In this document: positions 1-64,000 of the stretch, piece after piece
Position numbering within the stretch: position 1 is the first letter of the stretch
Layout of the letters: the number at the start of each line of letters is the position of its first letter
Notes under the pieces: generated by a model
The model's input: only the letters and a program-made list of their open reading frames with translations
Told to the model about the DNA's origin: nothing
Database searches by the model: none
Program-made: the position numbers and the translations under genes
NCBI GenBank assembly: GCA_902762795.1
Contig: CACWPM010000017.1
Span: 1 to 64,000 of the forward strand
DNA: 64,000 bases
Direction: 5' to 3'
Source: Fibrobacter succinogenes
Lineage (GTDB): Bacteria; Fibrobacterota; Fibrobacteria; Fibrobacterales; Fibrobacteraceae

Positions 1-189
1 AAGGCTGAAGCAGAGCGCCAAAAAGCTGATGTTGAACATCAAAAGGCTGAAAACGCCAGAGCAGAATTGGCGCAGAGTCGGGATGACACAGAAGCTGTTC
101 TACGTGAAATGGGAATGTCCAACGAACAGATTGCTGAAATACATGCCAAATTAGAGGCACTTCGTCAAAGCAGACAGTCTCATGGATAA
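1..189 (+). CDS. C-terminal end of a coiled-coil protein (partial)
   Basis: Reading frame 1 is open from the window edge to a TAA at 187-189, giving 62 residues. The sequence is rich in Lys, Glu, Ala and Gln with AE(R/N)-type heptads, so a coiled coil is likely, followed by a short tail with the segment MGMSNEQIAEI. Tails of this kind occur at the C-terminus of Rpn-family PD-(D/E)XK nuclease/transposase-like proteins, and a member of that family is present at 30965. The catalytic part would lie outside the window, so the family assignment is a guess. That it is coding is supported by the continuous frame and amphipathic composition. Confidence 0.55.
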   Translation, partial: KAEAERQKADVEHQKAENARAELAQSRDDTEAVLREMGMSNEQIAEIHAKLEALRQSRQSHG

Positions 190-242
190 CGCTCTGAAGG
201 CGTTGAACATAGCTTTCGGAGTAGATATTTCTCTAGTCTTAT

Positions 243-270
243 CTAAGTTCTGAATTCTAAGTTTTGCCAA
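243..270. repeat. degenerate 7-bp tandem repeat (ctaagtt type)
   Basis: Four consecutive heptads are visible: ctaagtt, ctgaatt, ctaagtt, ttgccaa. The same words recur at 38011-38083. The array sits just upstream of a TATATT element at 277-282 and the gatC gene. Confidence 0.6.
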
Positions 271-308
271 CTTTTCTATATTGCATTCCGTAAATAAAAG
301 AGGTTTTT

Positions 309-590
309 ATGCTTGAACGTGAAGAAGTTTTGAAGCTCGCAAAGTTGTCTCGCCTGAGTATTGCAGAAGAAGATATTCCATCTATCAAGGGTCACTTGGA
401 CAAGATGCTCGATCATCTCGAAGCATTGAAGGCTTTGGACCTTTCGAACGTGGAACCGATGACCGCTGTCGAAAACGGCGCTACCATCCTCCGCGAAGAC
501 GTGCCGGTGCAGGGCTTTACGCTCGACCAGGCTTTTGCAAACGCTCCGGCAGTCGAGAACGACCACTTCGCCATCCCGAAGGTGATGTAG
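309..590 (+). CDS. gatC: Asp-tRNA(Asn)/Glu-tRNA(Gln) amidotransferase subunit C
   Basis: A 93-residue protein of the usual GatC length and layout. The N-terminal helix has the family pattern VLKLAKLSRLSIAEEDI, followed by a helix with LDKMLDHLEALKALDLSNVEPM and the typical ending TILREDVP. GatC stabilises GatA in the GatCAB complex, which converts mischarged Glu-tRNA(Gln) or Asp-tRNA(Asn) to the amide. The start at 309 follows an AGAGG ribosome site (299-303), and a TATATT -10-like box lies at 277-282. gatA and gatB are not next to it, so the complex must be encoded at separate loci. The assignment is confident. Confidence 0.93.
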   Translation: MLEREEVLKLAKLSRLSIAEEDIPSIKGHLDKMLDHLEALKALDLSNVEPMTAVENGATILREDVPVQGFTLDQAFANAPAVENDHFAIPKVM

Positions 591-722
591 TCGGCGCGCT
601 CATCCGCGTGCGTTTATTGCATTTCCGGCGCATTAGGCGCTTTATAGTTGGCGCTTGTGCCGAATTCCGCGTATCTCGTTACGCATCTTGTTTCGCTATT
701 AGTTCCGCATTTCGCTTTGAAC

Positions 723-1439
723 ATGGTCAGTTGCGTCGTTCCTGCCCGCATGGGCTCGTCCAGATTTCCGGGAAAACCCCTCCTGAAGCTCAACGGCAAG
801 GAGATGATTGTGCGTACCTTGGAACGTGCGCTTCTTGCGGATTGCTTTGAACATATCGTCTGTGCGACAGATAGCGCAGAAATCGAAGCTGTGGTCAAGG
901 CAGCCGGCTTTGACTGTGTGATGACTGGCGAATGTGCAACGGGTTCTGACCGCGTGGCCGATGCCGCCAGACAGCTCGGTCTTGACCTGGTCGTGAACCT
1001 TCAGGGCGACGAGCCGCTTGTAGAACCTTCGGTTCTCCGCGATGTCGCGAAAGAACTTGAGGAACACCCCGACAGCTGGGTGACGGTGGCATGCCCGCTG
1101 AATCCTGCTGAAGCTGAACTTAAAACTGTTGTCAAGGTGCTCGTTCGCGATGGTTTGGCTATCGACTTTACGCGGTCGGTGCCACCTGCGGATGCTGGCC
1201 GCTGGTTCCAGCACCAGGGCATTTACGCTTACTCCCGCGAAGCCCGCGACGAGTTTGCGTCGCTCCCGCAGAACAAAGTTGAGCTGGAACGCTCGCTGGA
1301 ACAGATGCGAATTTTAGGGCGCCGCCCGATCCGCGTAGTCCAGAGCGTTTATCCGAGCATTTCGGTGGATGTCCCTTCGGACGCAACCCACGTCGAGAAT
1401 ATTTTATTAGATCGTTTGCTATATCCTTTATCTAGATGA
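723..1439 (+). CDS. kdsB: 3-deoxy-manno-octulosonate cytidylyltransferase
   Basis: This enzyme activates KDO as CMP-KDO for lipopolysaccharide core synthesis in the cytoplasm. Family motifs are in order: PARMGSSRFPGKPL at the N-terminus (nucleotide binding), NLQGDEPLV (metal and CTP site), HQGIYAYSREA, LERSLEQMRIL and SVDVPSD near the end. The 238-residue length from the ATG at 723 fits the family. An in-frame ATG at 648 would add 25 residues unlike any KdsB, so it is rejected. No strong ribosome site is visible. The stop overlaps the next start (1436) by 4 bp, so the next gene is probably translationally coupled. Confidence 0.92.
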   Translation: MVSCVVPARMGSSRFPGKPLLKLNGKEMIVRTLERALLADCFEHIVCATDSAEIEAVVKAAGFDCVMTGECATGSDRVADAARQLGLDLVVNLQGDEPLVEPSVLRDVAKELEEHPDSWVTVACPLNPAEAELKTVVKVLVRDGLAIDFTRSVPPADAGRWFQHQGIYAYSREARDEFASLPQNKVELERSLEQMRILGRRPIRVVQSVYPSISVDVPSDATHVENILLDRLLYPLSR

Positions 1440-2011
1440 ACCTTTTTGAAAAGGCGATGAACTCATCTGAAAAGAGAATACTCAAACTTGCAATCATACT
1501 CTTTACCATAGGCTTGACCGTCCGCTACCTCCCGTGGGGGCTCCCGTCGATTGAAACGTTCGAAGTCGGTGATGCCGTTGTTGTCGCGAATGCACTGCCG
1601 GGAGAGACACTCGATTCTTCTAGGGTGAATCAAGAAAAAATTTTTTCACCAGAGCGTTTTTTGGCGGATTCCTTTGGTGGTGCAAATAAAATAAATGTTC
1701 CCGGTCCGCAAACCATGGACGTGACAGATTCCGGCGAACTGGCTCCTGCGGAACGTGGATTTTTGTCGAGAGAAAAGGGGGCGGATTTCCCTAAAAAACA
1801 CAAAAAAAAGGTTGAACTACCGCTCCATATAAACAGTGCGAGCATCGAAGATTTGTGTGCGTTAAAGGGGGTCGGTCCAAAGCTTGCGGAGAAGATTATT
1901 GTGCGCAGGAACACGTTTGGACCCTTCAAAGGCCCCTCGGACCTCAAAAAAGTGCATGGAATTGGAAAGAAAAAAATTGAAAACATGTTACAATCGATAA
2001 TTTTTGATTAG
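1436..2011 (+). CDS. ComEA-like helix-hairpin-helix DNA-binding protein
   Basis: A 191-residue protein with one predicted membrane segment near residues 15-33, a low-complexity middle, and a C-terminal double helix-hairpin-helix. The C-terminal part begins with INSASIEDLCALKGVGPKLAEKI and contains GIGKKKIENML, the typical ComEA/competence arrangement. ComEA proteins bind incoming DNA at the inner membrane during transformation. An alternative start is the ATG at 1457. The gene overlaps kdsB by 4 bp and precedes a PilM/PilN-like pair, so a DNA-uptake or pilus context is plausible but inferred. Confidence 0.75.
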   Translation: MNLFEKAMNSSEKRILKLAIILFTIGLTVRYLPWGLPSIETFEVGDAVVVANALPGETLDSSRVNQEKIFSPERFLADSFGGANKINVPGPQTMDVTDSGELAPAERGFLSREKGADFPKKHKKKVELPLHINSASIEDLCALKGVGPKLAEKIIVRRNTFGPFKGPSDLKKVHGIGKKKIENMLQSIIFD

Positions 2012-2043
2012 TTTTAGGAAGAAAACTTTACATAAGTATATAT

Positions 2044-2955
2044 ATGAGCGATTCAAAGTTATACCTAGGTGTTGAAGTCGGCGACCACTATATGAAGGTC
2101 GCTCTCGTGGACGCTTCTGCAAAGAAGATTGTCAAGGTGGCTGTCCTCCCGGTGGAGTGCAACCCCATTTACGATATTTTCCTATTTGAAAGCACGCTCC
2201 AGTTATGGATCGATGAAAATGAAATTAAGGATATTGTTGCGACTTCTGTCACCGTTCCTGCCAAAATGTCTATAATCCGCAAGGTCTATGTACCGCAAGA
2301 AGCTGTTGCCAACAAGGCTCAGTATTTGAAGTGGTACATGGAACTTTTCACCAACGCCGATGTGGATGCTTACATTGTCGATTCCAAGACGTTGAGTGGC
2401 GATGATTCGTTGGGTTATAATGAACTGGTGATGGCCGTTCGTAAGGAATGGGTCGATGCTTTGCGTAAGGGCTTCCGCTCCCGTATGCTTGCGCCGAAGT
2501 CCTTGGAAGTCGACGTCTTATCTCTGATGAACGTGATGGATGTCGGCGAAAAGATCAAGGATGCTGTTTGCGTCGTGAAGGCGGACTTTGACGGAGTGAC
2601 GCTTGCTTGGATGCGTCGCGACGAACTTCTCGCTTTGCGCTGCGTTTCGACTCTATCGATGGTCGGAAAAACTGCAGATGCCGCTTACCCGATCCTTGCA
2701 GATGAAATTGTTGAGCAGATGAAGTTGGCGGAGTCTGAAAATGCCATCAATGGTGTAATCGATGTCCGTTTGTGTGGTGAAATGGCGACGGAAGATTCTT
2801 TTGTCGATTTTCTCATTCAAAAGTTGAGCGGTTACAATGTATCTTTGATAAAGTCTTTTTCTCAGCTTCAGTCTGACCGAAGTGTTGACCCCATTAACAT
2901 GATTTATTGTGTCGGCGCCGTTGGTGCTGCCTTGAATCAGATGGAGGGTGTATGA
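2044..2955 (+). CDS. PilM-like actin-fold (ASKHA) protein
   Basis: A 303-residue soluble protein starting KLYLGVEVGDHYMKVALVDA, the phosphate-1 loop style of actin-fold proteins of the PilM/FtsA group. A later segment, VVKADFDGVTLAWMRRDELLALRCV, is the second-lobe counterpart, and the end (INMIYCVGAVGAAL) fits the adenosine-contact helix. PilM is the cytoplasmic ring component of type IV pilus or type II secretion inner-membrane platforms and binds the N-terminus of PilN. The next gene overlaps by 4 bp and encodes a bitopic membrane protein, as expected for PilM followed by PilN/O. No pilin or secretin gene is in the window, so the assembled machine is unknown. Confidence 0.6.
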   Translation: MSDSKLYLGVEVGDHYMKVALVDASAKKIVKVAVLPVECNPIYDIFLFESTLQLWIDENEIKDIVATSVTVPAKMSIIRKVYVPQEAVANKAQYLKWYMELFTNADVDAYIVDSKTLSGDDSLGYNELVMAVRKEWVDALRKGFRSRMLAPKSLEVDVLSLMNVMDVGEKIKDAVCVVKADFDGVTLAWMRRDELLALRCVSTLSMVGKTADAAYPILADEIVEQMKLAESENAINGVIDVRLCGEMATEDSFVDFLIQKLSGYNVSLIKSFSQLQSDRSVDPINMIYCVGAVGAALNQMEGV

Positions 2956-3947
2956 TTCACATGAACCTTATTGCGGTGGCGGAAAAAAATTCTACCATCG
3001 GTAGTGTTTCCCAGCATCTGCACGTGACGAATGTTGCCGATGTGGAACGCCGCTACAGGAAAAAATATTTGACGATTGCCGTTGCCGCGTTGTTTGCTGT
3101 AGTTGCCTTTAGTTGCTTCTTGAGCATTCGTGGCAGCGTTCCTGCTGCGTTGGATGGTGTTCTCCCGCAAGCTTATCTGGATTTGCTCGGAGTGAAGAGT
3201 AATGCTCCGGTCAAGCCAACGGCCCCTGCCAGTCCGACTCCCGAACAAATTGCCCAACAACAGGAAGCTATGGCGAAGGCTCGCGCGGCCATGTCCGTCA
3301 AGGAAATTGTCGGTGAGATTAAACCGCAAGTGCTGTTTAATAACAAACGAACGGGTTACGGTAGCTATTTGCCACTAGAAAAGTTATCGTTCCAGAAAAC
3401 GTCCTTGGCGCAGTTCATGTCGTTCCTCAATACGGCTGTTCCAGACGATATCGGATTTTCGGAATGTGTGTACCAGGCGCCGAACTACTATTACCTCCGC
3501 GGTATTGCAATGAAGGCTTCCTCGCAGCATACGTTGATGGATAGGCTTAAGGCGGTGAGCAAGCAGTTCCAGACTCCGATAGCCTCTGAAGCGGCAACCG
3601 AAGTAGCTGTGTTTGGACAGTTCACTGTTCCGCAGGTGCGCCTCGATGCCGTGCGCAGTTTTGTTCCTGCCGCTGAAATTGCAGCTGAAGTCAAGGCGTT
3701 CAAGGCGCTAGCTTCTACGAACAAGGTGCAACTGAAGGGACTGGAAAAGCCGGTTGTCGAAGATCTTGGTGTATACAAACGTTATGCGTACAACGTGACG
3801 ACAACGGCTGACTTTGCCGACTTGCTGAACTTCTATAATGTATTTGCAAATTCAACGATTCGCATGGGTATCCCGAAAGCAGACCTTCGGTTTGCGAAAA
3901 AGTATCTAGTTACGAACATGCGTGTCGAAATGTTTGTTCTCCGCTAG
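2952..3947 (+). CDS. PilN/PilO-like bitopic membrane protein
   Basis: From the ATG at 2952, which overlaps the previous stop as ATGA, the protein has 331 residues. A short cytoplasmic N-terminus of about 38 residues ends in basic RRYRKKY, followed by one membrane helix (LTIAVAALFAVVAFSCFLSI). An Ala/Pro/Gln-rich linker and a periplasmic alpha/beta domain follow. This matches the topology of the PilN/PilO or GspL/M family, in which the cytoplasmic tail docks on PilM. Sequence similarity is weak, so the call rests on topology and coupling. A start at 2961 (second Met) is also possible. Confidence 0.5.
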   Translation: MIHMNLIAVAEKNSTIGSVSQHLHVTNVADVERRYRKKYLTIAVAALFAVVAFSCFLSIRGSVPAALDGVLPQAYLDLLGVKSNAPVKPTAPASPTPEQIAQQQEAMAKARAAMSVKEIVGEIKPQVLFNNKRTGYGSYLPLEKLSFQKTSLAQFMSFLNTAVPDDIGFSECVYQAPNYYYLRGIAMKASSQHTLMDRLKAVSKQFQTPIASEAATEVAVFGQFTVPQVRLDAVRSFVPAAEIAAEVKAFKALASTNKVQLKGLEKPVVEDLGVYKRYAYNVTTTADFADLLNFYNVFANSTIRMGIPKADLRFAKKYLVTNMRVEMFVLR

Positions 3948-3948
3948 T

Positions 3949-4491
3949 ATGCCTATTCGTATTACTGGCGGTTTGCTAAGGGGACGCAACATCGAGTCCC
4001 CGGATTCCATGAAAACGCGTCCAACGGCTTCCCGTACAAGGGAAGCTCTCTTTAATATTTTGCAGGGCGTCGAAGGGTTCCGAATGCTAGACCTTTTTGC
4101 CGGGAGCGGCATCATGGGGCTTGAGGCTTTGAGCCGCGGGGCTGCAAGTGTGACTGCAGTGGAACTTGCGCGCGTGCAGGCGAAGATGATTGAGCGTTCG
4201 TACAAGGCGGTTGGCATGGATTCCAGACTTAGGCTCTTGGAAACGAATGTCTTGACTTTGAAAAAGGAAGTTGCCTGTGTTGATGGCGGCTTCGATTTGA
4301 TATATGCGGACCCTCCGTTCAAGGACATGGATTACCCTGACTTGCGACCGTTTGTCGATTGGCTGAACCCTGGCGGTGTGGCTGTTTTTGAGGCTCCAAG
4401 CCGCAAGTTGCCCGAGTGGGCGAAGGATGAAGAGTTCCAGGGACAAGTTCGCCGCTATGGCGAGTCGTCGCTGATAATTTTTAGGGATTAG
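3949..4491 (+). CDS. rsmD: 16S rRNA (guanine-966-N2)-methyltransferase
   Basis: A 180-residue RsmD. The start MPIRITGGLLRGRNIESP is diagnostic, the SAM-binding loop is MLDLFAGSGIMGLEALSRGA, and the catalytic (D/N)PP(F/Y) motif appears as YADPPFKDMDY. RsmD methylates G966 of 16S rRNA on the assembled 30S subunit. The ATG at 3949 lies 1 bp after the preceding stop; an upstream in-frame codon at 3922 would only add non-homologous residues. The last three codons and stop (FRD, TAG at 4489-4491) lie in a TTAGGGATTAGG repeat tract, so the C-terminus has probably been rewritten by repeat DNA. rsmD next to coaD is a common gene order. Confidence 0.92.
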   Translation: MPIRITGGLLRGRNIESPDSMKTRPTASRTREALFNILQGVEGFRMLDLFAGSGIMGLEALSRGAASVTAVELARVQAKMIERSYKAVGMDSRLRLLETNVLTLKKEVACVDGGFDLIYADPPFKDMDYPDLRPFVDWLNPGGVAVFEAPSRKLPEWAKDEEFQGQVRRYGESSLIIFRD

Positions 4492-4587
4492 GTTATAGGT
4501 CTTAGGTATAGTTACTTCGCTACGCGCATCTGTAAAGGAGCGTCGGTGCAGCGATTATTTACCTAATCCTTAACACCTATTGCCTGG
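4480..4587. repeat. inverted pair of degenerate heptad repeats between rsmD and coaD
   Basis: The left part reads ttaggga, ttaggtt, ataggtc, ttaggta. The right part (4562-4587) reads cctaatc, cttaaca, cctattg, cctgg, which is its approximate reverse complement. A 50-base centre contains TTCGCTACGCGCATC. A second TAGG/CCTA copy with the same polarity lies at 35585-35711. The array overlaps the end of rsmD. Confidence 0.6.
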
Positions 4588-4627
4588 TACCTCTTTCTTC
4601 CGTTTGCATTTTTGTAAATTATACCAT

Positions 4628-5227
4628 ATGGTGTTGAAGTTGAAAACACAGAATAAAACGGTGGTGGAGGATGGTCGCGGTGCAAAATCATGCGAACGTC
4701 GTGTAGCGGTGTTTGCAGGCTCTTTCGACCCGTTTACGGTTGGTCATCTTGACCTTGTAAAACGCGCCACAGGCATTTTTGATTCCTTGATTGTACTTGT
4801 TGCCCAGAACGCAAACAAGAAAAACTTGTTTGACGCCGAAACGCGCAAGGCTATGGTGGAGGCTGCTGTTTCCGAAATCCCGAATGTATCGGTCGTTGTT
4901 CACGGCGGGCTGACCGTCGATTTCATGAAGACTGTCGGGGCGCATTACCTTGTGCGGGGAATTCGCAATGCTGCCGACTTGGATGCCGAACAGGCCGTTG
5001 CTTGGAACAACAGGGTCATTTACGGAGAGAAGGGGAATATCGAAACTGTGCTTTTGCTCAGCGCCCAGGAACATCTTGTGGTGAGCAGTTCCCTTGTGCG
5101 AGAGCTCCTCAAGTGTGGAGCTTCCAAAACTGCAGATGAACGAAAAGCTATTCTTTCCAAGTATGTTCCGAAAAATATGGTATCAATGCTTTTAAAAAGG
5201 TTTAGGGAGGATTATGAAACCGTTTAA
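4628..5227 (+). CDS. coaD: pantetheine-phosphate adenylyltransferase
   Basis: CoaD transfers AMP from ATP to 4'-phosphopantetheine in coenzyme A synthesis. The nucleotidyl-transferase motif is AGSFDPFTVGHLDL, the substrate loop is LVRGIRNAADLDAE, and the C-terminal VVSSSLVRELL matches the ISSTxVRE box. The protein has 199 residues from the ATG at 4628, longer than the usual 160, because of a basic 22-residue N-terminal extension and a longer tail. The region before the gene contains TTTGCATTTTTGTAAATTATA, a plausible promoter (about 4603-4623). A start further upstream at 4580 is unlikely. The gene overlaps the next start (5214) by 14 bp. Confidence 0.92.
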   Translation: MVLKLKTQNKTVVEDGRGAKSCERRVAVFAGSFDPFTVGHLDLVKRATGIFDSLIVLVAQNANKKNLFDAETRKAMVEAAVSEIPNVSVVVHGGLTVDFMKTVGAHYLVRGIRNAADLDAEQAVAWNNRVIYGEKGNIETVLLLSAQEHLVVSSSLVRELLKCGASKTADERKAILSKYVPKNMVSMLLKRFREDYETV

Positions 5228-6110
5228 ATATTTGTCTAGTGCGTTGCGGTTCTTGTTGCTTGCCAATGCCGCTGTTTTTATCATCGCTTTTTTGGGACGT
5301 GGGCTGGAAGTTGACTTTGGGGCGGGTTACGGAACTCTGACGGATTACATCAGTTACTATGGTTCTTTTATGCCTAGGGTGCCGCTAGAACTTTGGCGTT
5401 ACGTGACATACATGTTCATCCATTTCGACTTTATGCATTTCTTCTTCAATATGCTCATGCTTTGGATGTTCGGTGCCGAAGTTGCCGAGTGGATGGGGTC
5501 GCGTCATTTTGTCTCGATGTACTTTTTCTGCGGTATTTTTGCGGCGTTGTTCAGTTTTTTCATGTGCCTGCTCGGGCTTACGAACAATCCGATTATCGGT
5601 GCGTCGGGGGCTTTAATGGGCGTTTTTGTCGCCTATTACAAGTTTTTCCCGGATCGTGTTATTCTCATGTTCTTTATCATTCCGATGAAGATTAGACATG
5701 CTATGTGGGTGATGATTGCGCTTGATATCCTTTTTGCAAATTCGGGTGATATGATTGCGCATTTCGCTCACTTGGGCGGTGTCGTGGCCGGATTCCTTTA
5801 CATGGCTGTTTACCAGAACGGATCTAAAGTCATTTACGATTCCCCGCTTTCGGGTGTTTTCCGTCTGTTCTCTAGCCATCCAGAAAGGTTTCGTCGAAGC
5901 CGTTCGTCGAGTTCCCGTTCTTATGAAAAAGATAGTGTCGAAGAACCGGAAGTTCTCGAAGGTGAAGTTTTTTACATGAATGAACAGAAACGCATGGACG
6001 ATATCTTGAGGAAAGTGGAGCGCGAAGGCATCCAGTCCTTGAGTGAATCGGAACGTGAATTTTTATTGAAAGCGGGCGACAAGTTGCGTCGCCGTCGTGG
6101 AGGATTCTAA
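5214..6110 (+). CDS. rhomboid family intramembrane serine protease
   Basis: A 298-residue polytopic protein. The rhomboid core has the L1-loop WRYVTYMFIHFDFMHFFFNM, the catalytic serine in GASGA (Ser131) and the catalytic histidine in AHFAHLGG (His186). About six membrane helices fill residues 12-205. The C-terminal 95 residues are hydrophilic and end in a conserved acidic/basic helix seen in bacterial rhomboids with a cytosolic tail (MDDILRKVEREGIQSLSESEREFL). The substrate is unknown. The start is set by a GGGAGG ribosome site 4-9 bp upstream, and the gene overlaps coaD. Confidence 0.9.
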   Translation: MKPFKYLSSALRFLLLANAAVFIIAFLGRGLEVDFGAGYGTLTDYISYYGSFMPRVPLELWRYVTYMFIHFDFMHFFFNMLMLWMFGAEVAEWMGSRHFVSMYFFCGIFAALFSFFMCLLGLTNNPIIGASGALMGVFVAYYKFFPDRVILMFFIIPMKIRHAMWVMIALDILFANSGDMIAHFAHLGGVVAGFLYMAVYQNGSKVIYDSPLSGVFRLFSSHPERFRRSRSSSSRSYEKDSVEEPEVLEGEVFYMNEQKRMDDILRKVEREGIQSLSESEREFLLKAGDKLRRRRGGF

Positions 6111-7069
6111 TGAAGAAAGTTCTTGGTATGGGTGCAGCCCTTGTCGATATTTTGGCTAACGTAAGCGATGAATGGATTGCAGCTCAGGGTGTGCAGAAGG
6201 GCGGCATGAACATGGTCGATTGGCCGCAGATGGAAAAGTTTTTGAGGGCGCTCGACAATCCGATACGCGTGCCGGGCGGATCCACTTGCAATACGATGGT
6301 CGGTCTTTCCCGCTTGCATGGCAAGGCTGCTTTTATCAGTAAAATTGGCGATGACGAACTGGGCAAGCTTTTTCAGGAGCATTTGAAGAATAACGGTGTG
6401 GAATCGAAACTCGGGATGAGCGATGTCGCGACGGGCTGTGTGTTCTCTGCCGTGACGCCGGATGCACAGCGTTCGATGTGGACGTATCTCGGCGCGTCTG
6501 ATTTCCTCGGCTCAGATGACTTTACACCGGCGCTCTATGACGATGTGGGTCTCCTCTATGCCGAAGGCTATCGTGCTTTCAATGGCGAGTGCTTCAAGAA
6601 GTCGTTTACTTTGGCGCGCAGCCTCGGTGTCGAAACGGCGCTTGACTTTAGCTCGTTCGGCGTGGTTGAAGCCTGCCGCAAGCTTTTCGATGAGCTTTTC
6701 GAAAACAAGATGATCGATATCATTATCGCTAATGAAGACGAAGCTTTTGCATATGCGGGCGTCAAGGAAGAAGATGCTCTCGAGGTCCTTGCGAAAAAGG
6801 CGAAAGTCGCAGTCGTGAAAATTGGCAAGCGCGGCGCCTTGATTGCGAAGGATGGCGTTGTCACTCGCGTGTCGGCGGGGGCCGCAAAGGCAATCGATAC
6901 GACGGGCGCTGGCGATCTCTGGGCATCGGGCTTCCTGTACGGTTACATGAATGGCTGGGATATGGAACGCTCGGGCAAGCTCGGTAGCATCGTCTCGAAC
7001 GAAGTTGTTCAGGTCATGGGTGCGCAAATTCCAGAAGAAGGTTGGCAGCGCATCTACGCGCAGATGTAG
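6110..7069 (+). CDS. PfkB/ribokinase family sugar or nucleoside kinase
   Basis: A 319-residue kinase. It has an N-terminal sugar-binding region with PGGSTCNTMVGLSRLHG and IGDDELGKLF, the middle IIANEDEAFAY typical of the family, and the ATP/anion-hole signature DTTGAGDLWASGFLYG with the catalytic Asp in GAGD. The closest style is the adenosine-kinase/ribokinase-like group found in Bacteroidetes and Fibrobacter genomes. The substrate cannot be told from sequence. It overlaps the rhomboid stop (TAATG), so the two are co-translated. Confidence 0.85.
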   Translation: MKKVLGMGAALVDILANVSDEWIAAQGVQKGGMNMVDWPQMEKFLRALDNPIRVPGGSTCNTMVGLSRLHGKAAFISKIGDDELGKLFQEHLKNNGVESKLGMSDVATGCVFSAVTPDAQRSMWTYLGASDFLGSDDFTPALYDDVGLLYAEGYRAFNGECFKKSFTLARSLGVETALDFSSFGVVEACRKLFDELFENKMIDIIIANEDEAFAYAGVKEEDALEVLAKKAKVAVVKIGKRGALIAKDGVVTRVSAGAAKAIDTTGAGDLWASGFLYGYMNGWDMERSGKLGSIVSNEVVQVMGAQIPEEGWQRIYAQM

Positions 7070-7080
7070 TTAGAGGTTAT

Positions 7081-7524
7081 ATGGTTTCTTTTGTTCGATC
7101 TCTTGTGAAGTCGTGGATTTTATTTGTTCTCTTTTTTGCCGGATTGGTTTTTTCCGCTGAAAATACTGCGGGCTCGATAGAAAAGGCGGAACTTGTCGCG
7201 GAACTTGCTGAACGCGATAGCGTGATGGCAATCCGTGATAGTGCATGTACTGTAGAAAAACAGTCTTTGCGGTCCGATCTTGAACTTGAAAGAGCCAAGT
7301 GTGAAAACTGGGAACAGAGTTACAACACTCTCAAGAAGAACAACGAAACTTGCGCCAAGGCGCTGAGCATTGCTGTGCAGGCTACTCAGGAACAGCAGGA
7401 AAAGCAGAAAGCCAAGGAAGAAAAAGCCAAAGAGGAAGAAAAAAGTGATGTAGTGAAGCAGTCGGCATCGATGCTTGGTAGTTTTGGACTTGGAATGCTT
7501 ATCATGTGGCTTATTATGAATTAA
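7081..7524 (+). CDS. small membrane-anchored coiled-coil protein, function unknown
   Basis: From the ATG at 7081 the protein has 147 residues. An N-terminal hydrophobic segment (ILFVLFFAGLVFSA) looks like a signal peptide or anchor. A long charged coiled coil with Glu/Lys/Ala heptads and two cysteines follows, and a C-terminal hydrophobic helix (LGSFGLGMLIMWLIMN) ends the chain. The start follows an AGAGG ribosome site 12 bp after the kinase stop. I do not recognise the family. Confidence 0.7.
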   Translation: MVSFVRSLVKSWILFVLFFAGLVFSAENTAGSIEKAELVAELAERDSVMAIRDSACTVEKQSLRSDLELERAKCENWEQSYNTLKKNNETCAKALSIAVQATQEQQEKQKAKEEKAKEEEKSDVVKQSASMLGSFGLGMLIMWLIMN

Positions 7525-7555
7525 TTAACCGCGACTATGTCGCATGGGGGTCGAA

Positions 7556-9112
7556 ATGAAAAGAACCGCTTTTGTCATGAGCCTGTTGATTTGTTCAGGC
7601 TTCGCGTTTGCTAAAAATCCGGACGCTCCGGTGGGGCCGTTCCAGTTAGGGGCGAGTTTGAAACAAATTGCTTCTGTTCCTATGACAACGGCTGAAATTT
7701 CGGCTTTCATGCCCGAAAAAAAATTGCTGTTTGTAGTTGGTGGCGAGAATGTTCTCGAAGTTGTCGACATGGCCGACCCTGCGAAACCGCAAAAAGTAAA
7801 CGAATTGAAATTGCCGGGAGGAGCCTCTAGCGTGACGGTTCACGGCGATCTCGTGGCGGTGAGCCTTTTGAACAATCCTGAATGGAAAAAGGGCCATGTG
7901 CAGGTGATGCGCTATGGCAAGAAACTCGAAGTCCTCGGCCTGCATGAACTGTGCTACATGCCCGACATGATCACGTTCACTCCGAACGGAAAAAACTTGC
8001 TTGTCGCTTGCGAAGGTTCGCCGGACGAAACTTTTACCGAAGATCCTGAAGGCGGCATTGGAGTCTTGTCTGTGAACTCGAAGGCTGCGAAAGCCTGGGC
8101 AAAGCCCCAAAAGACTGTTGTCGGTTTTAAAGGTCTTGACACGCTTGCTTTGATGGCCGCAGGCGTGCGCAAAACTGGTATAAAGAGCTTTGTGCAGTCA
8201 CTTGAACCGGAGTACATCACTGTTTCCGAGGATTCCAAGACGGCGTGGGTGAGTTTGCAAGAAAATAATGCGCTTGTAAAATTTGATGTCGCAAAGAAGA
8301 AAATCTTGAATGTTTTCCCGCTCGGTTACGTGGATCATTCCAAGCCGGGTTTCGGGCTTGACATCAAGAAGAACAAGCAGATTGAAATCAGGAATTATCC
8401 GTTGCGTGGCTTGCGTCAGCCGGACGGTATTTCTGCATTTTCCGTGGGTGGAAAATCATTTGTGCTGACTGCGAACGAAGGCGCTCCGGTCAACGATTAC
8501 AAGGCATGGACTGACGTGACGACTGCCATGGCGCTCATGCAGCAGGGCGTGCTTGATGCGGATGAGTTTACTACGGGTATGCTCAATGATCTCAAAAGTC
8601 TTTCAGTGAGCAATTTGGAACACTGCGATGTCGCGCCGGATAAGATGGATAACGGTAAATGCCCTTATATGTATAGCTTTGGAACCCGTTCTATCAGCAT
8701 TTTTGAAGGTGAAACAGGAAATTTGGTATGGGATTCCGGAGACTTGTTTGAACGCACGGTTGCTAAGGTTGCTCCGGAATATTTTAACTGGAATTCCAAG
8801 AAGGACAACGTCAAGATGGATGCCCGCAGTGACGACAAGGGCTGCGAACCGGAAAACGTGACAACAGGTATCGTTGGCGATAAACGCTATGCATTTGTTG
8901 GGCTTGAACGCACGAGTGGTGTTGCCGTGTTTGACCTTACTGATGTAGAAAATGGAAAAGCTCCGAAAATTGTCGATTATTATTTAGACCCGAAGGATCG
9001 TGGCCCTGAAGGCATCTTGTTTATCCCTGCTGCAAAGAGCCCGAACGGTGAACCGCTTTTGGTTGTGGGGTACGAATACAGCAAGACTCTCGCCGTTTAC
9101 GCGGTGAAATAG
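7556..9112 (+). CDS. secreted choice-of-anchor I type beta-propeller protein
   Basis: A 518-residue exported protein with signal peptide MKRTAFVMSLLICSGFAFA. The body is a seven-bladed-propeller type repeat, with blade-like strands such as ENVLEVVDMADPAKPQKVNELKLPGG and RYAFVGLERTSGVAVFDLTD. Features of the choice-of-anchor I family are present: QPDGISAF, the acidic ANEGAPVNDY, GTRSISIFEG, and near the end GPEGILFIPA. The family is extracellular and often annotated as alkaline-phosphatase-like; activity is not established. The ATG at 7556 is preferred over 7544 because GGGGG precedes it at a suitable distance and the signal peptide starts there. Confidence 0.82.
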   Translation: MKRTAFVMSLLICSGFAFAKNPDAPVGPFQLGASLKQIASVPMTTAEISAFMPEKKLLFVVGGENVLEVVDMADPAKPQKVNELKLPGGASSVTVHGDLVAVSLLNNPEWKKGHVQVMRYGKKLEVLGLHELCYMPDMITFTPNGKNLLVACEGSPDETFTEDPEGGIGVLSVNSKAAKAWAKPQKTVVGFKGLDTLALMAAGVRKTGIKSFVQSLEPEYITVSEDSKTAWVSLQENNALVKFDVAKKKILNVFPLGYVDHSKPGFGLDIKKNKQIEIRNYPLRGLRQPDGISAFSVGGKSFVLTANEGAPVNDYKAWTDVTTAMALMQQGVLDADEFTTGMLNDLKSLSVSNLEHCDVAPDKMDNGKCPYMYSFGTRSISIFEGETGNLVWDSGDLFERTVAKVAPEYFNWNSKKDNVKMDARSDDKGCEPENVTTGIVGDKRYAFVGLERTSGVAVFDLTDVENGKAPKIVDYYLDPKDRGPEGILFIPAAKSPNGEPLLVVGYEYSKTLAVYAVK

Positions 9113-9307
9113 GTGTGGGGTATGGGGTCGGTCGCCTACGGCTCCCTCTGGGGTATGGGCGCGGACCTTGTGGTCCTTTGAGGCTTGAGGTCTTGCAATT
9201 TGAAAAGCCCCAAAGCGAGTTTACGAGCGACCTCATAGCCCAAAGCGTAGCGAGCCCAGAGGAGCTTTAGCTCCGTGCTCATAGCCCACAGCGTAGCGTG
9301 CTCATAC
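9113..9307. repeat. repeat-rich intergenic region between convergent genes
   Basis: No gene is seen. The segment contains near-direct repeats of GCTCATAGCCCA(C/A)AGCGTAGCG(A/T)GC at roughly 9233-9257 and 9280-9304, and shorter GGGTATGGG words at 9118 and 9153. It separates the propeller gene (+) from hrpB (-). A factor-independent terminator is not obvious. Confidence 0.4.
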
Positions 9308-11998
9308 CTATATTCTCTCCGGCCACGGATGCTTGGGGTATCTTCCTCGTAATTCCTTGCGGACCTCGGCATAGGTGTTTTGCCAGAAGCTTGTGAGGTC
9401 CCACGTTTTTTGAATGGTGCGGAAGTTCGGTGCGAGAATGTCGTAACGCACTTTGAGTTTGCCGTCCGCGATTTTGTGTTCGCCACGGAGTTGCATGAAG
9501 TCTTCGATGCGGGCTGAAATTTCAACGAGAACGCCATCTGCGCTTTGCACGATTTTGCCACTGCTTTGTTCATCGGCGGTAGCGACCGCTTGATAGCTGT
9601 AGCGGGCGCGCTTGCCGTTCGGCAGTACGTAATGATCGGGGAACGTCTTTTGCAACCAAGCTAACATCGACTTTCCGAAGTAATCTTCGACAATGTTGCG
9701 GTAACGGTCTTCATTGACATCTCGCAACAGGAAAATGCCATCCGTGAGTTCGTTGAAGATAAGTTCCATGTCTTCGTCGTTGAATTCCGGGAGACCGTAT
9801 TCCGGGTAAAGCTTTGCTGCAAGGCGCATCTTGATGAGGAGTGTTTGCAAATTTTCCGTGAGGTAGCGGCCGCTCCAGTTTTCTTTTTCAAGTTTGTCGC
9901 GCCAGGCGTCAACGGTGAGTTCCTTGAGCTTTTCGAGAACTTTGGGCGAGGCTTCTTGCGGGAGAATTTCTTTGCGGCTTGTTTCGCGTACTTCACCGTT
10001 TGGGCTTTCGCTTTCGTGGATTTCGATGCCGATAAAACGTTCTTGACCGCTGCGCCACAAAAGCTCGTAGCGCACGGTTTCGCTTTCTCCGCCGAGCAGT
10101 TCCTTGGGGATGGGTGCGTAAAGGTTGACGCGCATTTCTGATTTGGCGCCTGCTTCGGTGCGGAGCATCAGGAGTGCGAGCAATGCGTAAGGCGGTTCTG
10201 CAATTTGCAAACGGATGGTGTTACCATTGTTTAGCTTGTATGCGCTTCCACTTGGAGTCGCAAGTGCATCCGGGAATGCGTTTAATAAGCTGCCGATGAC
10301 GACTTTATGGATTGCATCCCCCCTTTGGAGGTAGGGCTTCTCTTTGAGTGCTTCACGAAAATCACGGAGTTGTTTTAGCGTGAACGAGACTTCGCGCGGT
10401 GCGTTTATTGCTTTTGAAAGCGTGTCATTCGCGAGCGTGAGCAAGTCTAGCGAAACTTTGGATTTTTGTACAAATTCTGTACCCGAATGAATCCACGCCA
10501 TGGCGGCGAGAAGTTGGTCGGGAAGGTCGGCGGCGCTTTCCGCTTTTGCCAAAATCAGCGCTAGGGGAATGCTTGAAACAGGTGTTTGGATTGCGCGTTT
10601 GCCGAGTTCCGTGATTCGACCGTTTTGCAGCATGCCGAAGTTTTCGAGCATTGCCGTGGCGACTTTCTCGCGTGCTTCTGGAATTGCGGTGGGCAATGTA
10701 ATGGATTGCAGCTCCTTCGAACCTAACTCTACTAAGGGGCTTAAGCCCCTAGTATCGTATATCACCCCTTTGGGGTTCGCAATGACGTTCTGTGGTGATG
10801 TGCTTGCAATGACGTTACTCTCGTCTATCGTCTGTAGGGCTTTGCCCGTTCTCTCGTCTAGTTCAAGCGCTGCTTTTTGCAACAGAAGTTCCGACGGTTC
10901 GATTTGCAGGACTTCGGGCACGATCCCTTGCGGCATGTGCTTCTCGGCATCTTCGGTCCAAAGGCGGATGGCGCATCCGTTCTGTGTACGGCCACTGCGG
11001 CCGCTGCGCTGGATTGCGTTTTGCAGCGAAATCGGCAATGTGCGCAAGACGTTTACTTTTTTGCTGTCGTCGTATTCGTTCACTCGTTCGATACCGCTAT
11101 CGACAACGCCTGTCACGTTCGGCACTGTAATAGACGTTTCTGCAATGTTGGTCGTGAAAATGACGCGCGGTCGTTCCGTTTCTTCGAAAATGCGGTCTTG
11201 CGTTTCACGGTCCTGGCCTCCGTAGAGTTCAAGGAACTCGGCGACATTTGCGCCCAAAGCCTCGCTTGCTGCGGTGTGACACCTTGCGATTTCGGCCTTG
11301 CCCGGCAGGAATACGAGTGTTGTTTGCCAAATGTTGTTGCGGTATAATGTACGCAAGGCGCGAACGACTTCGCTTTCTATTCCTTGCCCTGCGTTGATGT
11401 TTGTTCCTGCGGCCGGCTTCTGGTAAAGAATTTGTACAGGATAAAGCGGGTGCCCGAGTTCCAGGCATTTGACGCCGAGCGCTTGTTCCATTTCTTCGCG
11501 GTTGAGTTTTGCGCTCATGACGGCGATTCTCGGAGCTTTGGAACATTCACTACCTGAAGCGCGGTTTGCTTCTTGCAACTTGAGCAAATATGCAAAGAGC
11601 AAGTCCATGTCGGCTTTGCGTTCGTGGTATTCATCAAAGATGACCCATTCCGCGTTCATCTTGCCGTGCAAAAGTTCCTGCAAAAAGTTACCATATGTCT
11701 GGAACAAAATTCGTGTAGCGCTGGATTTGCAACTGTCTTGGCGGAATTGATAACCGACTGTTTTTCCGCATGGTTCGTTGTGCAATTTCGCTGAGTATTG
11801 GGCTAGGGCTAGGGCCGCAATTCGTCTCGGCTGCAAAACGACAATGCGCCCGCTAAAGTGACGGCTAAGGAACCACGGAATGTACAAAGACTTGCCGCTA
11901 CCGGTGGGCGCTTCGACGAGCAAGTTATTCGTCTTGCCGATGGCGTCTACAAGCTTTTGTTCTTCTTCGGCTATGGCTAAATCTTTGTATGTTCGCAT
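9308..11998 (-). CDS. hrpB: ATP-dependent RNA helicase, HrpB type
   Basis: An 896-residue DExH helicase. Walker A is EAPTGSGKSLYIPWFL, motif Ia is LQPRRIAALALA, motif II is FDEYHERKADMDLLFAYLL (DEYH rather than DEFH), and motif III is SAK in place of SAT. Motifs V and VI are FTTNIAETSITV and QRSGRSGRT. The C-terminal HrpB domain is recognisable in LAWLQKTFPDHYVLPNGKRARYSY and the terminal RYPKHPWPE. The bacterial role is poorly known. Between the helicase core and the winged-helix part there is an extra stretch of about 45 residues made from intergenic-type repeat DNA (see the repeat at 10720-10862). The frame stays open. Confidence 0.9.
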   Translation of the reverse strand: MRTYKDLAIAEEEQKLVDAIGKTNNLLVEAPTGSGKSLYIPWFLSRHFSGRIVVLQPRRIAALALAQYSAKLHNEPCGKTVGYQFRQDSCKSSATRILFQTYGNFLQELLHGKMNAEWVIFDEYHERKADMDLLFAYLLKLQEANRASGSECSKAPRIAVMSAKLNREEMEQALGVKCLELGHPLYPVQILYQKPAAGTNINAGQGIESEVVRALRTLYRNNIWQTTLVFLPGKAEIARCHTAASEALGANVAEFLELYGGQDRETQDRIFEETERPRVIFTTNIAETSITVPNVTGVVDSGIERVNEYDDSKKVNVLRTLPISLQNAIQRSGRSGRTQNGCAIRLWTEDAEKHMPQGIVPEVLQIEPSELLLQKAALELDERTGKALQTIDESNVIASTSPQNVIANPKGVIYDTRGLSPLVELGSKELQSITLPTAIPEAREKVATAMLENFGMLQNGRITELGKRAIQTPVSSIPLALILAKAESAADLPDQLLAAMAWIHSGTEFVQKSKVSLDLLTLANDTLSKAINAPREVSFTLKQLRDFREALKEKPYLQRGDAIHKVVIGSLLNAFPDALATPSGSAYKLNNGNTIRLQIAEPPYALLALLMLRTEAGAKSEMRVNLYAPIPKELLGGESETVRYELLWRSGQERFIGIEIHESESPNGEVRETSRKEILPQEASPKVLEKLKELTVDAWRDKLEKENWSGRYLTENLQTLLIKMRLAAKLYPEYGLPEFNDEDMELIFNELTDGIFLLRDVNEDRYRNIVEDYFGKSMLAWLQKTFPDHYVLPNGKRARYSYQAVATADEQSSGKIVQSADGVLVEISARIEDFMQLRGEHKIADGKLKVRYDILAPNFRTIQKTWDLTSFWQNTYAEVRKELRGRYPKHPWPERI
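10720..10862. repeat. in-frame repeat insertion inside hrpB
   Basis: On the + strand this block holds the palindrome GGGGCTTAAGCCCC (10736-10749), the short inverted pair ACCCCTTTGGGGT, two copies of gcaatgacgtt (10779-10789 and 10806-10816) and two ctcgtct tracts (10818-10832 and 10852-10860). None of this resembles coding sequence of the helicase family, but it is translated in frame. The boundaries are approximate. Confidence 0.7.
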
Positions 11999-12028
11999 GT
12001 GTTCTCTTTAGGTCTCTTTAAAAAGTTG

Positions 12029-12050
12029 ACCCCGGCGCATTGACCGGGGT
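12029..12050 (-). terminator. terminator after the 12115-12579 gene
   Basis: The stem ACCCCGG/CCGGGGT has a short loop. On the minus strand it is followed by CAACTTTTTAAAG. It lies between the end of the membrane-anchored gene and hrpB on the same strand. Confidence 0.6.
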
Positions 12051-12069
12051 ATATAAATTAAATCTTTTC

Positions 12070-12118
12070 GCTTCTCTCGTCTCTAGTCTGTGAGCGAAGC
12101 GGTCTTTAGTCTGACTAA
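12070..12118. repeat. ctcgtct-type heptad array with AGCGAAGCGG core
   Basis: The array reads tctcgtc, tctagtc, a 14-base segment with gagcgaagcgg, then tctttag, tctgact. The same order of heptads and core recurs at 14050-14100 and, with different heptads, at 38011-38083. It touches the stop of the minus-strand gene at 12115. Confidence 0.65.
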
Positions 12119-12579
12119 GCCTTCGGATATCTTAGCTTTTCGCCGGTAGCTTCGTCAATGTAGGGGTGTTTGCCTTCGCGATACTTCTGGTTGATGACCA
12201 GGTTCTGGAGTCTTCTCTTGATGCCGGCTTCTGTCTTGCAGAAGAAGAACACGACTTTGTTTGTTCCTGGTACTTGGAACACGGCAAGCTTGAACTTCTG
12301 TGAAACTGCGCGGCGGAAAAATTTGACATCTTCTTTTTTGGGAATAACCTGATCGCTACCCGGCTTGATTTCGCAAATCATGTCGGCATCGGCGAGCAAG
12401 GCCTTGGACTTCTGCTGGAGAGCGAGGAAGTTCGGCTCGGTGCTCTTGCGGATGTTTTCCATGTTGAACGGGCTCCTAGCCTTAAGGCCCTTGAGTGCAC
12501 CACGGATAACAAAAAATAATGCGACGACCACGACCAGGATAATAAGGTATGGCCAGTTGTTTGCTAAAAAGTCTAACAT
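12115..12579 (-). CDS. membrane-anchored protein of unknown function
   Basis: A 154-residue protein with one N-terminal membrane helix (YLIILVVVVALFFVIRGAL) followed by a basic cytoplasmic-type domain with FFRRAVSQKFKLAVFQVPGTNKVVFFFCKTEAGIKRRLQNLVINQKY. The start ATG at 12579 follows a GAGGTG ribosome site on the minus strand; a GTG two codons upstream lies inside that site. I do not recognise the domain. The small alpha/beta region with repeated VVFFFCK/LAVFQVP strands could be a nuclease-like or RNA-binding fold, but there is no motif to say so. Confidence 0.75.
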   Translation of the reverse strand: MLDFLANNWPYLIILVVVVALFFVIRGALKGLKARSPFNMENIRKSTEPNFLALQQKSKALLADADMICEIKPGSDQVIPKKEDVKFFRRAVSQKFKLAVFQVPGTNKVVFFFCKTEAGIKRRLQNLVINQKYREGKHPYIDEATGEKLRYPKA

Positions 12580-12665
12580 AATCACCTCGATTTAGTGACC
12601 CAAATATAGCAATTTTTTGGGGCTTCACTGAAATAGGAGTCTCTAGCCTTTTGTATCTTTAATCC

Positions 12666-13994
12666 GTGAAATTTTTAGCGTTGCCTTTTTTGATTGCGGG
12701 TGTTGTATCCGCCTTTTTTCCTGCGTTCGCAGCCGAGTCCGATTCGTTGCATGTGGTTTCAGATCAGTGCGTTGATGGAGCCAAAATTGCATTCATCGAA
12801 ATTGAAGGGCTAGAACACACGAAGTTGCATGTCGTCAAGCGCGAACTCACGCACAAGGTGGGGAGCGTATTTTCGCAGAAAACTTTTGAAGCTGAAAAGC
12901 TTCGTTTGCAAGATCTCGACCTGTTTACCGAAATTACCGTAACCTGTGAACCTTCCGCACCCGGTGACTCGCTCTCGTCTCCCGTCTCTCGTCTCTCGTC
13001 TAAACTAACCTACCATTTCAAGGAAATCTTTCGTTGGATTCCATCGCCGGATAGCAAGACTACCGACCGTGACGGTCTCATGCTCGGGCTTGCGCTTGCG
13101 AACCTGAATGTGCTTGGCGAAGACATTCGCGCTGAGATCCATTACCGCACTGCCATTGACCCGTTTTTTGAAAATAACGAGTACGCATTTTATGCGAGTT
13201 CGCCGTATTTGTTTGGGCTCCCGATTGGCTGGAATATTGATTTCACGCGTACCGATAGCTGGGACGACTTGCGCGGATTTAAGGATGCGAGCTGGTTGCT
13301 CGCCTTGGATGTGAACTGGAAATTTATTCCACATTTTTCGCTTCTTGGAAAGGCTGCTTATCGCTATCTTGAAAAGGGACCCGGCGTGCTGCCTGAATTT
13401 GGACTTGGCTTTGCCGTAGATTATCGCGATAGCGAGCTCGATACGCGTCAGGGAATTTATTTTGAAAGTGCGGTGACGCATGTGGGCGTTGGCGGAAAGC
13501 TGGGCGAAAACTTTGTCGAGTTCTTGGAAGATGCTCGTGCATACTATACGCTTGGACGGTTTGTCACTGGGGCTTCGGCTCTAGTTCGGTTGCGTCCGGG
13601 CGATGTAGAGCGCTATGATTATTTTTATCATGGCGGTACGAACTCTTTCCGTGGCCTTGACGAACCGGATGCGGATCATTTGGGCATTCACGAAATGCTC
13701 TTGAATCTTGAAGAACGTTTTGTGCTATTGGAACGCCGTTCCGCTTCGTTGTGGGGTGTCAACTTTTTTTATGGAATCCAGCTTGTGGCGGGTCTTGACG
13801 CAAGCGTGCTTTGGGATAAAGGCGCTCCTGGTTGGAAAAATTACGAAGGCGCCGTTTATGGCGGTCTTCATATCGTGATTCCTGCGCTCGACAGGATTCG
13901 TTTTGAAATAGGATATAGCCCTGATACGGGTAAACCCAAGTTCTCTTGGGGCATCTTGGGCAAGACAACGACGCAGCGCTGGCGGAGCAGGTAA
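12666..13994 (+). CDS. Omp85/BamA-TamA-like outer membrane protein
   Basis: A 442-residue exported protein starting at a GTG (12666), with signal peptide ending near FFPAFAAES. Residues 35-100 form a single POTRA-like domain (GAKIAFIEIEGLEHTKLHVVKRELTHKVGSVFS...LRLQDLDLFTEITV). The rest is a transmembrane barrel with the Omp85 features GFAVDYRDSELDTRQGIYFESAVTH and the lid-lock-like FYHGGTNSFRGLDEPDADHLG. One POTRA domain and a short length set it apart from BamA itself, so a TamA-like or substrate-specific transporter is likely. Residues about 103-114 (DSLSSPVSRLSS) are encoded by a ctcgtct heptad array placed between POTRA and barrel. Confidence 0.8.
   Translation: MKFLALPFLIAGVVSAFFPAFAAESDSLHVVSDQCVDGAKIAFIEIEGLEHTKLHVVKRELTHKVGSVFSQKTFEAEKLRLQDLDLFTEITVTCEPSAPGDSLSSPVSRLSSKLTYHFKEIFRWIPSPDSKTTDRDGLMLGLALANLNVLGEDIRAEIHYRTAIDPFFENNEYAFYASSPYLFGLPIGWNIDFTRTDSWDDLRGFKDASWLLALDVNWKFIPHFSLLGKAAYRYLEKGPGVLPEFGLGFAVDYRDSELDTRQGIYFESAVTHVGVGGKLGENFVEFLEDARAYYTLGRFVTGASALVRLRPGDVERYDYFYHGGTNSFRGLDEPDADHLGIHEMLLNLEERFVLLERRSASLWGVNFFYGIQLVAGLDASVLWDKGAPGWKNYEGAVYGGLHIVIPALDRIRFEIGYSPDTGKPKFSWGILGKTTTQRWRSR
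12971..13005. repeat. ctcgtct heptads inserted in frame in the Omp85 gene
   Basis: The run reads ctcgtct, cccgtct, ctcgtct, ctcgtct, aaact. The final words are the same as in the intergenic copy at 38089-38108. It encodes a Ser/Leu/Arg-rich linker. Confidence 0.8.
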
Positions 13995-14049
13995 GTTAGA
14001 CGAAAAACGAGAGTTTTTCTAAAAAACTGCGCTATAGGCGCGATTATTC

Positions 14050-14100
14050 CTCTTTAGTCTTTAGTCTACCAGCGAAGCGGTCTCTCGTCTATTTAGTCCC
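14050..14100. repeat. heptad array with AGCGAAGCGG core between omp85 and ppa
   Basis: The order is tctttag, tctttag, tctacca, gcgaagcgg, tctctcg, tctattt, agtccc. It shares its design with the array at 12070-12118. Confidence 0.65.
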
Positions 14101-14186
14101 TTGCTTTTTTGTAAATAAAAGTTAAATTTATCTTATTATATTTCATAAAATGGAAAAGTAGCTCAAAGTGGGCTGATGGAGAACAA

Positions 14187-14777
14187 ATGGCAATTAATTA
14201 TCTAGATCTTCCTATCGGACGCAAGTATCCATACGAAGTGGATTGCGTCGTGGAAATCGGCAAAGACACGAACTTGAAGTATGAATACGATGAACGCCTG
14301 CATGTGTTTCGTCTGGACCGTTGCCTTTTGAGTTCCATGAGCTACCCCTGCACGTATGGTTTTATTCCGAGCACCAAGGCGGACGATGGCGATGCTTTGG
14401 ATATGCTTATTTACAGCCCGGCGTCCATGTTTACGGGAACCGTTTGCACGTGCCGTGTAATCGGAGCTCTTGACATGACCGATGGTGGCAAGAAGGATTA
14501 CAAGGTTTTGGGCGTGCCTGTGTTCAACCCGCGTCCGTTCTGCGACATTACTGACGTGGACCAGATGTTCCTCCGTATTACGAAGAATTTTTTCCAGAAC
14601 TACAAGGAACTGGAAGGAAAGGATGTCCAAATTGGCGAGTGGAAAGATGCCGCTTTCGCTCGTGAAAAAGTGATCGCGGCGCACAAGGCTTATTTCCAGA
14701 ACCAGGTGCAAGTTCCAGAGTCCTGCTACCAGGAACCCGAACACGACGAAAAAATCACCGCGGAAGAGTTAATATAA
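14187..14777 (+). CDS. ppa: inorganic pyrophosphatase (family I)
   Basis: A 196-residue soluble enzyme that hydrolyses pyrophosphate. It has the family signature ADDGDALDMLIY (consensus DGDPxD with Ala for Pro), preceded by SYPCTYGFIPST and followed by GVPVFNPR. The N-terminal LDLPIGRKYPYEVDCVVEI and the late HKAYFQNQVQVPESCYQEPEHDEK tail resemble bacterial eukaryote-like family I enzymes. The ATG at 14187 follows a GGAG site. A TATATT -10-like element lies at 14137-14142. A strong terminator follows at 14790. Confidence 0.9.
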   Translation: MAINYLDLPIGRKYPYEVDCVVEIGKDTNLKYEYDERLHVFRLDRCLLSSMSYPCTYGFIPSTKADDGDALDMLIYSPASMFTGTVCTCRVIGALDMTDGGKKDYKVLGVPVFNPRPFCDITDVDQMFLRITKNFFQNYKELEGKDVQIGEWKDAAFAREKVIAAHKAYFQNQVQVPESCYQEPEHDEKITAEELI

Positions 14778-14789
14778 GCCGAGCGTTGC

Positions 14790-14811
14790 AAAAACGAGCT
14801 TGCTCGTTTTT
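14790..14811 (+). terminator. terminator of ppa
   Basis: The perfect stem AAAACGAGC/GCTCGTTTT has a 2-base centre and runs into TTTTTAT. Confidence 0.7.
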
Positions 14812-14886
14812 ATAACCGAGGCGCAATATTTAGAAAAACAACGGAGTTGTTTTTTTTGTTGATTTAAAGGCGAGTGCTGCGACCGT

Positions 14887-15080
14887 GCTTGCACGGGCTT
14901 TGTACAAGTTCCAAACAAGTCGCTCGAAAATAGAAATGCAAGCATTTCTGCTTTACTCGCTTGGTTGTTTGTGCCGAGCCGTTGATTAAAGAACAGCGTA
15001 ATATAAGCCGAGCGTCGCGGGCGACTGCTTGATGCTTCGCGGCTTCGCTTGCACGGGCTTTGTACAAGTTCCAAACAAGT
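14887..15080. repeat. pair of 34-bp exact direct repeats in a 480-bp gene-free region
   Basis: The same 34 bases (start gcttgcacggg, end ccaaacaagt) occur at 14887-14920 and 15047-15080. An outer pair, AATATAAGCCGAGCG, occurs at 14771-14785 and 15000-15014, so a larger unit has been duplicated and partly diverged. Nothing between 14778 and 15257 looks coding. The 3' part is AT-rich and probably holds the promoter of the next gene. Confidence 0.7.
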
Positions 15081-15191
15081 TGTGGCCCGATTTTTGAAAT
15101 TGAATTTTTAAAAAGGGACGGAATTGAAGACGAGGCTATCGATTTTCTGGATGGCTACGTTTTTATAAGGAATCTTTTTTGTAAAAAAATG

Positions 15192-15221
15192 TTGGTTTTG
15201 TAACAATATATTTAATATATT
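15192..15221 (+). promoter_or_regulatory. candidate promoter of the 15258 gene
   Basis: TTGGTT at 15192-15197 and TATATT at 15216-15221 are 18 bases apart in a very AT-rich stretch 37 bases before the start codon. TATATT boxes also precede gatC (277), ppa (14137) and the 62717 gene. Confidence 0.35.
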
Positions 15222-15257
15222 ATCCTTGATGTATCAATAAAAATATAACGAGGTTAT

Positions 15258-15737
15258 ATGAATAAGCTAATGCTTACCTGCGCTATGTCGTTAATGCTCC
15301 TTAGCACGTCCGCTATGGCTTATACGATTAATATTGGTTCTAAGAAAGAGGAGCATTCTCATGTAGCTCCTCCTCCTCCGCCACCACCGCCACCTCCTCA
15401 AGCGCAGCATTTGCCGCGTGTGCTTTGCAAGTATGCTGAACCGAAGTGCGACCGTCAGGACAGAATCCATCCTGAACGTTATCCCAACGATCAAAAAATG
15501 TATAGCCGTGGCGAATGTTATCGTGGCGATAAAGAACGCAAGTATGATTTTTATTGCGAAAATGGTGAAGTTTGGATGCGAATCGATTTTCGACGTGACC
15601 GTGTTGACCAAATTGAATGCATGGAGCCGAGGCGTCATAGATTCATTTCTGTTCGCCATATCCATGAATGTGAAGAAATGCATCGCCCGCCGGAGCCTGC
15701 TATCCGCAAGCACCATCGCGACCGTGATCGCCGATAA
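15258..15737 (+). CDS. small secreted Pro/His/Arg-rich protein, function unknown
   Basis: A 159-residue protein with signal peptide MNKLMLTCAMSLMLLSTSAMA. The mature part has a His-containing segment, ten consecutive prolines, then a basic domain with five or six cysteines (VLCKYAEPKCDRQ, GECYRGDKERKYDFYCENGEVWMRIDF, DQIECMEPRRHRF, IHECEEMH) and a His/Arg-rich tail. The cysteine spacing suggests disulfide bonds in the periplasm or outside the cell. The start follows an ACGAGG site. I do not recognise the family; it stands alone between two strong transcription signals. Confidence 0.75.
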   Translation: MNKLMLTCAMSLMLLSTSAMAYTINIGSKKEEHSHVAPPPPPPPPPPQAQHLPRVLCKYAEPKCDRQDRIHPERYPNDQKMYSRGECYRGDKERKYDFYCENGEVWMRIDFRRDRVDQIECMEPRRHRFISVRHIHECEEMHRPPEPAIRKHHRDRDRR

Positions 15738-15754
15738 AACTTTTTTGCTAGCTT

Positions 15755-15789
15755 AAAAAATCCTCTCGCAGATTTGCGGGAGATTTTTT
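15755..15789. terminator. bidirectional terminator between the 15258 gene and galE
   Basis: The stem AAAAAATCCTCTCGCA with TGCGGGAGATTTTTT closes a GATT loop. Both strands end in a T run, so it can serve the + gene and the convergent galE. Confidence 0.85.
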
Positions 15790-15866
15790 GTATGAAATGG
15801 AAATTTCCGCATTTCGGATATGTCTGGGATGACTTGGTGAAATGCGTGAGATACGATGCGCGAGGT

Positions 15867-16883
15867 TTACCCTTTGTAACCCTTGGGGTTGTTCTTCTGC
15901 CAGTTCCAGGCATCGCGGCACATTTCTTCGATGCCGTACTTCGCTTTCCAACCGAGTTCGTCGAACGCTTTTTGCGGATTGCAGTAGCAGGTGGCGATGT
16001 CGCCTGCGCGACGCGGCTTGATGCTGTACGGGATTTTTATGTTGTTCACTTTTTCGAATGCGTTGACGACATCGAGGACGGAGTAGCCGTGGCCTGTTCC
16101 CAAGTTATAAATAGCGAGCCCGCACTTGCGTTCGATGGCCTGGAGTGCGCTCACGTGACCAGAAGCTAGGTCGCAGACATGGATGTAGTCGCGAACGCCG
16201 GTACCATCTGGGGTGTCGTAGTCATTGCCAAACACGCCGAGTTCTTTGCGGAGTCCGACTGCGGTTTGCGTAATATAAGGCATCAAGTTATTCGGAATAC
16301 CGTTCGGGTCTTCGCCGATGCGACCGCTCGGGTGTGCGCCAATGGGGTTGAAGTAGCGGAGAAGCACGATGTTCCATTCTGGGTCCGCTTTTTGTACGTC
16401 GCGGAGGACTTCTTCGAGCATGGATTTTGTCTTTCCGTAAGGGTTTGTGCATTCTCCTTTGGGGCATGCTTCGGTTATCGGAATTTGTGCCGGGTTTCCA
16501 TAGACTGTGGCGGAAGAGCTGAAAATGAGGTTCTTGCAGCCGTGATTTCGCATGGCGTTGAGCAATATGAATGTGGCATTCATGTTGTTTTCGTAGTATT
16601 CGAGCGGCTTTGCGACAGATTCGCCAACGGCCTTGAGCCCTGCAAAGTGGATGCAGGCGTCAAATTTGTTCTCACTGAAAATTTTGTCCATGGTCTCTGC
16701 GTCACGGACGTCTGCCTTGATGAATGGAATGGGGGAACCGACGAGCTCTGCTACGCGGCGGAGGGATTCTTCACTTGAATTGACAAGGTTATCGACAACG
16801 ACAACGGAATGACCTGCTTTGTAGAGTTCGATGATTGTGTGGCTTCCGATATAGCCAGCTCCGCCCATAACAGCAATTTTCAT
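15867..16883 (-). CDS. galE: UDP-glucose 4-epimerase
   Basis: A 338-residue short-chain dehydrogenase of the extended type. The NAD-binding loop is MGGAGYIGSHTIIELYKAG, the catalytic Ser/Tyr/Lys are in FSSSATVYG and NPYGKTK (YxxxK), and the GalE-specific segments RYFNPIGAHPSGRIGEDP and VRDYIHVCDLASGHV are present. It interconverts UDP-glucose and UDP-galactose for envelope sugars. The ATG at 16883 follows a GGAGA site; an in-frame upstream ATG at 16922 would add 13 unrelated residues. Confidence 0.93.
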   Translation of the reverse strand: MKIAVMGGAGYIGSHTIIELYKAGHSVVVVDNLVNSSEESLRRVAELVGSPIPFIKADVRDAETMDKIFSENKFDACIHFAGLKAVGESVAKPLEYYENNMNATFILLNAMRNHGCKNLIFSSSATVYGNPAQIPITEACPKGECTNPYGKTKSMLEEVLRDVQKADPEWNIVLLRYFNPIGAHPSGRIGEDPNGIPNNLMPYITQTAVGLRKELGVFGNDYDTPDGTGVRDYIHVCDLASGHVSALQAIERKCGLAIYNLGTGHGYSVLDVVNAFEKVNNIKIPYSIKPRRAGDIATCYCNPQKAFDELGWKAKYGIEEMCRDAWNWQKNNPKGYKG

Positions 16884-17021
16884 GATTTCTCCAGTGATAA
16901 AAGTTCGGTGCACAATATACAAATATTTCTGGGGTGAAATTTCTCGCCGTTATGCGAACCTGGGCCTGTGAAGAACGGCGTGGTGCATACCGTTTGCGTA
17001 TTTTTTTCTACATTCGTCAAT

Positions 17022-17285
17022 ATGGATATTAATGAATGGCGCATTCGCATTGACGAACTTAATGATGAACTGATGTCGCTCCTCAACAAAAGGGCTACAT
17101 ACGCTGCTGAAATTGGGAAAATCAAGAAGCAGAAGGGCTTGCCTGTTTTTGATAACGGGCGTGAACAGTCTGTCTTGAATTTGGTCGCCGAGAAGGCTGC
17201 AAAGGCCGGTGGCCCGCTTTCTCCGGAATCGTTCCAGAATATTTTCCGTGTCATCATGGAAGAAACTCGCAAGGTGGAAGAATAA
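17022..17285 (+). CDS. chorismate mutase (AroQ type)
   Basis: An 87-residue all-helical AroQ-class chorismate mutase. It begins MDINEWRIRIDELNDELMSLLNKRATYAAEIGKIKKQKGLPVFDNGREQ, with the conserved Arg of RIRIDE, Arg in LNKR, Lys of GKIK and the R/E pair of GREQ. The C-terminal helix FQNIFRVIMEETRKVEE is typical. It converts chorismate to prephenate. The ATG at 17022 is chosen because the 18 upstream residues of the longer frame lack homology. The stop overlaps the next start (TAATG), so it is coupled to the prephenate dehydrogenase. Confidence 0.88.
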   Translation: MDINEWRIRIDELNDELMSLLNKRATYAAEIGKIKKQKGLPVFDNGREQSVLNLVAEKAAKAGGPLSPESFQNIFRVIMEETRKVEE

Positions 17286-18475
17286 TGGTTGGCCGCATTA
17301 CTATGGTGGGGTTTGGTCTTTTGGCAAGCTCGATTGCGGCTGCCATAAAACAGGCTAAGCTCCCGACGAAGATTCGTGCAGTGAGTTCCCCTTCGACGCT
17401 CAAGCGCGCTCGCGAACTTGAACTTGCCGATGAATTTTTTGAATACGACGAGACTGAAAAGTGGGCGAAGGATAGCGACCTGATTTTGCTCTGCGCGCCG
17501 ATCCTCCACATTTTGAAGATGATCGATGCGCTCGGTAAAGTTTCGTGGGCTGCTTCTGAAGCCGCTGCTGGCCGAGAAATTTTGGTGAGCGATATCGGTT
17601 CGACGAAGGTTGAAATTTGCAAGGCGGGTATGCGCTTGCCCTCTCCGTTCCGCTTTGTCGGTAGCCATCCGATGGCGGGTTCCGAAAAACGCACTTGCGA
17701 ATACAACGACCCTGCGATTTTTGAAAATGCGTATTGGTTTGTCTGTCCGCCGGATGGAACTCCAGAATCTGTTTATGCTCCGCTTCTGGAAATTATCCGC
17801 TTTGTGGGGGCGAACCCTGTCGTGTTCCCGCCGGAACATCACGACCGCACGATGGCTTGGGTGAGTCATATGCCGCAGATGCTGAGCTCGACGCTTGCAG
17901 GGAACTTGCCGGAACGCTTGCTCAAGCACAACTACCAGCATTTTGCAGGTCGCGCTTTCCGCGATATGACGCGCATTGCCGCCTCGGGCTGGGGAATGTG
18001 GCACGATATCGCCGTGACGAATCGCGATGAGACGACTCGTGCGCTTTGTGAAGTCCGCGATGGCCTCGACAAGACGATTGCTGCGATGAACGGACTCAAT
18101 GTCGTGAAGGACGGCAAGCCTGCTTCGGGCAATTTTGAAAATGACGAAAAGAGCGTGGTTGCCGATAATTCGCAGGCGCTAGCCGATATTTTCAAGGCGG
18201 GTAACGATGGCCGTGCAAGTTTGTTTGCTCCGGGTCGCAATAATACCAACTCGTTCTACGAAATTACGGTGCAGCTCAAGGACAAACCGGGTGCTCTGTT
18301 GAGCGTGATGCAGCCGCTTGCCGAAGAAGGCATCAACATTCGCGATATTGAACTGATGAAGGTTCGCGAAAATGTGGCGGGCACGCTTTTGCTTGCGTTC
18401 AAGACCGAAGAAGAAGCGGCTCGCGCCGTGAGAGTCTTGCAATATTTGGAATACGAAGTTAAAGAAAGACGATAA
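17285..18475 (+). CDS. tyrA: prephenate dehydrogenase with C-terminal ACT domain
   Basis: A 396-residue enzyme of tyrosine synthesis. The N-terminal Rossmann fold has GFGLLASSIAAAI, where the third Gly of GxGxxG is Ala. Conserved motifs follow: VSDIGSTK, VGSHPMAGSE (prephenate site His), the helical SHMPQMLSSTLA, and RAFRDMTRIA. Residues about 320-396 are an ACT domain (YEITVQLKDKPGALLSVMQPLAEEGINIRDIELMK), which usually gives feedback control by tyrosine or phenylalanine. An intermediate insert of roughly 30 residues (DGKPASGNFENDEKS) is unusual. The next gene follows after 18 bp. Confidence 0.88.
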   Translation: MVGRITMVGFGLLASSIAAAIKQAKLPTKIRAVSSPSTLKRARELELADEFFEYDETEKWAKDSDLILLCAPILHILKMIDALGKVSWAASEAAAGREILVSDIGSTKVEICKAGMRLPSPFRFVGSHPMAGSEKRTCEYNDPAIFENAYWFVCPPDGTPESVYAPLLEIIRFVGANPVVFPPEHHDRTMAWVSHMPQMLSSTLAGNLPERLLKHNYQHFAGRAFRDMTRIAASGWGMWHDIAVTNRDETTRALCEVRDGLDKTIAAMNGLNVVKDGKPASGNFENDEKSVVADNSQALADIFKAGNDGRASLFAPGRNNTNSFYEITVQLKDKPGALLSVMQPLAEEGINIRDIELMKVRENVAGTLLLAFKTEEEAARAVRVLQYLEYEVKERR

Positions 18476-18493
18476 TTTGTTAAGGAATTGACG

Positions 18494-19873
18494 ATGGAAT
18501 TCTTGATGAATCCCGACCGTGAACGGATGAATTTGACATTGGTGATGGCGCTCTTGGTGAACGGGCGCACGGTGCTGGAAGATTTTGCATGGGCGAGTGG
18601 CAGTGAACGCTATGCGGATGCTTTAAAGGATTTTGGGCTCAATTACGAATTGCAAGGGCATCAGCTTGTCTTGAACGGCAAGGGGTTCCAGTACCCGGTG
18701 CCTACGATGCTCCCGATTAAGTTTAACGAAGCGGATAATGTTTTACTTTGGACGCTCGCGAGCAAGGACGAAGAACAGCTTTATACGTTTGCTGCCGAAG
18801 TGGACGATGCGGGAATTGCCCGCGTGAACACGGCGAAGGAAGCTTTGCAGAAGTACTTCAAGATCAAAGTCCATAAGGATGAACCGGCAAAGTTTGTCTT
18901 TAATTTTTTGCGCGACGAACTGAATGTCAAAAAGGATTCGCTTGGGAATGTTTCGTATGCGATGCGCAATAGGCTTTTGCTTCGTGCGCTTATTCGTAAT
19001 GAATATTTGAATTTTGAAGAAAAGTCTACGGTACATGACCAGTGGACGAAAATGCTCATCTACTTTGGCGCGGCTGTGAAGTACGAAGGCCGTGGCATGG
19101 AACAGTTGAGCGAGTTCGAACGCCGCTTGATGATTGCGCAGGGCAAGAAGATTGAACGCACGCAGTTTACGGAACTTTCGGAAACGAAGGTGATTACGGC
19201 GCGTGAATACTATGTGCCGGGCGATACGACCGAAGCGACTGCTTTTGCTGTGCTTGCGACTGTCGGGAACATGCCGAAGGATAACGTTGTCAAGCTTTTG
19301 AACGTGGATTTGAACAGCAGCCGTGCGGGGGCGCTCTCGTGCCTCAAGCGCATGGGCGCAAACGTTGAAACGGTGAGCCGTCGCGAAAAGTACGGTGATG
19401 TTTTTGGCGATGTCGAAATCAAACCGTTGGCGTCTGGAAAGCGTTTGCAGGGGCGCCGCTTTAGCGAAGATGTGATTGCGACTGCGCTCGAAGAATACCC
19501 GCTGTTGGCGGTGGCGGCTTGCTATGCCGAAGGCGAGACGATTTTGCGCGTCCCGAAGGAAGTGCGTATGGAAATGCGCCCGAAGAATGAATTCCTGGCA
19601 GTGAACTTGCGCAAGACGGGTGCCGAAGTCGGTGTGTACGATGACGGCCTTGTGATTCGCGGGCTTGAAACGATTGTGAACGGTAGCGATTTTGACGGAG
19701 GCGATTCGGCGCCGATGGGGCTTGCATTGAGCGTGTTGTCGCTTGCGCTCCAGAACGATGAACCGGTCGAGAATATGGACAAGGTCGAAGCGGTGTTCCC
19801 GGGCGTTGTCGAAAAGCTCGCGAATGTGCTTGTCGCTGAAAACGCCGAGAAGAACGCTGAAAAAGCAGGTTAG
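18494..19873 (+). CDS. EPSP-synthase-fold protein with degenerate active site
   Basis: A 459-residue protein whose order of segments follows 3-phosphoshikimate 1-carboxyvinyltransferase (AroA): RMNLTLVMALLVNGRTVLEDF near the start, EEYPLLAVAACYAEGETILR about two-thirds along, GGDSAPMGLALSVLSLAL and EAVFPGVVEKLANV near the end. However the hallmark motifs are missing or altered. There is no GSKSxSxR at the N-terminus, no LGNAGTAMR, the catalytic Asp of the DxxPxLAV box is Glu, and LRxKESDR is VRMEMRPKN. It lies 18 bp after tyrA, so the context is aromatic amino acid synthesis. A classical aroA should exist elsewhere if this protein is inactive. The ATG at 18494 follows an AGGA site. Confidence 0.7.
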   Translation: MEFLMNPDRERMNLTLVMALLVNGRTVLEDFAWASGSERYADALKDFGLNYELQGHQLVLNGKGFQYPVPTMLPIKFNEADNVLLWTLASKDEEQLYTFAAEVDDAGIARVNTAKEALQKYFKIKVHKDEPAKFVFNFLRDELNVKKDSLGNVSYAMRNRLLLRALIRNEYLNFEEKSTVHDQWTKMLIYFGAAVKYEGRGMEQLSEFERRLMIAQGKKIERTQFTELSETKVITAREYYVPGDTTEATAFAVLATVGNMPKDNVVKLLNVDLNSSRAGALSCLKRMGANVETVSRREKYGDVFGDVEIKPLASGKRLQGRRFSEDVIATALEEYPLLAVAACYAEGETILRVPKEVRMEMRPKNEFLAVNLRKTGAEVGVYDDGLVIRGLETIVNGSDFDGGDSAPMGLALSVLSLALQNDEPVENMDKVEAVFPGVVEKLANVLVAENAEKNAEKAG

Positions 19874-19949
19874 GGACTGCGCACGGAACGTATAGAAGGC
19901 TACGCACGGAACGAACGCAACGGTGAAATCGCGAAACTTGAGGATGAAA

Positions 19950-20834
19950 ATGGAAAAGTCTTTCAGCAACATTGGAATTGTCGGGTTCAAGGACAAAAGT
20001 GCCGATTTGGCATGTGCCTTGAAGCAGATTACTTCTTGGGCGCTTGAACACCCGCAAGTGAAGTTTTGCGCGCTGGATTCCTTGAAGGAACTAGTGAAAA
20101 AGCCTATCCGCATTGTGAAGGAAGCGGCTTTGCAAAAGACGGATTTGCTGATTGCTATTGGCGGTGACGGTACCGTACTTACGGCGGCGCATATCGCACT
20201 TGGCCACGACATCCCGATTCTCGGTGTAAATGCGGGACGCGTGGGATTCTTGGCGGAAACGCGCGTGGAAGGATTGACAAAGACGCTTGATAGCCTGCTG
20301 GCTGGCGATTTCTCGACTCGCGAGCGCATGATGATCGAGGCTGCGGTTTATCACGGCAAAAAGTGCATTGCGAAACAGACCGTTCTGAACGAAGTGCATG
20401 TGCGTGCTCACGCTCCCGAACGCATGGTGAACATTAACGTCGCTTACAATGACACGTGCCTTACGGAATACTGGGCGGATTCGATTCTTGTTTCGACGCC
20501 GACAGGTTCGACTGCATACAACCTTGCGGCGGGAGGCCCGATAATCCACCCTTCGACGCCGGCGGTGGTGCTTACGCCTGTGGCGCCGAGCAGTCTCTCG
20601 GTGCGTCCGCTTGTGCTTTCGCTTACGGACAAAAAATTGCGTATGGCATCGGCCGTGAATTGCTCGCTTGACCTTGTTTTTGACGGGCGCATCACGCTTG
20701 AAATGAAATCGGACGAATACGTGATGTTGTCTGAAAGTAAGCTCGTGACAACGTTTATTCGTATGCGTCACACGGGATTTGTGGGCGCTCTTCGTGAAAA
20801 GCTTGGCTGGACGGGTAAGCCGCGATCTGCTTAA
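19950..20834 (+). CDS. nadK: NAD kinase
   Basis: A 294-residue NAD kinase that makes NADP from NAD using ATP. The key motif is LLIAIGGDGTVLTAAH (GGDGT), with ILGVNAGRVGFLAE, the NEVHV segment and the second-domain STPTGSTAYNLAAGGPI. The ATG at 19950 is favoured since GAGG precedes it at a good distance; an ATG at 19944 and a GTG at 19923 are in frame. It faces the rluB-like gene with only 10 bp between stops. Confidence 0.92.
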   Translation: MEKSFSNIGIVGFKDKSADLACALKQITSWALEHPQVKFCALDSLKELVKKPIRIVKEAALQKTDLLIAIGGDGTVLTAAHIALGHDIPILGVNAGRVGFLAETRVEGLTKTLDSLLAGDFSTRERMMIEAAVYHGKKCIAKQTVLNEVHVRAHAPERMVNINVAYNDTCLTEYWADSILVSTPTGSTAYNLAAGGPIIHPSTPAVVLTPVAPSSLSVRPLVLSLTDKKLRMASAVNCSLDLVFDGRITLEMKSDEYVMLSESKLVTTFIRMRHTGFVGALREKLGWTGKPRSA

Positions 20835-20844
20835 CGCTGCGGGG

Positions 20845-21768
20845 CTATGGGTGCGGTGCGTTGAGCTGTTGAATTTCGCCTTGCTTTAAATCGCCCAACT
20901 CAAAATTGCAGAACTTGATGCGGACAAGGCGTAAAACATCGTAGCCGAGCTTTGCGAGCATTCGGCGGATTTCTCGATTTTTGCCTTCGTCCAAAGTAAT
21001 TTCTAACCAACAGTTCTTTTCGCCTGCGCTGTAGAGCTTGGCGCTGACGGCGTGCATGAACTCTTCGGGCGCACCGAATACGCGGGGAGGAACGTAAAAG
21101 CCTTTTTCCATCTGTTCAAGTTCTGTCGCAGTTGGCTTTCCCGCAACTTGAACACGGTAGATTTTGAGATGTCTCGTCATTCCGGACTCTGAGTTCAATT
21201 TACAAGTGTTTTCAGAACTGTATGGATCCTCCTTCGGAGGATGACTTGTCCGCGACGCTCGTTCTACGCATTTGTCGTCTCTCGTCTGTAACAATGTATC
21301 CGCCCATTGCGTATCGTTGGTGAACAGGAGCAGCCCTTCGCTCGCGGCATCGAGCCTGCCAACGGGCGATATATGCGGCACAGGCTTGCCGGGGAACATC
21401 TTGGCGTACTCTTCGCGGAAAAGGTCCATCACGGTTGCACGCCCTTTTTCGTCGCTTGCCGTAGTGACGTAGCCGCGCGGCTTGTTCATCATAAAGTAAA
21501 CGAACTCGCTAGCCTTTACGGACTTTCCGTCAACGCAAATTTCATCGTTTTCGCGGGCGGGAGTGTCCGGATCTCGGACGATTTTACCACGCAAAGAAAC
21601 CCGGCCCTCGCGGACCAGGTTTTCTGCTTGGCTTCTGCTACAAAAACCGCGCTTAGAAATCACACGGGCAACGCCGTGAGCTTTGGCGTTAGTGGCGCCA
21701 GACGCGGGCTTTGTGCAGCCTCTTTCCCGGTTTACTTGCCGAGATATGCCTTGATGTTTTCGAGGCAT
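20845..21768 (-). CDS. RluB/RsuA-family pseudouridine synthase with an internal repeat insertion
   Basis: A 307-residue RNA modification enzyme. The S4 RNA-binding domain is at residues 34-80 (ARVISKRGFCSRSQAENLVREGRVSLRG). The catalytic loop SPVGRLDAASEGLLLFTND carries the essential Asp, and the C-terminal part has LEITLDEGKNREIRRMLAKLGYDVLRLVRI. After LLQ, where the family goes straight to the KxYRV strand, about 38 extra residues are encoded by repeat DNA at 21180-21294. The start codon at 21768 lies inside the end of hisC (37-bp overlap on the same strand). Whether RluB, RluE/F or RsuA is open. Confidence 0.82.
   Translation of the reverse strand: MPRKHQGISRQVNRERGCTKPASGATNAKAHGVARVISKRGFCSRSQAENLVREGRVSLRGKIVRDPDTPARENDEICVDGKSVKASEFVYFMMNKPRGYVTTASDEKGRATVMDLFREEYAKMFPGKPVPHISPVGRLDAASEGLLLFTNDTQWADTLLQTRDDKCVERASRTSHPPKEDPYSSENTCKLNSESGMTRHLKIYRVQVAGKPTATELEQMEKGFYVPPRVFGAPEEFMHAVSAKLYSAGEKNCWLEITLDEGKNREIRRMLAKLGYDVLRLVRIKFCNFELGDLKQGEIQQLNAPHP
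21180..21294. repeat. in-frame repeat insertion inside the rluB-like gene
   Basis: The + strand shows cattccggactctgag, the hairpin GGATCCTCCTTCGGAGGATGAC (stem ATCCTCC/GGAGGAT) and gtcgtct, ctcgtct heptads at 21273-21290. It therefore combines a palindromic element and a heptad array. The frame is preserved; edges are estimated from the point where pseudouridine synthase homology stops and resumes. Confidence 0.75.
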
Positions 21769-22841
21769 TTCTTATTCTGTGCTTCGGTACCGACGGTAAT
21801 GCGGAGCACGTCACCCATAGCCGGCTGCGGACGGATGATGGTACCCTTGGACTGCAAGAACTTGAAGGCGTCCATCGGATCCTTGAATCCGCTGACGGCG
21901 ATGAAGTTCGAGTGGCTGTCCACGTAGGGGAGGCCCAGTTCCTTGAATCCAGCCTTGAGCTGTTCGAGGCCCTTCTTGTTGAGTTCGCGAACCTTGTTCA
22001 CATATTCCTGGTCGTCGATAGCGCCGATTGCTGCGGCCTGAGCGATGCTGTTCACGTTGAACGGTTCACGCACGCGGTTGATGAGGGCGACGATTTCCGG
22101 ACGGGTGATGCAGTAACCCACGCGGAGGCCGGCGAGACCGTAGATCTTGCTGAACGTACGGCAGCAGATGATGTTCTTGCCAGCGGCGATGCGGCTGTTG
22201 AAATCCGGAACGAGTTCCGGCGTGTCTTCGATAAATTCGGTGTAGGCTTCGTCCATCACGAGAACGCAAGTTTCCGGGAGGCTGTCGGCGAAGTCGAAGA
22301 TTTCCTTGGCGGTGAGGTCAGAACCGGTCGGGTTGTTCGGGTTGGCGAGGAACACTATGCGGGTCTTTTCGTTCACGGCGTCGCGCATAGCCTTGAGGTT
22401 GTAGTTGTATCCCGGAGCCGGCATGTCAACTTCGATAATCTTGGCGTTCATGGCCATCGTGGCGAGCTTGTAAACAGCGAAGCTGTGGTTGCCCATGACG
22501 GCTTCCGTGCCGGGGCCGAGGAACACCTGGGCAATCATGTCTAGAAGTTCGTTGCTGCCGTTACCGACGGCAATCTGTTCGCGCTTCACGCCGCGGAACT
22601 CCGCAATCTTTCCGATGAGGTCATAAGAACCACCATCCGGATAGAGGTTCACTTCTTCCAAAGCCTTGCGAGCTTCGGCCATGCCCTTCGGGCTCGGGCC
22701 AAACGGGTTTTCGTTGCTGGCGAGCTTGTCGATGTCTTTCGGGTCGAGGCCGAATTCACGGGCGGTGTAGGCGATGGGTTTGCCGGTCACGTAGAGCGGC
22801 TGCTTCAAAATGTGCTGTTGTGCGAGTTCGTTAATATCCAT
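21732..22841 (-). CDS. hisC: histidinol-phosphate aminotransferase
   Basis: A 369-residue class I/II aminotransferase. HisC features are ASNENPFGPSPK, LYPDGGSYDL, NPNNPTGSDL, the acceptor DEAYTEF, the PLP lysine in RTFSKIYGLAGLRVGY and the final Arg segment LPYVDSHSNFIAV. It transfers an amino group from glutamate to imidazole-acetol phosphate. Codon use is strongly biased, as in highly expressed genes. No other his gene is next to it. The rluB-like gene starts inside its last codons. Confidence 0.92.
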   Translation of the reverse strand: MDINELAQQHILKQPLYVTGKPIAYTAREFGLDPKDIDKLASNENPFGPSPKGMAEARKALEEVNLYPDGGSYDLIGKIAEFRGVKREQIAVGNGSNELLDMIAQVFLGPGTEAVMGNHSFAVYKLATMAMNAKIIEVDMPAPGYNYNLKAMRDAVNEKTRIVFLANPNNPTGSDLTAKEIFDFADSLPETCVLVMDEAYTEFIEDTPELVPDFNSRIAAGKNIICCRTFSKIYGLAGLRVGYCITRPEIVALINRVREPFNVNSIAQAAAIGAIDDQEYVNKVRELNKKGLEQLKAGFKELGLPYVDSHSNFIAVSGFKDPMDAFKFLQSKGTIIRPQPAMGDVLRITVGTEAQNKKCLENIKAYLGK

Positions 22842-23161
22842 TTTTTTAGTTGTTTCTAGTTAATCGTTACTAGAGGTTAATGTTCTTTGGTCAGGATTCG
22901 TTCTGAACTTCTTTATAAGAAGTGCTTTTTAAACTGTCATCCTCGACCGTTAGGGAGGGAATCCATACAGGTTTAAAGGACACTTGTATAATTGAGTCGA
23001 AGGATCCTGTAGATTTGTAATCCGAAAGGAATTATAGCAATTTTAGTTTCGTCGCTTGGTTTCTTTGACAAAATGTCTAGAAATTTAAATTGGGTTAGTG
23101 TCCTATAATGATTTTTGGAATATAGATTATATCTTGGTGAAATTATAAGGAAGTATGAGAG
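22842..23161. repeat. gene-free region with hairpin and GATCC-type repeat upstream of pectate lyase
   Basis: An ACTTCTT/AAGAAGT hairpin at 22907-22923 is followed by gcttttt. At 22937-23012 a diverged palindromic repeat reads tcatcctcgaccgtt...cgaaggatcctg; a close relative lies at 62550-62690. The last 100 bases are AT-rich with a TATAAT at 23104-23109 and probably hold the pectate lyase promoter. No coding sequence is seen. Confidence 0.5.
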
Positions 23162-24859
23162 ATGTTTGACGTTTCTAATCGAATTTTAGCGGTGTTGTGC
23201 GGACTTGCCGTTTGTGCGTCCGCGGCGGTGGATCAGTGCAAGCCGATTGGCTGGGCGACTCGTTCGGGCCGAACTTCGACCGAGTTTAATGTGACCGGCG
23301 GCGGGAACGCGGCTCCTATTACGGTGACGACCTTTGCTGATCTGCAAAAGTATGCGAAGGATTCTTCTCCGCGAGTGATTTACATTGACGGTACGCTTGG
23401 CGATGGCTGGAGCGGAACGTCGGGCAGCCGCTTGAATATCACCGCATCGAACAAGACGATTATCGGGCTCAAACCGGGAACGCTTTTGAAGGCTCCCATC
23501 CACATCACAAGTAAGGCTTCGAATATCATTGTCCGTAACATCGTGATTCAAGGACCGGGCAGCAACGCCGACCAAGCGTGGGACAACCTTACGATTGAAG
23601 GCGAAGCGAAAAACATCTGGATTGACCACTGCGAATTCTGGGATGGCCAAGACGGTAACGCCGATGTGGTGAAAGGTTCGGACAACGTTACATTTACGTG
23701 GTGTATATTCGGTTATAAGAAAAAGAGTACGCACAACTTATCAAACCTCATTGGAAGTTCCGATAATGAACCCGTGAGCGAGGGCAAGTTGAACGTGACT
23801 TACATGTTCAACTGGTGGAAGGCCGCGAACCAGCGCAAACCCCGCTGCCGCTACGGCAATGTGCATGTCGTGAACAACCTTTTGACAGGCGACGCTAGCA
23901 TCACGAGCGGAACGGATGTGCTTGGCGTTTCGGCGGGTCACATGTGCAAAGTGCGCACAGAACGCAATGTGTTTATTAACGAATCGAACCCGATTTATAC
24001 GGGCAACGCAAATGGCACGGGCGTAAACGAAGTTATAGACAACATTTTCACGAACTGCTCGGGCAACACGAGAGGAACGGGAACCTCTTTCACTCCGCCG
24101 TATGAGTACGAAAGCTTTATGCTCAAGGCGAGCGATGTTGAAGCCGCCGTGAAGGCGAATGCGGGGGCTACGCTCAAGAGCCCGACGGAATGCAATGCCA
24201 ATTACGTGGAGCCTCCGCCACCGACACCGGATAAGCAATACCAGGCCGAAAAGGGGACAATCACGGGCGGCGCTTTTGAAAGTAGCAATGCAGGTTACCA
24301 CGGCGATGGCTACGTGAATTTTGACAAAGGCGGCGATTTTGTCGTGAAGGTCAAAGTCGATACCGCAGGTCAATACAAGCTAAGTATCGATTTTGCGAAC
24401 GGCTCTGGCGAATCCCGTTCGTTAACGGTGAGTGCGGGGCTTGATACGGTGACAGCGCCATTCAAGGCGACTAATGCTTGGACCGTTTGGGAAACTGCTG
24501 ATGTGCTGATAAATCTTGCCGCAGGCGAAAACGCGGTGAAATTTGCGACGGTAGGCGGCAACGACGGCCCGAACATCGACCAGTTCGACGTGACGCTCGT
24601 GAAAGCTGCTGCCAAGCCGGATTCGACTGTGAATGATTCATCCAAAACTCGCATTGCAGAAATGTTGTCTGGGATTTCGCCGAAAACTTATCGCGTTAGC
24701 CTTTTTGATACGAAGGGCTCGTTAGTGCGCCGCATGAATGTGGAATCTGCAAAAGTCGGTGATGTTGCTTGGATAACTCGCGGCTTGCCTGCAGGCCTAT
24801 ACGTGATGCGGATGAAGAGCGCAGGCACGGAACGGCGTAGATTTATTACTGTGAAGTAG
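23162..24859 (+). CDS. secreted pectate lyase (PL1) with carbohydrate-binding module
   Basis: A 565-residue modular enzyme. A signal peptide ends near ASAAVDQC. The beta-helix lyase domain (about 25-335) has the PL1 calcium/catalytic region NIWIDHCEFWDGQDGNADVVKGSDNVTFTW and the catalytic-Arg motif NQRKPRCRYGNVHVVNN. A Pro-rich linker leads to a CBM6/35-type beta-sandwich (about 360-480: YQAEKGTITGGAF...GPNIDQFDVTLV). The C-terminal 75 residues (YRVSLFDTKGSLVRRMNV...GLPAGLYVMRMKSAG) are a sorting-type tail like those of other Fibrobacter secreted enzymes. It cleaves polygalacturonate by beta-elimination outside the cell. The gene appears monocistronic with its own terminator. Confidence 0.9.
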   Translation: MFDVSNRILAVLCGLAVCASAAVDQCKPIGWATRSGRTSTEFNVTGGGNAAPITVTTFADLQKYAKDSSPRVIYIDGTLGDGWSGTSGSRLNITASNKTIIGLKPGTLLKAPIHITSKASNIIVRNIVIQGPGSNADQAWDNLTIEGEAKNIWIDHCEFWDGQDGNADVVKGSDNVTFTWCIFGYKKKSTHNLSNLIGSSDNEPVSEGKLNVTYMFNWWKAANQRKPRCRYGNVHVVNNLLTGDASITSGTDVLGVSAGHMCKVRTERNVFINESNPIYTGNANGTGVNEVIDNIFTNCSGNTRGTGTSFTPPYEYESFMLKASDVEAAVKANAGATLKSPTECNANYVEPPPPTPDKQYQAEKGTITGGAFESSNAGYHGDGYVNFDKGGDFVVKVKVDTAGQYKLSIDFANGSGESRSLTVSAGLDTVTAPFKATNAWTVWETADVLINLAAGENAVKFATVGGNDGPNIDQFDVTLVKAAAKPDSTVNDSSKTRIAEMLSGISPKTYRVSLFDTKGSLVRRMNVESAKVGDVAWITRGLPAGLYVMRMKSAGTERRRFITVK

Positions 24860-24884
24860 AAGTTGTGTATTACTTCGCTTTGTC

Positions 24885-24915
24885 ATGCCGCACTTGTTGC
24901 GGCATCTTCTTTTTT
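24885..24915 (+). terminator. terminator of the pectate lyase gene
   Basis: The stem ATGCCGCA/TGCGGCAT closes a 5-base loop and is followed by cttctttttt. Confidence 0.8.
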
Positions 24916-24916
24916 A

Positions 24917-25066
24917 TGTCATTGCGCAGAGCGCATGACTGCATCGGCTCGGCAATAGAACTCGTAAGCGGTTCTGCTGCTCTCGCCTCGTGTGTCATTG
25001 CGAGCGAAGCAATCTTTGACCTGTATTTGTCATTCCCGCAAAGGCGGGAATCTCCTTATTTCTGTT
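24917..25066. repeat. cluster of three gtcattgc/gtcattcc-type palindromic repeats
   Basis: Segments starting gtcattgcgcagagcgcatgac, gtcattgcgagcgaagcaatc and gtcattcccgcaaaggcgggaatc follow one another. Each is a short imperfect palindrome of the kind dispersed elsewhere in the window. No coding sequence. Confidence 0.65.
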
Positions 25067-25089
25067 GAATAATCTATATTGCAGTTGAC

Positions 25090-25418
25090 ATAGCCCCATT
25101 CCTCGCGGTTTGGGGCGCGAGTTTAACGTTGAGTTAGCTCTTATTCTCGGAACCGAAAATCTGGTAAATTTTCAAAATATCCAATGAGAATAAGACGAAC
25201 ACTCACGTCCAGCAATGGGCGTGGGTCGTTTGGTCTTTCATTGGATTGGTTTACCAGAGCCACGGTTCCCGAAAGTTCATTCGACGCCACGCTTTTTCTT
25301 TTTTTGCGAACGCGTGGTTGCCGGGCGAGATAAGGGTCATTGAGCTTGCCGAAATGACCGCGGAATTTTGCTTGCAGTTGAATGCACCAGTATAAGGGCT
25401 AGCAAATGAGGCCCTTAT
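25090..25418 (+). ncRNA. candidate structured RNA / hairpin-rich leader before hsdM
   Basis: No reading frame is convincing here, but five hairpins follow in series. They are CTCGCG/CGCGAG (25102-25121); a long three-part stem (GGAACCG 25149-25155 with CGGTTCC 25263-25269, TCTGGTAAA 25160-25168 with TTTACCAGA 25250-25258, ATCCAATGA 25179-25187 with TCATTGGAT 25238-25246, topped by AAGAC/GTCTT and CACG/CGTG); CCACGC/GCGTGG (25287-25317); GGTCATT/AATGACC (25335-25359); and ATAAGGGC/GCCCTTAT (25392-25418) over the hsdM start codon. A competing 9-bp pairing CTTATTCTC/GAGAATAAG (25140-25148 with 25186-25194) would break the long stem. A TATATT box lies at 25074-25079. It matches no class I can name: no tmRNA, RNase P or SRP motifs. 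Confidence 0.5.
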
Positions 25419-26862
25419 GTTTGAGCAGACCTTTAATAATATCGATGACATCCTCTGGAAAGAGGGTGGTTGCAGCAACGAACTGGATTACGTGGAGCAG
25501 ACCTCGTGGGTCCTGTTTCTCAAGTACCTGGACAACCTCGAAGCCGAGCGCGAAGAAGAAGCCGAACTCAAGGGCGAAACCTACGAACGGATTATCGAAA
25601 AGAAGTTCCGCTGGAACACCTGGGCCGCCCCGAAAACAAAGAATGGCGAACCTGACCACGCCAAGGCGCTCACCGGCGATGACCTCACGGACTTCGTGAA
25701 CAACAAGCTGTTCCCTTACCTCAAAAAGTTTAAGGAAACCGCCACCACGCCGCAATCGCTTGAATACAAGATTGGCGAAATCTTCGGTGAACTCCGCAAC
25801 AAGATTACTAGCGGCTACAACCTCCGCGAAATCTTGTGGTATGCCGACGCGCTGAGTTTCCAGAGCAGCGAAGACAAGCACGAAATGAGCCACCTGTACG
25901 AAGACAAAATTCGCAGGATGGGCAACGCAGGCCGTAACGGCGGCGAATACTACACGCCGCGTCCGCTTATCCGCACCATCGTCCGCATCATCGACCCGAA
26001 AATCGGCGAGACCGTGCTCGACCCGGCTTGCGGAAGTGCTGGGTTCCTTTGCGAAGCCTACGCCTACATGAAGCAGAAAGTCAAGAGCGTTGCCGACAGG
26101 GAAACTTTGCAGAAGAAGACCTTCTACGGACAAGAGAAGAAGGGCCTTGCCTACATCATCGGCATCATGAACATGATATTGCACGGCGTGAACGCACCGA
26201 ACATTTTGCACACGAATACCTTGTCCGAAAACATGGCGAACGTGGAACAGAAAATGCGTAAGGACGTCATTATCGCGAACCCGCCCTTCGGTGGCAAGGA
26301 ACGCGCCGAGGTCCAGCAGAATTTCCCCATCAAGACAAGCGAAACTGCCTACCTCTTTATGCAGTATTTTGTCAAGCTGCTCAAGGCGGGCGGCCGCGCG
26401 GGTATCGTCATCAAGAACACCTTCCTTTCGAACACCGACAACGCGTCGGTTATGTTGCGCAAGGAACTCTTGGAAAATTGCGACCTGCACACGATTCTCG
26501 ATTTGCCAAGCGGCGTGTTTACAGGCGCAGGCGTAAAGACCGTGGTGCTCTTCTTCGAAAAGGGTCGCCCCACCGAAAAAATCTGGTACTACCAGCCGGA
26601 CTTTGGCCGCAACCTGGGCAAGACGAACCCGCTCACCGAAGATGACCTTGCGGAATTCGTGAAGTTACAGAAGAAAAAGACCGACAGCGAAAAATCGTGG
26701 ACCATAAACGTCAAGGATTTGAACCCCGAAACATACGACCTCTCGGTGAAAAATCCCAACAAGAAAACCGAAGTCGAACTCCGCGACGCCAAAACCATCA
26801 TCAAGGAAATGCAGAAACTCAACAAGGAAAACGAAAAAATCTTGGAGGCTTTGTTAATATGA
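25417..26862 (+). CDS. hsdM: type I restriction-modification DNA methyltransferase subunit
   Basis: A 481-residue adenine-N6 methyltransferase. An N-terminal helical HsdM domain (residues 1-150) starts MFEQTFNNIDDILWKEGGCSNELDYVEQTSWVLFLKYLDNLE. The SAM loop is VLDPACGSAGFLCEAYAYM and the catalytic NPPF is in VIIANPPFGGKERAEV. With HsdS it methylates the recognition site; with HsdR it forms the restriction complex. The start codon lies in the 3' arm of a perfect 8-bp hairpin, and no good ribosome site is visible, so translation may be structure-dependent. hsdS follows after a 298-bp repeat-filled gap. Confidence 0.93.
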   Translation: MFEQTFNNIDDILWKEGGCSNELDYVEQTSWVLFLKYLDNLEAEREEEAELKGETYERIIEKKFRWNTWAAPKTKNGEPDHAKALTGDDLTDFVNNKLFPYLKKFKETATTPQSLEYKIGEIFGELRNKITSGYNLREILWYADALSFQSSEDKHEMSHLYEDKIRRMGNAGRNGGEYYTPRPLIRTIVRIIDPKIGETVLDPACGSAGFLCEAYAYMKQKVKSVADRETLQKKTFYGQEKKGLAYIIGIMNMILHGVNAPNILHTNTLSENMANVEQKMRKDVIIANPPFGGKERAEVQQNFPIKTSETAYLFMQYFVKLLKAGGRAGIVIKNTFLSNTDNASVMLRKELLENCDLHTILDLPSGVFTGAGVKTVVLFFEKGRPTEKIWYYQPDFGRNLGKTNPLTEDDLAEFVKLQKKKTDSEKSWTINVKDLNPETYDLSVKNPNKKTEVELRDAKTIIKEMQKLNKENEKILEALLI

Positions 26863-27160
26863 TGGGGGAAGTTTCCCCCTCGCTATCCTTCGGCAGTAAG
26901 GCAGAGAAAAGGTCCCTGAGCCTGCCGAAGGGCCGCTACCCCCTCGCCTAGGGGCTCTGCCCCTAAAACCCCGAACCGCAGAGGAAAAACGGTAACGTTA
27001 TTTCGAACAAAGAAAAAAATCTAGAGTAAAAAAGAAAAACGAAATTGATAAAGAATTGTCATTCTGGAGCGAAGCGATAGAATCCAAAGCGTTAAACAAA
27101 GTGTCACCCTGAGCGGAGCCGAAGGCGAAGTCGAATGGGTCTAAGCAACCGGAGAATGTT
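26863..27160. repeat. repeat-filled gap between hsdM and hsdS
   Basis: The palindrome GGGGGAAGTTTCCCCC directly follows the hsdM stop, then ccttcggcag...ctgccgaagg (26887-26927, inverted), AGGGGCTCTGCCCCT (26951-26965) and, at 27058-27145, two gtcat/gtcac...gaagcg...gaat-type repeat copies. No gene is seen. hsdS expression probably needs its own promoter in the AT-rich part around 27000-27050. Confidence 0.55.
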
Positions 27161-28312
27161 ATGAGTAAATGGGAATGGAAGAAACTTGGTGAAGTTTGTG
27201 ATGTGATTGCAGGACAATCGCCTCAAAGTTCTGCATATAATAGTGAAGGTCTTGGTTTAGAATTTCATCAGGGAAAGAAAGCTTTTGGGAAAAGAGTGAT
27301 TCAACCATCTAATGTTTGGACAAAAGAATACTCTAAAATTGCGAAGAAAGGCGATATTCTTATGTCTGTTCGTGCTCCCGTTGGTCCAGTAAATTTTACA
27401 GATAGAGAAATTTGTATTGGTCGCGGTCTTGCAGCCATAAGAAAAACAGGTGCACTAGACGAAAATTTTCTTTTCTATTATTTCATCAATAACGAATCAA
27501 ACATGACTAGTAAAGCTGGCGCAGTTTTTGATTCCATAAATCGGTCTGATATTCAAAAATTTATTATCCCCATTCCACCTCTTTCGGAGCAGAAACGCAT
27601 AGTCAAATTCCTTGACGAAGAATTCTCAAAAATAGACACGCTCAAAACAAACGCCGAAACCAACCTCAAAAATGCCAAAGAACTTTTTGAAGCCTCTCTT
27701 GAAAAAGAACTGAATCCCCGATCACGTCATTCTGAGCGTAGCGAAGAATCCAGTGCAGAATTGCCCTCCGGCTGGGAATGGGTTGCATTAAATAATGTGT
27801 GCAAAAAAATATTTGCAGGTGGAGACAAACCTCAGAATTGTTCAAAGAAATCAAACGAAATTTTATCAGTTCCAGTGTATGCGAATGCAATTGAAAACGA
27901 GGGTTTGTACGGTTATACAGATAAGGCTGTGGTTAAAGAACCCTGCTTGACTATATCGGCAAGAGGAACCATTGGTTTTACGGTAAAGAGAACTGAACCA
28001 TTTGTGCCCATTATTCGTTTGATCGTATTGATTCCGAAAATGGATGTGATTGATTTAGATTATTTCTTTTTTTCTGTAAAACACTTAAAAATTGTTGGCA
28101 ATGGGACTTCTATTCCTCAGCTTACAGTTCCGCTGGTAAAACAATATACAATCCCCCTCCCACCTCTTTCCGTCCAGAAAGAAATCGTCGCACGCCTAGA
28201 CAAACTCTCCGAGAACGTCAAACGCCTCGAAGTAAACTACAAGCAAATCATCGCCGACTGCGACGAACTCAAAAAATCCATCTTGAAGAAAACTTTCGAA
28301 GAGGAATCTTAA
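27161..28312 (+). CDS. hsdS: type I restriction-modification specificity subunit
   Basis: A 383-residue HsdS with two target-recognition domains. TRD1 starts at residue 4 (WEWKKLGEVCDVIAGQSPQSS) and ends in the coiled-coil spacer after IPIPPLSEQKRIVKFLDEEFSKIDTLK. TRD2 starts at about residue 203 (LPSGWEWVALNNVCKKIFAGGDKPQ) and ends with IPLPPLSVQKEIVARLDKLSENVKRLE. These spacers set the distance between the two halves of the DNA target. At residues about 189-198 (SRHSERSEES) a gtcattctgag...gaagaatcc repeat is inserted in frame between spacer and TRD2. TRD1 is AT-rich compared with hsdM, as usual for exchanged recognition domains. AGAATGTT precedes the ATG without a clear ribosome site. Confidence 0.9.
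   Translation: MSKWEWKKLGEVCDVIAGQSPQSSAYNSEGLGLEFHQGKKAFGKRVIQPSNVWTKEYSKIAKKGDILMSVRAPVGPVNFTDREICIGRGLAAIRKTGALDENFLFYYFINNESNMTSKAGAVFDSINRSDIQKFIIPIPPLSEQKRIVKFLDEEFSKIDTLKTNAETNLKNAKELFEASLEKELNPRSRHSERSEESSAELPSGWEWVALNNVCKKIFAGGDKPQNCSKKSNEILSVPVYANAIENEGLYGYTDKAVVKEPCLTISARGTIGFTVKRTEPFVPIIRLIVLIPKMDVIDLDYFFFSVKHLKIVGNGTSIPQLTVPLVKQYTIPLPPLSVQKEIVARLDKLSENVKRLEVNYKQIIADCDELKKSILKKTFEEES
27725..27752. repeat. gtcattctgag-type repeat in frame within hsdS
   Basis: The segment cgtcattctgagcgtagc followed by gaagaatcc is nearly the same as intergenic copies at 27058 and 28327. It encodes the Ser/Arg/Glu-rich link between the first spacer helix and the second recognition domain. Confidence 0.8.
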
Positions 28313-28317
28313 TGAAA

Positions 28318-28408
28318 AAAAGCCCTAGATTCTTCGACTACGAGGCTTTGCCTCTTCGCTCAGAATGACACTTCCCTAACCACTAATCACTAACCACTGC
28401 CCACTAGA
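28318..28408. repeat. hairpin repeat plus cactaac heptad array between hsdS and hsdR
   Basis: First comes agattcttcgactacgaggc with its pairing half cctcttcgctcagaatgac. Then the heptads cctaac, cactaat, cactaac, cactgcc, cactaga run to within 3 bases of the hsdR start codon at 28411. Confidence 0.7.
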
Positions 28409-28410
28409 TT

Positions 28411-30756
28411 ATGAACGAGTCCGATACCAGAAGAAAGAAGATTGACCCCAAGCTGAAAGAAGCCTTGTGGGAAGTGACGCCGGACAGCGCCATTTATACG
28501 GAGCAGTCCGCTTACGAAATCGCGCCGGGTCGAATCGGCCATGCCGAACGCAACCCCAAGAAGATTGACTACCTTCTGGTTTACAAGGGCATCAAAATTG
28601 CCATCGTTGAGGCAAAAAAGGACGAACTTGATGTAAGCGAGGGCGTGCCGCAAGCCAAGGAATATGCGGAACGCATGAACATCCGCTTCACGTATTCTTG
28701 CAATGGCGATAAAATCTGGGCAATCGACATGCAGACGGGTAAGGAAGGCTTTGTCGATGCTTTCCCGACGCCACAGGAACTTTGGAATCGGCTTTATCCT
28801 GAAAACAATCCACTCCGCGACAAACTGAATGCCGTTCCGTTCAACAGGGATGGCGGCAAGTCTCCGCGCTACTATCAGGAAATCGCTGTCAATAACGTCA
28901 TGGAAGCCATCTCCCGAAAGCAAGACCGCGTCTTGCTCACACTTGCAACGGGAACGGGCAAAACCTACATCGCTTTTCAAATCTGCTGGAAAATTTTCAA
29001 GGCGCATTGGAATGTCGATGGAACGGAACGCTTGCCGCGCATCTTGTTCCTTGCCGACCGCAATATTCTCTCGAATCAGGCTCTCAATGATTTCGGACAA
29101 TTTGACGAAAATGCCATGTGTCGCATTACGCCGGAATCTATCGCCAAATCAAAAGGTGTGCCCAAGGGCCCGAGCATCTATTTCAGCATTTTCCAGACGA
29201 TGATGACCTCATTGAATGGAAAATTCGTTTATGAAAATTACCCCGAAGACTTCTTTGACCTTGTCATCATTGACGAATGCCATCGCGGTGCCGCTAACGA
29301 CGAAAGCCGTTGGCGTGATATTTTGGAGTATTTCCAGCGGGCGTATCATTTGGGCCTGACTGCAACACCCAAGAAAAACGAAAATGCCAATACCTATGAA
29401 TATTTCGGAAAGCCTGTTTATGTGTATTCGCTGAAACAGGGAATCGAAGATGGCTTCTTGACGCCTTACCGTGTCCGAATTTCTTCTAGCAATATTGACA
29501 ACTACATCTACGATCCCGAAGACGATGTAGAAAGCGGCGAAATTGACCCGAATAAAATTTATACGGAAACGGATTTTTATCACGGCAATATCAAGATTCG
29601 CGAACGCGATGAGTTTAGAGTAGAAGAATTTCTGAAACAGATTGAACCTGACGAAAAGACGATTGTATTCGGTGCGACGCAGGCCCACGCGGCCATTCTG
29701 CGGGACCTCATCAATCAGCATTCTCGCAAGCCCAACGTGAATTATTGCAAGCGCGTTACCAGTGACGATGGCGACAAGGGCGAAGCCGATTTGAAAACTT
29801 TCCAGGACAATGAAAAACTGTTGCCTACAATTCTTACGACATCGCAAAAACTCTCGACAGGTGTAGATGCCAAGAATGTTCGCAATATCGTGCTGATGCG
29901 TCCTGTGAACAACATCATCGAATTCAAGCAGATTATCGGTCGTGGCACGAGACTTTTCGACGGAAAGTATTTCTTCACGATTTACGATTTTGTGGGAGCG
30001 AGCAGGAACTTTAGCGACCCCGAGTGGGATGGCGAGCCGATTGTGGATACGCCGGAACCGCCCGACGGTGGAAAACCTGATGGAAGCGAAGGTTCTAGTG
30101 GCGGAACACGCAAGCCAAAGCCCTGCAAAATCTGTGGTAATCTCCCGTGTACATGCGACGCAAACATGAAAGAGAAAAAAAGCATTGAAATTAAACTTTC
30201 CGACGGGCATGTTTTGCGATTGCGCGCCCAGTGGGAAGAAAAGTTCATGTTTGATGGCGAACTCATAACGCTCGAACAGTTTATCAAAATCCTCTTCGGC
30301 AAGATTCCGGAGTTCTTTAAGGATAGTAAGGATTTGCGAGCCCGCTGGTCTGACCCCACGACCCGCGAAGCGTTGCTGCAGAACTTGAGCGACAACGGAT
30401 TCAGCAAAGAAAGGCTCCGCCAAGTGCAGGCTCTGACGCAGAACGAAAAATGCGACCTGCTCGATGTATTGGAACTCATCGCCTACAACAAAAGCCCCAT
30501 GGAACGCGCCGAGAGAGTCCGCTTGATGCACGAAGAAATCCTGAACGAAATATCCGAAAAGCAAATCCCCTTCATGGAATTCGTCTTGCAACAGTATGTG
30601 GAAAACGGAGTCGATGAACTATCGCTGAACCAGTTGCCCGAACTTGTCAAACTCAAGTACGGCACCATCAAGGACGCATGCGATAAAATGGGCGTGACCG
30701 GCAAGGATTTGAAGAAACTCTTCACCGATTTCCAGAAGACATTGTATGTAGCGTGA
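28411..30756 (+). CDS. hsdR: type I restriction endonuclease subunit R
   Basis: A 781-residue translocase/nuclease of the EcoEI-like type. The N-terminal nuclease core has KIDYLLVYKGIKIAIVEAKKDEL (E.K motif). The helicase motor has Walker A LATGTGKTYIAFQI, motif II IIDECHRG, GLTATPKK, and motif VI QIIGRGTRLFDGKYFFTIYDF. A Gly/Pro/Ser-rich hinge (PPDGGKPDGSEGSSGG) with a CKICGNLPCTC four-Cys cluster, probably zinc-binding, precedes the C-terminal HsdMS-binding helices. It cleaves unmethylated DNA after ATP-driven translocation. The frame is intact, so the system is likely active. Confidence 0.92.
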   Translation: MNESDTRRKKIDPKLKEALWEVTPDSAIYTEQSAYEIAPGRIGHAERNPKKIDYLLVYKGIKIAIVEAKKDELDVSEGVPQAKEYAERMNIRFTYSCNGDKIWAIDMQTGKEGFVDAFPTPQELWNRLYPENNPLRDKLNAVPFNRDGGKSPRYYQEIAVNNVMEAISRKQDRVLLTLATGTGKTYIAFQICWKIFKAHWNVDGTERLPRILFLADRNILSNQALNDFGQFDENAMCRITPESIAKSKGVPKGPSIYFSIFQTMMTSLNGKFVYENYPEDFFDLVIIDECHRGAANDESRWRDILEYFQRAYHLGLTATPKKNENANTYEYFGKPVYVYSLKQGIEDGFLTPYRVRISSSNIDNYIYDPEDDVESGEIDPNKIYTETDFYHGNIKIRERDEFRVEEFLKQIEPDEKTIVFGATQAHAAILRDLINQHSRKPNVNYCKRVTSDDGDKGEADLKTFQDNEKLLPTILTTSQKLSTGVDAKNVRNIVLMRPVNNIIEFKQIIGRGTRLFDGKYFFTIYDFVGASRNFSDPEWDGEPIVDTPEPPDGGKPDGSEGSSGGTRKPKPCKICGNLPCTCDANMKEKKSIEIKLSDGHVLRLRAQWEEKFMFDGELITLEQFIKILFGKIPEFFKDSKDLRARWSDPTTREALLQNLSDNGFSKERLRQVQALTQNEKCDLLDVLELIAYNKSPMERAERVRLMHEEILNEISEKQIPFMEFVLQQYVENGVDELSLNQLPELVKLKYGTIKDACDKMGVTGKDLKKLFTDFQKTLYVA

Positions 30757-30844
30757 TTCATGCAACTAGCTTGCACAATTTGGGGCTACAGGTGTTTTGC
30801 GATCGAAAAATTCGTCCGCAAATTTTATCGAAATTTATTTTTGC

Positions 30845-30868
30845 AGACCTCTTGACGGAGGTCTTTTT
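30845..30868 (+). terminator. terminator after hsdR
   Basis: The stem AGACCTC/GAGGTCT closes a 6-base loop and ends in TTTTT. It closes the restriction-modification operon. Confidence 0.85.
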
Positions 30869-30964
30869 GTAATTTATATTACTAGTGTTCAAATGAGTAG
30901 TTTGCACTGTTGCTAACAATTAATGCCTCGCTGTTTCAGCTTGTCTGCGGGGAAGGAGTGAAAG

Positions 30965-31888
30965 ATGAAAGAACGCAAGTCTTTCAGAGACTGTATCGTA
31001 AAACCGGGCGAAACGAGCCCGTACGCAAACCTGCTGGTGGATTTAGCCTTCAAAAAGGCCTTTGATCCGGACAAGTCCACTAGCCGAAGTAATCTCATAA
31101 ATCTTTTGAACGACCTTCTAGAACCGCAACTTAAACGGCCTATTAAAAACGTGTGGACTCGTAATGTGGCGAAGAACCTGAGTGGGAGTAAGGCTTCGCG
31201 TACGGCAATTTTTGATTTGCATTGTAAGGACGATGCGGGCAATTTGATTGAAATCGAAGTGCAGATCCGCGAAGTAGACAACTTCATGAAACGCCTTGCA
31301 TTCTATGCGAGCGAAATGGTGGCAAATCAGGCCGAACCCGGTCAGGATTGGGATTACAACATCCAGCCGACTTACGTAATTGCGCTGACGCGTTTCTCGG
31401 TTTTCTTTGATGAACGAGCTGTCCATCGTGGGACTGTAATGGATTTGGAGTGCGGAGAACAGCTTGTAGATACTTACAACTTTACTGCTATTGAACTATC
31501 AAAAGTTCCGTTTTTTATTGAAAAGACATCTAGCGACTTGAGTAAGTGGCTGTTTTTCTTTCGTTTCCTGAATCGGCTCAAGGAACTTCCCGAAGAACTG
31601 GACGAAGGAAAATTCAAAGACTTGACAGAAAGTGCAAAAGTGTCTAATTTCACTAAGAAAGAATTCGAGGTTTATCGAAACATGTACCACAAGGTCTGGG
31701 ATCATAACGCCATGAGGCGTGGCATCTTCAAGGAATTCGCAGATGACATCAACGCGAAAATTGATGGACGTGTCCGTGAAATCGCAACGAATCTGATAAA
31801 GCTTGGTGATTCTGATGAAAAAATAGCCGCAGCCACGGGACTATCTTTAGAAGATATTGTTGTGTTGCGCAGTCAGCTCGAAGCGTAA
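30965..31888 (+). CDS. Rpn-family PD-(D/E)XK nuclease (recombination-promoting/transposase-like)
   Basis: A 307-residue member of the PDDEXK_2 group. The N-terminus reads YANLLVDLAFKKAFDPDKSTSRSNLINLLNDLL. The catalytic segment is TAIFDLHCKDDAGNLIEIEVQIREVDNFMKRLAFYASEM (D...ExQ). The C-terminal part ends in a helix-turn-helix-like IKLGDSDEKIAAATGLSLEDIVVLR. Relatives such as E. coli RpnA are DNA nucleases that raise recombination, though older annotation calls them transposases. A GGAAGGAG site precedes the ATG. The 3' end overlaps the convergent ureohydrolase gene by 16 bp. Whether it belongs functionally with the R-M operon is unknown. Confidence 0.82.
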   Translation: MKERKSFRDCIVKPGETSPYANLLVDLAFKKAFDPDKSTSRSNLINLLNDLLEPQLKRPIKNVWTRNVAKNLSGSKASRTAIFDLHCKDDAGNLIEIEVQIREVDNFMKRLAFYASEMVANQAEPGQDWDYNIQPTYVIALTRFSVFFDERAVHRGTVMDLECGEQLVDTYNFTAIELSKVPFFIEKTSSDLSKWLFFFRFLNRLKELPEELDEGKFKDLTESAKVSNFTKKEFEVYRNMYHKVWDHNAMRRGIFKEFADDINAKIDGRVREIATNLIKLGDSDEKIAAATGLSLEDIVVLRSQLEA

Positions 31889-32784
31889 ATCTTCTGCAAA
31901 AACTCAACAAGTTCTCGATTCAGCTCGCTGTTGAGTGAATCTGCTTCTTGGACGGTGTGGTGTTCGTTGCCTTCAAAATCGTGGGCGCGTTCACCGCAGA
32001 TATCGATGCCGAGAATTTTGCGGCCTGTGATCAGTGCGGTAATGCATTCTTTGAGCGCGTCTAACGTGAGTGAACCTTGATCCCAGTTTGTTGCGGCGTA
32101 AGCGGGGGCGAGAGCGTCTTTATCGATACTGATGTAGAGTGATGCTGGTTCTAGATGACGGCTCCAGGGCTGCCATGACGTTTGGATGGAGTTTGCGATG
32201 CCGTCATTCCGGGTTTGACCCGGAAGCCGGTAGAGTTCACTTTCTTTGATGAATGTGACTTTGTCTAAAATACTTGCTTCATCGGATTGCGAAAGTTCTT
32301 CGCGGACGGTTCCAACGAGTTCGTCTTTTACTCCAATGATGACAGCGTTTTGAATAAACTTATTGTGGTCGAGAACTTCTTTGACCCAACCGCCACAGCT
32401 CAAAATTCCGCCAAAACGGGGTGGTTGCATGTCTGGGTGATGGTCGAATACGATGAGCGTGAACGGTTCTTGGACTCTGTCGGTCCAGAGCTTGCTCATG
32501 TAATGGTAATTGCCGTTATCGAAAAAGTGGATTGCAGGTACGTTTGCGGAATTGCCGCTATTCTCGATAATGCTGTTACTTTCAGTCCTGTTGCGACCTT
32601 CGGCGTTGTCGATCAATTCGTTGATTTCCTTGATGGCGTCATCATCGCAGTAGCAGTCGGTGCCGACGATTTTTGTACAGTCAAGCCAGCGAACGCTCTT
32701 ATTTGTTTCTGCGGCGGCGCGCAGTTCTTGCATAAAGGGTTGTTCGGCATAAACGCCCGTGAAATCTTGAACCGTGATGAACAT
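31873..32784 (-). CDS. ureohydrolase (arginase/agmatinase/formiminoglutamase) family protein
   Basis: A 303-residue protein with the three metal-binding segments of the family: FDHHPDMQPPRFGGIL (DAHxD type), ISIDKDALAPAYA (D.D type, normally SxDxDxxDP) and GIDICGE. The substrate cannot be told because the usual arginase loop (H.D) and agmatinase motifs are diverged. Residues about 195-215 (YRLPGQTRNDGIANSIQ) come from a gtcattccgggtttgacccgg repeat at 32200-32232, so this linker is probably inserted. A further unusual segment is EGRNRTESNSIIENSGNSAN. It follows the radical SAM gene by 50 bp on the same strand. Confidence 0.72.
   Translation of the reverse strand: MFITVQDFTGVYAEQPFMQELRAAAETNKSVRWLDCTKIVGTDCYCDDDAIKEINELIDNAEGRNRTESNSIIENSGNSANVPAIHFFDNGNYHYMSKLWTDRVQEPFTLIVFDHHPDMQPPRFGGILSCGGWVKEVLDHNKFIQNAVIIGVKDELVGTVREELSQSDEASILDKVTFIKESELYRLPGQTRNDGIANSIQTSWQPWSRHLEPASLYISIDKDALAPAYAATNWDQGSLTLDALKECITALITGRKILGIDICGERAHDFEGNEHHTVQEADSLNSELNRELVEFLQKIYASS
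32200..32232. repeat. gtcattccggg-type palindrome in frame within the ureohydrolase gene
   Basis: TTCCGGGT and ACCCGGAA pair around a ttg loop inside cgtcattccggg...cggaagccgg. The same gtcattcc word opens copies at 25029 and 21179. Confidence 0.7.
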
Positions 32785-32834
32785 GGTTTAATAATAGTTA
32801 AAAGATTTGGGAATAATTGATTTAGGGCAGGAAC

Positions 32835-33806
32835 TTATTTAAACCGTTTGCAGAAACTGCAAGTTTGGCAGAAGGGGTGGCGTAGTTCGTGTTGCGCGAA
32901 TCCTTCGCGGATGTTTTGTGCGGTGGGCGAGTCGAGAATTTCTGTAAGGTTTTGTTTGCAAATGTCGCCGAGTGTAATTTGTCCGCTATGGTCAAGGCAA
33001 CAGGCGACAACGCGACCGTCATGAAGAATTGCGATGTGTGTGTCAAGTGCTCGGCATGTGCCTGCAACAATTTTGCGGCAGGATCCTTCGATGTCGCATC
33101 TATCGATGCTATGCTCAGGATGATACAAGGTCTGTGAACTTGTCGAACAGCTCTCGTCTAGACTAGGCCATTCAAATCTTGTGTCTTCGTGCAGGTAGAG
33201 GCGGCCTGTAATGTTGAAACTTTTGTGGCGGCTGCAAAAGTGCCCGGGCGTGACATCGACGCCGAACGTCTCGCGGATGCGCTTAAGCATGTAGCTGTTC
33301 CATGGTGTGGATTCGTCAGCGCCGATGTTCCATAAACGCAAATTGATGTAAAGGTCCGGACGCTCGACAATCGCGAGGCTGCAAAAATCTAGGACGTTTT
33401 GCAGATAACGTTCAGCTGTTTCGCGGGGGAGTTCGGCGTAGGCGTGCGTTGAAAAGTTCACTTGGCGGACGGCGGAACTTGCTAGAATTTGGCGGCCTGT
33501 GCGTTCGATAGTCGTGCCGTTTGTCGTGAGTGTGAGCTTTAATGGAGTTTGTTCTAACTTTTTGATGTAATGCGCGAAGCCGGGATGGAGCGTGGGTTCA
33601 CCGAGAACGTGAAAATAGACGTTTGTCGCTCCGATTTCTTGTGCGCCCGCGATGCAAGTTTCAAAGAGCTTGGAATCCATGAACGTGCGACTTGCGGATT
33701 TCGACGACTTGTCGGCATCATTCGCGCTGCTTGCTGCAGTTCCGCAGGGGCAGAAACTGCAGTGCAAATTGCAAACGTTCGTGATTTCAATGTAGACGCT
33801 GTTCAT
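32835..33806 (-). CDS. radical SAM/SPASM domain protein
   Basis: About 323 residues from MNSVYIEITNVCNLHCSFCPCG, with the CxxxCxxC iron-sulfur motif (CNLHCSFC). The core continues with FHVLGEPTLHPGF and TLTTNGTT. The C-terminal SPASM-like region has cysteines in GTCRALDTHIAILHDGRVVACCLDHSGQITLGDICKQ and FCQTCSFCKRF, for auxiliary clusters. The substrate is unknown. The frame also allows a start at 33830, but those eight residues come from a GGATCCTCATCG repeat, so 33806 is preferred. A short ctcgtctagac tract at 33151-33164 encodes residues in LDESCSTSSQ, a likely small insertion. Confidence 0.78.
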   Translation of the reverse strand: MNSVYIEITNVCNLHCSFCPCGTAASSANDADKSSKSASRTFMDSKLFETCIAGAQEIGATNVYFHVLGEPTLHPGFAHYIKKLEQTPLKLTLTTNGTTIERTGRQILASSAVRQVNFSTHAYAELPRETAERYLQNVLDFCSLAIVERPDLYINLRLWNIGADESTPWNSYMLKRIRETFGVDVTPGHFCSRHKSFNITGRLYLHEDTRFEWPSLDESCSTSSQTLYHPEHSIDRCDIEGSCRKIVAGTCRALDTHIAILHDGRVVACCLDHSGQITLGDICKQNLTEILDSPTAQNIREGFAQHELRHPFCQTCSFCKRFK

Positions 33807-33820
33807 AATCAGAAAATAAT

Positions 33821-33850
33821 GGATCCTCATCGTTTCACTTCGAGGATGAC
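33821..33850. repeat. GGATCCTC...GAGGATGAC palindrome spanning the dus stop
   Basis: ATCCTC and GAGGAT pair around a 13-base centre. On the minus strand the repeat supplies the last codons and TGA stop of dus (33835-33837) and the alternative ATG of the radical SAM gene (33828-33830). Confidence 0.75.
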
Positions 33851-34887
33851 TGTGGCATAATCTCTATAATAGCATTTTGGTATTCGCTAAGCTTGCCTGC
33901 TTTTTTGATTCTCTTGAAAAGTTTCTTGGGAACGTTTGGTTCGAGGTATTCCCAGAAACTTTGGACGTGCGAAAGGATTTGACTGTCGCCTTGGTATGTT
34001 TTGCTGGCGTTGTCGAATAAGACTTGGTGCATTTGGAGAAGCTTGCCGAGGAAATCTTGCGGGGCGATGGTGTGGTTTAGGGAAACGGCGCAGTTCGTAT
34101 CGCGCAACTTTTGGTATTCTGCGGCCAGACTCGGTCGCGCGAGCATTCCGCGGCCAATCATCACGCCGGCGAGTTTCGGATAGCGTCGTTCCATTTCGCA
34201 GATTTGTGGAACTGTTGTAATGTCTCCATTATAAACGAGTGGGTGGCGGCATTCTTCATAAAATTTTTCGAATGATTTAAAATCAATCGCGCCCTTGTAT
34301 TGCTGCTTACCAAGTCTCGGATGGAGCGTAATTTGTGCGAGCGGCGCTTCATTTAAAATCGGGAGGAGCGCAAAAGCTTCGTCAGGGGATTCTTGCCCGA
34401 GCCGCATCTTCACTGAAAATTTTATCGGCGCAGTTCTTTTTGCGTTTGCCTGTGCGGTTTCGTTTGCGTTTGCCTGCGCGGTCTCGTTTGCTGCGCTAGA
34501 TAATTTCGCAATTTCGCCCATGATTTCTTGGACTGCTTGCCCATCGTTCAAGAGGCCGGCACCGCGATGGCGGTTGACTTGCATCGGGAAAGGGCATCCC
34601 ATGTTGAAGTCGATTTCCGTATAGCCTTTGGCGATTAATGCGTCCGCGAGAATTTTAAATTCGTTGACGCTGTTCGCAATTATCTGCGGAATCTCGCGTG
34701 TTTTTTTAAACTGCGCGTTTCCCTCGCAAGCATTTAAATCCCGCAGGTCCTTTTCGCGCGGTTTCCCGTTTTCGATTCGCAAGAACGGTGCGTAATATGC
34801 ATCAACACCGCCAAAGATTTCGGCGTGAGCTTTTCGATAAATGCCCGTCGTGTAACCTTGTAGCGGTGCGAATAAGATTTTCAGCAT
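33835..34887 (-). CDS. tRNA-dihydrouridine synthase
   Basis: A 350-residue flavoprotein that reduces uridine in tRNA D-loops. The N-terminal FMN-barrel start is ILFAPLQGYTTGIYRKAHAE. The catalytic cysteine is in IDFNMGCPFPMQVNRHRGAGLL, and FSVKMRLGQESPDE, ITLHPRLGKQQYKG, VYNGDI and GVMIGRGMLARPSL are in order. Between GEIAKLS and PIKFSVKM a tandem 24-bp duplication encodes two NETAQANA units. The protein ends PQSSSK from the repeat at 33821-33850. It lies between rdgB and a radical SAM gene, all on the minus strand. Confidence 0.88.
   Translation of the reverse strand: MLKILFAPLQGYTTGIYRKAHAEIFGGVDAYYAPFLRIENGKPREKDLRDLNACEGNAQFKKTREIPQIIANSVNEFKILADALIAKGYTEIDFNMGCPFPMQVNRHRGAGLLNDGQAVQEIMGEIAKLSSAANETAQANANETAQANAKRTAPIKFSVKMRLGQESPDEAFALLPILNEAPLAQITLHPRLGKQQYKGAIDFKSFEKFYEECRHPLVYNGDITTVPQICEMERRYPKLAGVMIGRGMLARPSLAAEYQKLRDTNCAVSLNHTIAPQDFLGKLLQMHQVLFDNASKTYQGDSQILSHVQSFWEYLEPNVPKKLFKRIKKAGKLSEYQNAIIEIMPQSSSK
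34436..34494. repeat. 24-bp tandem duplication inside dus
   Basis: Two adjacent near-identical units (starting gcgtttgcctgtgcgg and gcgtttgcctgcgcgg) differ at two synonymous positions. They encode NETAQANA twice in a surface loop. Confidence 0.8.
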
Positions 34888-34957
34888 GGCTCAATTCTTG
34901 CGGACCTTTAAATCCCTACGAAACCTTTAAATACTTGCAAACTTTTGGCGATTCTCG

Positions 34958-35584
34958 TTACTTCCCGAGTGCTTTTTTCAAAGCCCTGATTGCATTACCG
35001 CGATGGCTGATACGCTTTTTCTCTTCGAGTTCCATTTGCGCAAATGTTCTTGTTTCACCATCCGGAACAAAAAGCGGATCGTAGCCAAAGCCCATGTTGC
35101 CAACGGGCGCGTGATTGATTTCGCCGCGGCATTCGCCTTCGAAAATAATCGGCTCGCTGATGACAAATTCACCTTGTTCGTTCTTGGTGACGGTCTGGTA
35201 CGAGAGCGCACAGAAGTAGCGGGCCTTGCGGTCTTCGACTCCTTCGAGCTTTTTCATCAACTTGACGTTGTTCGCTTCGTCATCACCGTGCTTGCCGCAA
35301 TAGCGCGCACTGTAAATGCCGGGTTCGCCGTTCAATGCGAAAACTTCGAGTCCGGAATCATCGGCGAGTACGGTTGCTTCGATGTTTCGTTTGGCGAGCC
35401 ACAGAGCTGTTGTGCTCGATTTGATAATGGCGTTCTCGGCAAACGAGTCTCCGTCTTCGATAATGTCTTCATCGAAACCAATATCTTTTAATGTTTTAAA
35501 TTCGTAATGATCAGTTCCCAAAATATGGGCAAAGTCTCTAATTTTTCCGGCGCTTCCGGTCGCGATAACAAATAAGCGTTTCAT
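34958..35584 (-). CDS. rdgB: XTP/dITP (non-canonical purine NTP) pyrophosphatase
   Basis: A 208-residue HAM1-family protein that removes dITP, XTP and related damaged nucleotides. Key segments are ATGSAGKIRDF (family ATxNxGK, Ser for Asn), TVLADDSGLEVFALNGEPGIYSARYCG, FEGECRGEI, GFGYDPLFVPDGETRTFAQM and the C-terminal KKRISHRGNAIRAL. The start lies at the edge of a taggt heptad array. Confidence 0.9.
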   Translation of the reverse strand: MKRLFVIATGSAGKIRDFAHILGTDHYEFKTLKDIGFDEDIIEDGDSFAENAIIKSSTTALWLAKRNIEATVLADDSGLEVFALNGEPGIYSARYCGKHGDDEANNVKLMKKLEGVEDRKARYFCALSYQTVTKNEQGEFVISEPIIFEGECRGEINHAPVGNMGFGYDPLFVPDGETRTFAQMELEEKKRISHRGNAIRALKKALGK

Positions 35585-35711
35585 TATTAGGTGGTAGGTA
35601 ATAGGTGATAGGTCTTAGGATTGTCTTGTGGAATATAAGTTTAGGTTTTAAGTTTGTTAGGTGGTTTAGTCGTGACTATAATTCCTAATCCCTAAAACCT
35701 AATGCCTAATT
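35585..35711. repeat. inverted heptad arrays (taggtNN / cctaaNN) between rdgB and the TM2 gene
   Basis: The left side (35586-35619) reads attagg, tggtagg, taatagg, tgatagg, tcttagg. The right side (35684-35711) reads cctaatc, cctaaaa, cctaatg, cctaatt. The two halves are inverted relative to one another, as at 4480-4587. Confidence 0.75.
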
Positions 35712-35901
35712 AGTAATGTTCCGGTTTTAGAATGATCAGAATCGCGTCAACAACGACTCCGACACCAAACAGTCCGGCGGTGCAAAGCCAAAGGACTCCT
35801 GTCCACATTTTTCCTTCGTAAAAACGATGTATCCCAAGGTATCCGACAAGAATACAGAGGGCAAGGGCAATCCATTTATTGTGTTCACCAGTAGCAGGCA
35901 T
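35710..35901 (-). CDS. small TM2-domain membrane protein
   Basis: A 63-residue protein from the ATG at 35901, which follows an AAGGAG ribosome site. It has the TM2 fold: helix one IALALCILVGYLGIHRFYEGK with the conserved G.HRFY motif, then GVLWLCTAGLFGVGVVVDAILI with the Asp of VVDAI. TM2 proteins are small inner-membrane proteins of unknown function. The longer upstream frame to 36075 is non-homologous and overlaps the divergent gene, so it is rejected. Confidence 0.85.
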   Translation of the reverse strand: MPATGEHNKWIALALCILVGYLGIHRFYEGKMWTGVLWLCTAGLFGVGVVVDAILIILKPEHY

Positions 35902-35986
35902 AATGACTCCTTGTTTTTTACGAGTATAATTTAGAAAATTCAAAAGATGAAGATTGAGTCTTTTTATTATAATTCCTTTTGTGAAA

Positions 35987-37954
35987 ATGAAAAAAATATC
36001 TCTTTCCTTATTGAGTCTTGCCGGTCTTTCGGCGGGCATGTTCTTTGCTGCATCATGTGCTGCTCCTTCTATCAATCCATCTATTGAGGCTTCTCGGGCT
36101 AGCGAAGAAAATGTGCCTCCGGCAAATTTGCCTCCGATTTATAAGGCTCCTGTCGCTGTGTTCGAAATGCGTGTTCTTGACTTCGATAAGCAAGTTCGTG
36201 TTGTCGAAAAGCCGACTCTTGCTGCGCTTGACTTTGCCGCGTATTTCTCGAACCCGATTCGCATGGCGGGTATGGATGAAAAACCTGAAAATTACACAGG
36301 CAAAATGGCAAATGCGAAATTTGCGGAATTTCCATTCCCGATGTTGGATTCTATTTCGGAATATGAACCGGACGCTGTTGCGGGTGTAGCTCCTATTGCA
36401 TGGGAACCGTTTGCTAAGATTCTCTATGCGCAAACTGGTGACGATTTGCTTTCGAAAACGTTGAACGAAATCGAAGCGGTCAAGTGGGGTGAACCCGAAG
36501 TGTTCCGCACCTTCCAGACGGTGAGCCGTTTGTGGGGTGTTCCCGGAACTGGTGAAAATCAGGGCAAAGTGGAATGGTGGGCCGAGGTGATGCCTGCTGT
36601 TTGGACGGGCCGTGCTCCGTTCTACGGCAAGTTGAAAATTGTTTCGGGTGGTGAATCTGCGGAAGTCCTAAACTATTACATGACTGCCGAGATGAACAGT
36701 GAAGAGGCGATGAACTGGGCTCGTACGCTTTCTTCGTACTGGTACCCGACTTTGAATACGGACTTGGAACAACATACTCCAGGTGCAATTTGGGAAAACT
36801 CCCGTGCAAATCGCCCGTTTGCCGTGATGCGAGGTAATCCGATGGGCAAGCCCATGTGGGTCGCTTTCGAAGTTCCTGCCTTCCGCTTGACGGATGAACA
36901 GCTGCGTGCAGCCGCTGTTGCGGATTCACTTGCGGCTGCGGGTGAAGTTGTGCCTGTTAACCGTACGCTCGATACAAGTTCGTATGCTCGTTTGGAAACG
37001 CTTGCGTCGCTTGAAAATAGCTGCCCTGCAACGCCTGCGACCAAGAAGTTCCGCGATGCGCTCAAGAAGAAACTAGCGAAACTCCCGAAGGAACAGAATG
37101 CCTGGTCCGAAAATGGAATGCTTTGGTTCCGCCGCAATGCCAATTATCTTGTTGCAGATAAAATTAGTGGCCAGGATAGCCTCCACAATCCGCTTCCGAG
37201 AATGATAGAACTCAAGCAGTACTTGGATTCCATGAATGTTCAACTCCTCGTGGTTCCGGTTCCTGTGAAAGAAGAAATTTATGCAGACAAGCTTGTAAAG
37301 GGAACTCCCGCAGACATGTGCGTGAACGTAAACGGTCGTGAATTTATCCGCGAAATGCTTGCTGCCGGGATCGATGTTCTTGACCTTTACCCGTCTTTGA
37401 TGGCCGCTCGTAGCGGTGATGACGCCCCCCATTACAGCTACCAGCGCTACGATACGCACTGGGCTTTGCCGGGGATGCTTGCCGCGATGGAACAGCTAGC
37501 TACTCGTGTGACGCAGTACAGTTGGTATGCCGATGCCAATCCGCAGCCGGGAAGCCTCGTGATGAAGGATACGGTTGTGCTCCGTGAAGGCGACTTGGTC
37601 GCTCATTTACCGGATAAGGAAAAATCCAAATATCCTGCGGATACGCTTGCGGGCATGAAAGTTTATAAGGGCGATAAGCCATACAAGGGCGGCAAAAATG
37701 CACCGATCCTCTTGATGGGAGATTCGTTCACTGGCGTGTTTGAATCTGTGGATCAAAAGAGCGGTGGTCCGGGTTCGCTCCTAGCTTATGCAACGGGGCT
37801 CGACGTGCAGGTGCTTACGAGTTGGGGCGGTGGCCCAGGCGTTCGTAGCCGCTTGAAGAAAATGAAAAAGGACATGCTGAGCAAACGCCTCGTGATTTAC
37901 ATGATGACCGCTCGCGATTTTTGGCAGAGCCCGATGGAATGGGACGGTATTTAA
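35987..37954 (+). CDS. lipoprotein with AlgX/AlgJ-like SGNH domain
   Basis: A 655-residue protein. The signal peptide ends with a lipobox (FFAASC), so it is a lipoprotein. The first half (about 60-300) is not recognised; it has EWWAEVMPAVWTGRAPFYG. The second half resembles the alginate O-acetylation AlgX/AlgJ SGNH-like domain: LVVPVPVKEEIYADKL, IDVLDLYPSLM, the YDTHWALPGM motif (catalytic Asp-x-His), and LLMGDSFTGVF with the nucleophile Ser. Such proteins transfer acetyl groups to surface polysaccharide in the periplasm. No MBOAT partner is present nearby. A GTG six bases upstream is an alternative start. The stop directly abuts a heptad repeat. Confidence 0.65.
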   Translation: MKKISLSLLSLAGLSAGMFFAASCAAPSINPSIEASRASEENVPPANLPPIYKAPVAVFEMRVLDFDKQVRVVEKPTLAALDFAAYFSNPIRMAGMDEKPENYTGKMANAKFAEFPFPMLDSISEYEPDAVAGVAPIAWEPFAKILYAQTGDDLLSKTLNEIEAVKWGEPEVFRTFQTVSRLWGVPGTGENQGKVEWWAEVMPAVWTGRAPFYGKLKIVSGGESAEVLNYYMTAEMNSEEAMNWARTLSSYWYPTLNTDLEQHTPGAIWENSRANRPFAVMRGNPMGKPMWVAFEVPAFRLTDEQLRAAAVADSLAAAGEVVPVNRTLDTSSYARLETLASLENSCPATPATKKFRDALKKKLAKLPKEQNAWSENGMLWFRRNANYLVADKISGQDSLHNPLPRMIELKQYLDSMNVQLLVVPVPVKEEIYADKLVKGTPADMCVNVNGREFIREMLAAGIDVLDLYPSLMAARSGDDAPHYSYQRYDTHWALPGMLAAMEQLATRVTQYSWYADANPQPGSLVMKDTVVLREGDLVAHLPDKEKSKYPADTLAGMKVYKGDKPYKGGKNAPILLMGDSFTGVFESVDQKSGGPGSLLAYATGLDVQVLTSWGGGPGVRSRLKKMKKDMLSKRLVIYMMTARDFWQSPMEWDGI

Positions 37955-37955
37955 G

Positions 37956-38108
37956 AACTTAGAACTTAGAATTTAGAACTTAGAATATTCCCTTCTCTCT
38001 AAAAGCAAAACTAAGTTCTGCCAACTAAAATCTGCCAACTAAGTTCTAAGAGCGAAGCGGTCTAAGTTCTACCAACTAAGAATTATGCTGTCTCGTCTCT
38101 CGTCTAAA
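37956..38108. repeat. complex heptad region: aacttag, ctaagtt with AGCGAAGCGG core, ctcgtct
   Basis: Three sub-arrays follow one another: aacttag, aacttag, aatttag, aacttag (37956-37983); ctaagtt, ctgccaa, ctaaaat, ctgccaa, ctaagtt, then agcgaagcggt, then ctaagtt, ctaccaa, ctaagaa (38011-38083); and ctcgtct, ctcgtct, aaact (38090-38108). The last encodes the N-terminus of the next gene. Confidence 0.8.
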
Positions 38109-38807
38109 CTATTCTGGCTGCTATTCCTCGCAACACTTGTGGTTGCACTCTCGCTTCTGCTTTGGAGCGTGCGTTCCGGGAATGTGAGTTACCGCGAAAT
38201 GGCGTGCGTTTTTGAAGAGCGCTCGCCTTCATGCTTGGATTCTATCCGCGATTGGCGCGAGGGCCTTGCTTTTTTTGATAGCAGTGTGGCCGCATCTCGC
38301 GACACGCTTGAGTCGCTCAAGAACTTGCTATGGAAATTTTGGAATATTGAATTTGCTGGAGCAGGTTCTGCAGCCACCTCTAAAGAATCTGTGCTCCCGC
38401 TCCGCGTTCTTGCAAATAGAGAATCGGGTTGCATGGGACTTTCGTGGCTTGCGCTCATGGTGGCAGAGGCTCGTCATTTGCGCTTGTATGCAATTCTGTT
38501 GCCGGGGCATGTTTTTTTACGCTATGATTCCACAAATTTGGAGCCGAATCGTCGCGGGCATTTTTACACGGATACGGAATACCGCGAAAAGTACAAGGAT
38601 GGCAATTGGACGGGACTTGAATTCAATCCCCTGGATCCCAAGGAATTTGTGGGGCTTGCGGCGTTTAATATCGGAAATCTCTACCTCGAATCTGATGTTC
38701 CGCGTGCGCTTACATGGTACCGTATGGCCGAGGAGTTTTTCCCGAAATATCCGGGAATAGAAGTGAATCAAACAATCGCCAAAAGCCGTTTACCTGATTC
38801 AATATAA
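38085..38807 (+). CDS. SirB1/transglutaminase-like membrane-anchored protein
   Basis: A 240-residue protein with one N-terminal membrane segment (FWLLFLATLVVALSLLLWSV). The domain has RESGCMGLSWLALMVAEARHLRLYAILLPGHVFLRY, which fits the SirB1 N-terminal/transglutaminase-like pattern with a Cys and a later His. It ends with a TPR-like helix pair (VPRALTWYRMAEEFFPKYPGI). Residues 2-8 (LSRLSSK) are encoded by a ctcgtct heptad array, so the true ancestral start may have been elsewhere. Function unknown; it precedes the four-lipoprotein operon by about 95 bp. Confidence 0.65.
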   Translation: MLSRLSSKLFWLLFLATLVVALSLLLWSVRSGNVSYREMACVFEERSPSCLDSIRDWREGLAFFDSSVAASRDTLESLKNLLWKFWNIEFAGAGSAATSKESVLPLRVLANRESGCMGLSWLALMVAEARHLRLYAILLPGHVFLRYDSTNLEPNRRGHFYTDTEYREKYKDGNWTGLEFNPLDPKEFVGLAAFNIGNLYLESDVPRALTWYRMAEEFFPKYPGIEVNQTIAKSRLPDSI

Positions 38808-38902
38808 TTTTCTTACAAGTATCCGATTCAAGGCTTGTTGATAGGTTTGAGGCTTTTTTCTTGTTGGTTTTGCTGTAGCTAAAAATCTATTTTTAGGGGG
38901 AA

Positions 38903-41749
38903 ATGTCAAAACGTTCAAATCCTTCGTTTTTCTTTATCAAGGTACTTTTCTTAGTATCCTTTGTTCTTGTTCTTTCAAGCTGTGAAACTTTTTTCGGGGA
39001 CCATGTTTGGCTGAACGCTCCCGTAGAAATGGACAACTCCCATGATGGACTTATTGTCATTAGGGCGTCGAAAATTAAAAATTCCAGCGGTGGAGCCTTG
39101 TCTTATTTGGGGACGTATGCCGATGCGGCAAAGGCGAGTGAGCGTCCGCTATTACGTGCCGCGCTGGGTTACGATTTCTCTGTAGGCTTGCATGAAGTCA
39201 CTTGTGCTGAATTCAGGGAGGTCATGGGAACGACTTTTGACGAACGGTGCAAAGGCGAAGATGCCGATTTGCTTCCGGTAACGAAAGTGACTTACTACGA
39301 TGTGGTTCTTTATTCCAATGAACGGAGTAAGCGAGAAGGCTATGATACGGCCTATTCGTACTCGTCCACTTCTTTTGATGCTAACGGAAACTGTATTTCG
39401 ATGGAGGGCCTGATTTTCCGTCCGGAGGTCGATGCCTACCGCTTGCCTACGGAAGCGGAATGGCTTATGGCGGCGGACCGAGACTGGAATCCGTCTGGAG
39501 AATGGAATGCATTGAATTCTGGTTTTGAACCGAAAAAGGTTTGTTCGTATCCACGTCTTCATAGTGATTTTTGTGACATGGCTGGAAATGTAAAGGAATG
39601 GGTCAATGACTGGCTAGGCTATTTCAGGGACACTACGATTACAAATTACGTGGGTGGGCCTGATGGCGGATCTCTTGGTGAGCGCGTTATCAAGGGAGGG
39701 AGCTATCGCAATGACCCGTATTCGATCAAACTTTATAATCGTGGTGATGTTTATATCGTGACTTCAGCGACAAAGTCGGAGTATCTCGGGTTCCGCATTG
39801 CTTTTGGTAAAATTCCGAATGCGGTCTGGATGGGACGTGATGGACATGCCCGTGAAAGCCGCGTTATTCCAATGGCAAGCGCAACTGTTGTCAAGAATAA
39901 TTTGGAAACTTATCATACAAAGCTTGTTTTCAGGAATGATGTGACGGGAAATTTAGCGTTTGTCGATTATATCAATGGTACGTTATCTGTTGTTGAAATT
40001 GTGGATACGATTCAGTCATATCATCCTGATATCTCGCCGGATGGTCGATTGATCGTTTTCTGCACGGGAATGGAAGGCGTTTCTGGAAAATCTGAAGCGT
40101 TCATTCGTCCTTTCTCGCTATTTTATACAAAACCTTTGAAAGTTAATGTCAAGGGAAACGTTTCTATTCCGCGCTGGCGGGTGTTGGATAATGGCGATAC
40201 TGTGATTGTCTATGTCTCCGATGCAGGAAACAATAAGGATTATGCTTCGTTCAAGTCCAAGAGTACGTGGCAAGTAAAATATGGCAAAGGTCGCTTTGGT
40301 ACTCCGAAAAAGCTTTTTGACGGAGCGTATCATGGAGGAATTTCGGATGACAATACGCTTGCCGTGACGGGAGCGCGCTTACTGCGTGCGCGTGTCGCCG
40401 ATTCTGGCAAAACTCTTGCGAATGGTCGTGATACCGTGTGGTATAATGGTGAACAGGCTTGTAACGTGTCGCTTGCGAATGATGGTTCTAAACGTGTGGC
40501 ATTCCTTGATTTTGGTGGAAAAACTGGCGCCGAGTTTGTCGGAAAAAACTATGAGACGCACGAACGCTTGTTGATTGCCGATAGCACGGGAAAACTTATC
40601 AGGGCTATTGCCGCTCCTGAAGGCTATAGTTTCGATCATGCCGAATGGGCGCTGAATTATGTCAGCCCTGAACCGAATGGAGGCTTTATTGTTGCAACGC
40701 TTACGAATGCTAATGGAGCCCATTCAAAAATAGTCCTTGTGAACGTGGGCGACGGTTCTGTTTTGAATTTGGTGGAAGGCGATGAGCTTTGGCATCCGAG
40801 TATCTGGCGTCAAAAAAACTATATCCCGGAAAAAAGTACGCTTGATCCTGATAGTGCAGGAATTTACTTGTTCCCATCGGATAAATGGGAATCCGTCATT
40901 ATGCGTTATAAGATGAACCTTCTTTGGAAATATCGCGATTCTGCCAATGTCGCTATCTTGGGATCTTCAAGACCTATGTTTGGTGTATCCCCAGAGACTT
41001 TTGATAATAAATTCTTTGCTGTGAATTTCGGACAAACGCCCAATTCGATTTACATGTCTAAAGATTTTCTGAATCGCTACATATTTAAACACTTGAAAAA
41101 ACTCAAGTATATCGTAATCTCGTTGGATATAGATTTTTGGAATAAAATTGATGGGCCGGACGGTGATAACTTCTTTTATACGGACTTTGGAAATTATCCT
41201 GGGTATGTGTATGACGCCAATCATAATTATTGGGAAGACGGTTATCCGGAGGGCTTGTTGGAATATACGGAAAGTTCTGTGGGCTCTTCGGATGAAAGTT
41301 CCTACATGAAAGAACGAGGACGTTATTCGGCCATCACTTGCAATTCATGGCGTGACGATCCCGAAATCGAACAAGATAGTAGCTTTTTTGATGATTTGCA
41401 AAATCTCATTGATGACAGCAAGGATGCCCTTATTTCTATTATCGAAGAATCGGCGAAAAGAAATATCCGCGTGGTAGGGGTTATTTTCCCGCAAAGTCCG
41501 GCGTATGCGAAAACGGGCGCGTTTGGTCGTTATGGCCTGCGTCGCAGTACTGCTAAAAAGCTGATCGGTGAGCTAGAAGCCTTGAGTAAGAAATATCCGA
41601 ATTTCGTGTTGATGGACGAAAATAAAATGGGAAAGCATGATTATACGAACAAAATGGCTGTTGATGAAGACCATTTGTGCTATGGAGGCAGTGTTGTTTT
41701 GACTTCGCGATTGAATAATCTTCTTTTGTCCTGGGAGGCTAAAAAATGA
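38903..41749 (+). CDS. FGE-like/beta-propeller/SGNH-like lipoprotein, paralogue 1
   Basis: A 948-residue lipoprotein (lipobox VLSSC). Three parts are visible. Residues about 50-305 are a formylglycine-generating-enzyme (SUMF1) type domain with YRLPTEAEWLMAA, DMAGNVKEWVNDW and KGGSYRND...YLGFRIAF, lacking the catalytic Cys pair. Residues 350-640 are a TolB-like propeller with SYHPDISPDGRLIVFCTGMEG and TVIVYVSDAGNNKD. Residues about 680-945 are SGNH-like, with LGSSR near 686, the signature TGAFGRYGLRRSTAK and a final DEDHL near 921. It agrees with my memory of TIGR02171, a paralogous Fibrobacter family of unknown function. The start follows an AGGGGG site, and the stop overlaps the next start (ATGA). 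Confidence 0.8.
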   Translation: MSKRSNPSFFFIKVLFLVSFVLVLSSCETFFGDHVWLNAPVEMDNSHDGLIVIRASKIKNSSGGALSYLGTYADAAKASERPLLRAALGYDFSVGLHEVTCAEFREVMGTTFDERCKGEDADLLPVTKVTYYDVVLYSNERSKREGYDTAYSYSSTSFDANGNCISMEGLIFRPEVDAYRLPTEAEWLMAADRDWNPSGEWNALNSGFEPKKVCSYPRLHSDFCDMAGNVKEWVNDWLGYFRDTTITNYVGGPDGGSLGERVIKGGSYRNDPYSIKLYNRGDVYIVTSATKSEYLGFRIAFGKIPNAVWMGRDGHARESRVIPMASATVVKNNLETYHTKLVFRNDVTGNLAFVDYINGTLSVVEIVDTIQSYHPDISPDGRLIVFCTGMEGVSGKSEAFIRPFSLFYTKPLKVNVKGNVSIPRWRVLDNGDTVIVYVSDAGNNKDYASFKSKSTWQVKYGKGRFGTPKKLFDGAYHGGISDDNTLAVTGARLLRARVADSGKTLANGRDTVWYNGEQACNVSLANDGSKRVAFLDFGGKTGAEFVGKNYETHERLLIADSTGKLIRAIAAPEGYSFDHAEWALNYVSPEPNGGFIVATLTNANGAHSKIVLVNVGDGSVLNLVEGDELWHPSIWRQKNYIPEKSTLDPDSAGIYLFPSDKWESVIMRYKMNLLWKYRDSANVAILGSSRPMFGVSPETFDNKFFAVNFGQTPNSIYMSKDFLNRYIFKHLKKLKYIVISLDIDFWNKIDGPDGDNFFYTDFGNYPGYVYDANHNYWEDGYPEGLLEYTESSVGSSDESSYMKERGRYSAITCNSWRDDPEIEQDSSFFDDLQNLIDDSKDALISIIEESAKRNIRVVGVIFPQSPAYAKTGAFGRYGLRRSTAKKLIGELEALSKKYPNFVLMDENKMGKHDYTNKMAVDEDHLCYGGSVVLTSRLNNLLLSWEAKK

Positions 41750-44529
41750 AGATTTCTGTTCAATCGCGTATGAATTTTTTTCTGTTCTGGATACTGTCGA
41801 TTGCTATGTTGACGGCTTGTTCTAGCGATGAAAATATTTTTCCGGCTGTCGTTCCGTTAAAAAACGGAACGGAAATTGACGGGATGGTTTATATCAATGC
41901 AATAGGCCAATCGACCGTCTTGGGGACAAATGCCGATAAGGTGCGTTCAAGCGAAACTCCCGAGATGAATGTCTCGTTTACATATGATTTCTATATCGAT
42001 GAACATGAAGTAACTTGTAGTGAATACAAGGCTTTAATGACAAATGCTGGTCCAAAATGTGATGATTCGCTTGGTGGTAATCGTCCGATTACGAACGTGA
42101 CATTTTATGATGCTGTCCTTTATGCTAATGCGAAGAGCAAGGCGGAACATCTTGATACCGTTTATACGTACACGGATGCAAATTTTGATGGTTCTGGGAA
42201 TTGTCTTGGCTTGTCAGGTTTGAATTTCCATGAAAAGGTGAAGGGATACCGTTTACCGACGGAAGCGGAATGGGTTTTCGTGGCAAATCAAGGTTGGGAT
42301 CCCCAAAATGCTTGGAATAGCATAAATTCAAATTATACAAGCCATGATGTGGCTACTTCTACGGCGAATCGATTTGGCGTTTATGACATGGCGGGAAATG
42401 TCTTGGAATGGGTGAACGATTGGTTGACTTATTTCAAAAAAAGTTCGATAACGAATTTTGTCGGTGGTCCCGATGGAGGTCGTCTTGGCGAACGTGTTGT
42501 CAAGGGTGGAAGCTATCGTGATGAACCCTCGTTGATGAATACGTATAGCCGAGGTGATGTTTATACGGTGACGGGATCGTCGATGGGGGATTATCTTGGA
42601 TTTCGGTTGGCTTTGGGCGCTATTCCGAATGCGACATGGTTAGATGAACGTGGTGAGGCCAAGGAATCTGTTGCAAAAGTTTCAATTGAAACGTATGATA
42701 TGAAACATTTGACGGGAACATTTGAATCCAAGATGGTCTTCCTCAATAATGAGACGGGTAATTTGTCCTTTGTCGATTTTGGAAAAGGCATAAATTCTGT
42801 TGTTGAAATCAAGGATTCATTTGTTGTATTGCATCCGGAGAAATCGCCGGATGGAATACCATTCCATCCGGACATATCGCCTGATGGAAAACGTGTGGCT
42901 TTCTGCACGGGGATGGAAGGCTATTCTGGGGGGTCGAGCGTTTATGTGCGTAATTTGGATGCGAGTGGATCGGGCTTGGTCAAGCTGAATGTTGCAAATG
43001 CGGCTATCCCGCGCTGGCGCGTTCTCGAAAATGGCGATACGGTGATTGTTTACGTGACGGATGCTGGTAACAATAAGGATGATGCCACGTTTGGAGCTGT
43101 AAGCACATGGCAGGTGAAATTCGCAAAGGGCAAGTTCGGCACGCCAGAAAAACTTTTTGATGGCGCTTACCACGGCGGAATCAGCGAGAACAATACTCTT
43201 GCCGTTACGGGCGCTCGTTTGTTGCGCGCTCGCGTTGCCAATTCGGGATCGACCGTTATGGGAATGGCCCGTGATACCGTATGGTACGGTGGCGAACAGG
43301 CCTGTAACGCGTCTCTTGCAAATGACGGTAGCAATAGAACCTTATTCCTTGATTTTGGCGGTAAAACGGGTGCTGATTTTGTGGGAAAGTCTTACCGAAC
43401 ACATGAACGTCTTTTGGTGGCTAATGCAAAAGGTGAACTTGTACAAAGTATCGCGGCACCTGATGGATATACATTCGACCATACGGAATGGGTCTTGGGT
43501 GGGACGAATTATGCCGTTGCAACGCTTGTAAATGTTAACGGATTCCATGAAAAAATAGTGCTGATTAACTTGTCTGATAGCTCAATCGTAACGCTAGCCG
43601 AAGGCGATAATCTTTGGCATCCGAGCCTGTGGCATTCAAAAAATAACTACAATAGCAAGGATTTGAATACCGATAGTGCAGGCGTTTATTACACGTCCAA
43701 CGCTTTTTACAGTGCATTGGAACTGCGCGTAAAAATGGAACGTTTTTGGGAAAATAGAGATAAGATTACCGCAGTCGCCTTGGGATCCTCAAGAACGATG
43801 TTCGGTTTGTATGAAAAGGAAATTGGTTCGTACAATTTATTGAACATGGCGTTTTCCAATGGCCAAATGACGGGAATAAATTATTTGTTTACGAACTATG
43901 TGATGAGGCATTTAAAAAATTTGAAAGTCCTGATTGTAGAAATGTCGCCGGATTTCTTATGGTATCCGGGAATTGTTAATTGGGCTGATGCTATTTACGA
44001 CAAAGTTCCTGGATTCAAGTATGATGAAAATCATGATTTTTGGGTAGATAGTTTGCCTGATCATTTTATCGATGCTTTGAAAGTGACTCCGAAACCGGAA
44101 ACAGCCCTGATGCATCCGTACAATCTGGATGATTTCTTGCTGCCGGCTATGGGGTGGGGCGTACCAGTTTTTATTAGGGATTCTACGGCGCAAACATTTG
44201 ATTCTCCGATTTATGCAGAAAACATCAATGTGTTTAAGAATATAATTGCAACAGCACGCGCAAAAGGCATCAAGGTCGTTGTAACGGTTATGCCTCAGCA
44301 TTCCGGTTATAAAGAAACTGGCGCATTTGGCGTCTATGGCCCGAGAAGAAGTGTCGCGAAATCCATTATTGATTCCGTAAAAGCCATGGATGTCATATTA
44401 TTCGATGAAAATAAATTTGGTATTCATGATTATACGGATGAAATGGCTTATAATGTAGATCATTTGAGTACTTCGGGTGCGAAACAGTTTACGCATAGGC
44501 TGGATTCCTTGCTTTCGACATTGAGATGA
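41746..44529 (+). CDS. FGE-like/beta-propeller/SGNH-like lipoprotein, paralogue 2
   Basis: A 927-residue lipoprotein (lipobox MLTAC) with the same three parts as its neighbours: YRLPTEAEWVFVA and DMAGNVLEWVNDW, a propeller with WQVKFAKGKFGTPEKLFDGAYHGGIS, then LGSSRTMFG near 679, TGAFGVYGPRRSVAK, and a VDHL near 904. A 33-bp tandem duplication at 42832-42897 has doubled the propeller motif to HPEKSPDG...HPDISPDG, adding 11 residues without breaking the frame. It overlaps both neighbours by 4 bp, so translation is coupled. Confidence 0.8.
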   Translation: MKISVQSRMNFFLFWILSIAMLTACSSDENIFPAVVPLKNGTEIDGMVYINAIGQSTVLGTNADKVRSSETPEMNVSFTYDFYIDEHEVTCSEYKALMTNAGPKCDDSLGGNRPITNVTFYDAVLYANAKSKAEHLDTVYTYTDANFDGSGNCLGLSGLNFHEKVKGYRLPTEAEWVFVANQGWDPQNAWNSINSNYTSHDVATSTANRFGVYDMAGNVLEWVNDWLTYFKKSSITNFVGGPDGGRLGERVVKGGSYRDEPSLMNTYSRGDVYTVTGSSMGDYLGFRLALGAIPNATWLDERGEAKESVAKVSIETYDMKHLTGTFESKMVFLNNETGNLSFVDFGKGINSVVEIKDSFVVLHPEKSPDGIPFHPDISPDGKRVAFCTGMEGYSGGSSVYVRNLDASGSGLVKLNVANAAIPRWRVLENGDTVIVYVTDAGNNKDDATFGAVSTWQVKFAKGKFGTPEKLFDGAYHGGISENNTLAVTGARLLRARVANSGSTVMGMARDTVWYGGEQACNASLANDGSNRTLFLDFGGKTGADFVGKSYRTHERLLVANAKGELVQSIAAPDGYTFDHTEWVLGGTNYAVATLVNVNGFHEKIVLINLSDSSIVTLAEGDNLWHPSLWHSKNNYNSKDLNTDSAGVYYTSNAFYSALELRVKMERFWENRDKITAVALGSSRTMFGLYEKEIGSYNLLNMAFSNGQMTGINYLFTNYVMRHLKNLKVLIVEMSPDFLWYPGIVNWADAIYDKVPGFKYDENHDFWVDSLPDHFIDALKVTPKPETALMHPYNLDDFLLPAMGWGVPVFIRDSTAQTFDSPIYAENINVFKNIIATARAKGIKVVVTVMPQHSGYKETGAFGVYGPRRSVAKSIIDSVKAMDVILFDENKFGIHDYTDEMAYNVDHLSTSGAKQFTHRLDSLLSTLR
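42832..42897. repeat. 33-bp tandem duplication in paralogue 2
   Basis: Two adjacent units both start catccgga and continue with atcgcc(g/t)gatgga. The duplication is in frame and doubles the HPDISPDG propeller turn found once in the other three paralogues. Confidence 0.8.
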
Positions 44530-47285
44530 ACATGAAGTTAATTTGTTTTTTGTTGATTGCTTTTTTGGTCGCCTGCTCGGATTCCGATGGGCTTCATTTT
44601 CCCGATAATTTGGATCCTAATGCTGTAGAAATTTCGCTTCCGGGTATGTCGTGGTTTAAAACGGATAGTGTTGTTTTTTTGGGTACAAATGACACATCCG
44701 CTAAAGCTTCTGAACGTCCGCAGATGAAAGTCTTCTTGAATTATAAATTCTCGCTTGGCAAGCATGAAGTGACTTGTGCCGAATTTAATGCCTTGATGAC
44801 TTCGTCAACTGGGCTTGCTTTGAATTGCTCTAGCGACAATATTCCTGCGACAAATATGACCTATTACGATGCCGTTCTTTTTGCGAATGAACGTAGTAAA
44901 GCTGCAGGTTTTGATACTGCTTACACATACCTTAGGGCTCAATTTGATTCTGAAAATCATTGTACAAGCTTAAACGGCTTTGCTTTTCATCCTGAAAAAA
45001 AAGCTTACCGCTTGCCAACGGAAGCGGAATGGGTGGCCGTAGCCAGGGATGGTTGGAAAAAAAACGGTGGATGGACTTCTGAAAATTCGGATTACAAGTT
45101 ACACGAAATATGTACGGAAAGCGACAATAATGCAAATTTCTGTGATATGCTTGGAAATGCGATGGAGTGGGTGAATGACTGGAATGGAAGTTTCCGTGAT
45201 ACGGTTCTGACAAACTATGTAGGCGCACCTGATGGTGGCGTATTTGGAATGCGGGTTGTCAAGGGCGGGTGCTATCGGAATTTGTTAAGTACGATTAATT
45301 TATACAGACGTGGAGATATTTATACGGTAACTTCTTCGACACGTCTGGATTATGTAGGGTTTCGGCTTGCTTTTGGTGCCATTCCCGATGCCGTTTGGAT
45401 GGGCTCGGATGGCAATGCCGTAACAAGTCGAATTGTCCAGCTGGCTAGTTCAACGGATTTACGTTCTTTGACGGGTACATATAAAGTTAAACTTGCTTTC
45501 CGCAACGATCTTTCGGGAAACCTGGCGTTTATTGATTATTCGAATGGTGTTCCTTCCGTGATCGAAATCATGGACAGTATTGATGTGTATCATCCCGAAA
45601 TTTCTCCAGATGGTAAAAAGGTCGCTTTTTGTACGATGTATGAAGGCATATCCGGAAAGTCGGAACTTTATGTTCGCGATTTGGATGCTTCAGGAGCAAA
45701 TCTTGTAAAGCTTGGTGTCGAAAGTGCAGCAATCCCTCGGTGGCGAGTGATTGGTTCAGATACGGTTATTGTCTATGTTTCTGATGCCGGGAATAACAAG
45801 GACGATGCTTTGTTTATGTCCGCTTCGACATGGCAGGTGAAATTTTCGAATGGAAAATTCGGTGAACCTAAAAAAATGTTTGATGGCGCTTACCATGGTG
45901 GCGTTAGCGAGAACAATACTCTTGCTGTTTCCGGTGCTCGACTTTTGCGGGCTCGTATTGCAAAAACGGATTTGTCTGTTGCGGAAAAAGCGATTGATAC
46001 CATATGGTACAAAAATGAAAATGAGGCTGAACAGGCCTGTAATGCTTCGCTTGCTAAGGATAGTAGCAAACGTACGTTGTTCCTCGATTTTGGTGGAAAA
46101 ACAGGGCAAAAATTTGTTGGGAAAAAATATGCAACGCACGAACGTTTGCTTGTCGCCGATTCCACAGGGAAACTGATCCAGTCCGTTGCTTCCCCGGAAG
46201 GGTTTACATTTGATCATTCAGAATGGGCGTCTGGTGCTCGGAACATTGCCGTAGCGTCTCTTACGAATGCAAACGGGGCCCATTCAAAAATCATTCTAGT
46301 TAATTTGTCTGACAGTAGCTTTGTCGAACTTGCCGAAGGCGAGGAATTGTGGCATCCTTGTTTGTGGGTCAAAAAAGATTACGATTTAAGTAATTCGTCA
46401 CTTAATCTCGACAGTGCTGGCGTGTATTTCAAAGAAGGTCAGGATTGGGCGCATATTTCGCTAGGCTATAAAATGTCGCTGCTTTGGAAATATAGGGATG
46501 ATATTGAAGTTTTATGTGTAGGCAGTTCGAGAACCGAAAACAGCCTTATTGTTACAGAAATGGCATCGGGATTTTCCTTGAATATGGGGCATTCTGGTAA
46601 CGATATGAACGCTTCGCTGTATATTGCTGAAAATTATGGAATCAACCATTTGAAAAAATTGAAGTATGTAGTTGTGTCCCTTGATTTTGATATTTGGCAG
46701 AATTCAACAGAATATACGGATATGCTGATAAAGAAAACGCCTGGCTATGTGTATGATGCAAACCACGATTTTTGGACTTCTGGATTACCTGACGGATTCT
46801 TGAAGGCGGTCGAACAAGCTTCGCAGTATTCTGATGTCGCAAGAAAAGTTTACGATCCAACACGTGGCTATTTTGCTGTACTTGATGCCGGTTGGGGCCC
46901 TGCTTCTGTGGAACTCGATTCAAATTGGCATGGTGAAGCCGGTTTGGAAAAAGTGGAATGGAACATCAATAGATTGAAACAGTTTATAATTCGAATGGGA
47001 TCCTTTGATATAAAAGTTGTCGGCCTGATTTTCCCGTTGAATCCCGGCTATCGTGAAACTGGGGCTTGGGGACCTTATGGCCTGAAGCGTTCTATGGCAA
47101 AAAATATTTTGGATACGTTAAAGACTTTTGAAGGTCTATATCCGAACTTTACTGTAATGGATGAAAATAAAAATGGGAATCATGACTATTCGGATGATTG
47201 CGCTTCGAGTACAGACCATCTGGGGGCTCATGGCGCGGCTAAAATAACGTTACGTCTGGATTCTCTTTTAAAGACTTTAAAATGA
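44526..47285 (+). CDS. FGE-like/beta-propeller/SGNH-like lipoprotein, paralogue 3
   Basis: A 919-residue lipoprotein (lipobox FLVAC) with the family layout: AYRLPTEAEWVAVA, DMLGNAMEWVNDW and KGGCYRN (a Cys where the others have Ser), the propeller YHPEISPDGKKVAFCTMYEG, then GSSRTE near 665, TGAWGPYGLKRSMAK and DHLGAHGA near 896. The SGNH-like part is more diverged from paralogues 1 and 2 than the propeller is. It overlaps both neighbours by 4 bp. Confidence 0.8.
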   Translation: MNMKLICFLLIAFLVACSDSDGLHFPDNLDPNAVEISLPGMSWFKTDSVVFLGTNDTSAKASERPQMKVFLNYKFSLGKHEVTCAEFNALMTSSTGLALNCSSDNIPATNMTYYDAVLFANERSKAAGFDTAYTYLRAQFDSENHCTSLNGFAFHPEKKAYRLPTEAEWVAVARDGWKKNGGWTSENSDYKLHEICTESDNNANFCDMLGNAMEWVNDWNGSFRDTVLTNYVGAPDGGVFGMRVVKGGCYRNLLSTINLYRRGDIYTVTSSTRLDYVGFRLAFGAIPDAVWMGSDGNAVTSRIVQLASSTDLRSLTGTYKVKLAFRNDLSGNLAFIDYSNGVPSVIEIMDSIDVYHPEISPDGKKVAFCTMYEGISGKSELYVRDLDASGANLVKLGVESAAIPRWRVIGSDTVIVYVSDAGNNKDDALFMSASTWQVKFSNGKFGEPKKMFDGAYHGGVSENNTLAVSGARLLRARIAKTDLSVAEKAIDTIWYKNENEAEQACNASLAKDSSKRTLFLDFGGKTGQKFVGKKYATHERLLVADSTGKLIQSVASPEGFTFDHSEWASGARNIAVASLTNANGAHSKIILVNLSDSSFVELAEGEELWHPCLWVKKDYDLSNSSLNLDSAGVYFKEGQDWAHISLGYKMSLLWKYRDDIEVLCVGSSRTENSLIVTEMASGFSLNMGHSGNDMNASLYIAENYGINHLKKLKYVVVSLDFDIWQNSTEYTDMLIKKTPGYVYDANHDFWTSGLPDGFLKAVEQASQYSDVARKVYDPTRGYFAVLDAGWGPASVELDSNWHGEAGLEKVEWNINRLKQFIIRMGSFDIKVVGLIFPLNPGYRETGAWGPYGLKRSMAKNILDTLKTFEGLYPNFTVMDENKNGNHDYSDDCASSTDHLGAHGAAKITLRLDSLLKTLK

Positions 47286-50257
47286 AGGAATTTGATATGA
47301 AACTATTTGATTCGAAAAGAAAATTTTTGTGGGTGAGTCTGTCTTTGTTTTCTATTCTAGGAATGGCGTGTTCAGGCGATTCTCCGACACAATCGAAAAA
47401 TGAAAAATCGGTTGTTTGTATGCGCCAAGGTAATTGCTCGGACGTAAATTTGCAGGATGATTTTGCCCTGGTTCGTGCTTCAGGTAAATCTACGGTGATA
47501 GGGACAAACTCTAAGTCCGCCAAGGCGAATGAACGCCCTGAAATGGAGATCAAGTTTACTTATGATTATCAACTGGGAATACACGAAGTCACTTGTGGTG
47601 AATTTAATGGTTTGATGGGTTCAGTCAAAATAGATTGTGACAAGAGTACTTTGCCTGCAGCCAATGTGACGTATTATGATGCCGTTCTTTATGCTAATGC
47701 CAAAAGCAAAAAGGCGAAACTGGATACTGCTTATATTTACTCTTCGGCTGAATTTGACAAGAATGGTCATTGCATCTTGATGGAAGGCTTTAAATTCAAT
47801 CCCGATGTCAATGCTTTCCGTTTGCCGACCGAGGCAGAATGGGTTTTTGCTGCCGGGCTTTCGTTCGATGCTTCGAATAGTTGGAATTCCGAAAATTCTG
47901 ATTTCAAGTCTCATGAAATTTGTAAGAAAAAGGACAAGAATGGCTTTTGTGATTTGCTTGGAAATGTGACGGAATGGGTCAATGATTGGCTTCTCAATTT
48001 CCGTGATACGACAATTACGAATTTTGTGGGCGGAAACGATGGTGGAAGCATTGGCGAACGAGTTATCAAGGGGGGAAACTTTAAAAATGAACCGTCAACG
48101 ATAAATCTCTATGCTCGTGGGGATGTTTATACGGTTACGGGAACTAGTGCCTCCGATTATTTGGGTTTCCGATTGGCCTTTGGAAAAATTGAAAATCCGA
48201 TTTGGCTCGATGCTTCGGGGGATGCCGTTATTTCGAATGTGTCTGTTGTAGAGAAGACAAAAAATGTCTTGTCGATTTTGCAGAAAAACCGCTCGAAACT
48301 TGCGTTCCGTAATGATGTTACCGGAAATTTGGCTTTTGTAGATTTTGGACCGCTTACGCCAAATGTCGTTGAAATCAAGGATACTCTACAGGTTTATCAT
48401 CCTGATATTTCTCCGAATGGAAAGCTTGTGGCTTTCTGTACGGGGCAAGAAGGCGTAAGTGGAAAATCGTCTGTTTATGTCCGTAATTTAAACGCTAGTG
48501 GGAGTAACCTGGTTAAGCTTGATGTCGAATCTGCAGCCATCCCGCGTTGGCGAGTACTCGAAAATGGCGATACGGTGATTGTCTATGTCACAGATGCAGG
48601 CAATAATAAAGAAGAATCTTCGTTTAAATCGGCATCAACATGGCAGGTAAAATTTGCAAATGGAAAATTTGAAAAAACGGAAAAACTTTTTGATGGCGCC
48701 TATCATGGCGGAATTAGTAATGATGAAACTTTGTCTGTGACTGGTGCGCGGCTGCTACGTGCCCGAATTGCGTCGAAAGAATCGACTGTAAAATCGAAGG
48801 CTAAGGACACGGTTTGGTATGGTGGAGAGCAGGCTTGTAACGCATCGTTGAATAAAAACTCTAAACGTATTTTGTTCCTTGATTTTGCGGGGAAGACCGG
48901 AAACGAATTTGTCGGGACAAAATACCGTACTCACGAACGTTTGCTGATTGCGGGGAGCGATGGCAAGCTGGTTTCTTCGGTCGGTGCTCCGGCGGGCTTT
49001 ACTTTTGACCATAGCGAATGGGTCTTGAATGATGAAAAATTTGCTGTAGCAACACTTACAAATGCCGAAGGCGCTCATTTGAAGATTGTTTTGGTGAATA
49101 CCAAGGACGGTTCAATTACGCCTCTCGTGGAGGGCGATGAACTTTGGCATCCATGCTTGTGGACATCGACTGGATATACTTCGGATGCTTCCAAGTGGAG
49201 CGCGGATAGTGTAGGTCATTATGTCTCGGCGGCTAATCAGACAAATTATTTCTTATCGCATAAGATGCCGATGTTTTGGAAGCTCAAGGATTCTGTGGAA
49301 CTGGTAGGGCTTGGAAATTCTCACTTGTTGATCGGTTTTGCGGCGCCCGAAATGAGTATGCCTTCTATGAATATGGGGGTTGTCCCGTGCGATATGCATT
49401 GCATTCATTATCTCTTTAAAAATTATGTGTTGAATCAATGTCCTAAAGTGAAATACGTGGTTGTCGGGCTCGATATTGATTTATGGTACAACATCGATGA
49501 ACGTACAACGATTAATGACTGTATGGGTGGCGCTCTTGGTTTTGAATACGATAGAAATCACGGCTATTTCCCGAAAGGGGTCGATAATGATTTTATAAAA
49601 ATTGTTATGGATAATGCCTCTGATGATTTGGATGAATTTATCGAATATCGGGGTTGGCATGTCGCTTCGGATAACCGAGGATGGACGGATGAAAATGGCG
49701 TTGCAAGTTTTAGTGGGGATTCTACGTGGAGCGATTGTCTATTCAATAAAGATTTTGCAGATTGCCTAGTGGATAAAGATCAGAAAACCTGCATGTCGAT
49801 TAACACAAATGAAAATGATGATATTTTTAAACCCATGGAAGTCTGTGTTCAGGACACGAACCTGAACAAGTGCCTTGCAAAGTCTGAACTGAATCAATGC
49901 TTGGCGATTTTCTCGGGCGATATTGATAAACTAAAGGATATTGTTCGTTTGGCCAAGGATCGCAATATCACGGTCATTGGAACGATGTTCCCGATTAGCC
50001 CGTATTATAAGGAAACGGGTTCTTATGGACGCCATGGTATGCGTCGCAGTCATGCGAAAAAAATTATCGAGGAATTTAAGGCGTTGGCTGCTAGCGGGTC
50101 AAATTTCGTCCTCTTTGATGAAAATAAATTGGGCGAACACGATTATCCGAGTTCGATGGCGAATGACTTTGACCATTTGAACAAGGAGGGGGCTAAGCGT
50201 TTTGCGACTCGTTTGGATGAGTTTATTAAATCTTTGAACTCCAAGTCTGAAAAGTAG
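47282..50257 (+). CDS. FGE-like/beta-propeller/SGNH-like lipoprotein, paralogue 4, with Cys-rich insertion
   Basis: At 991 residues the longest of the four (lipobox LGMAC). The FGE-like and propeller parts follow the family. In the SGNH-like part the usual GSSR is GNSH near 677, TGSYGRHGMRRSHAK is the family signature, and the final motif is FDHL near 962. About 60 extra residues (nucleotides 49730-49915) hold six cysteines in repeated x-C-L/V/M pairs (SDCLF, ADCLV, KTCMS, EVCVQ, NKCLA, NQCLA), not present in the other three. The start overlaps paralogue 3 by 4 bp; the in-frame ATG at 47297 has a GAAGGA site and could be used instead. A membrane protein gene follows after 9 bp. Confidence 0.8.
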   Translation: MKEFDMKLFDSKRKFLWVSLSLFSILGMACSGDSPTQSKNEKSVVCMRQGNCSDVNLQDDFALVRASGKSTVIGTNSKSAKANERPEMEIKFTYDYQLGIHEVTCGEFNGLMGSVKIDCDKSTLPAANVTYYDAVLYANAKSKKAKLDTAYIYSSAEFDKNGHCILMEGFKFNPDVNAFRLPTEAEWVFAAGLSFDASNSWNSENSDFKSHEICKKKDKNGFCDLLGNVTEWVNDWLLNFRDTTITNFVGGNDGGSIGERVIKGGNFKNEPSTINLYARGDVYTVTGTSASDYLGFRLAFGKIENPIWLDASGDAVISNVSVVEKTKNVLSILQKNRSKLAFRNDVTGNLAFVDFGPLTPNVVEIKDTLQVYHPDISPNGKLVAFCTGQEGVSGKSSVYVRNLNASGSNLVKLDVESAAIPRWRVLENGDTVIVYVTDAGNNKEESSFKSASTWQVKFANGKFEKTEKLFDGAYHGGISNDETLSVTGARLLRARIASKESTVKSKAKDTVWYGGEQACNASLNKNSKRILFLDFAGKTGNEFVGTKYRTHERLLIAGSDGKLVSSVGAPAGFTFDHSEWVLNDEKFAVATLTNAEGAHLKIVLVNTKDGSITPLVEGDELWHPCLWTSTGYTSDASKWSADSVGHYVSAANQTNYFLSHKMPMFWKLKDSVELVGLGNSHLLIGFAAPEMSMPSMNMGVVPCDMHCIHYLFKNYVLNQCPKVKYVVVGLDIDLWYNIDERTTINDCMGGALGFEYDRNHGYFPKGVDNDFIKIVMDNASDDLDEFIEYRGWHVASDNRGWTDENGVASFSGDSTWSDCLFNKDFADCLVDKDQKTCMSINTNENDDIFKPMEVCVQDTNLNKCLAKSELNQCLAIFSGDIDKLKDIVRLAKDRNITVIGTMFPISPYYKETGSYGRHGMRRSHAKKIIEEFKALAASGSNFVLFDENKLGEHDYPSSMANDFDHLNKEGAKRFATRLDEFIKSLNSKSEK

Positions 50258-50266
50258 GCTCTAGGT

Positions 50267-51922
50267 ATGTTTTGGTTATTCGTATCTGTTGCGGTTGCGC
50301 TTTTTGCAATATTCCCGTTGACGGATACGGATATCTGGTGGCATTTGGCTTGTGCCCGCGAATGGGTGACAACATGGACTCCTGTTCGCGAACCCGTTGT
50401 GAATGTGCACGATTATTTTCAACAGGCGGTAGCGCTTGTTTATAATCTAGGGGGCGCTCCGTTATTGGTTGCTTTCAAGGCTATATTGTGGGCTACCGTG
50501 TTTGCGCTGTTTTTACACGGAATGAAATTCTGCGGAGGTTGTTTGAATTGCCGTGTCGAATATCATGAATTTCGACATGACGTAGAGAACGCCATGGGGA
50601 AGAAACGGCCTCTTGCGATTTTATTTGCGATTGCGGGTGCCTCCGTTATTCTCTTTGTATTCCGCTTCCAGTTTGAAATGCGTCCAGTGCTTTTTAGCTT
50701 GCTGTTCCTTGGAATATATTGGAATGTTTTGCCGTGGCTTGTGGAGGGACGCATAGAAAATCCTCCATTCCGTTATGACGAACAGCGTGGGTTTTGCCGT
50801 TGCGCGTCAATCCCGTACGACTTGAAGAAAATTTCAGCGCTCATATTGATTCTCGTCTTGCAATGGTTTTGGTGTAAATGTCAAGGACTGTACATTCTTG
50901 GTCCGTTGTTTGCACTTCTCGTTTTGGCCTCGGAATTGTTGAACATGCGCTTGAACGAAATGCAGATAGAATGTAAATGGCTGTTGGCTCGGTTGGCGTT
51001 CGTGGTGGCGCTTTTTGCTATGCCGTTTTTACATTGTGATGGGGTGAATTTGTTCTTGTATCCGTTTGGCTTGTTGGAACGCTTGCTCGGATTTTCTCCA
51101 TCGGCTGCCATTTTTGCAAGCGAAATTGCAGAAAACCGTTCTCCGGTTACGCTTTTGATGAACGGCGAAAATGTACTGCAAAGTGTACTGATGATTGTGC
51201 TGTGCGCTATCGGGGTTTGGCTCTCATGCAGTCTACTGCGTTCGCTTTATTTTTCGTTGCGCAAGATTGAAGGCCGCAAAACAATCTCTAGACAATTTGT
51301 TTGTAATATATCTCTTGTCGTGACGGCGATTCTTGCCCTTGTCGCCGAACGCAATTTTGTATTGTTCCTACCTGTGTTTTTTGCTGCTTGTGGCAGTCAA
51401 CTGCGTTCGGACACTTTTCATTTAAGCTCCAAGTTTTACCAGATAAGTTCTAAATTGCGTTTCCTTCCTGCTTCCTACATTGTACTTCCTGCACTCATCG
51501 TAGCCTTCCTCCTCGGCCTTTGGGCGAAATCTCTTGCGTCTTACGACCATTCCATGGTAGCGTTCCAGCGAGTGCCTGTCGCGGCGACGGCATGGATGCT
51601 CGAACATTCGCATCCGGGGAGACTTTTCAATGACGACCGTGCGGGCGGTTACTTGGCTTTTATGAACCCGTCCGATTCGACGTTCATCGATGGACGATTT
51701 ATCTTGAAATCGGCTGAATTTTTCGAACGCTATTTGGCGTATGCCAAGGAACCAAATCTTTTTTTGCGCGATGCCGATTCTCTGCGAATCGACCGTGTGG
51801 TGTTGCCTTTGTTCTATTACACCCGCTGGGGCAAATTGGTTATGACTTTGGATTCGTCCGAAAAATGGCACATCGCGTACCGTGACTCTTTTTATGCTGT
51901 GATTGACCGCACAAAGTACTAA
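50267..51922 (+). CDS. polytopic membrane protein, GT-C glycosyltransferase-like
   Basis: A 551-residue protein with about ten hydrophobic helices. The N-terminus has the DxD-bearing segment FPLTDTDIWWHLACAREWV, where D-T-D-IWWHL is typical of uncharacterised GT-C-fold transferases that use lipid-linked sugars. The C-terminal soluble part has RLFNDDRAGGYLAF followed by STFIDGRFILKSAEFFERYLAY, again typical of that group. It is immediately downstream of the four lipoproteins (9 bp) and probably in the same operon, which suggests a joint role in surface glycan or lipoprotein glycosylation. That role is inference. Confidence 0.68.
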   Translation: MFWLFVSVAVALFAIFPLTDTDIWWHLACAREWVTTWTPVREPVVNVHDYFQQAVALVYNLGGAPLLVAFKAILWATVFALFLHGMKFCGGCLNCRVEYHEFRHDVENAMGKKRPLAILFAIAGASVILFVFRFQFEMRPVLFSLLFLGIYWNVLPWLVEGRIENPPFRYDEQRGFCRCASIPYDLKKISALILILVLQWFWCKCQGLYILGPLFALLVLASELLNMRLNEMQIECKWLLARLAFVVALFAMPFLHCDGVNLFLYPFGLLERLLGFSPSAAIFASEIAENRSPVTLLMNGENVLQSVLMIVLCAIGVWLSCSLLRSLYFSLRKIEGRKTISRQFVCNISLVVTAILALVAERNFVLFLPVFFAACGSQLRSDTFHLSSKFYQISSKLRFLPASYIVLPALIVAFLLGLWAKSLASYDHSMVAFQRVPVAATAWMLEHSHPGRLFNDDRAGGYLAFMNPSDSTFIDGRFILKSAEFFERYLAYAKEPNLFLRDADSLRIDRVVLPLFYYTRWGKLVMTLDSSEKWHIAYRDSFYAVIDRTKY

Positions 51923-52007
51923 AACGTATGTCATAAATAATTTATTTTTGAGTACTAAAAATTTATTTTTAAATAGATTTAACGGCCCTTTGGGCATAGG
52001 AGTTGGT

Positions 52008-53459
52008 ATGAATCGTTTGGCGAAAATTGGACTTGCAGGAATGCTCTTGTGTGGGCTTGCCTCGGCTGCTGTCAATTTCCCTTTCCCGCAAAGTTCCAAT
52101 TACGGCGGAAATGGCATCGTTCTTTCAAATCAGGCTGAAGCCGCTTCGCAGTTGAAGAAGGCTTTTGATTTTTATATGAAGGACAAGTACAAAGAAAATG
52201 ATTCGTACGCTGCGATAGAAAAGGATAAGGGCAGTAACAATTTTGTCTCTGAAGGAACCGGCTATGGTATGTTGATGATGGTCTACTTCAGTGACAATAC
52301 GACAAGCTATCAACCTCAGTTTGATAAATTATGGGCTTTTTATAAGGCCGGAGTCAATGAACACGGGCTGATGAACTGGTCGTTTGGAGGTCTGAAACCG
52401 TACGACAACAAGGCGAACGCTGCGACCGATGCGGAAATGGATGTCGCTGCGGCTTTGATTATGGCCGCCTACCAGTTTGGCGACGAAAAGTATCTGGAAG
52501 AAGCTCGCAAACTCCTAAAAAATGTAAAACAGTATGAATTTGAAGAGAATGGCCTTCACAAGCCGGGCGATGCTTGGAACGACAAGAAAAACCCCTCCTA
52601 TATAGCTCCCGCTTATTACAGGCTGTTTGCTGAAGTGGACACTGAAAATTCTGATTTCTGGAACACCACGGCAATGAATGCCAACTATACATTGCTTGAA
52701 ACGAATTCGGCGGAATATTCGACGGGACTTTTTGACAACTGGTCCAATGCTAGCGGAAAGGGACTGGACAGAAACTATGGCTATGATGCGGCTCGCACGC
52801 CGTGGCGCCTGGCGCAGGATTTCTACTGGTTCGGTGAAGCGAAGGCCAAGACGATGCTTGATAAATTGGGTTCTTGGGTCAGCACAAAGCAGGCAAAAGA
52901 TGTGAAAGGGCAAATTAATCGTGACGGCAGTGTCGAAAACTGGACGTCCCATAATAGTACGTTTGTTGCAACGCTGATGACTTCGCTGGTTACGGATGCT
53001 TCTCATCAGGGAAAGCTCGATGAATTTTGGAATGAGACCGTTTCTTTGGGTGAAGAAGCCTATTTTGAACAGTCCTTGAAAATCCTTTGCGGTTTGCTGG
53101 TTTCGGGAAATATGCCGAATCTTTCTGTTGCTCCGACGACGCCGGAATCTTCAAGTTCGGTTTCCGAAAGTTCTAGCTCCGCGGAACAACAATCCAGTTC
53201 TAGCAGTGGAACGAACGCTTTGCCGATCGCTAAGGTGGACGCCGTGAAGATGGAACTTGCGGGTAGAACGCTCCGGTTGAGTGTAAATGGAAATGTCCGT
53301 GTGGACTTGATTTCTATGACGGGAACCGTCTTGAAGTCTTACAGCAAGAATGCTGCAGGATCTGCCGAAGTTTCCTTGAACGCTCTTCCAAGCGGTTTTT
53401 ATGTTGTGCGCGTGAAGAACGCCGGGGTGACATCGCTTAGGAAAATAAAGCTAGATTAA
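52008..53459 (+). CDS. secreted glycoside hydrolase family 8 endoglucanase
   Basis: A 483-residue enzyme. The signal peptide is MNRLAKIGLAGMLLCGLASA. The GH8 (alpha/alpha)6 barrel (about 20-385) has the acid-residue segment VSEGTGYGMLMMVYF and ATDAEMDVAAALIMAAYQFG (GH8 signature), and later LDRNYGYDAARTPWRLAQDFYWFG. A Ser-rich linker (SSSSVSESSSSAEQQSSSSS) and a 70-residue C-terminal domain (MELAGRTLRLSVNG...LPSGFYVVRVKNAG) follow, the latter a sorting-type tail. It hydrolyses beta-1,4-glucan outside the cell. The ATG at 52008 follows an AGGAG site; the frame opens further upstream but overlaps the previous gene. Confidence 0.9.
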   Translation: MNRLAKIGLAGMLLCGLASAAVNFPFPQSSNYGGNGIVLSNQAEAASQLKKAFDFYMKDKYKENDSYAAIEKDKGSNNFVSEGTGYGMLMMVYFSDNTTSYQPQFDKLWAFYKAGVNEHGLMNWSFGGLKPYDNKANAATDAEMDVAAALIMAAYQFGDEKYLEEARKLLKNVKQYEFEENGLHKPGDAWNDKKNPSYIAPAYYRLFAEVDTENSDFWNTTAMNANYTLLETNSAEYSTGLFDNWSNASGKGLDRNYGYDAARTPWRLAQDFYWFGEAKAKTMLDKLGSWVSTKQAKDVKGQINRDGSVENWTSHNSTFVATLMTSLVTDASHQGKLDEFWNETVSLGEEAYFEQSLKILCGLLVSGNMPNLSVAPTTPESSSSVSESSSSAEQQSSSSSGTNALPIAKVDAVKMELAGRTLRLSVNGNVRVDLISMTGTVLKSYSKNAAGSAEVSLNALPSGFYVVRVKNAGVTSLRKIKLD

Positions 53460-53501
53460 GTTTGGTCAAAGACCGTATTTCCGTTGTGCATAAATGCAAA
53501 A

Positions 53502-53533
53502 AAAATCCAAGATAAACGCTTGGATTTTTTTTA
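53502..53533 (+). terminator. terminator of the GH8 gene
   Basis: The stem AAAATCCAAG/CTTGGATTTT closes a 7-base loop and ends in a T-rich run. Confidence 0.85.
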
Positions 53534-53759
53534 TTTATAAATATTTATTTGAATTTTTGTAAACATATTTTATCATCTAAATGAAGATATTGTTTGTTTC
53601 TCTGTAAAAAGAATATTACTAAATTCGCAAAATTGCCTTTTTTTTAAGAATTTAAGCGATTTATGTTTTTATTGTAAATGTTTTGTATGTTTCCCATTAT
53701 TTTGTATGATTCATTTACTAAATTTATTTAACCAAAAAACTTCAAAGAAGGTGAAATAA
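53534..53759 (+). promoter_or_regulatory. AT-rich upstream region of the Cys/Trp-repeat protein
   Basis: This non-coding stretch is over 75% A+T and ends in an AAGGTG ribosome site before the ATG at 53760. Promoter-like words (TTGTAA, TATAAA-type) are present, but none is clearly placed. Confidence 0.35.
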
Positions 53760-54407
53760 ATGAAAAAGACAATAAATACAGCTTTGTTCTTGGGCTTTGC
53801 CTCAGCAATGGCTTTTGCTCAGGATGGGGCCGCTTGTGTCGCTTTTAAGAACGGTACGGGTGATTATGATAAGCACTGCTATAACTCAGGTTTGAGGAAT
53901 ATGGGAGCCGGTAAGTGCTATACCATGAATGCAGACCGCGTTAAGGAAGGTGTTCCTCAGTGGATTAACGAAGAAGCAAACCAGACGTGGTGGTGGAGTG
54001 AAACTTCTTGCGGCGAAGAACCGAAATCCAGCTCCAGCGAAACTCCGGTTTCCAGCTCTAGCGAAGTCGTTTCTAGCTCCAGCGAAACTCCGGTCTCCAG
54101 CTCTAGCGAAGTCGTTTCTAGCTCCAGTGAAACTCCGGTCTCCAGCTCCAGCGAAGTTGTCTCCAGCTCCAGCAAAATCATCGCATCCAAGTGCATCAAG
54201 TTCAAGAATGGCGATGGCAATTATGACAAGAACTGCTATAATGCAGGTCTCGATGACATGGCCGAAGGCAAGTGCTACACCATGAATCCGGACCGCGCTA
54301 AGGAAGGCGTTCCGCATTATATCAGCAATAGAGCCTCCGATAAGTGGTGGTGGGTCGAAACTTCTTGCGGTGAAGTGGTCGTGCGAAACCCCGGTCTCCA
54401 GCTCTAG
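53760..54407 (+). CDS. modular Cys/Trp-rich repeat protein, 5' part (frame broken near 54375)
   Basis: A secreted protein with signal peptide MKKTINTALFLGFASAMAFA. Two copies of a 60-residue domain follow, each reading CxxFKNGxGxYDKxCYN(S/A)GLxxMxxGKCYTMN...EGVP...(K/T)WWWxETSCG: four cysteines, three tryptophans. They are joined by SSSSETPV/SSSSEVV linkers. At about 54379 the sequence GTCGTGCGAAAC appears to lack 11 bases (tctagctccag) compared with the other linker copies, which shifts the frame and stops translation at 54407. The rest of the protein continues in the +1 frame (next entry). I do not recognise the 60-residue domain; a sugar-binding role is a guess from the secreted, Trp-rich context. 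Confidence 0.8.
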   Translation: MKKTINTALFLGFASAMAFAQDGAACVAFKNGTGDYDKHCYNSGLRNMGAGKCYTMNADRVKEGVPQWINEEANQTWWWSETSCGEEPKSSSSETPVSSSSEVVSSSSETPVSSSSEVVSSSSETPVSSSSEVVSSSSKIIASKCIKFKNGDGNYDKNCYNAGLDDMAEGKCYTMNPDRAKEGVPHYISNRASDKWWWVETSCGEVVVRNPGLQL

Positions 54408-55008
54408 CGAAGTTGTTTCTAGCTCCAGTGAAACTCCGGTCTCTAGCTCCAGCGAAACTCCGGTTTCCAGCTCTAGCGAAATTGTCTCCAGCTCCAGCGC
54501 AACTCTCGTTGAATTGTGCGTTGATTTCGGTAGTGTAGAACACCGTCTTGGAAATTACTGCTATAAGTCTGGCTTGGATAATATGGCAAAAGGCAAGTGC
54601 TATGCTGTAGTTTCGAGCAAGAAGAGCGAAAGCTCAAGTAGAATTCGTCGTCACAAGGATGTAACGGATAAGTCTTGGTGGGAAGAAACACCTTGCTACG
54701 AAGAAATCATCGTTTCTAGCTCCAGTGAAACTCCGGTTTCTAGCTCTAGCGAAGTCGTTTCTAGCTCCAGCGAAACTCCGGTCTCCAGCTCTAGCGAAGT
54801 CGTTTCTAGCTCCAGCGAAACTCCGGTCTCCAGCTCTAGCGAAACTCCGGTCTCTAGCTCTAGCGAAGTTGTCTCCAGCTCCAGCGAAACTCCGGTCTCC
54901 AGCTCTAGCGAAGTTGTTTCCAGCTCCAGCGAAACTCCGGTCTCTAGCTCTAGCGAAATCGTTTCCAGCTCTAGCGAAGTCGTCTCCAGCTCTAGCGAAG
55001 TCGTCGTG
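54026..55008. repeat. 45-bp coding minisatellite (SSSSETPVSSSSEVV) in three blocks
   Basis: Blocks lie at about 54026-54178, 54391-54503 and 54713-55008, built of units agctccagcgaaactccgg plus tctccagctctagcgaagt and similar. Unit copies differ mainly at synonymous Ser codons (agc/tct). Long exact stretches make slippage and assembly errors likely. Confidence 0.9.
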
Positions 55009-55503
55009 TCTACTTGCATTGCGTTCAAGAATGGCACTGGCGATTACAATAAGAACTGCTACAATTCTGGTTTGAGGAACATGGAAGCAGGCAAGTGCTA
55101 CACCATGAACGCTGATCGTGTCAAGGAAGGTGTTCCGCAGTGGATTAATGAAGAAGCCAACCAGACTTGGTGGTGGTCTGTAGTCTCTTGCGATGCCACT
55201 TCTGTTCAGCCGGTCATCAAGAAGTCTAATGGCCGCGACAACGGTACGACAGGCATTGTTGCTGCCGTCGAAGTCAAGGCCGGTATGACGCTCATGAACA
55301 ACACCTTGAACATTGTTTCGAACTCCAACGGCTCGAAGTCCTTGAAGGTCTTTAGTGTTCGCGGTGACATGCTCCATTCTGAAACATTCTCTGGTGCATC
55401 CAAGAGCTTCGATTTGTCTCAGTTTGCAGGCAAGGGCGCTGTGATTGTTCGTCTCGTCGAAGGCCACAAGGTCCTCGCAACGAAGCGCGTTGCAGTCCGC
55501 TAA
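54370..55503 (+). CDS. modular Cys/Trp-rich repeat protein, 3' part (same gene after frameshift)
   Basis: The frame opens at a GTG (54370), but the protein continues the previous gene: linkers, a diverged third domain (LCVDFGSVEHRLGNYCYKSGLDNMAKGKCY...KSWWEETPCYE), a long linker of SSSSETPV and SSSSEVV units, a fourth domain nearly identical to the first, and a C-terminal 75-residue tail (NNTLNIVSNSNGSKSLKVFSVRG...AVIVRLVEGHKVLATKRVAV) like those on the window's secreted enzymes. Without the frameshift the product would be about 580 residues. It has no signal peptide or ribosome site of its own, so on its own it would be neither translated well nor secreted. Confidence 0.8.
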   Translation: MKWSCETPVSSSSEVVSSSSETPVSSSSETPVSSSSEIVSSSSATLVELCVDFGSVEHRLGNYCYKSGLDNMAKGKCYAVVSSKKSESSSRIRRHKDVTDKSWWEETPCYEEIIVSSSSETPVSSSSEVVSSSSETPVSSSSEVVSSSSETPVSSSSETPVSSSSEVVSSSSETPVSSSSEVVSSSSETPVSSSSEIVSSSSEVVSSSSEVVVSTCIAFKNGTGDYNKNCYNSGLRNMEAGKCYTMNADRVKEGVPQWINEEANQTWWWSVVSCDATSVQPVIKKSNGRDNGTTGIVAAVEVKAGMTLMNNTLNIVSNSNGSKSLKVFSVRGDMLHSETFSGASKSFDLSQFAGKGAVIVRLVEGHKVLATKRVAVR

Positions 55504-55536
55504 TTCTCTAACGAATTAAAGTCAATTCGTGAAATG

Positions 55537-55563
55537 GGCTTCCTCGAAAGAGGAAGCCTTTTT
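55537..55563 (+). terminator. terminator of the repeat-protein gene
   Basis: The perfect 9-bp stem GGCTTCCTC/GAGGAAGCC has a GAAA tetraloop and is followed by TTTTT. Confidence 0.93.
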
Positions 55564-55564
55564 G

Positions 55565-56764
55565 TTATGCTTTTGAACGGCTGTATTCGATTACGTAATC
55601 ATAGAGGGATTTCGATTTCAGTGCTCCACTTTCATCATAGCGAAGCCATGAAAGATAGCCTTTTTTGCCTTTTTCTACCAACGATGTAGCCAAGGCGATG
55701 ACGTCTTCGTATTGGTGATGATGGAGCATCTGCAACATACTTGCCAGATCGTTGTCGTCGCTGCTCAAGCCCGATGATTCGAACGCGAACGAATCGACAT
55801 CGTGGTTCTGCGACAAGAAAACGTCTATCAGCTGTTGTGCTTTCATAAAAATTCCGAGCCAAGCGCGCTCATGGCTTTCCGCCGAAAAGTCATCACCTTT
55901 TTGGGGTGGGAGGTCTGTTCTCGACAGCAAAAAGCTGGGCGCAGAAACAACAATCGCACGGTCGCTGGGAGTACTTTTCATTTCCCAGATATTTATTTCA
56001 TCCAACAATATATCATCGAAGTAACACGGCTTTACATAAAATTCTACGTTGTCAAAATAAGGGTATTGATTGTATCGGATGTAGAAAAAATATTTTTCTT
56101 TAACAATCCAATTGCAGTCTGACGCTTGCTTGAAGCCGTATTGGTTCCCGATTTTTAGACGGGCTTCATTGTCTATCTTCTTATTTTCTTTTGCTGATTT
56201 TGAAGCGGTCGAAGTCTTTGAAGGACTTTGTTTGTTGGATCCGTCAAAAACGTACTTTTTACCGGATTGCTCTGCAATCGCTTTTTTGATGTAATGTTCG
56301 AAATCTTTTTTGTGGAATTTATAACATGGCGGCAAGCACTCTTCGAATCCGCAAGGAAAATCCAGGAATGCTTCGTAGTTCATTTTGCTGAGGAGGTAAG
56401 GCAAAATGCGGCTGTCGAAACACGATTTAAAACGGTCCATTACTTTTCTGAATTCATCTTCGGACAAATCAAAATCAAATGCTTTGTCGAGATGCAACTC
56501 GTTGAACAAAACTTCATGAAGTCTAAACGAAACGGTCCAGTCGCAGTCTTTGGGCGGGATTTCGAGATGGCTCTCTTTCTCCGAATAATTAGAAAAGAAA
56601 TACCCTAAATTCAGGTAGAAACCATGCAACGTATATCCTTCCAGGTATTCGCATAAGAGATAAATGTTACCCTTCTGGATGTACCATGTTTCACCTTTCT
56701 CGTTGAACCCATGCTCTTTGAAAAAGGAACTCAATTCCTTTAGTGCTTCGTCTTTATTGGCCAT
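55565..56764 (-). CDS. protein of unknown function with two related domains
   Basis: A 399-residue protein. Residues 1-165 and about 200-395 resemble each other: FFKEHGFNEKGETWYIQKGNIYLLCEYLEGY...FYLNLGYFF corresponds to NQYGFKQASDCNWIVKEKYFFYIRYNQYPYFDNVEFYVKPCYF. A Lys/Ser-rich hinge (SNKQSPSKTSTASKSAKENKK) separates them. The pattern GFxxxxxxWxxxKxxxFYIxxxxxxxxxxFYxxLxYF recalls DUF4304-type proteins, which are often immunity-like, but this is weak. There is no signal peptide. It follows the 56781-57443 gene by 16 bp, so the two form one transcript. Confidence 0.7.
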   Translation of the reverse strand: MANKDEALKELSSFFKEHGFNEKGETWYIQKGNIYLLCEYLEGYTLHGFYLNLGYFFSNYSEKESHLEIPPKDCDWTVSFRLHEVLFNELHLDKAFDFDLSEDEFRKVMDRFKSCFDSRILPYLLSKMNYEAFLDFPCGFEECLPPCYKFHKKDFEHYIKKAIAEQSGKKYVFDGSNKQSPSKTSTASKSAKENKKIDNEARLKIGNQYGFKQASDCNWIVKEKYFFYIRYNQYPYFDNVEFYVKPCYFDDILLDEINIWEMKSTPSDRAIVVSAPSFLLSRTDLPPQKGDDFSAESHERAWLGIFMKAQQLIDVFLSQNHDVDSFAFESSGLSSDDNDLASMLQMLHHHQYEDVIALATSLVEKGKKGYLSWLRYDESGALKSKSLYDYVIEYSRSKA

Positions 56765-56780
56765 AATTTCTCATGTTCGG

Positions 56781-57443
56781 TTATGGTAACAAACTAATTC
56801 TTTGCTTGATTTTTCCAGAGGCAGTGTTCGCATTGATTTTGTCTAAAATGATTTGCCTGTTTGAAAATATGGAAATAAGATCCTCTTTCCAAAATTCATA
56901 CCTTTTGTGGAACAGTTTTTCAAAACGTTGAGAATCCTGACGGGCATAGTCTTCCATCTTTTTCATGGAAACCACGATTTCATCAAAGAGTGGTTTGTCA
57001 TTTAAATAGGTTGCCATATAAGTTTTCAGCACAAAAATCGTGTTTTGTTGAACAGGGTTGGTGTCGTATTCTTCGGAATACTTTTTGAATATGTCCAGTA
57101 TCTGATTTTTGCAGATATCCTTAGTCAAGTCAAAGCCCATGTATCTCTCTGCGTTAAGGAACACTTCGTCTTTCTGGGCCAGCATCTTTGACGCGGATAT
57201 TTGATAACCAAACCCCTTCGAGTCTTCTATGCAATGATAAAGGCAATATCCCTGAAGGCAATCTTTTATATCGTTTCCCCATAAAGGGTAAATCATAAAA
57301 TGCGGCTGGAGTTCTCCTCGCGTCCTTATCTGTTCAAAACCAATGAGAAAACACCCTGCAATTTTATAGTACTTGTATGTGGATATGGCCGTAAGTCCAA
57401 AGTGATTGATCCACTCGTTCTTTAGAATCGTTTCTTCTTTCAT
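56781..57443 (-). CDS. protein of unknown function
   Basis: A 220-residue cytoplasmic-looking protein, acidic at first and helical in the second half (FEKLFHKRYEFWKEDLISIFSNRQIILDKINAN). I see no known motif. It is the first gene of a two-gene minus-strand unit and lies downstream of the triple dyad at 57531-57747. Both genes are richer in A+T and rare codons than their neighbours, which fits a recent arrival or a toxin/immunity-type cargo; neither is shown. Confidence 0.68.
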   Translation of the reverse strand: MKEETILKNEWINHFGLTAISTYKYYKIAGCFLIGFEQIRTRGELQPHFMIYPLWGNDIKDCLQGYCLYHCIEDSKGFGYQISASKMLAQKDEVFLNAERYMGFDLTKDICKNQILDIFKKYSEEYDTNPVQQNTIFVLKTYMATYLNDKPLFDEIVVSMKKMEDYARQDSQRFEKLFHKRYEFWKEDLISIFSNRQIILDKINANTASGKIKQRISLLP

Positions 57444-57530
57444 AGATTGCCCCTTTGTCTATAAAATATATCCTTTTTTGGCTTTGAAACGGTTGCTTTA
57501 GGGGATGAATGAGCGAATTTTGCGAAAATG

Positions 57531-57747
57531 TGCTACCAAAGTGAGGGAAAATGTGGATTTGGTATCAAAATTTATGGATAAATTAAGTGTTTTGAGGTCG
57601 ATTTGAGGGGGAACGGGGGTAGTGATGTTACCAAAATGAACGAATCCTTTGTTTTGGTAACATGTTATGCGGCTTTGGGTATGAAATTGTTGTATATAAA
57701 CTAAAAATTATGATACCGTTTTGGAATTTTTTGTGGGTTTGGTAGCA
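57531..57747. promoter_or_regulatory. three copies of a 37-bp dyad TGNTACCAAA-N17-TTTGGTANCA
   Basis: The copies are at 57531-57567 (TGCTACCAAA, TTTGGTATCA), 57626-57662 (TGTTACCAAA, TTTGGTAACA) and 57711-57747 (TGATACCGTT, TTTGGTAGCA). In each the second arm starts exactly 27 bases after the first, while the 17-base centres are unrelated. Fixed spacing with variable centres is what a dimeric DNA-binding protein, or a conserved stem, would leave. The region is upstream of the two-gene unit at 57443. A single half-site (TATGGTAACA) lies at 56782-56791. Confidence 0.7.
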
Positions 57748-57778
57748 TATTTTTGGGAAAAATGGCTTTTGGAGACTG

Positions 57779-57804
57779 TAAAAAAGGAACCCTGCCGGGT
57801 TCCT
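57779..57804 (-). terminator. terminator of the activase gene
   Basis: On the minus strand the stem AGGAACCC/GGGTTCCT with loop GGCA is followed by TTTTTT. It lies 80 bases after the stop of the 1485-residue gene. Confidence 0.85.
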
Positions 57805-57818
57805 CTTCTGATATATAG

Positions 57819-57896
57819 ATCCTTCGACTTCGTGCTGCGCACTTCGCTCAGGATGACACTGTCTACTTCCAACTTCCTACTTCCTACTGCCTACTG
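57819..57896. repeat. GATCCTTCG palindrome plus ctacttc heptads overlapping the activase stop
   Basis: GATCCTTCGACTTCG...CGCTCAGGATGAC (57819-57857) is followed by the heptads ctacttc, caacttc, ctacttc, ctactgc, ctactgg (57862-57896). On the minus strand the last heptads encode the terminal SRQ and the TAG stop. Confidence 0.8.
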
Positions 57897-60800
57897 GCCG
57901 CAGGGCCGTTTACCTTGTTCGCACGTTCGAGTTCGCGGGCGTTGATGATGAGCATCTGCAAGCGGTTCTCGATGTTGGCAAAGCTGGTATCCGGGTCGTA
58001 GTCGAGACTCAAGATTTGCACGTGCGGACAACGTTCCTTCACGGCCTTCGTGAGTCCGCGGCCACTGATGTGGTTCGCGAGACAGGCGAACGGCTGGACG
58101 ATGATGAAGCTGTTGATGCCGTGCTTCGAGTTGTACAGGATTTCTGCCGGGATGAGCCAGCCTTCGCCCGTATTGTACGTCGGGTCGATAATGCCGTCGA
58201 TGTAATTCACGAGTTCGAAGCAGTCGGCGTGGTGCTCGTATAGTTTGAACGACTGCATGACCTTTTTGGCGGTTTCTGCCGCATGGGCAAAGAGCTTTGC
58301 AGTGATGCCTCCTTCGAGGCGGTCTGCAATCGGGTTTGCCGAGAAGCCGCGTTTGATCTTTTCGGCGCGAACAACTTCATCGACGCGGAAGAAGTCCATC
58401 ATGCCGGGGAGGTAAACTTCCATGCCGTTGTCCATGAGGTAGTCTTCGACATGACCGTTTGCACTCGGATGGTAGTTCATGAGGATTTCTCCGAGCACGG
58501 CGACGCGCGGCTTGCGGATGCCCTTCTGGCGGCTTTCCGTAATCTCGACCTTGTTGAATTCTTCAATGCACTGGCGAAGCATTTCGACAAGGCGCTTTCC
58601 GGAACCGAGTTCTGTTTTCTTGAGAGTGGCGGCGGTCTTCATCAGTTCCGGCATCCACTTGCTGTAAATCTTCTTGGTGTCGCCGGGGTGAACTTCGTAC
58701 GGGCGGAGAGCGCGGTACGCTGTTTCGATGGCGTCCATGAATGCAAGGCCCCAAAGTGTATGGAGGCGGAAGTCGAGCCCGAGCTGGAATCCCGGATGCA
58801 TGCCTTTATAGTCGATGCCGGTCGTGATGATGGAAACGTCCTTGTAGCCCGCTTCGTCAAGAGCTTTACGGCCAAGCACGGAGTACTGCACGGCGCGGCA
58901 GTTTTCGCAGTTCTTGGCAAGGCACATCGAAACTTCGGTCTGCGGAACGTTCGGATGTTCTTCGAGCCACTTGAGGCATTCGCCGATGTTGATCTGGCAG
59001 GGGAAGCAGATGTCGTTATGCACGTACTTCTTGCCAAGTTCAATAGCGCGCTTGTCTGCAACCGGGAGGTAATCCGAGAGGTAACCCTTGCCCTGGATGT
59101 AGCTACTTGCGAGAATGGCGAAAGCGGGGGAGAGGTTCGGCGTTAAAATAATACGCTTCGTCTTGTCGCTTGCCACGTACGGCGTATGGAACTGCGGTTC
59201 GTTTGAAGGCGGCTTGTCGGGGAGGTTCGCCGCACGGCGTGCCTTCACTGTTTCGATAAAGCTCTTGATGCGGATGCCGACCGGGCCACGGGCGTCACCT
59301 TCGTCGAGCTTGAGCATGAGCATTTCCTTGTTGGAATCGCGGTGCATCATGCGCATCATTTCGTCGGTCAAAACGGAGTCGTGTCCGCAACCGAAGCTCA
59401 CGATCTGCGCAAGTTCAACGTGCGGGTCTCTCGAAGCAATCATCGTTGCACCGAGCATGCGCAAGTGGAACGTGTTCTTGATTTCTACGCGGGTGTGGCT
59501 CGGCACGTCCTGATCGTAAACGCCCGGGAGCGATTCAGTCGTGAGTACCGGAATGCCCATCGCGGTAAAATGGCTTGCGATGTTGTGGTTGATGAGCAAG
59601 TCGGCATGGTAGGGGCGGCCTGCGATGACCACGGCAAAGCTGTCGTTTGCCTTCACGTCGTCGAGAATTTTTTGGCCTTCTTCGAGGAGCGTGGTGCGGT
59701 AGTTGTTAAGAGCTTTTTCGCCTTCCGTGACGGCCTTGTCCAAAGTCTTCCTGTCTATGTTCCAGTTGTCGTGGAACCAGTCGATCGTTTGGCTTCTGCG
59801 GAGCTTCGTGTTTGCCCAGTGGAAAATCGGCTGGTCCATCGGGATGCCGTAATTCTTTTCGGGTTCGTCCGTGTTCTGGCAGATGTTCGGGTAGCCCTGC
59901 ACGACCGGGCAGACCGTCGTGGCGTTAAACTTGGTGTGGTCGCTCGGGAGCGAAATCATCATCGGGAAGAAGATGCGGTCGACCTTCTTTTCGATGAGGC
60001 TGAGAACGTGACCATGCACGAGCTTGGCCGGGAAGCAGACGGTGTCGCTGGGCACGCTGTGGAGCCCGGCTTCGAACATCTTGTAATCGCTCTGGCGGCT
60101 TACGACAACGGTGTAGCCGAGTGCCGTGAAGAACGCTTTCCAGTAGGGGAGGCTGTTCCAGAATTCGAGCACGCGCGGGATGCCGATGGTCTTTCCGTTC
60201 TGCGGCAAGAGAATCTGCGGAGCGTAGTCCTTGACCAGGAGCTGGTTCGTGCGCTTGATCATGTCCGGCACGGCCTGCATCTTCTTGTTGATTTCGGCGA
60301 TGAGCTTCTTTGTTGCCGGATCGTTCGGGTCGGCGGTGACTTCGCCGCGTTCGCAGCGGTTGCCCGTCACAAAGCTCTGGCCGTCACTGAAGGTGACGAT
60401 GGTGCGGGAGCAGTGGTTGGTGCAGTACTGGCAAAGCTGACCTGGCTGGTTGTGCCAGCTGAAGGTGCGCATCGCTTCGAGACCGATGAACTTGCTCTTG
60501 AGTTCCGGGTCTTGGGCGCGCTTTTCTTCCATGAACTTCTTGGTCAAAAGCGCGATACCGATAGCGCCCATTTCGCCCGGGCGTTCCGGACGAATGGCCT
60601 TGAGGCCCGTGTACTGTTCGAAGGCGCGGAGAACGGCGTTGTTCTTGAACGTACCGCCCTGCACCACGACCTTCTTGCCGAGCGTGTTGAGGTTGCGGAT
60701 GCGGATGACCTTCGTGAAAACGTTATTGATGATGGAGCGGCAGATTCCCGCGATGATGTCTTCGGGTTGCTTGCCATCGCGCTGTTCCGTGATGATGGAA

Positions 60801-62341
60801 CTGTTCATGAACACGGTGCAGCGGCTGCCGAGCTGGGAGGGACTCTTGGAGTTGAAAGCGAGTTCCGTAATCTTTTCCATCGGGATGCCGAGGCTGCGGG
60901 CGTACGTTTCGATAAATGAACCGCAACCTGAGGAGCAGGCTTCGTTGAGGATGATGCCCGTGACAACACCGTCTTGCACGGAGATGGCCTTCATGTCCTG
61001 ACCGCCGATGTCCAAGATGAACGAAACGTCGGGGCAGAGACGCTGGGCTGCGTTCGCGTGGGCGACCGTTTCTACCGTATGGTAGTCCGCGTGGACGGCC
61101 TTCGCGAAGAGCTGTTCGCCGTAACCCGTTGTACCCACGCCCAAGATGTTGAGCTTGACGCCGTATTCTTCGTAGCGGTCGGCGAGGTCCACCATGGCGC
61201 GCTTCAATACGGCGAGCGGTTCACCGTCGTTGCTGGCATAGAACCCGTCGATGACCTTTTCGTTTTCGTCGAGAAGCACGAACTTTGTGGTGGTTGAGCC
61301 TGCGTCAATGCCCAAGTAGGCGTTGATGGTCGAACCGGAAGGCGGCTGCGGATAATGGTTGTCCGCCATCTTGTGTTCTTCGAGGAACAGCTTGTATTCG
61401 GCTTCGCTCTGGAAGAACAGGTCGGAAGCGGCCTTGGCCTTGTTTTCGGCCTGGCGCGTTTCGCTAAAGTGGACGAGTGCGTCGAGGGAACCTTCTTCGC
61501 GGTACATGCATTCCTGGTTTGCGAACATGGAGCCGAGCGAAAGGGCGGCACCCATGGCGACGAGCACTTCGGAATGTTCCGGTACAATTGCCTGTTCGTC
61601 CGTGATGCCGAGACGTTCCTTGAACGCGCGGACAAGCGTCGGGTTGAACGTCAAGGGGCCGCCTTCGAAAATGACGGGCGGCTTGATTTCCATGCCCTGG
61701 GCAAGACCGCCGATGGTCTGCTTCGCGATGGCGTGGAAACTTGAAAGGGCGATATCTTCCTTGGCGATACCATTGTTGAGCATCGGCTGGATGTCCGTCT
61801 TTGCGAACACGCCGCAACGTCCGGAAATTTCATAGACCTTCTGGCCGCGCTTGGCGTAGCTTTCGAATACTTCTGTCTTGATGCGGAGAAGTTCTGCGAC
61901 CTGGTCGATGAATGCTCCCGTACCGCCAGCACAGACACCGTTCATGCGCATGTCGGAGGCAATGAGCTTACCGGTGGTCTTGTCCTTTTCGAAAAAGACA
62001 ACTTTGGCATCTTGGCCGCCCAATTCTACGGCGACTCTGGATTCGGGGTAAGTGGCACGCACGGCAAGTGCGTTTGCGACTACTTCTTGTACAAAAAAGG
62101 CGTGCGTAGCTTCGGCAAACGGCTGACCGCCGCTACCGCAGAAAGCGACTCTAAAATTCTTGCCTGGGAAAAGAGCATGCGCCTCGCGCAGGACCTCATA
62201 GACTTTTTGGGCCTGCATGGCGTTGTGGCGCTGATACGTATAGTGCAAAAGTTTAGATGTCTCGGGATCGACTACAGCAATTTTCACAGTGGTGGAGCCA
62301 ACATCGACTCCAACCCATAAATCGTTCAAAGAAGTATTCAT
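57884..62341 (-). CDS. 2-hydroxyacyl-CoA dehydratase activase-type fusion protein
   Basis: A 1485-residue cytoplasmic protein. Two ASKHA ATPase (BcrA/BadF/HgdC type) domains are fused: residues 8-270 (LWVGVDVGSTTVKIAVVD, NGVCAGGTGAFIDQ) and about 345-620 (AYLGIDAGSTTTKFVLLD, NEACSSGCGSFIETYA). The cysteine in each CAGGTG/CSSGCG loop is a ligand of the [4Fe-4S] cluster shared by the activase dimer. A CxxCxxxC segment (CQYCTNHCSRT) and a DUF2229-like region (GIPRVLEFWNSLPYWKAFFTALGY) follow. The rest is HgdB-like with many cysteines (NDICFPCQINIGECLKWL, CLAKNCENCR). Such fusions are widespread in anaerobes, and their substrate is unknown. It stands alone with its own terminator. Confidence 0.88.
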   Translation of the reverse strand: MNTSLNDLWVGVDVGSTTVKIAVVDPETSKLLHYTYQRHNAMQAQKVYEVLREAHALFPGKNFRVAFCGSGGQPFAEATHAFFVQEVVANALAVRATYPESRVAVELGGQDAKVVFFEKDKTTGKLIASDMRMNGVCAGGTGAFIDQVAELLRIKTEVFESYAKRGQKVYEISGRCGVFAKTDIQPMLNNGIAKEDIALSSFHAIAKQTIGGLAQGMEIKPPVIFEGGPLTFNPTLVRAFKERLGITDEQAIVPEHSEVLVAMGAALSLGSMFANQECMYREEGSLDALVHFSETRQAENKAKAASDLFFQSEAEYKLFLEEHKMADNHYPQPPSGSTINAYLGIDAGSTTTKFVLLDENEKVIDGFYASNDGEPLAVLKRAMVDLADRYEEYGVKLNILGVGTTGYGEQLFAKAVHADYHTVETVAHANAAQRLCPDVSFILDIGGQDMKAISVQDGVVTGIILNEACSSGCGSFIETYARSLGIPMEKITELAFNSKSPSQLGSRCTVFMNSSIITEQRDGKQPEDIIAGICRSIINNVFTKVIRIRNLNTLGKKVVVQGGTFKNNAVLRAFEQYTGLKAIRPERPGEMGAIGIALLTKKFMEEKRAQDPELKSKFIGLEAMRTFSWHNQPGQLCQYCTNHCSRTIVTFSDGQSFVTGNRCERGEVTADPNDPATKKLIAEINKKMQAVPDMIKRTNQLLVKDYAPQILLPQNGKTIGIPRVLEFWNSLPYWKAFFTALGYTVVVSRQSDYKMFEAGLHSVPSDTVCFPAKLVHGHVLSLIEKKVDRIFFPMMISLPSDHTKFNATTVCPVVQGYPNICQNTDEPEKNYGIPMDQPIFHWANTKLRRSQTIDWFHDNWNIDRKTLDKAVTEGEKALNNYRTTLLEEGQKILDDVKANDSFAVVIAGRPYHADLLINHNIASHFTAMGIPVLTTESLPGVYDQDVPSHTRVEIKNTFHLRMLGATMIASRDPHVELAQIVSFGCGHDSVLTDEMMRMMHRDSNKEMLMLKLDEGDARGPVGIRIKSFIETVKARRAANLPDKPPSNEPQFHTPYVASDKTKRIILTPNLSPAFAILASSYIQGKGYLSDYLPVADKRAIELGKKYVHNDICFPCQINIGECLKWLEEHPNVPQTEVSMCLAKNCENCRAVQYSVLGRKALDEAGYKDVSIITTGIDYKGMHPGFQLGLDFRLHTLWGLAFMDAIETAYRALRPYEVHPGDTKKIYSKWMPELMKTAATLKKTELGSGKRLVEMLRQCIEEFNKVEITESRQKGIRKPRVAVLGEILMNYHPSANGHVEDYLMDNGMEVYLPGMMDFFRVDEVVRAEKIKRGFSANPIADRLEGGITAKLFAHAAETAKKVMQSFKLYEHHADCFELVNYIDGIIDPTYNTGEGWLIPAEILYNSKHGINSFIIVQPFACLANHISGRGLTKAVKERCPHVQILSLDYDPDTSFANIENRLQMLIINARELERANKVNGPAASRQ

Positions 62342-62716
62342 AGTGTGCCAAATTTAGTTTTTTTTCATTTTTTGAAAATGATTTTTTGTGTTTATGGCGA
62401 TAAAACGCGCAATTTGAGGGATTTTAGGTAATTGTTCGCATGTGCAGTGGTGAGTAGGATGTAGGAAGTGACGCGAAAATGCTATTTTGACGGCCTGTCA
62501 TGACGACCGTAGGGAGGAGGGGGCCAGTTACGATTATTGATCCTGAGTCATCCTCGACCGTCAGGGAGGGCGGACAGCACTTGGCAACTCGTTGCCTTAG
62601 TGCGCATGGTCACCTTTAGGTGGGGATCTAGTTACATCCTGTGTCATCCTGAGCGAAGTCCGTAAGGACGAAGTCGAAGGATCTTTATAATAGTAGAATT
62701 TTGTATATTCGGTTGT
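62342..62716. repeat. 375-bp gene-free region with palindromic repeats
   Basis: Contains gtaggat, gtaggaa heptads near 62453-62467, two diverged tcatcctcgaccgt...agggagg copies (about 62498-62570) and one full tcatcctgagcgaagtcc...gaagtcgaaggatc copy (62644-62683). A TATATT box at 62703-62708 may serve the next gene. Nothing coding is seen. Confidence 0.6.
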
Positions 62717-64000
62717 ATGAAATATCGTGTCGGAATGAAAAAAGCTGTTCTTTTAATAGTGGCATGCCTAGCTTTGGCGAATGCTAGCCAATATAATTTA
62801 AAGAGAGATTCGCTAAAAAACGAACTTTGGCTTGAAGCCGAAAAGGCCGAATCCATTCAACTTTGCTTGGACACTCCCGTTCGCGAATGGAAAACTTCGC
62901 TGAGTACGGTGGTTCTCAATGATTCCTGCCTAGCATTCCAAGCCCCGACGCTTATTGGAGTCGAAATACTTAACGTGTATTTCCCAGATGCGGATAGTTC
63001 GCATAAAATCAATTTAGCAGTCGGGATGAAGTATCTCAATTTCAAAAACGAAGAAGTTCTTTTAGGATTTAATCGATACTCCGAAAAAGAATTACAGATG
63101 CTAGGGGTTTGCATTGCAGGGGAGCTCGGAGCAGTACCTTGTGGCCCCCAAAATGAAGATCCTGAAAGGCTTGTTTCCGTTACCGGAACGTACTTAGTAG
63201 ATAAGTACCCCGTCACAAACTGCGAGTTCACGCAATTGATGTGGGATAGCATTCCAGAAAAAGCAACATATGAATATTGGGATTTTCAAAAGCACCATAA
63301 AAAGTGGTTGTCAAGAAAAAAACGCAGTATGCGAAATGAAAATTGTATAGCACATGACACCGCCGCTAACATGCTATCCGTACAGCAAGCCATGAAATAC
63401 GCTAATGCCCGCAGTATTAAAGAAGGGCTTAAGCCATATTATCATTTTTCTCCAATCGAAGCCCAAAGCCCAGCAATTTTAGCCGATGGATATATAATAA
63501 CCTATTGGGACTTTAAAGACTACGGAACGAGATTTTTTGATGGAGATGAATATTTCTACCCTAATCCATACATAAAGGTTACAGAAGATAAGACGTCCGA
63601 TGGATATAGGCTTCCCTATTACGACGAATGGATGATGTTCGCCCGAGGAGGGGACAAAAAAAAGAAAGCGCCTTGGGGAGACGTTACTGCAACTTTTGAA
63701 GAGGCTACAAAATATGCCAAATTTTCTGATTTCGTCAAAGAACAACACGAATATGAAGATACAGAACCAGTTGGTCAATTGTTACCGAACGGATACGGCC
63801 TTTATGACATATTTGGCCTTGTTCAAGAAAATGTTTTATTAAAGAAATACCTTAGATACAACTTCAAGAGTATAAGTTGCATGAAAGGAGGTGGCTATCG
63901 AGTTGTTACAGCTCCAAACATAAGTTTTAACAACATCTCTTATTGGAAAGAATTCAATTATGGGCATTACAAATCAGGAAGTTCACTCTTAGCCGGTTTC
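62717..64000 (+). CDS. secreted FGE-like (SUMF1) domain protein, 5' part (partial at window end)
   Basis: An open frame of 428 codons runs off the window. The signal peptide is MKKAVLLIVACLALANA (Met at 62735; an upstream in-frame ATG at 62717 also exists). Residues about 25-135 carry four cysteines and are unassigned. The remainder is an FGE-sulfatase type domain: VPCGPQNEDPERLVSVTGTYLVDKYPVTNCEFTQLMWD, YRLPYYDEWMMFARGGDKKKKAPWGD, PNGYGLYDIFGLVQENVL and MKGGGYRV. It is related in domain type, not closely, to the four lipoproteins at 38.9-50.3 kb. No lipobox is seen, so it is probably periplasmic or secreted. Confidence 0.78.
   Translation, partial: MKYRVGMKKAVLLIVACLALANASQYNLKRDSLKNELWLEAEKAESIQLCLDTPVREWKTSLSTVVLNDSCLAFQAPTLIGVEILNVYFPDADSSHKINLAVGMKYLNFKNEEVLLGFNRYSEKELQMLGVCIAGELGAVPCGPQNEDPERLVSVTGTYLVDKYPVTNCEFTQLMWDSIPEKATYEYWDFQKHHKKWLSRKKRSMRNENCIAHDTAANMLSVQQAMKYANARSIKEGLKPYYHFSPIEAQSPAILADGYIITYWDFKDYGTRFFDGDEYFYPNPYIKVTEDKTSDGYRLPYYDEWMMFARGGDKKKKAPWGDVTATFEEATKYAKFSDFVKEQHEYEDTEPVGQLLPNGYGLYDIFGLVQENVLLKKYLRYNFKSISCMKGGGYRVVTAPNISFNNISYWKEFNYGHYKSGSSLLAGF

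Follow-up and report, generated by a model that had tools for sequence, protein, structure and literature searches.

Gene organisation of the locus

The window considered here, that is, the whole 64,000-nt stretch of DNA that was analysed, comes from Fibrobacter succinogenes (assembly GCA_902762795.1, contig CACWPM010000017.1, positions 1 to 64,000, forward strand), and belongs to a genome of 3.93 Mb in 89 contigs. It contains a block of genes encoding an AlgX-like protein, a transglutaminase-like protein (TGL), four lipoproteins of the TIGR02171 family (LP1 to LP4) and a polytopic membrane protein (GTC). The features are as follows.

35987..37954, + strand: AlgX-like SGNH lipoprotein, which opens the block (lipobox AASC; DTHW and GDS motifs; Pfam ALGX)
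38085..38807, + strand: TGL, membrane-anchored transglutaminase-like (Cys-His) protein (Pfam Transglut_core2)
38903..41749, + strand: LP1, TIGR02171 lipoprotein with FGE-like, propeller and predicted SGNH parts (948 aa; 1172.8 bits)
40817..41746, + strand: predicted SGNH domain of LP1 (aligned region of alignment A1)
41746..44529, + strand: LP2, TIGR02171 lipoprotein (927 aa; 1341.3 bits; ATGA overlap with LP1)
43642..44526, + strand: predicted SGNH domain of LP2 (aligned region)
44526..47285, + strand: LP3, TIGR02171 lipoprotein (919 aa; 1356.4 bits)
46377..47282, + strand: SGNH domain of LP3, modelled (Ser668 codon 46527-46529, His898 codon 47217-47219)
47282..50257, + strand: LP4, TIGR02171 lipoprotein, C-terminal domain with an insertion (991 aa; 1127.3 bits, in two stretches)
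49172..50254, + strand: predicted SGNH domain of LP4 (aligned region)
50267..51922, + strand: GTC, polytopic protein with a predicted GT-C/oligosaccharyltransferase fold (551 aa; invariant D20-T-D22 and E289)

A previous sequence-only reading had drawn attention to the ATGA overlaps that link the genes LP1 to LP4 and to a polytopic reading frame 9 bp after LP4, all of which are present as described. The genes that it delimited, at 38903-51922, are real, but the conserved block starts at 35987 and therefore includes two upstream genes that were omitted. Across 32 GTC loci from the same genus, the order AlgX-like, TGL, one to five LPs and GTC is conserved, in keeping with the operon that had been proposed. 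The AlgX-like gene is found in 29 of these loci and the TGL gene in 31, the exceptions lying at the edge of the stretch examined. The coupling of LP genes is not a chance feature of one genome, since 57 of 62 LP-LP junctions in the 32 related loci overlap or are separated by at most 50 bp (14 with an ATGA overlap, 43 otherwise within 50 bp, and 5 longer). Promoter and terminator scans of the locus gave signals at or barely above chance level.

Several other features were recorded around these loci. A GH8 endoglucanase with a type 9 secretion system (T9SS) sorting tail is encoded 3' of GTC (window positions 51993-53459), and a homologue occupies the same place in 14 of the 32 loci. At positions 27161-31888 of the window, genes for the specificity and R subunits of a type I restriction system precede one for a PD-(D/E)XK transposase-family protein. 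In three other genomes (L083:5276, L084:11027 and L101:7517), open reading frames of 354-382 aa that match LP3 adjoin TGL, and these are apparently partial TIGR02171 proteins.

The TIGR02171 lipoproteins

LP1 to LP4 score 1127-1356 bits against TIGR02171, about twice the curated cut-off of 544.35 bits, and all are full-length members. The family is catalogued in NCBIfam as Fb_sc_TIGR02171 with no function assigned, as the sequence-only reading had stated, and a literature search found no paper mentioning it. The proteins are 919-991 aa long, and the lipobox cysteine is present in 109 of 109 relatives.

The three-part architecture also holds. An FGE-sulfatase Pfam match is found in LP1 to LP4 at 77-107 bits. 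As had been noted, the catalytic Cys pair of formylglycine-generating enzymes is lacking: the four proteins have none at the canonical position after KGGS and instead read KGGSYRN..NRGD-type sequences. For the central TolB-type propeller, a PD40 signal is present, although it is weak at the sequence level in LP1 to LP4. The sequences also show the G(S/N)S motif, a TGAxGxYGxRRS-like motif and the terminal DHL. Among 109 members, mean pairwise identity is 37% in the SGNH part, 53% in the FGE part and 57% in the propeller.

A scan of 84,980 species genomes with one peptide pattern returned 200 stretches that encode a relative. Among the 76 loci listed, records belong to Fibrobacter or other Fibrobacterota, except for one contig labelled Bacteroidales. 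The latter (L160), a 4.4-kb contig with a TIGR02171-type SGNH domain, is probably a mis-binned rumen contig. The genome of the window holds six full TIGR02171 members and many relatives hold more. Two of the six are solitary full-length genes on other contigs (C6:61777-64491 and C9:18127-20805). Both adjoin or lie near a gene for a GGDEF protein (diguanylate cyclase; L013:11740-12891 on C6 and L014:6933-8081 on C9), and a GH16 gene is also found near the solitary member in L014.

Composition and age of the paralogue array

The number of LP copies per array varies across the 32 loci: one copy in 5 loci, two in 6, three in 9, four in 10 and five in 2. In a tree of the 109 members, LP1 orthologues come first in the array of six related genomes, while LP4 orthologues of the same group come late, and last in most. 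Other genomes hold other members, and the LP1, LP2 and LP4 orthologues are kept in order by only part of the genus. Judged from these sequences, a fixed set of four LPs is a feature of one genome group only. Neighbours on the tree tend to share an array position (39 changes, against 59.6 on average after shuffling), which argues that the paralogues are old and differentiated. Recent tandem duplication is ruled out, as LP1 to LP4 are deeply diverged paralogues.

The close coupling of four paralogues had been taken to suggest a hetero-oligomeric complex. A fixed tetramer is not supported, given the range of one to five copies per array, and solitary copies are common, with two in this genome. 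An LP array does adjoin GTC in a conserved operon, but the number of LPs in it varies from one to five.

The C-terminal domain has a predicted SGNH fold

Profiles of the LP SGNH domain, GTC and the AlgX-like protein found nothing significant by sequence among solved structures, AlgJ appearing only at 0.09, and structure prediction was therefore used. For LP3 residues 618-919, AlphaFold2 with 91 relatives as input gave a model with a mean pLDDT of 95.0 and a pTM of 0.94. It matches SGNH enzymes at a Foldseek probability of 1.00 and aligns to many of them at VIA-align Z scores of 14.3-11. PAF acetylhydrolase is the top structural match (Z 14.3), followed by sialate O-acetylesterase (13.4). DltD gives the longest alignments (239-242 residues; Z 12.7-13.2), and OatA and PatB match at Z 11.3. 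The sequence-only reading had proposed a domain of SGNH type, and the predicted fold is indeed the three-layer one. The LP C-terminal domain is therefore predicted, on the strength of this model, to fold as an SGNH hydrolase-type domain.

The expected catalytic residues are strongly conserved. Ser668, in the G-(S/N)-S motif of block I, is present in 109 of 109 members and sits after strand 45-48, where helix 51-56 of the LP3 model begins, while His898 of block V is present in 108 of 108. Asn686, Tyr704 and Asp744 are invariant (Asp744 in 109 of 109), and 108 of 109 members have His747. The invariant Asn686 and the near-invariant Asp722 lie close to the expected strand ends. No GxND motif of block III can be recognised in the LP sequences. 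Position 895, that of the block V Asp (DxxH), is Asp in 51, Asn in 56 and Ser in 1 of the 109 members; LP1 and LP4 have Asp, LP2 has Asn and LP3 has Ser. Because Asp and Asn are about equally frequent there, the classical triad is not universal in the family. Asp744 or Asp897 might stand in for the block V Asp, and SGNH esterases with a Ser-His dyad exist (PMC9487903). Of the three parts, the SGNH domain varies most and yet its active site is fixed, a pattern that fits enzymes diversified in substrate.

Membership of the AlgX family (PF16822) was considered for this domain and rejected. There is no profile similarity (hhalign probability 0.1 against the AlgX profile, A3, and 2.5 against the AlgJ profile, A6), and Ser precedes His in the LPs, rather than the permuted order of His before Ser.

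Partners within the block: AlgX-like, TGL and GTC

The AlgX-like protein matches Pfam ALGX at 67.4 bits, against a gathering cut-off of 26.5. It has the DxHW and GDS motifs, and its D490, H492, W493 and S581, together with the lipobox cysteine, are invariant in 25 relatives. It is the most conserved member of the block, with a mean column identity of 67%. TGL matches Transglut_core2 at 33.8 bits, and its C116 and H142 are invariant in 17 relatives.

GTC has no Pfam family match, and no solved structure was found for it by sequence. Its model (pLDDT 79, pTM 0.82) matches oligosaccharyltransferases over residues 1-551, with Z scores of 16.0 for AglB (441 residues), 15.5 for STT3 and 14.5 for PglB, and also matches PMT, DPY19, ALG3, Emb and ArnT. 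The predicted fold thus agrees with the GT-C-like character already ascribed to this protein. Asp20-Thr-Asp22 and Glu289 are invariant in the GTC alignment, as expected of a GT-C enzyme, and mean column identity is 46%. The WWDYG motif is absent from both the sequence and the alignment, and GTC is for this reason named a GT-C protein with an oligosaccharyltransferase-like fold, not an oligosaccharyltransferase.

AlgI and AlgJ in relatives and in the genome of the window

In distant Fibrobacterota families and in two genera of the same family, the block is headed by the genes of an MBOAT of AlgI type and of an AlgJ-like protein. The order is MBOAT, AlgJ-like, AlgX-like, TGL and GTC in L130, L134 and L145, and MBOAT, AlgJ, AlgX and GTC in L131 and L146. 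The MBOAT and SGNH genes therefore share one locus in these five cases, while they are dispersed in the genome of the window. There is no MBOAT inside the Fibrobacter block, so that the link to acylation rests on the relatives and on co-occurrence.

The AlgI orthologue of the window's genome lies at C7:175553-176968, and its C-terminal end, FLYFQF, fits FXYXXF, the acyl-shuttle motif of envelope-acylating MBOATs in the MBOAT-SGNH mechanism (PMC12148441). The WHGA histidine and the C-terminal motif are invariant in the MBOAT alignment (A5), and a search with the AlgI-type profile finds DltB structures at 3e-31. The AlgJ orthologue (C17:69883-71679) lies 18 kb downstream of GTC, beyond the window, and the AlgJ-like profile matches AlgJ and AlgX structures at 9e-13. 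During the acetylation of alginate, transfer is carried out by AlgX, and AlgJ is an SGNH protein with an intermediate or accessory role (PMC4148444).

Some neighbouring genes were also observed. An FGE-sulfatase-domain protein is encoded directly upstream of the AlgJ orthologue (L226:6333-7841, corresponding to C17 ~68332-69840, outside the window). A secreted protein of ~150 aa with no Pfam family, a possible AlgF-like partner, adjoins the AlgI-type MBOAT here and in relatives (L148:11132-11590, L131:3569-4024, L137:4789-5250 and L130:8962-9414). In other genera, the block often ends, after GTC, with a gene for a stand-alone PD40 propeller (L139:12540-13577, L140:2328-3380, L131:10991-12016, L146:1586-2614 and L134:8197-9228). 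Profile comparison relates this propeller weakly to that of TIGR02171 (hhalign probability 74%), as if the TIGR02171 propeller also existed as a separate part in other genera.

Co-occurrence was profiled in 67 genomes of the genus, 55 with GTC and 12 without, as raw counts that treat each genome as independent. The 55 GTC-positive genomes contain AlgX-like in 54 cases and AlgI, AlgJ and full TIGR02171 in all 55. The 12 GTC-negative genomes, of which several are incomplete and two 99% complete, and which may reflect few loss events, contain no AlgX-like gene, no AlgJ (two weak matches at ~1e-8), AlgI in one and full TIGR02171 in three; these three have TIGR02171 without GTC. A glycan as target had been suggested from the tight coupling of the four paralogues. 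That context is strengthened by AlgI and AlgJ genes, which head the block in relatives and co-occur with GTC in the genus.

A candidate glycan-acylation system and its alternatives

Four SGNH lipoproteins encoded beside AlgX-like and oligosaccharyltransferase-shaped proteins suggest that these bacteria probably acylate or deacylate their own surface sugars. With moderate confidence, the block is interpreted as the envelope end of a glycan-acylation system of the AlgI/AlgJ/AlgX (MBOAT-SGNH) type, in which the TIGR02171 lipoproteins would be the diversified terminal serine acyltransferases or esterases. The interpretation draws on computed folds, conserved catalytic residues, gene order and co-occurrence. 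Weighing against it are the lack of an MBOAT gene in the Fibrobacter block, the variable residue at position 895, the missing profile similarity of the LP SGNH domain to AlgX or AlgJ, the solitary TIGR02171 copies and the three genomes that carry TIGR02171 but not GTC. In such a system, the AlgI-type MBOAT with its FXYXXF motif, encoded elsewhere in the genome, would carry acyl groups across the inner membrane. The AlgJ-like and AlgX-like SGNH proteins would then take over these groups, in a relay whose order, like the acyl group itself and the role of TGL, we infer. GTC, working on the same exported or surface glycan, would transfer a lipid-linked sugar at the periplasmic side. The lipoproteins, through Ser668 and His898, would add or remove acyl groups on an exported glycan or glycoconjugate, with surface location, substrate and direction of reaction all presumptive. 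Their FGE-like and propeller parts may serve in recognition, and the members of an array may differ in acceptor specificity.

Four other explanations deserve consideration. The lipoproteins could be cell-surface carbohydrate esterases of the fibre-degrading machinery, deacetylating xylan, pectin or cello-oligomers. The structural matches of the SGNH model include sialate O-acetylesterase, acetylxylan esterases and the carbohydrate esterase PbeAcXE, downstream of GTC lies a secreted GH8, in the window as well as in 14 of 32 loci, and cellulose degradation is known for the genus (PMC6851124). This explanation is nevertheless somewhat unlikely. The LPs are tightly linked to, and lost together with, the AlgX-, AlgJ- and AlgI-like genes and the GT-C gene; they are lipoproteins and not T9SS-tailed secreted enzymes like the GH8; and the AlgX/GTC core is found also in distant Fibrobacterota families.

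Alternatively, the SGNH fold might be catalytically dead and the lipoproteins might act as glycan-binding surface receptors or adhesins, as an FGE domain without its Cys pair, the missing block V Asp in half of the members and the unrecognisable GxND motif would allow. Against this, the most divergent domain keeps its Ser and His throughout 109 members, and Ser-His dyad enzymes are known, which makes a dead fold quite improbable. It is similarly doubtful that the block is a protein-glycosylation unit, in which GTC glycosylates the adjoining lipoproteins and their SGNH domains are incidental. Although the GTC fold is nearest to AglB, STT3 and PglB and GTC strictly adjoins the LP array, the protein lacks WWDYG, distant relatives have GTC without a TIGR02171 gene alongside, and the SGNH active site is strictly conserved. 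Finally, it is highly improbable that the LPs are type 9 secretion lipoproteins related to GldK/GldJ: Fibrobacter does use T9SS tails (PMC6851124) and the FGE part of LP2 matches the GldK model at 4e-17, but this match arises because the FGE fold is common to both, the scores of 17-63 bits rule out GldK/GldJ identity against the GldK cut-off of 350, and the genes conserved alongside are AlgX-like, TGL and GTC.

The MBOAT-SGNH acylation system accordingly remains the preferred interpretation. An unlikely extension of it is that a three-tier SGNH system (AlgJ-like, AlgX-like and expanded outer-membrane LPs), together with the oligosaccharyltransferase-fold glycosyltransferase, writes varied acyl patterns on one surface glycan, with one site per paralogue and the make-up of the array as a strain-specific surface code.

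TIGR02171 as a named family, and MBOAT-SGNH acylation as a kind of system, were already known. Within the reach of the searches, what is new is assigning the C-terminal domain to SGNH, linking the block to AlgI/AlgJ/AlgX and to an oligosaccharyltransferase-fold GT-C protein, and finding FGE-propeller-SGNH lipoproteins in expanded number. The family TIGR02171 is large and specific to the Fibrobacter lineage, and its predicted serine-enzyme fold, invariant catalytic residues and proposed pathway context make it directly testable. The findings suggest that alginate-type acylation, with diversified terminal enzymes, alters the surface of a key fibre-degrading genus, and this could be relevant to cellulose adhesion and to surface variation between strains.

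Comparison with known systems

As regards the TIGR02171 family itself, of which LP1 to LP4 are full members, the present analysis adds the predicted SGNH fold, the catalytic residues and the operon partners. GTC resembles PglB, AglB, STT3 and other GT-C enzymes in its predicted fold (residues 1-551) and in a DxD-like D20-T-D22 near the N-terminus, but differs from PglB, AglB and STT3 in lacking WWDYG, in having no sequence-level match and in its shorter soluble domain.

The alginate O-acetylation system (AlgI/AlgJ/AlgX/AlgF) is similar in that an AlgX-like gene lies in the block and AlgI- and AlgJ-like genes elsewhere in the genome, with catalytic motifs kept. In contrast to that system, the block adds TGL, an oligosaccharyltransferase-fold GT-C protein and one to five TIGR02171 lipoproteins, and the AlgI and AlgJ genes of Fibrobacter lie dispersed. 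An alginate synthase was not seen within the 64-kb window. In the Wss acetylated-cellulose system, WssF-I are homologous to AlgX/FIJ and are encoded within a cellulose synthase operon. An MBOAT, AlgX/AlgJ-like SGNH proteins and a nearby GH8 are shared with it. BcsZ-type GH8 enzymes occur in cellulose operons, whereas the GH8 here has a T9SS tail, and no cellulose synthase was seen within the 64-kb window. Teichoic-acid D-alanylation by DltB/DltD offers a further parallel, as the LP SGNH domain aligns longest with DltD and the AlgI-type profile matches DltB; here, however, the predicted SGNH domain is part of Gram-negative lipoproteins that also carry FGE and propeller domains.
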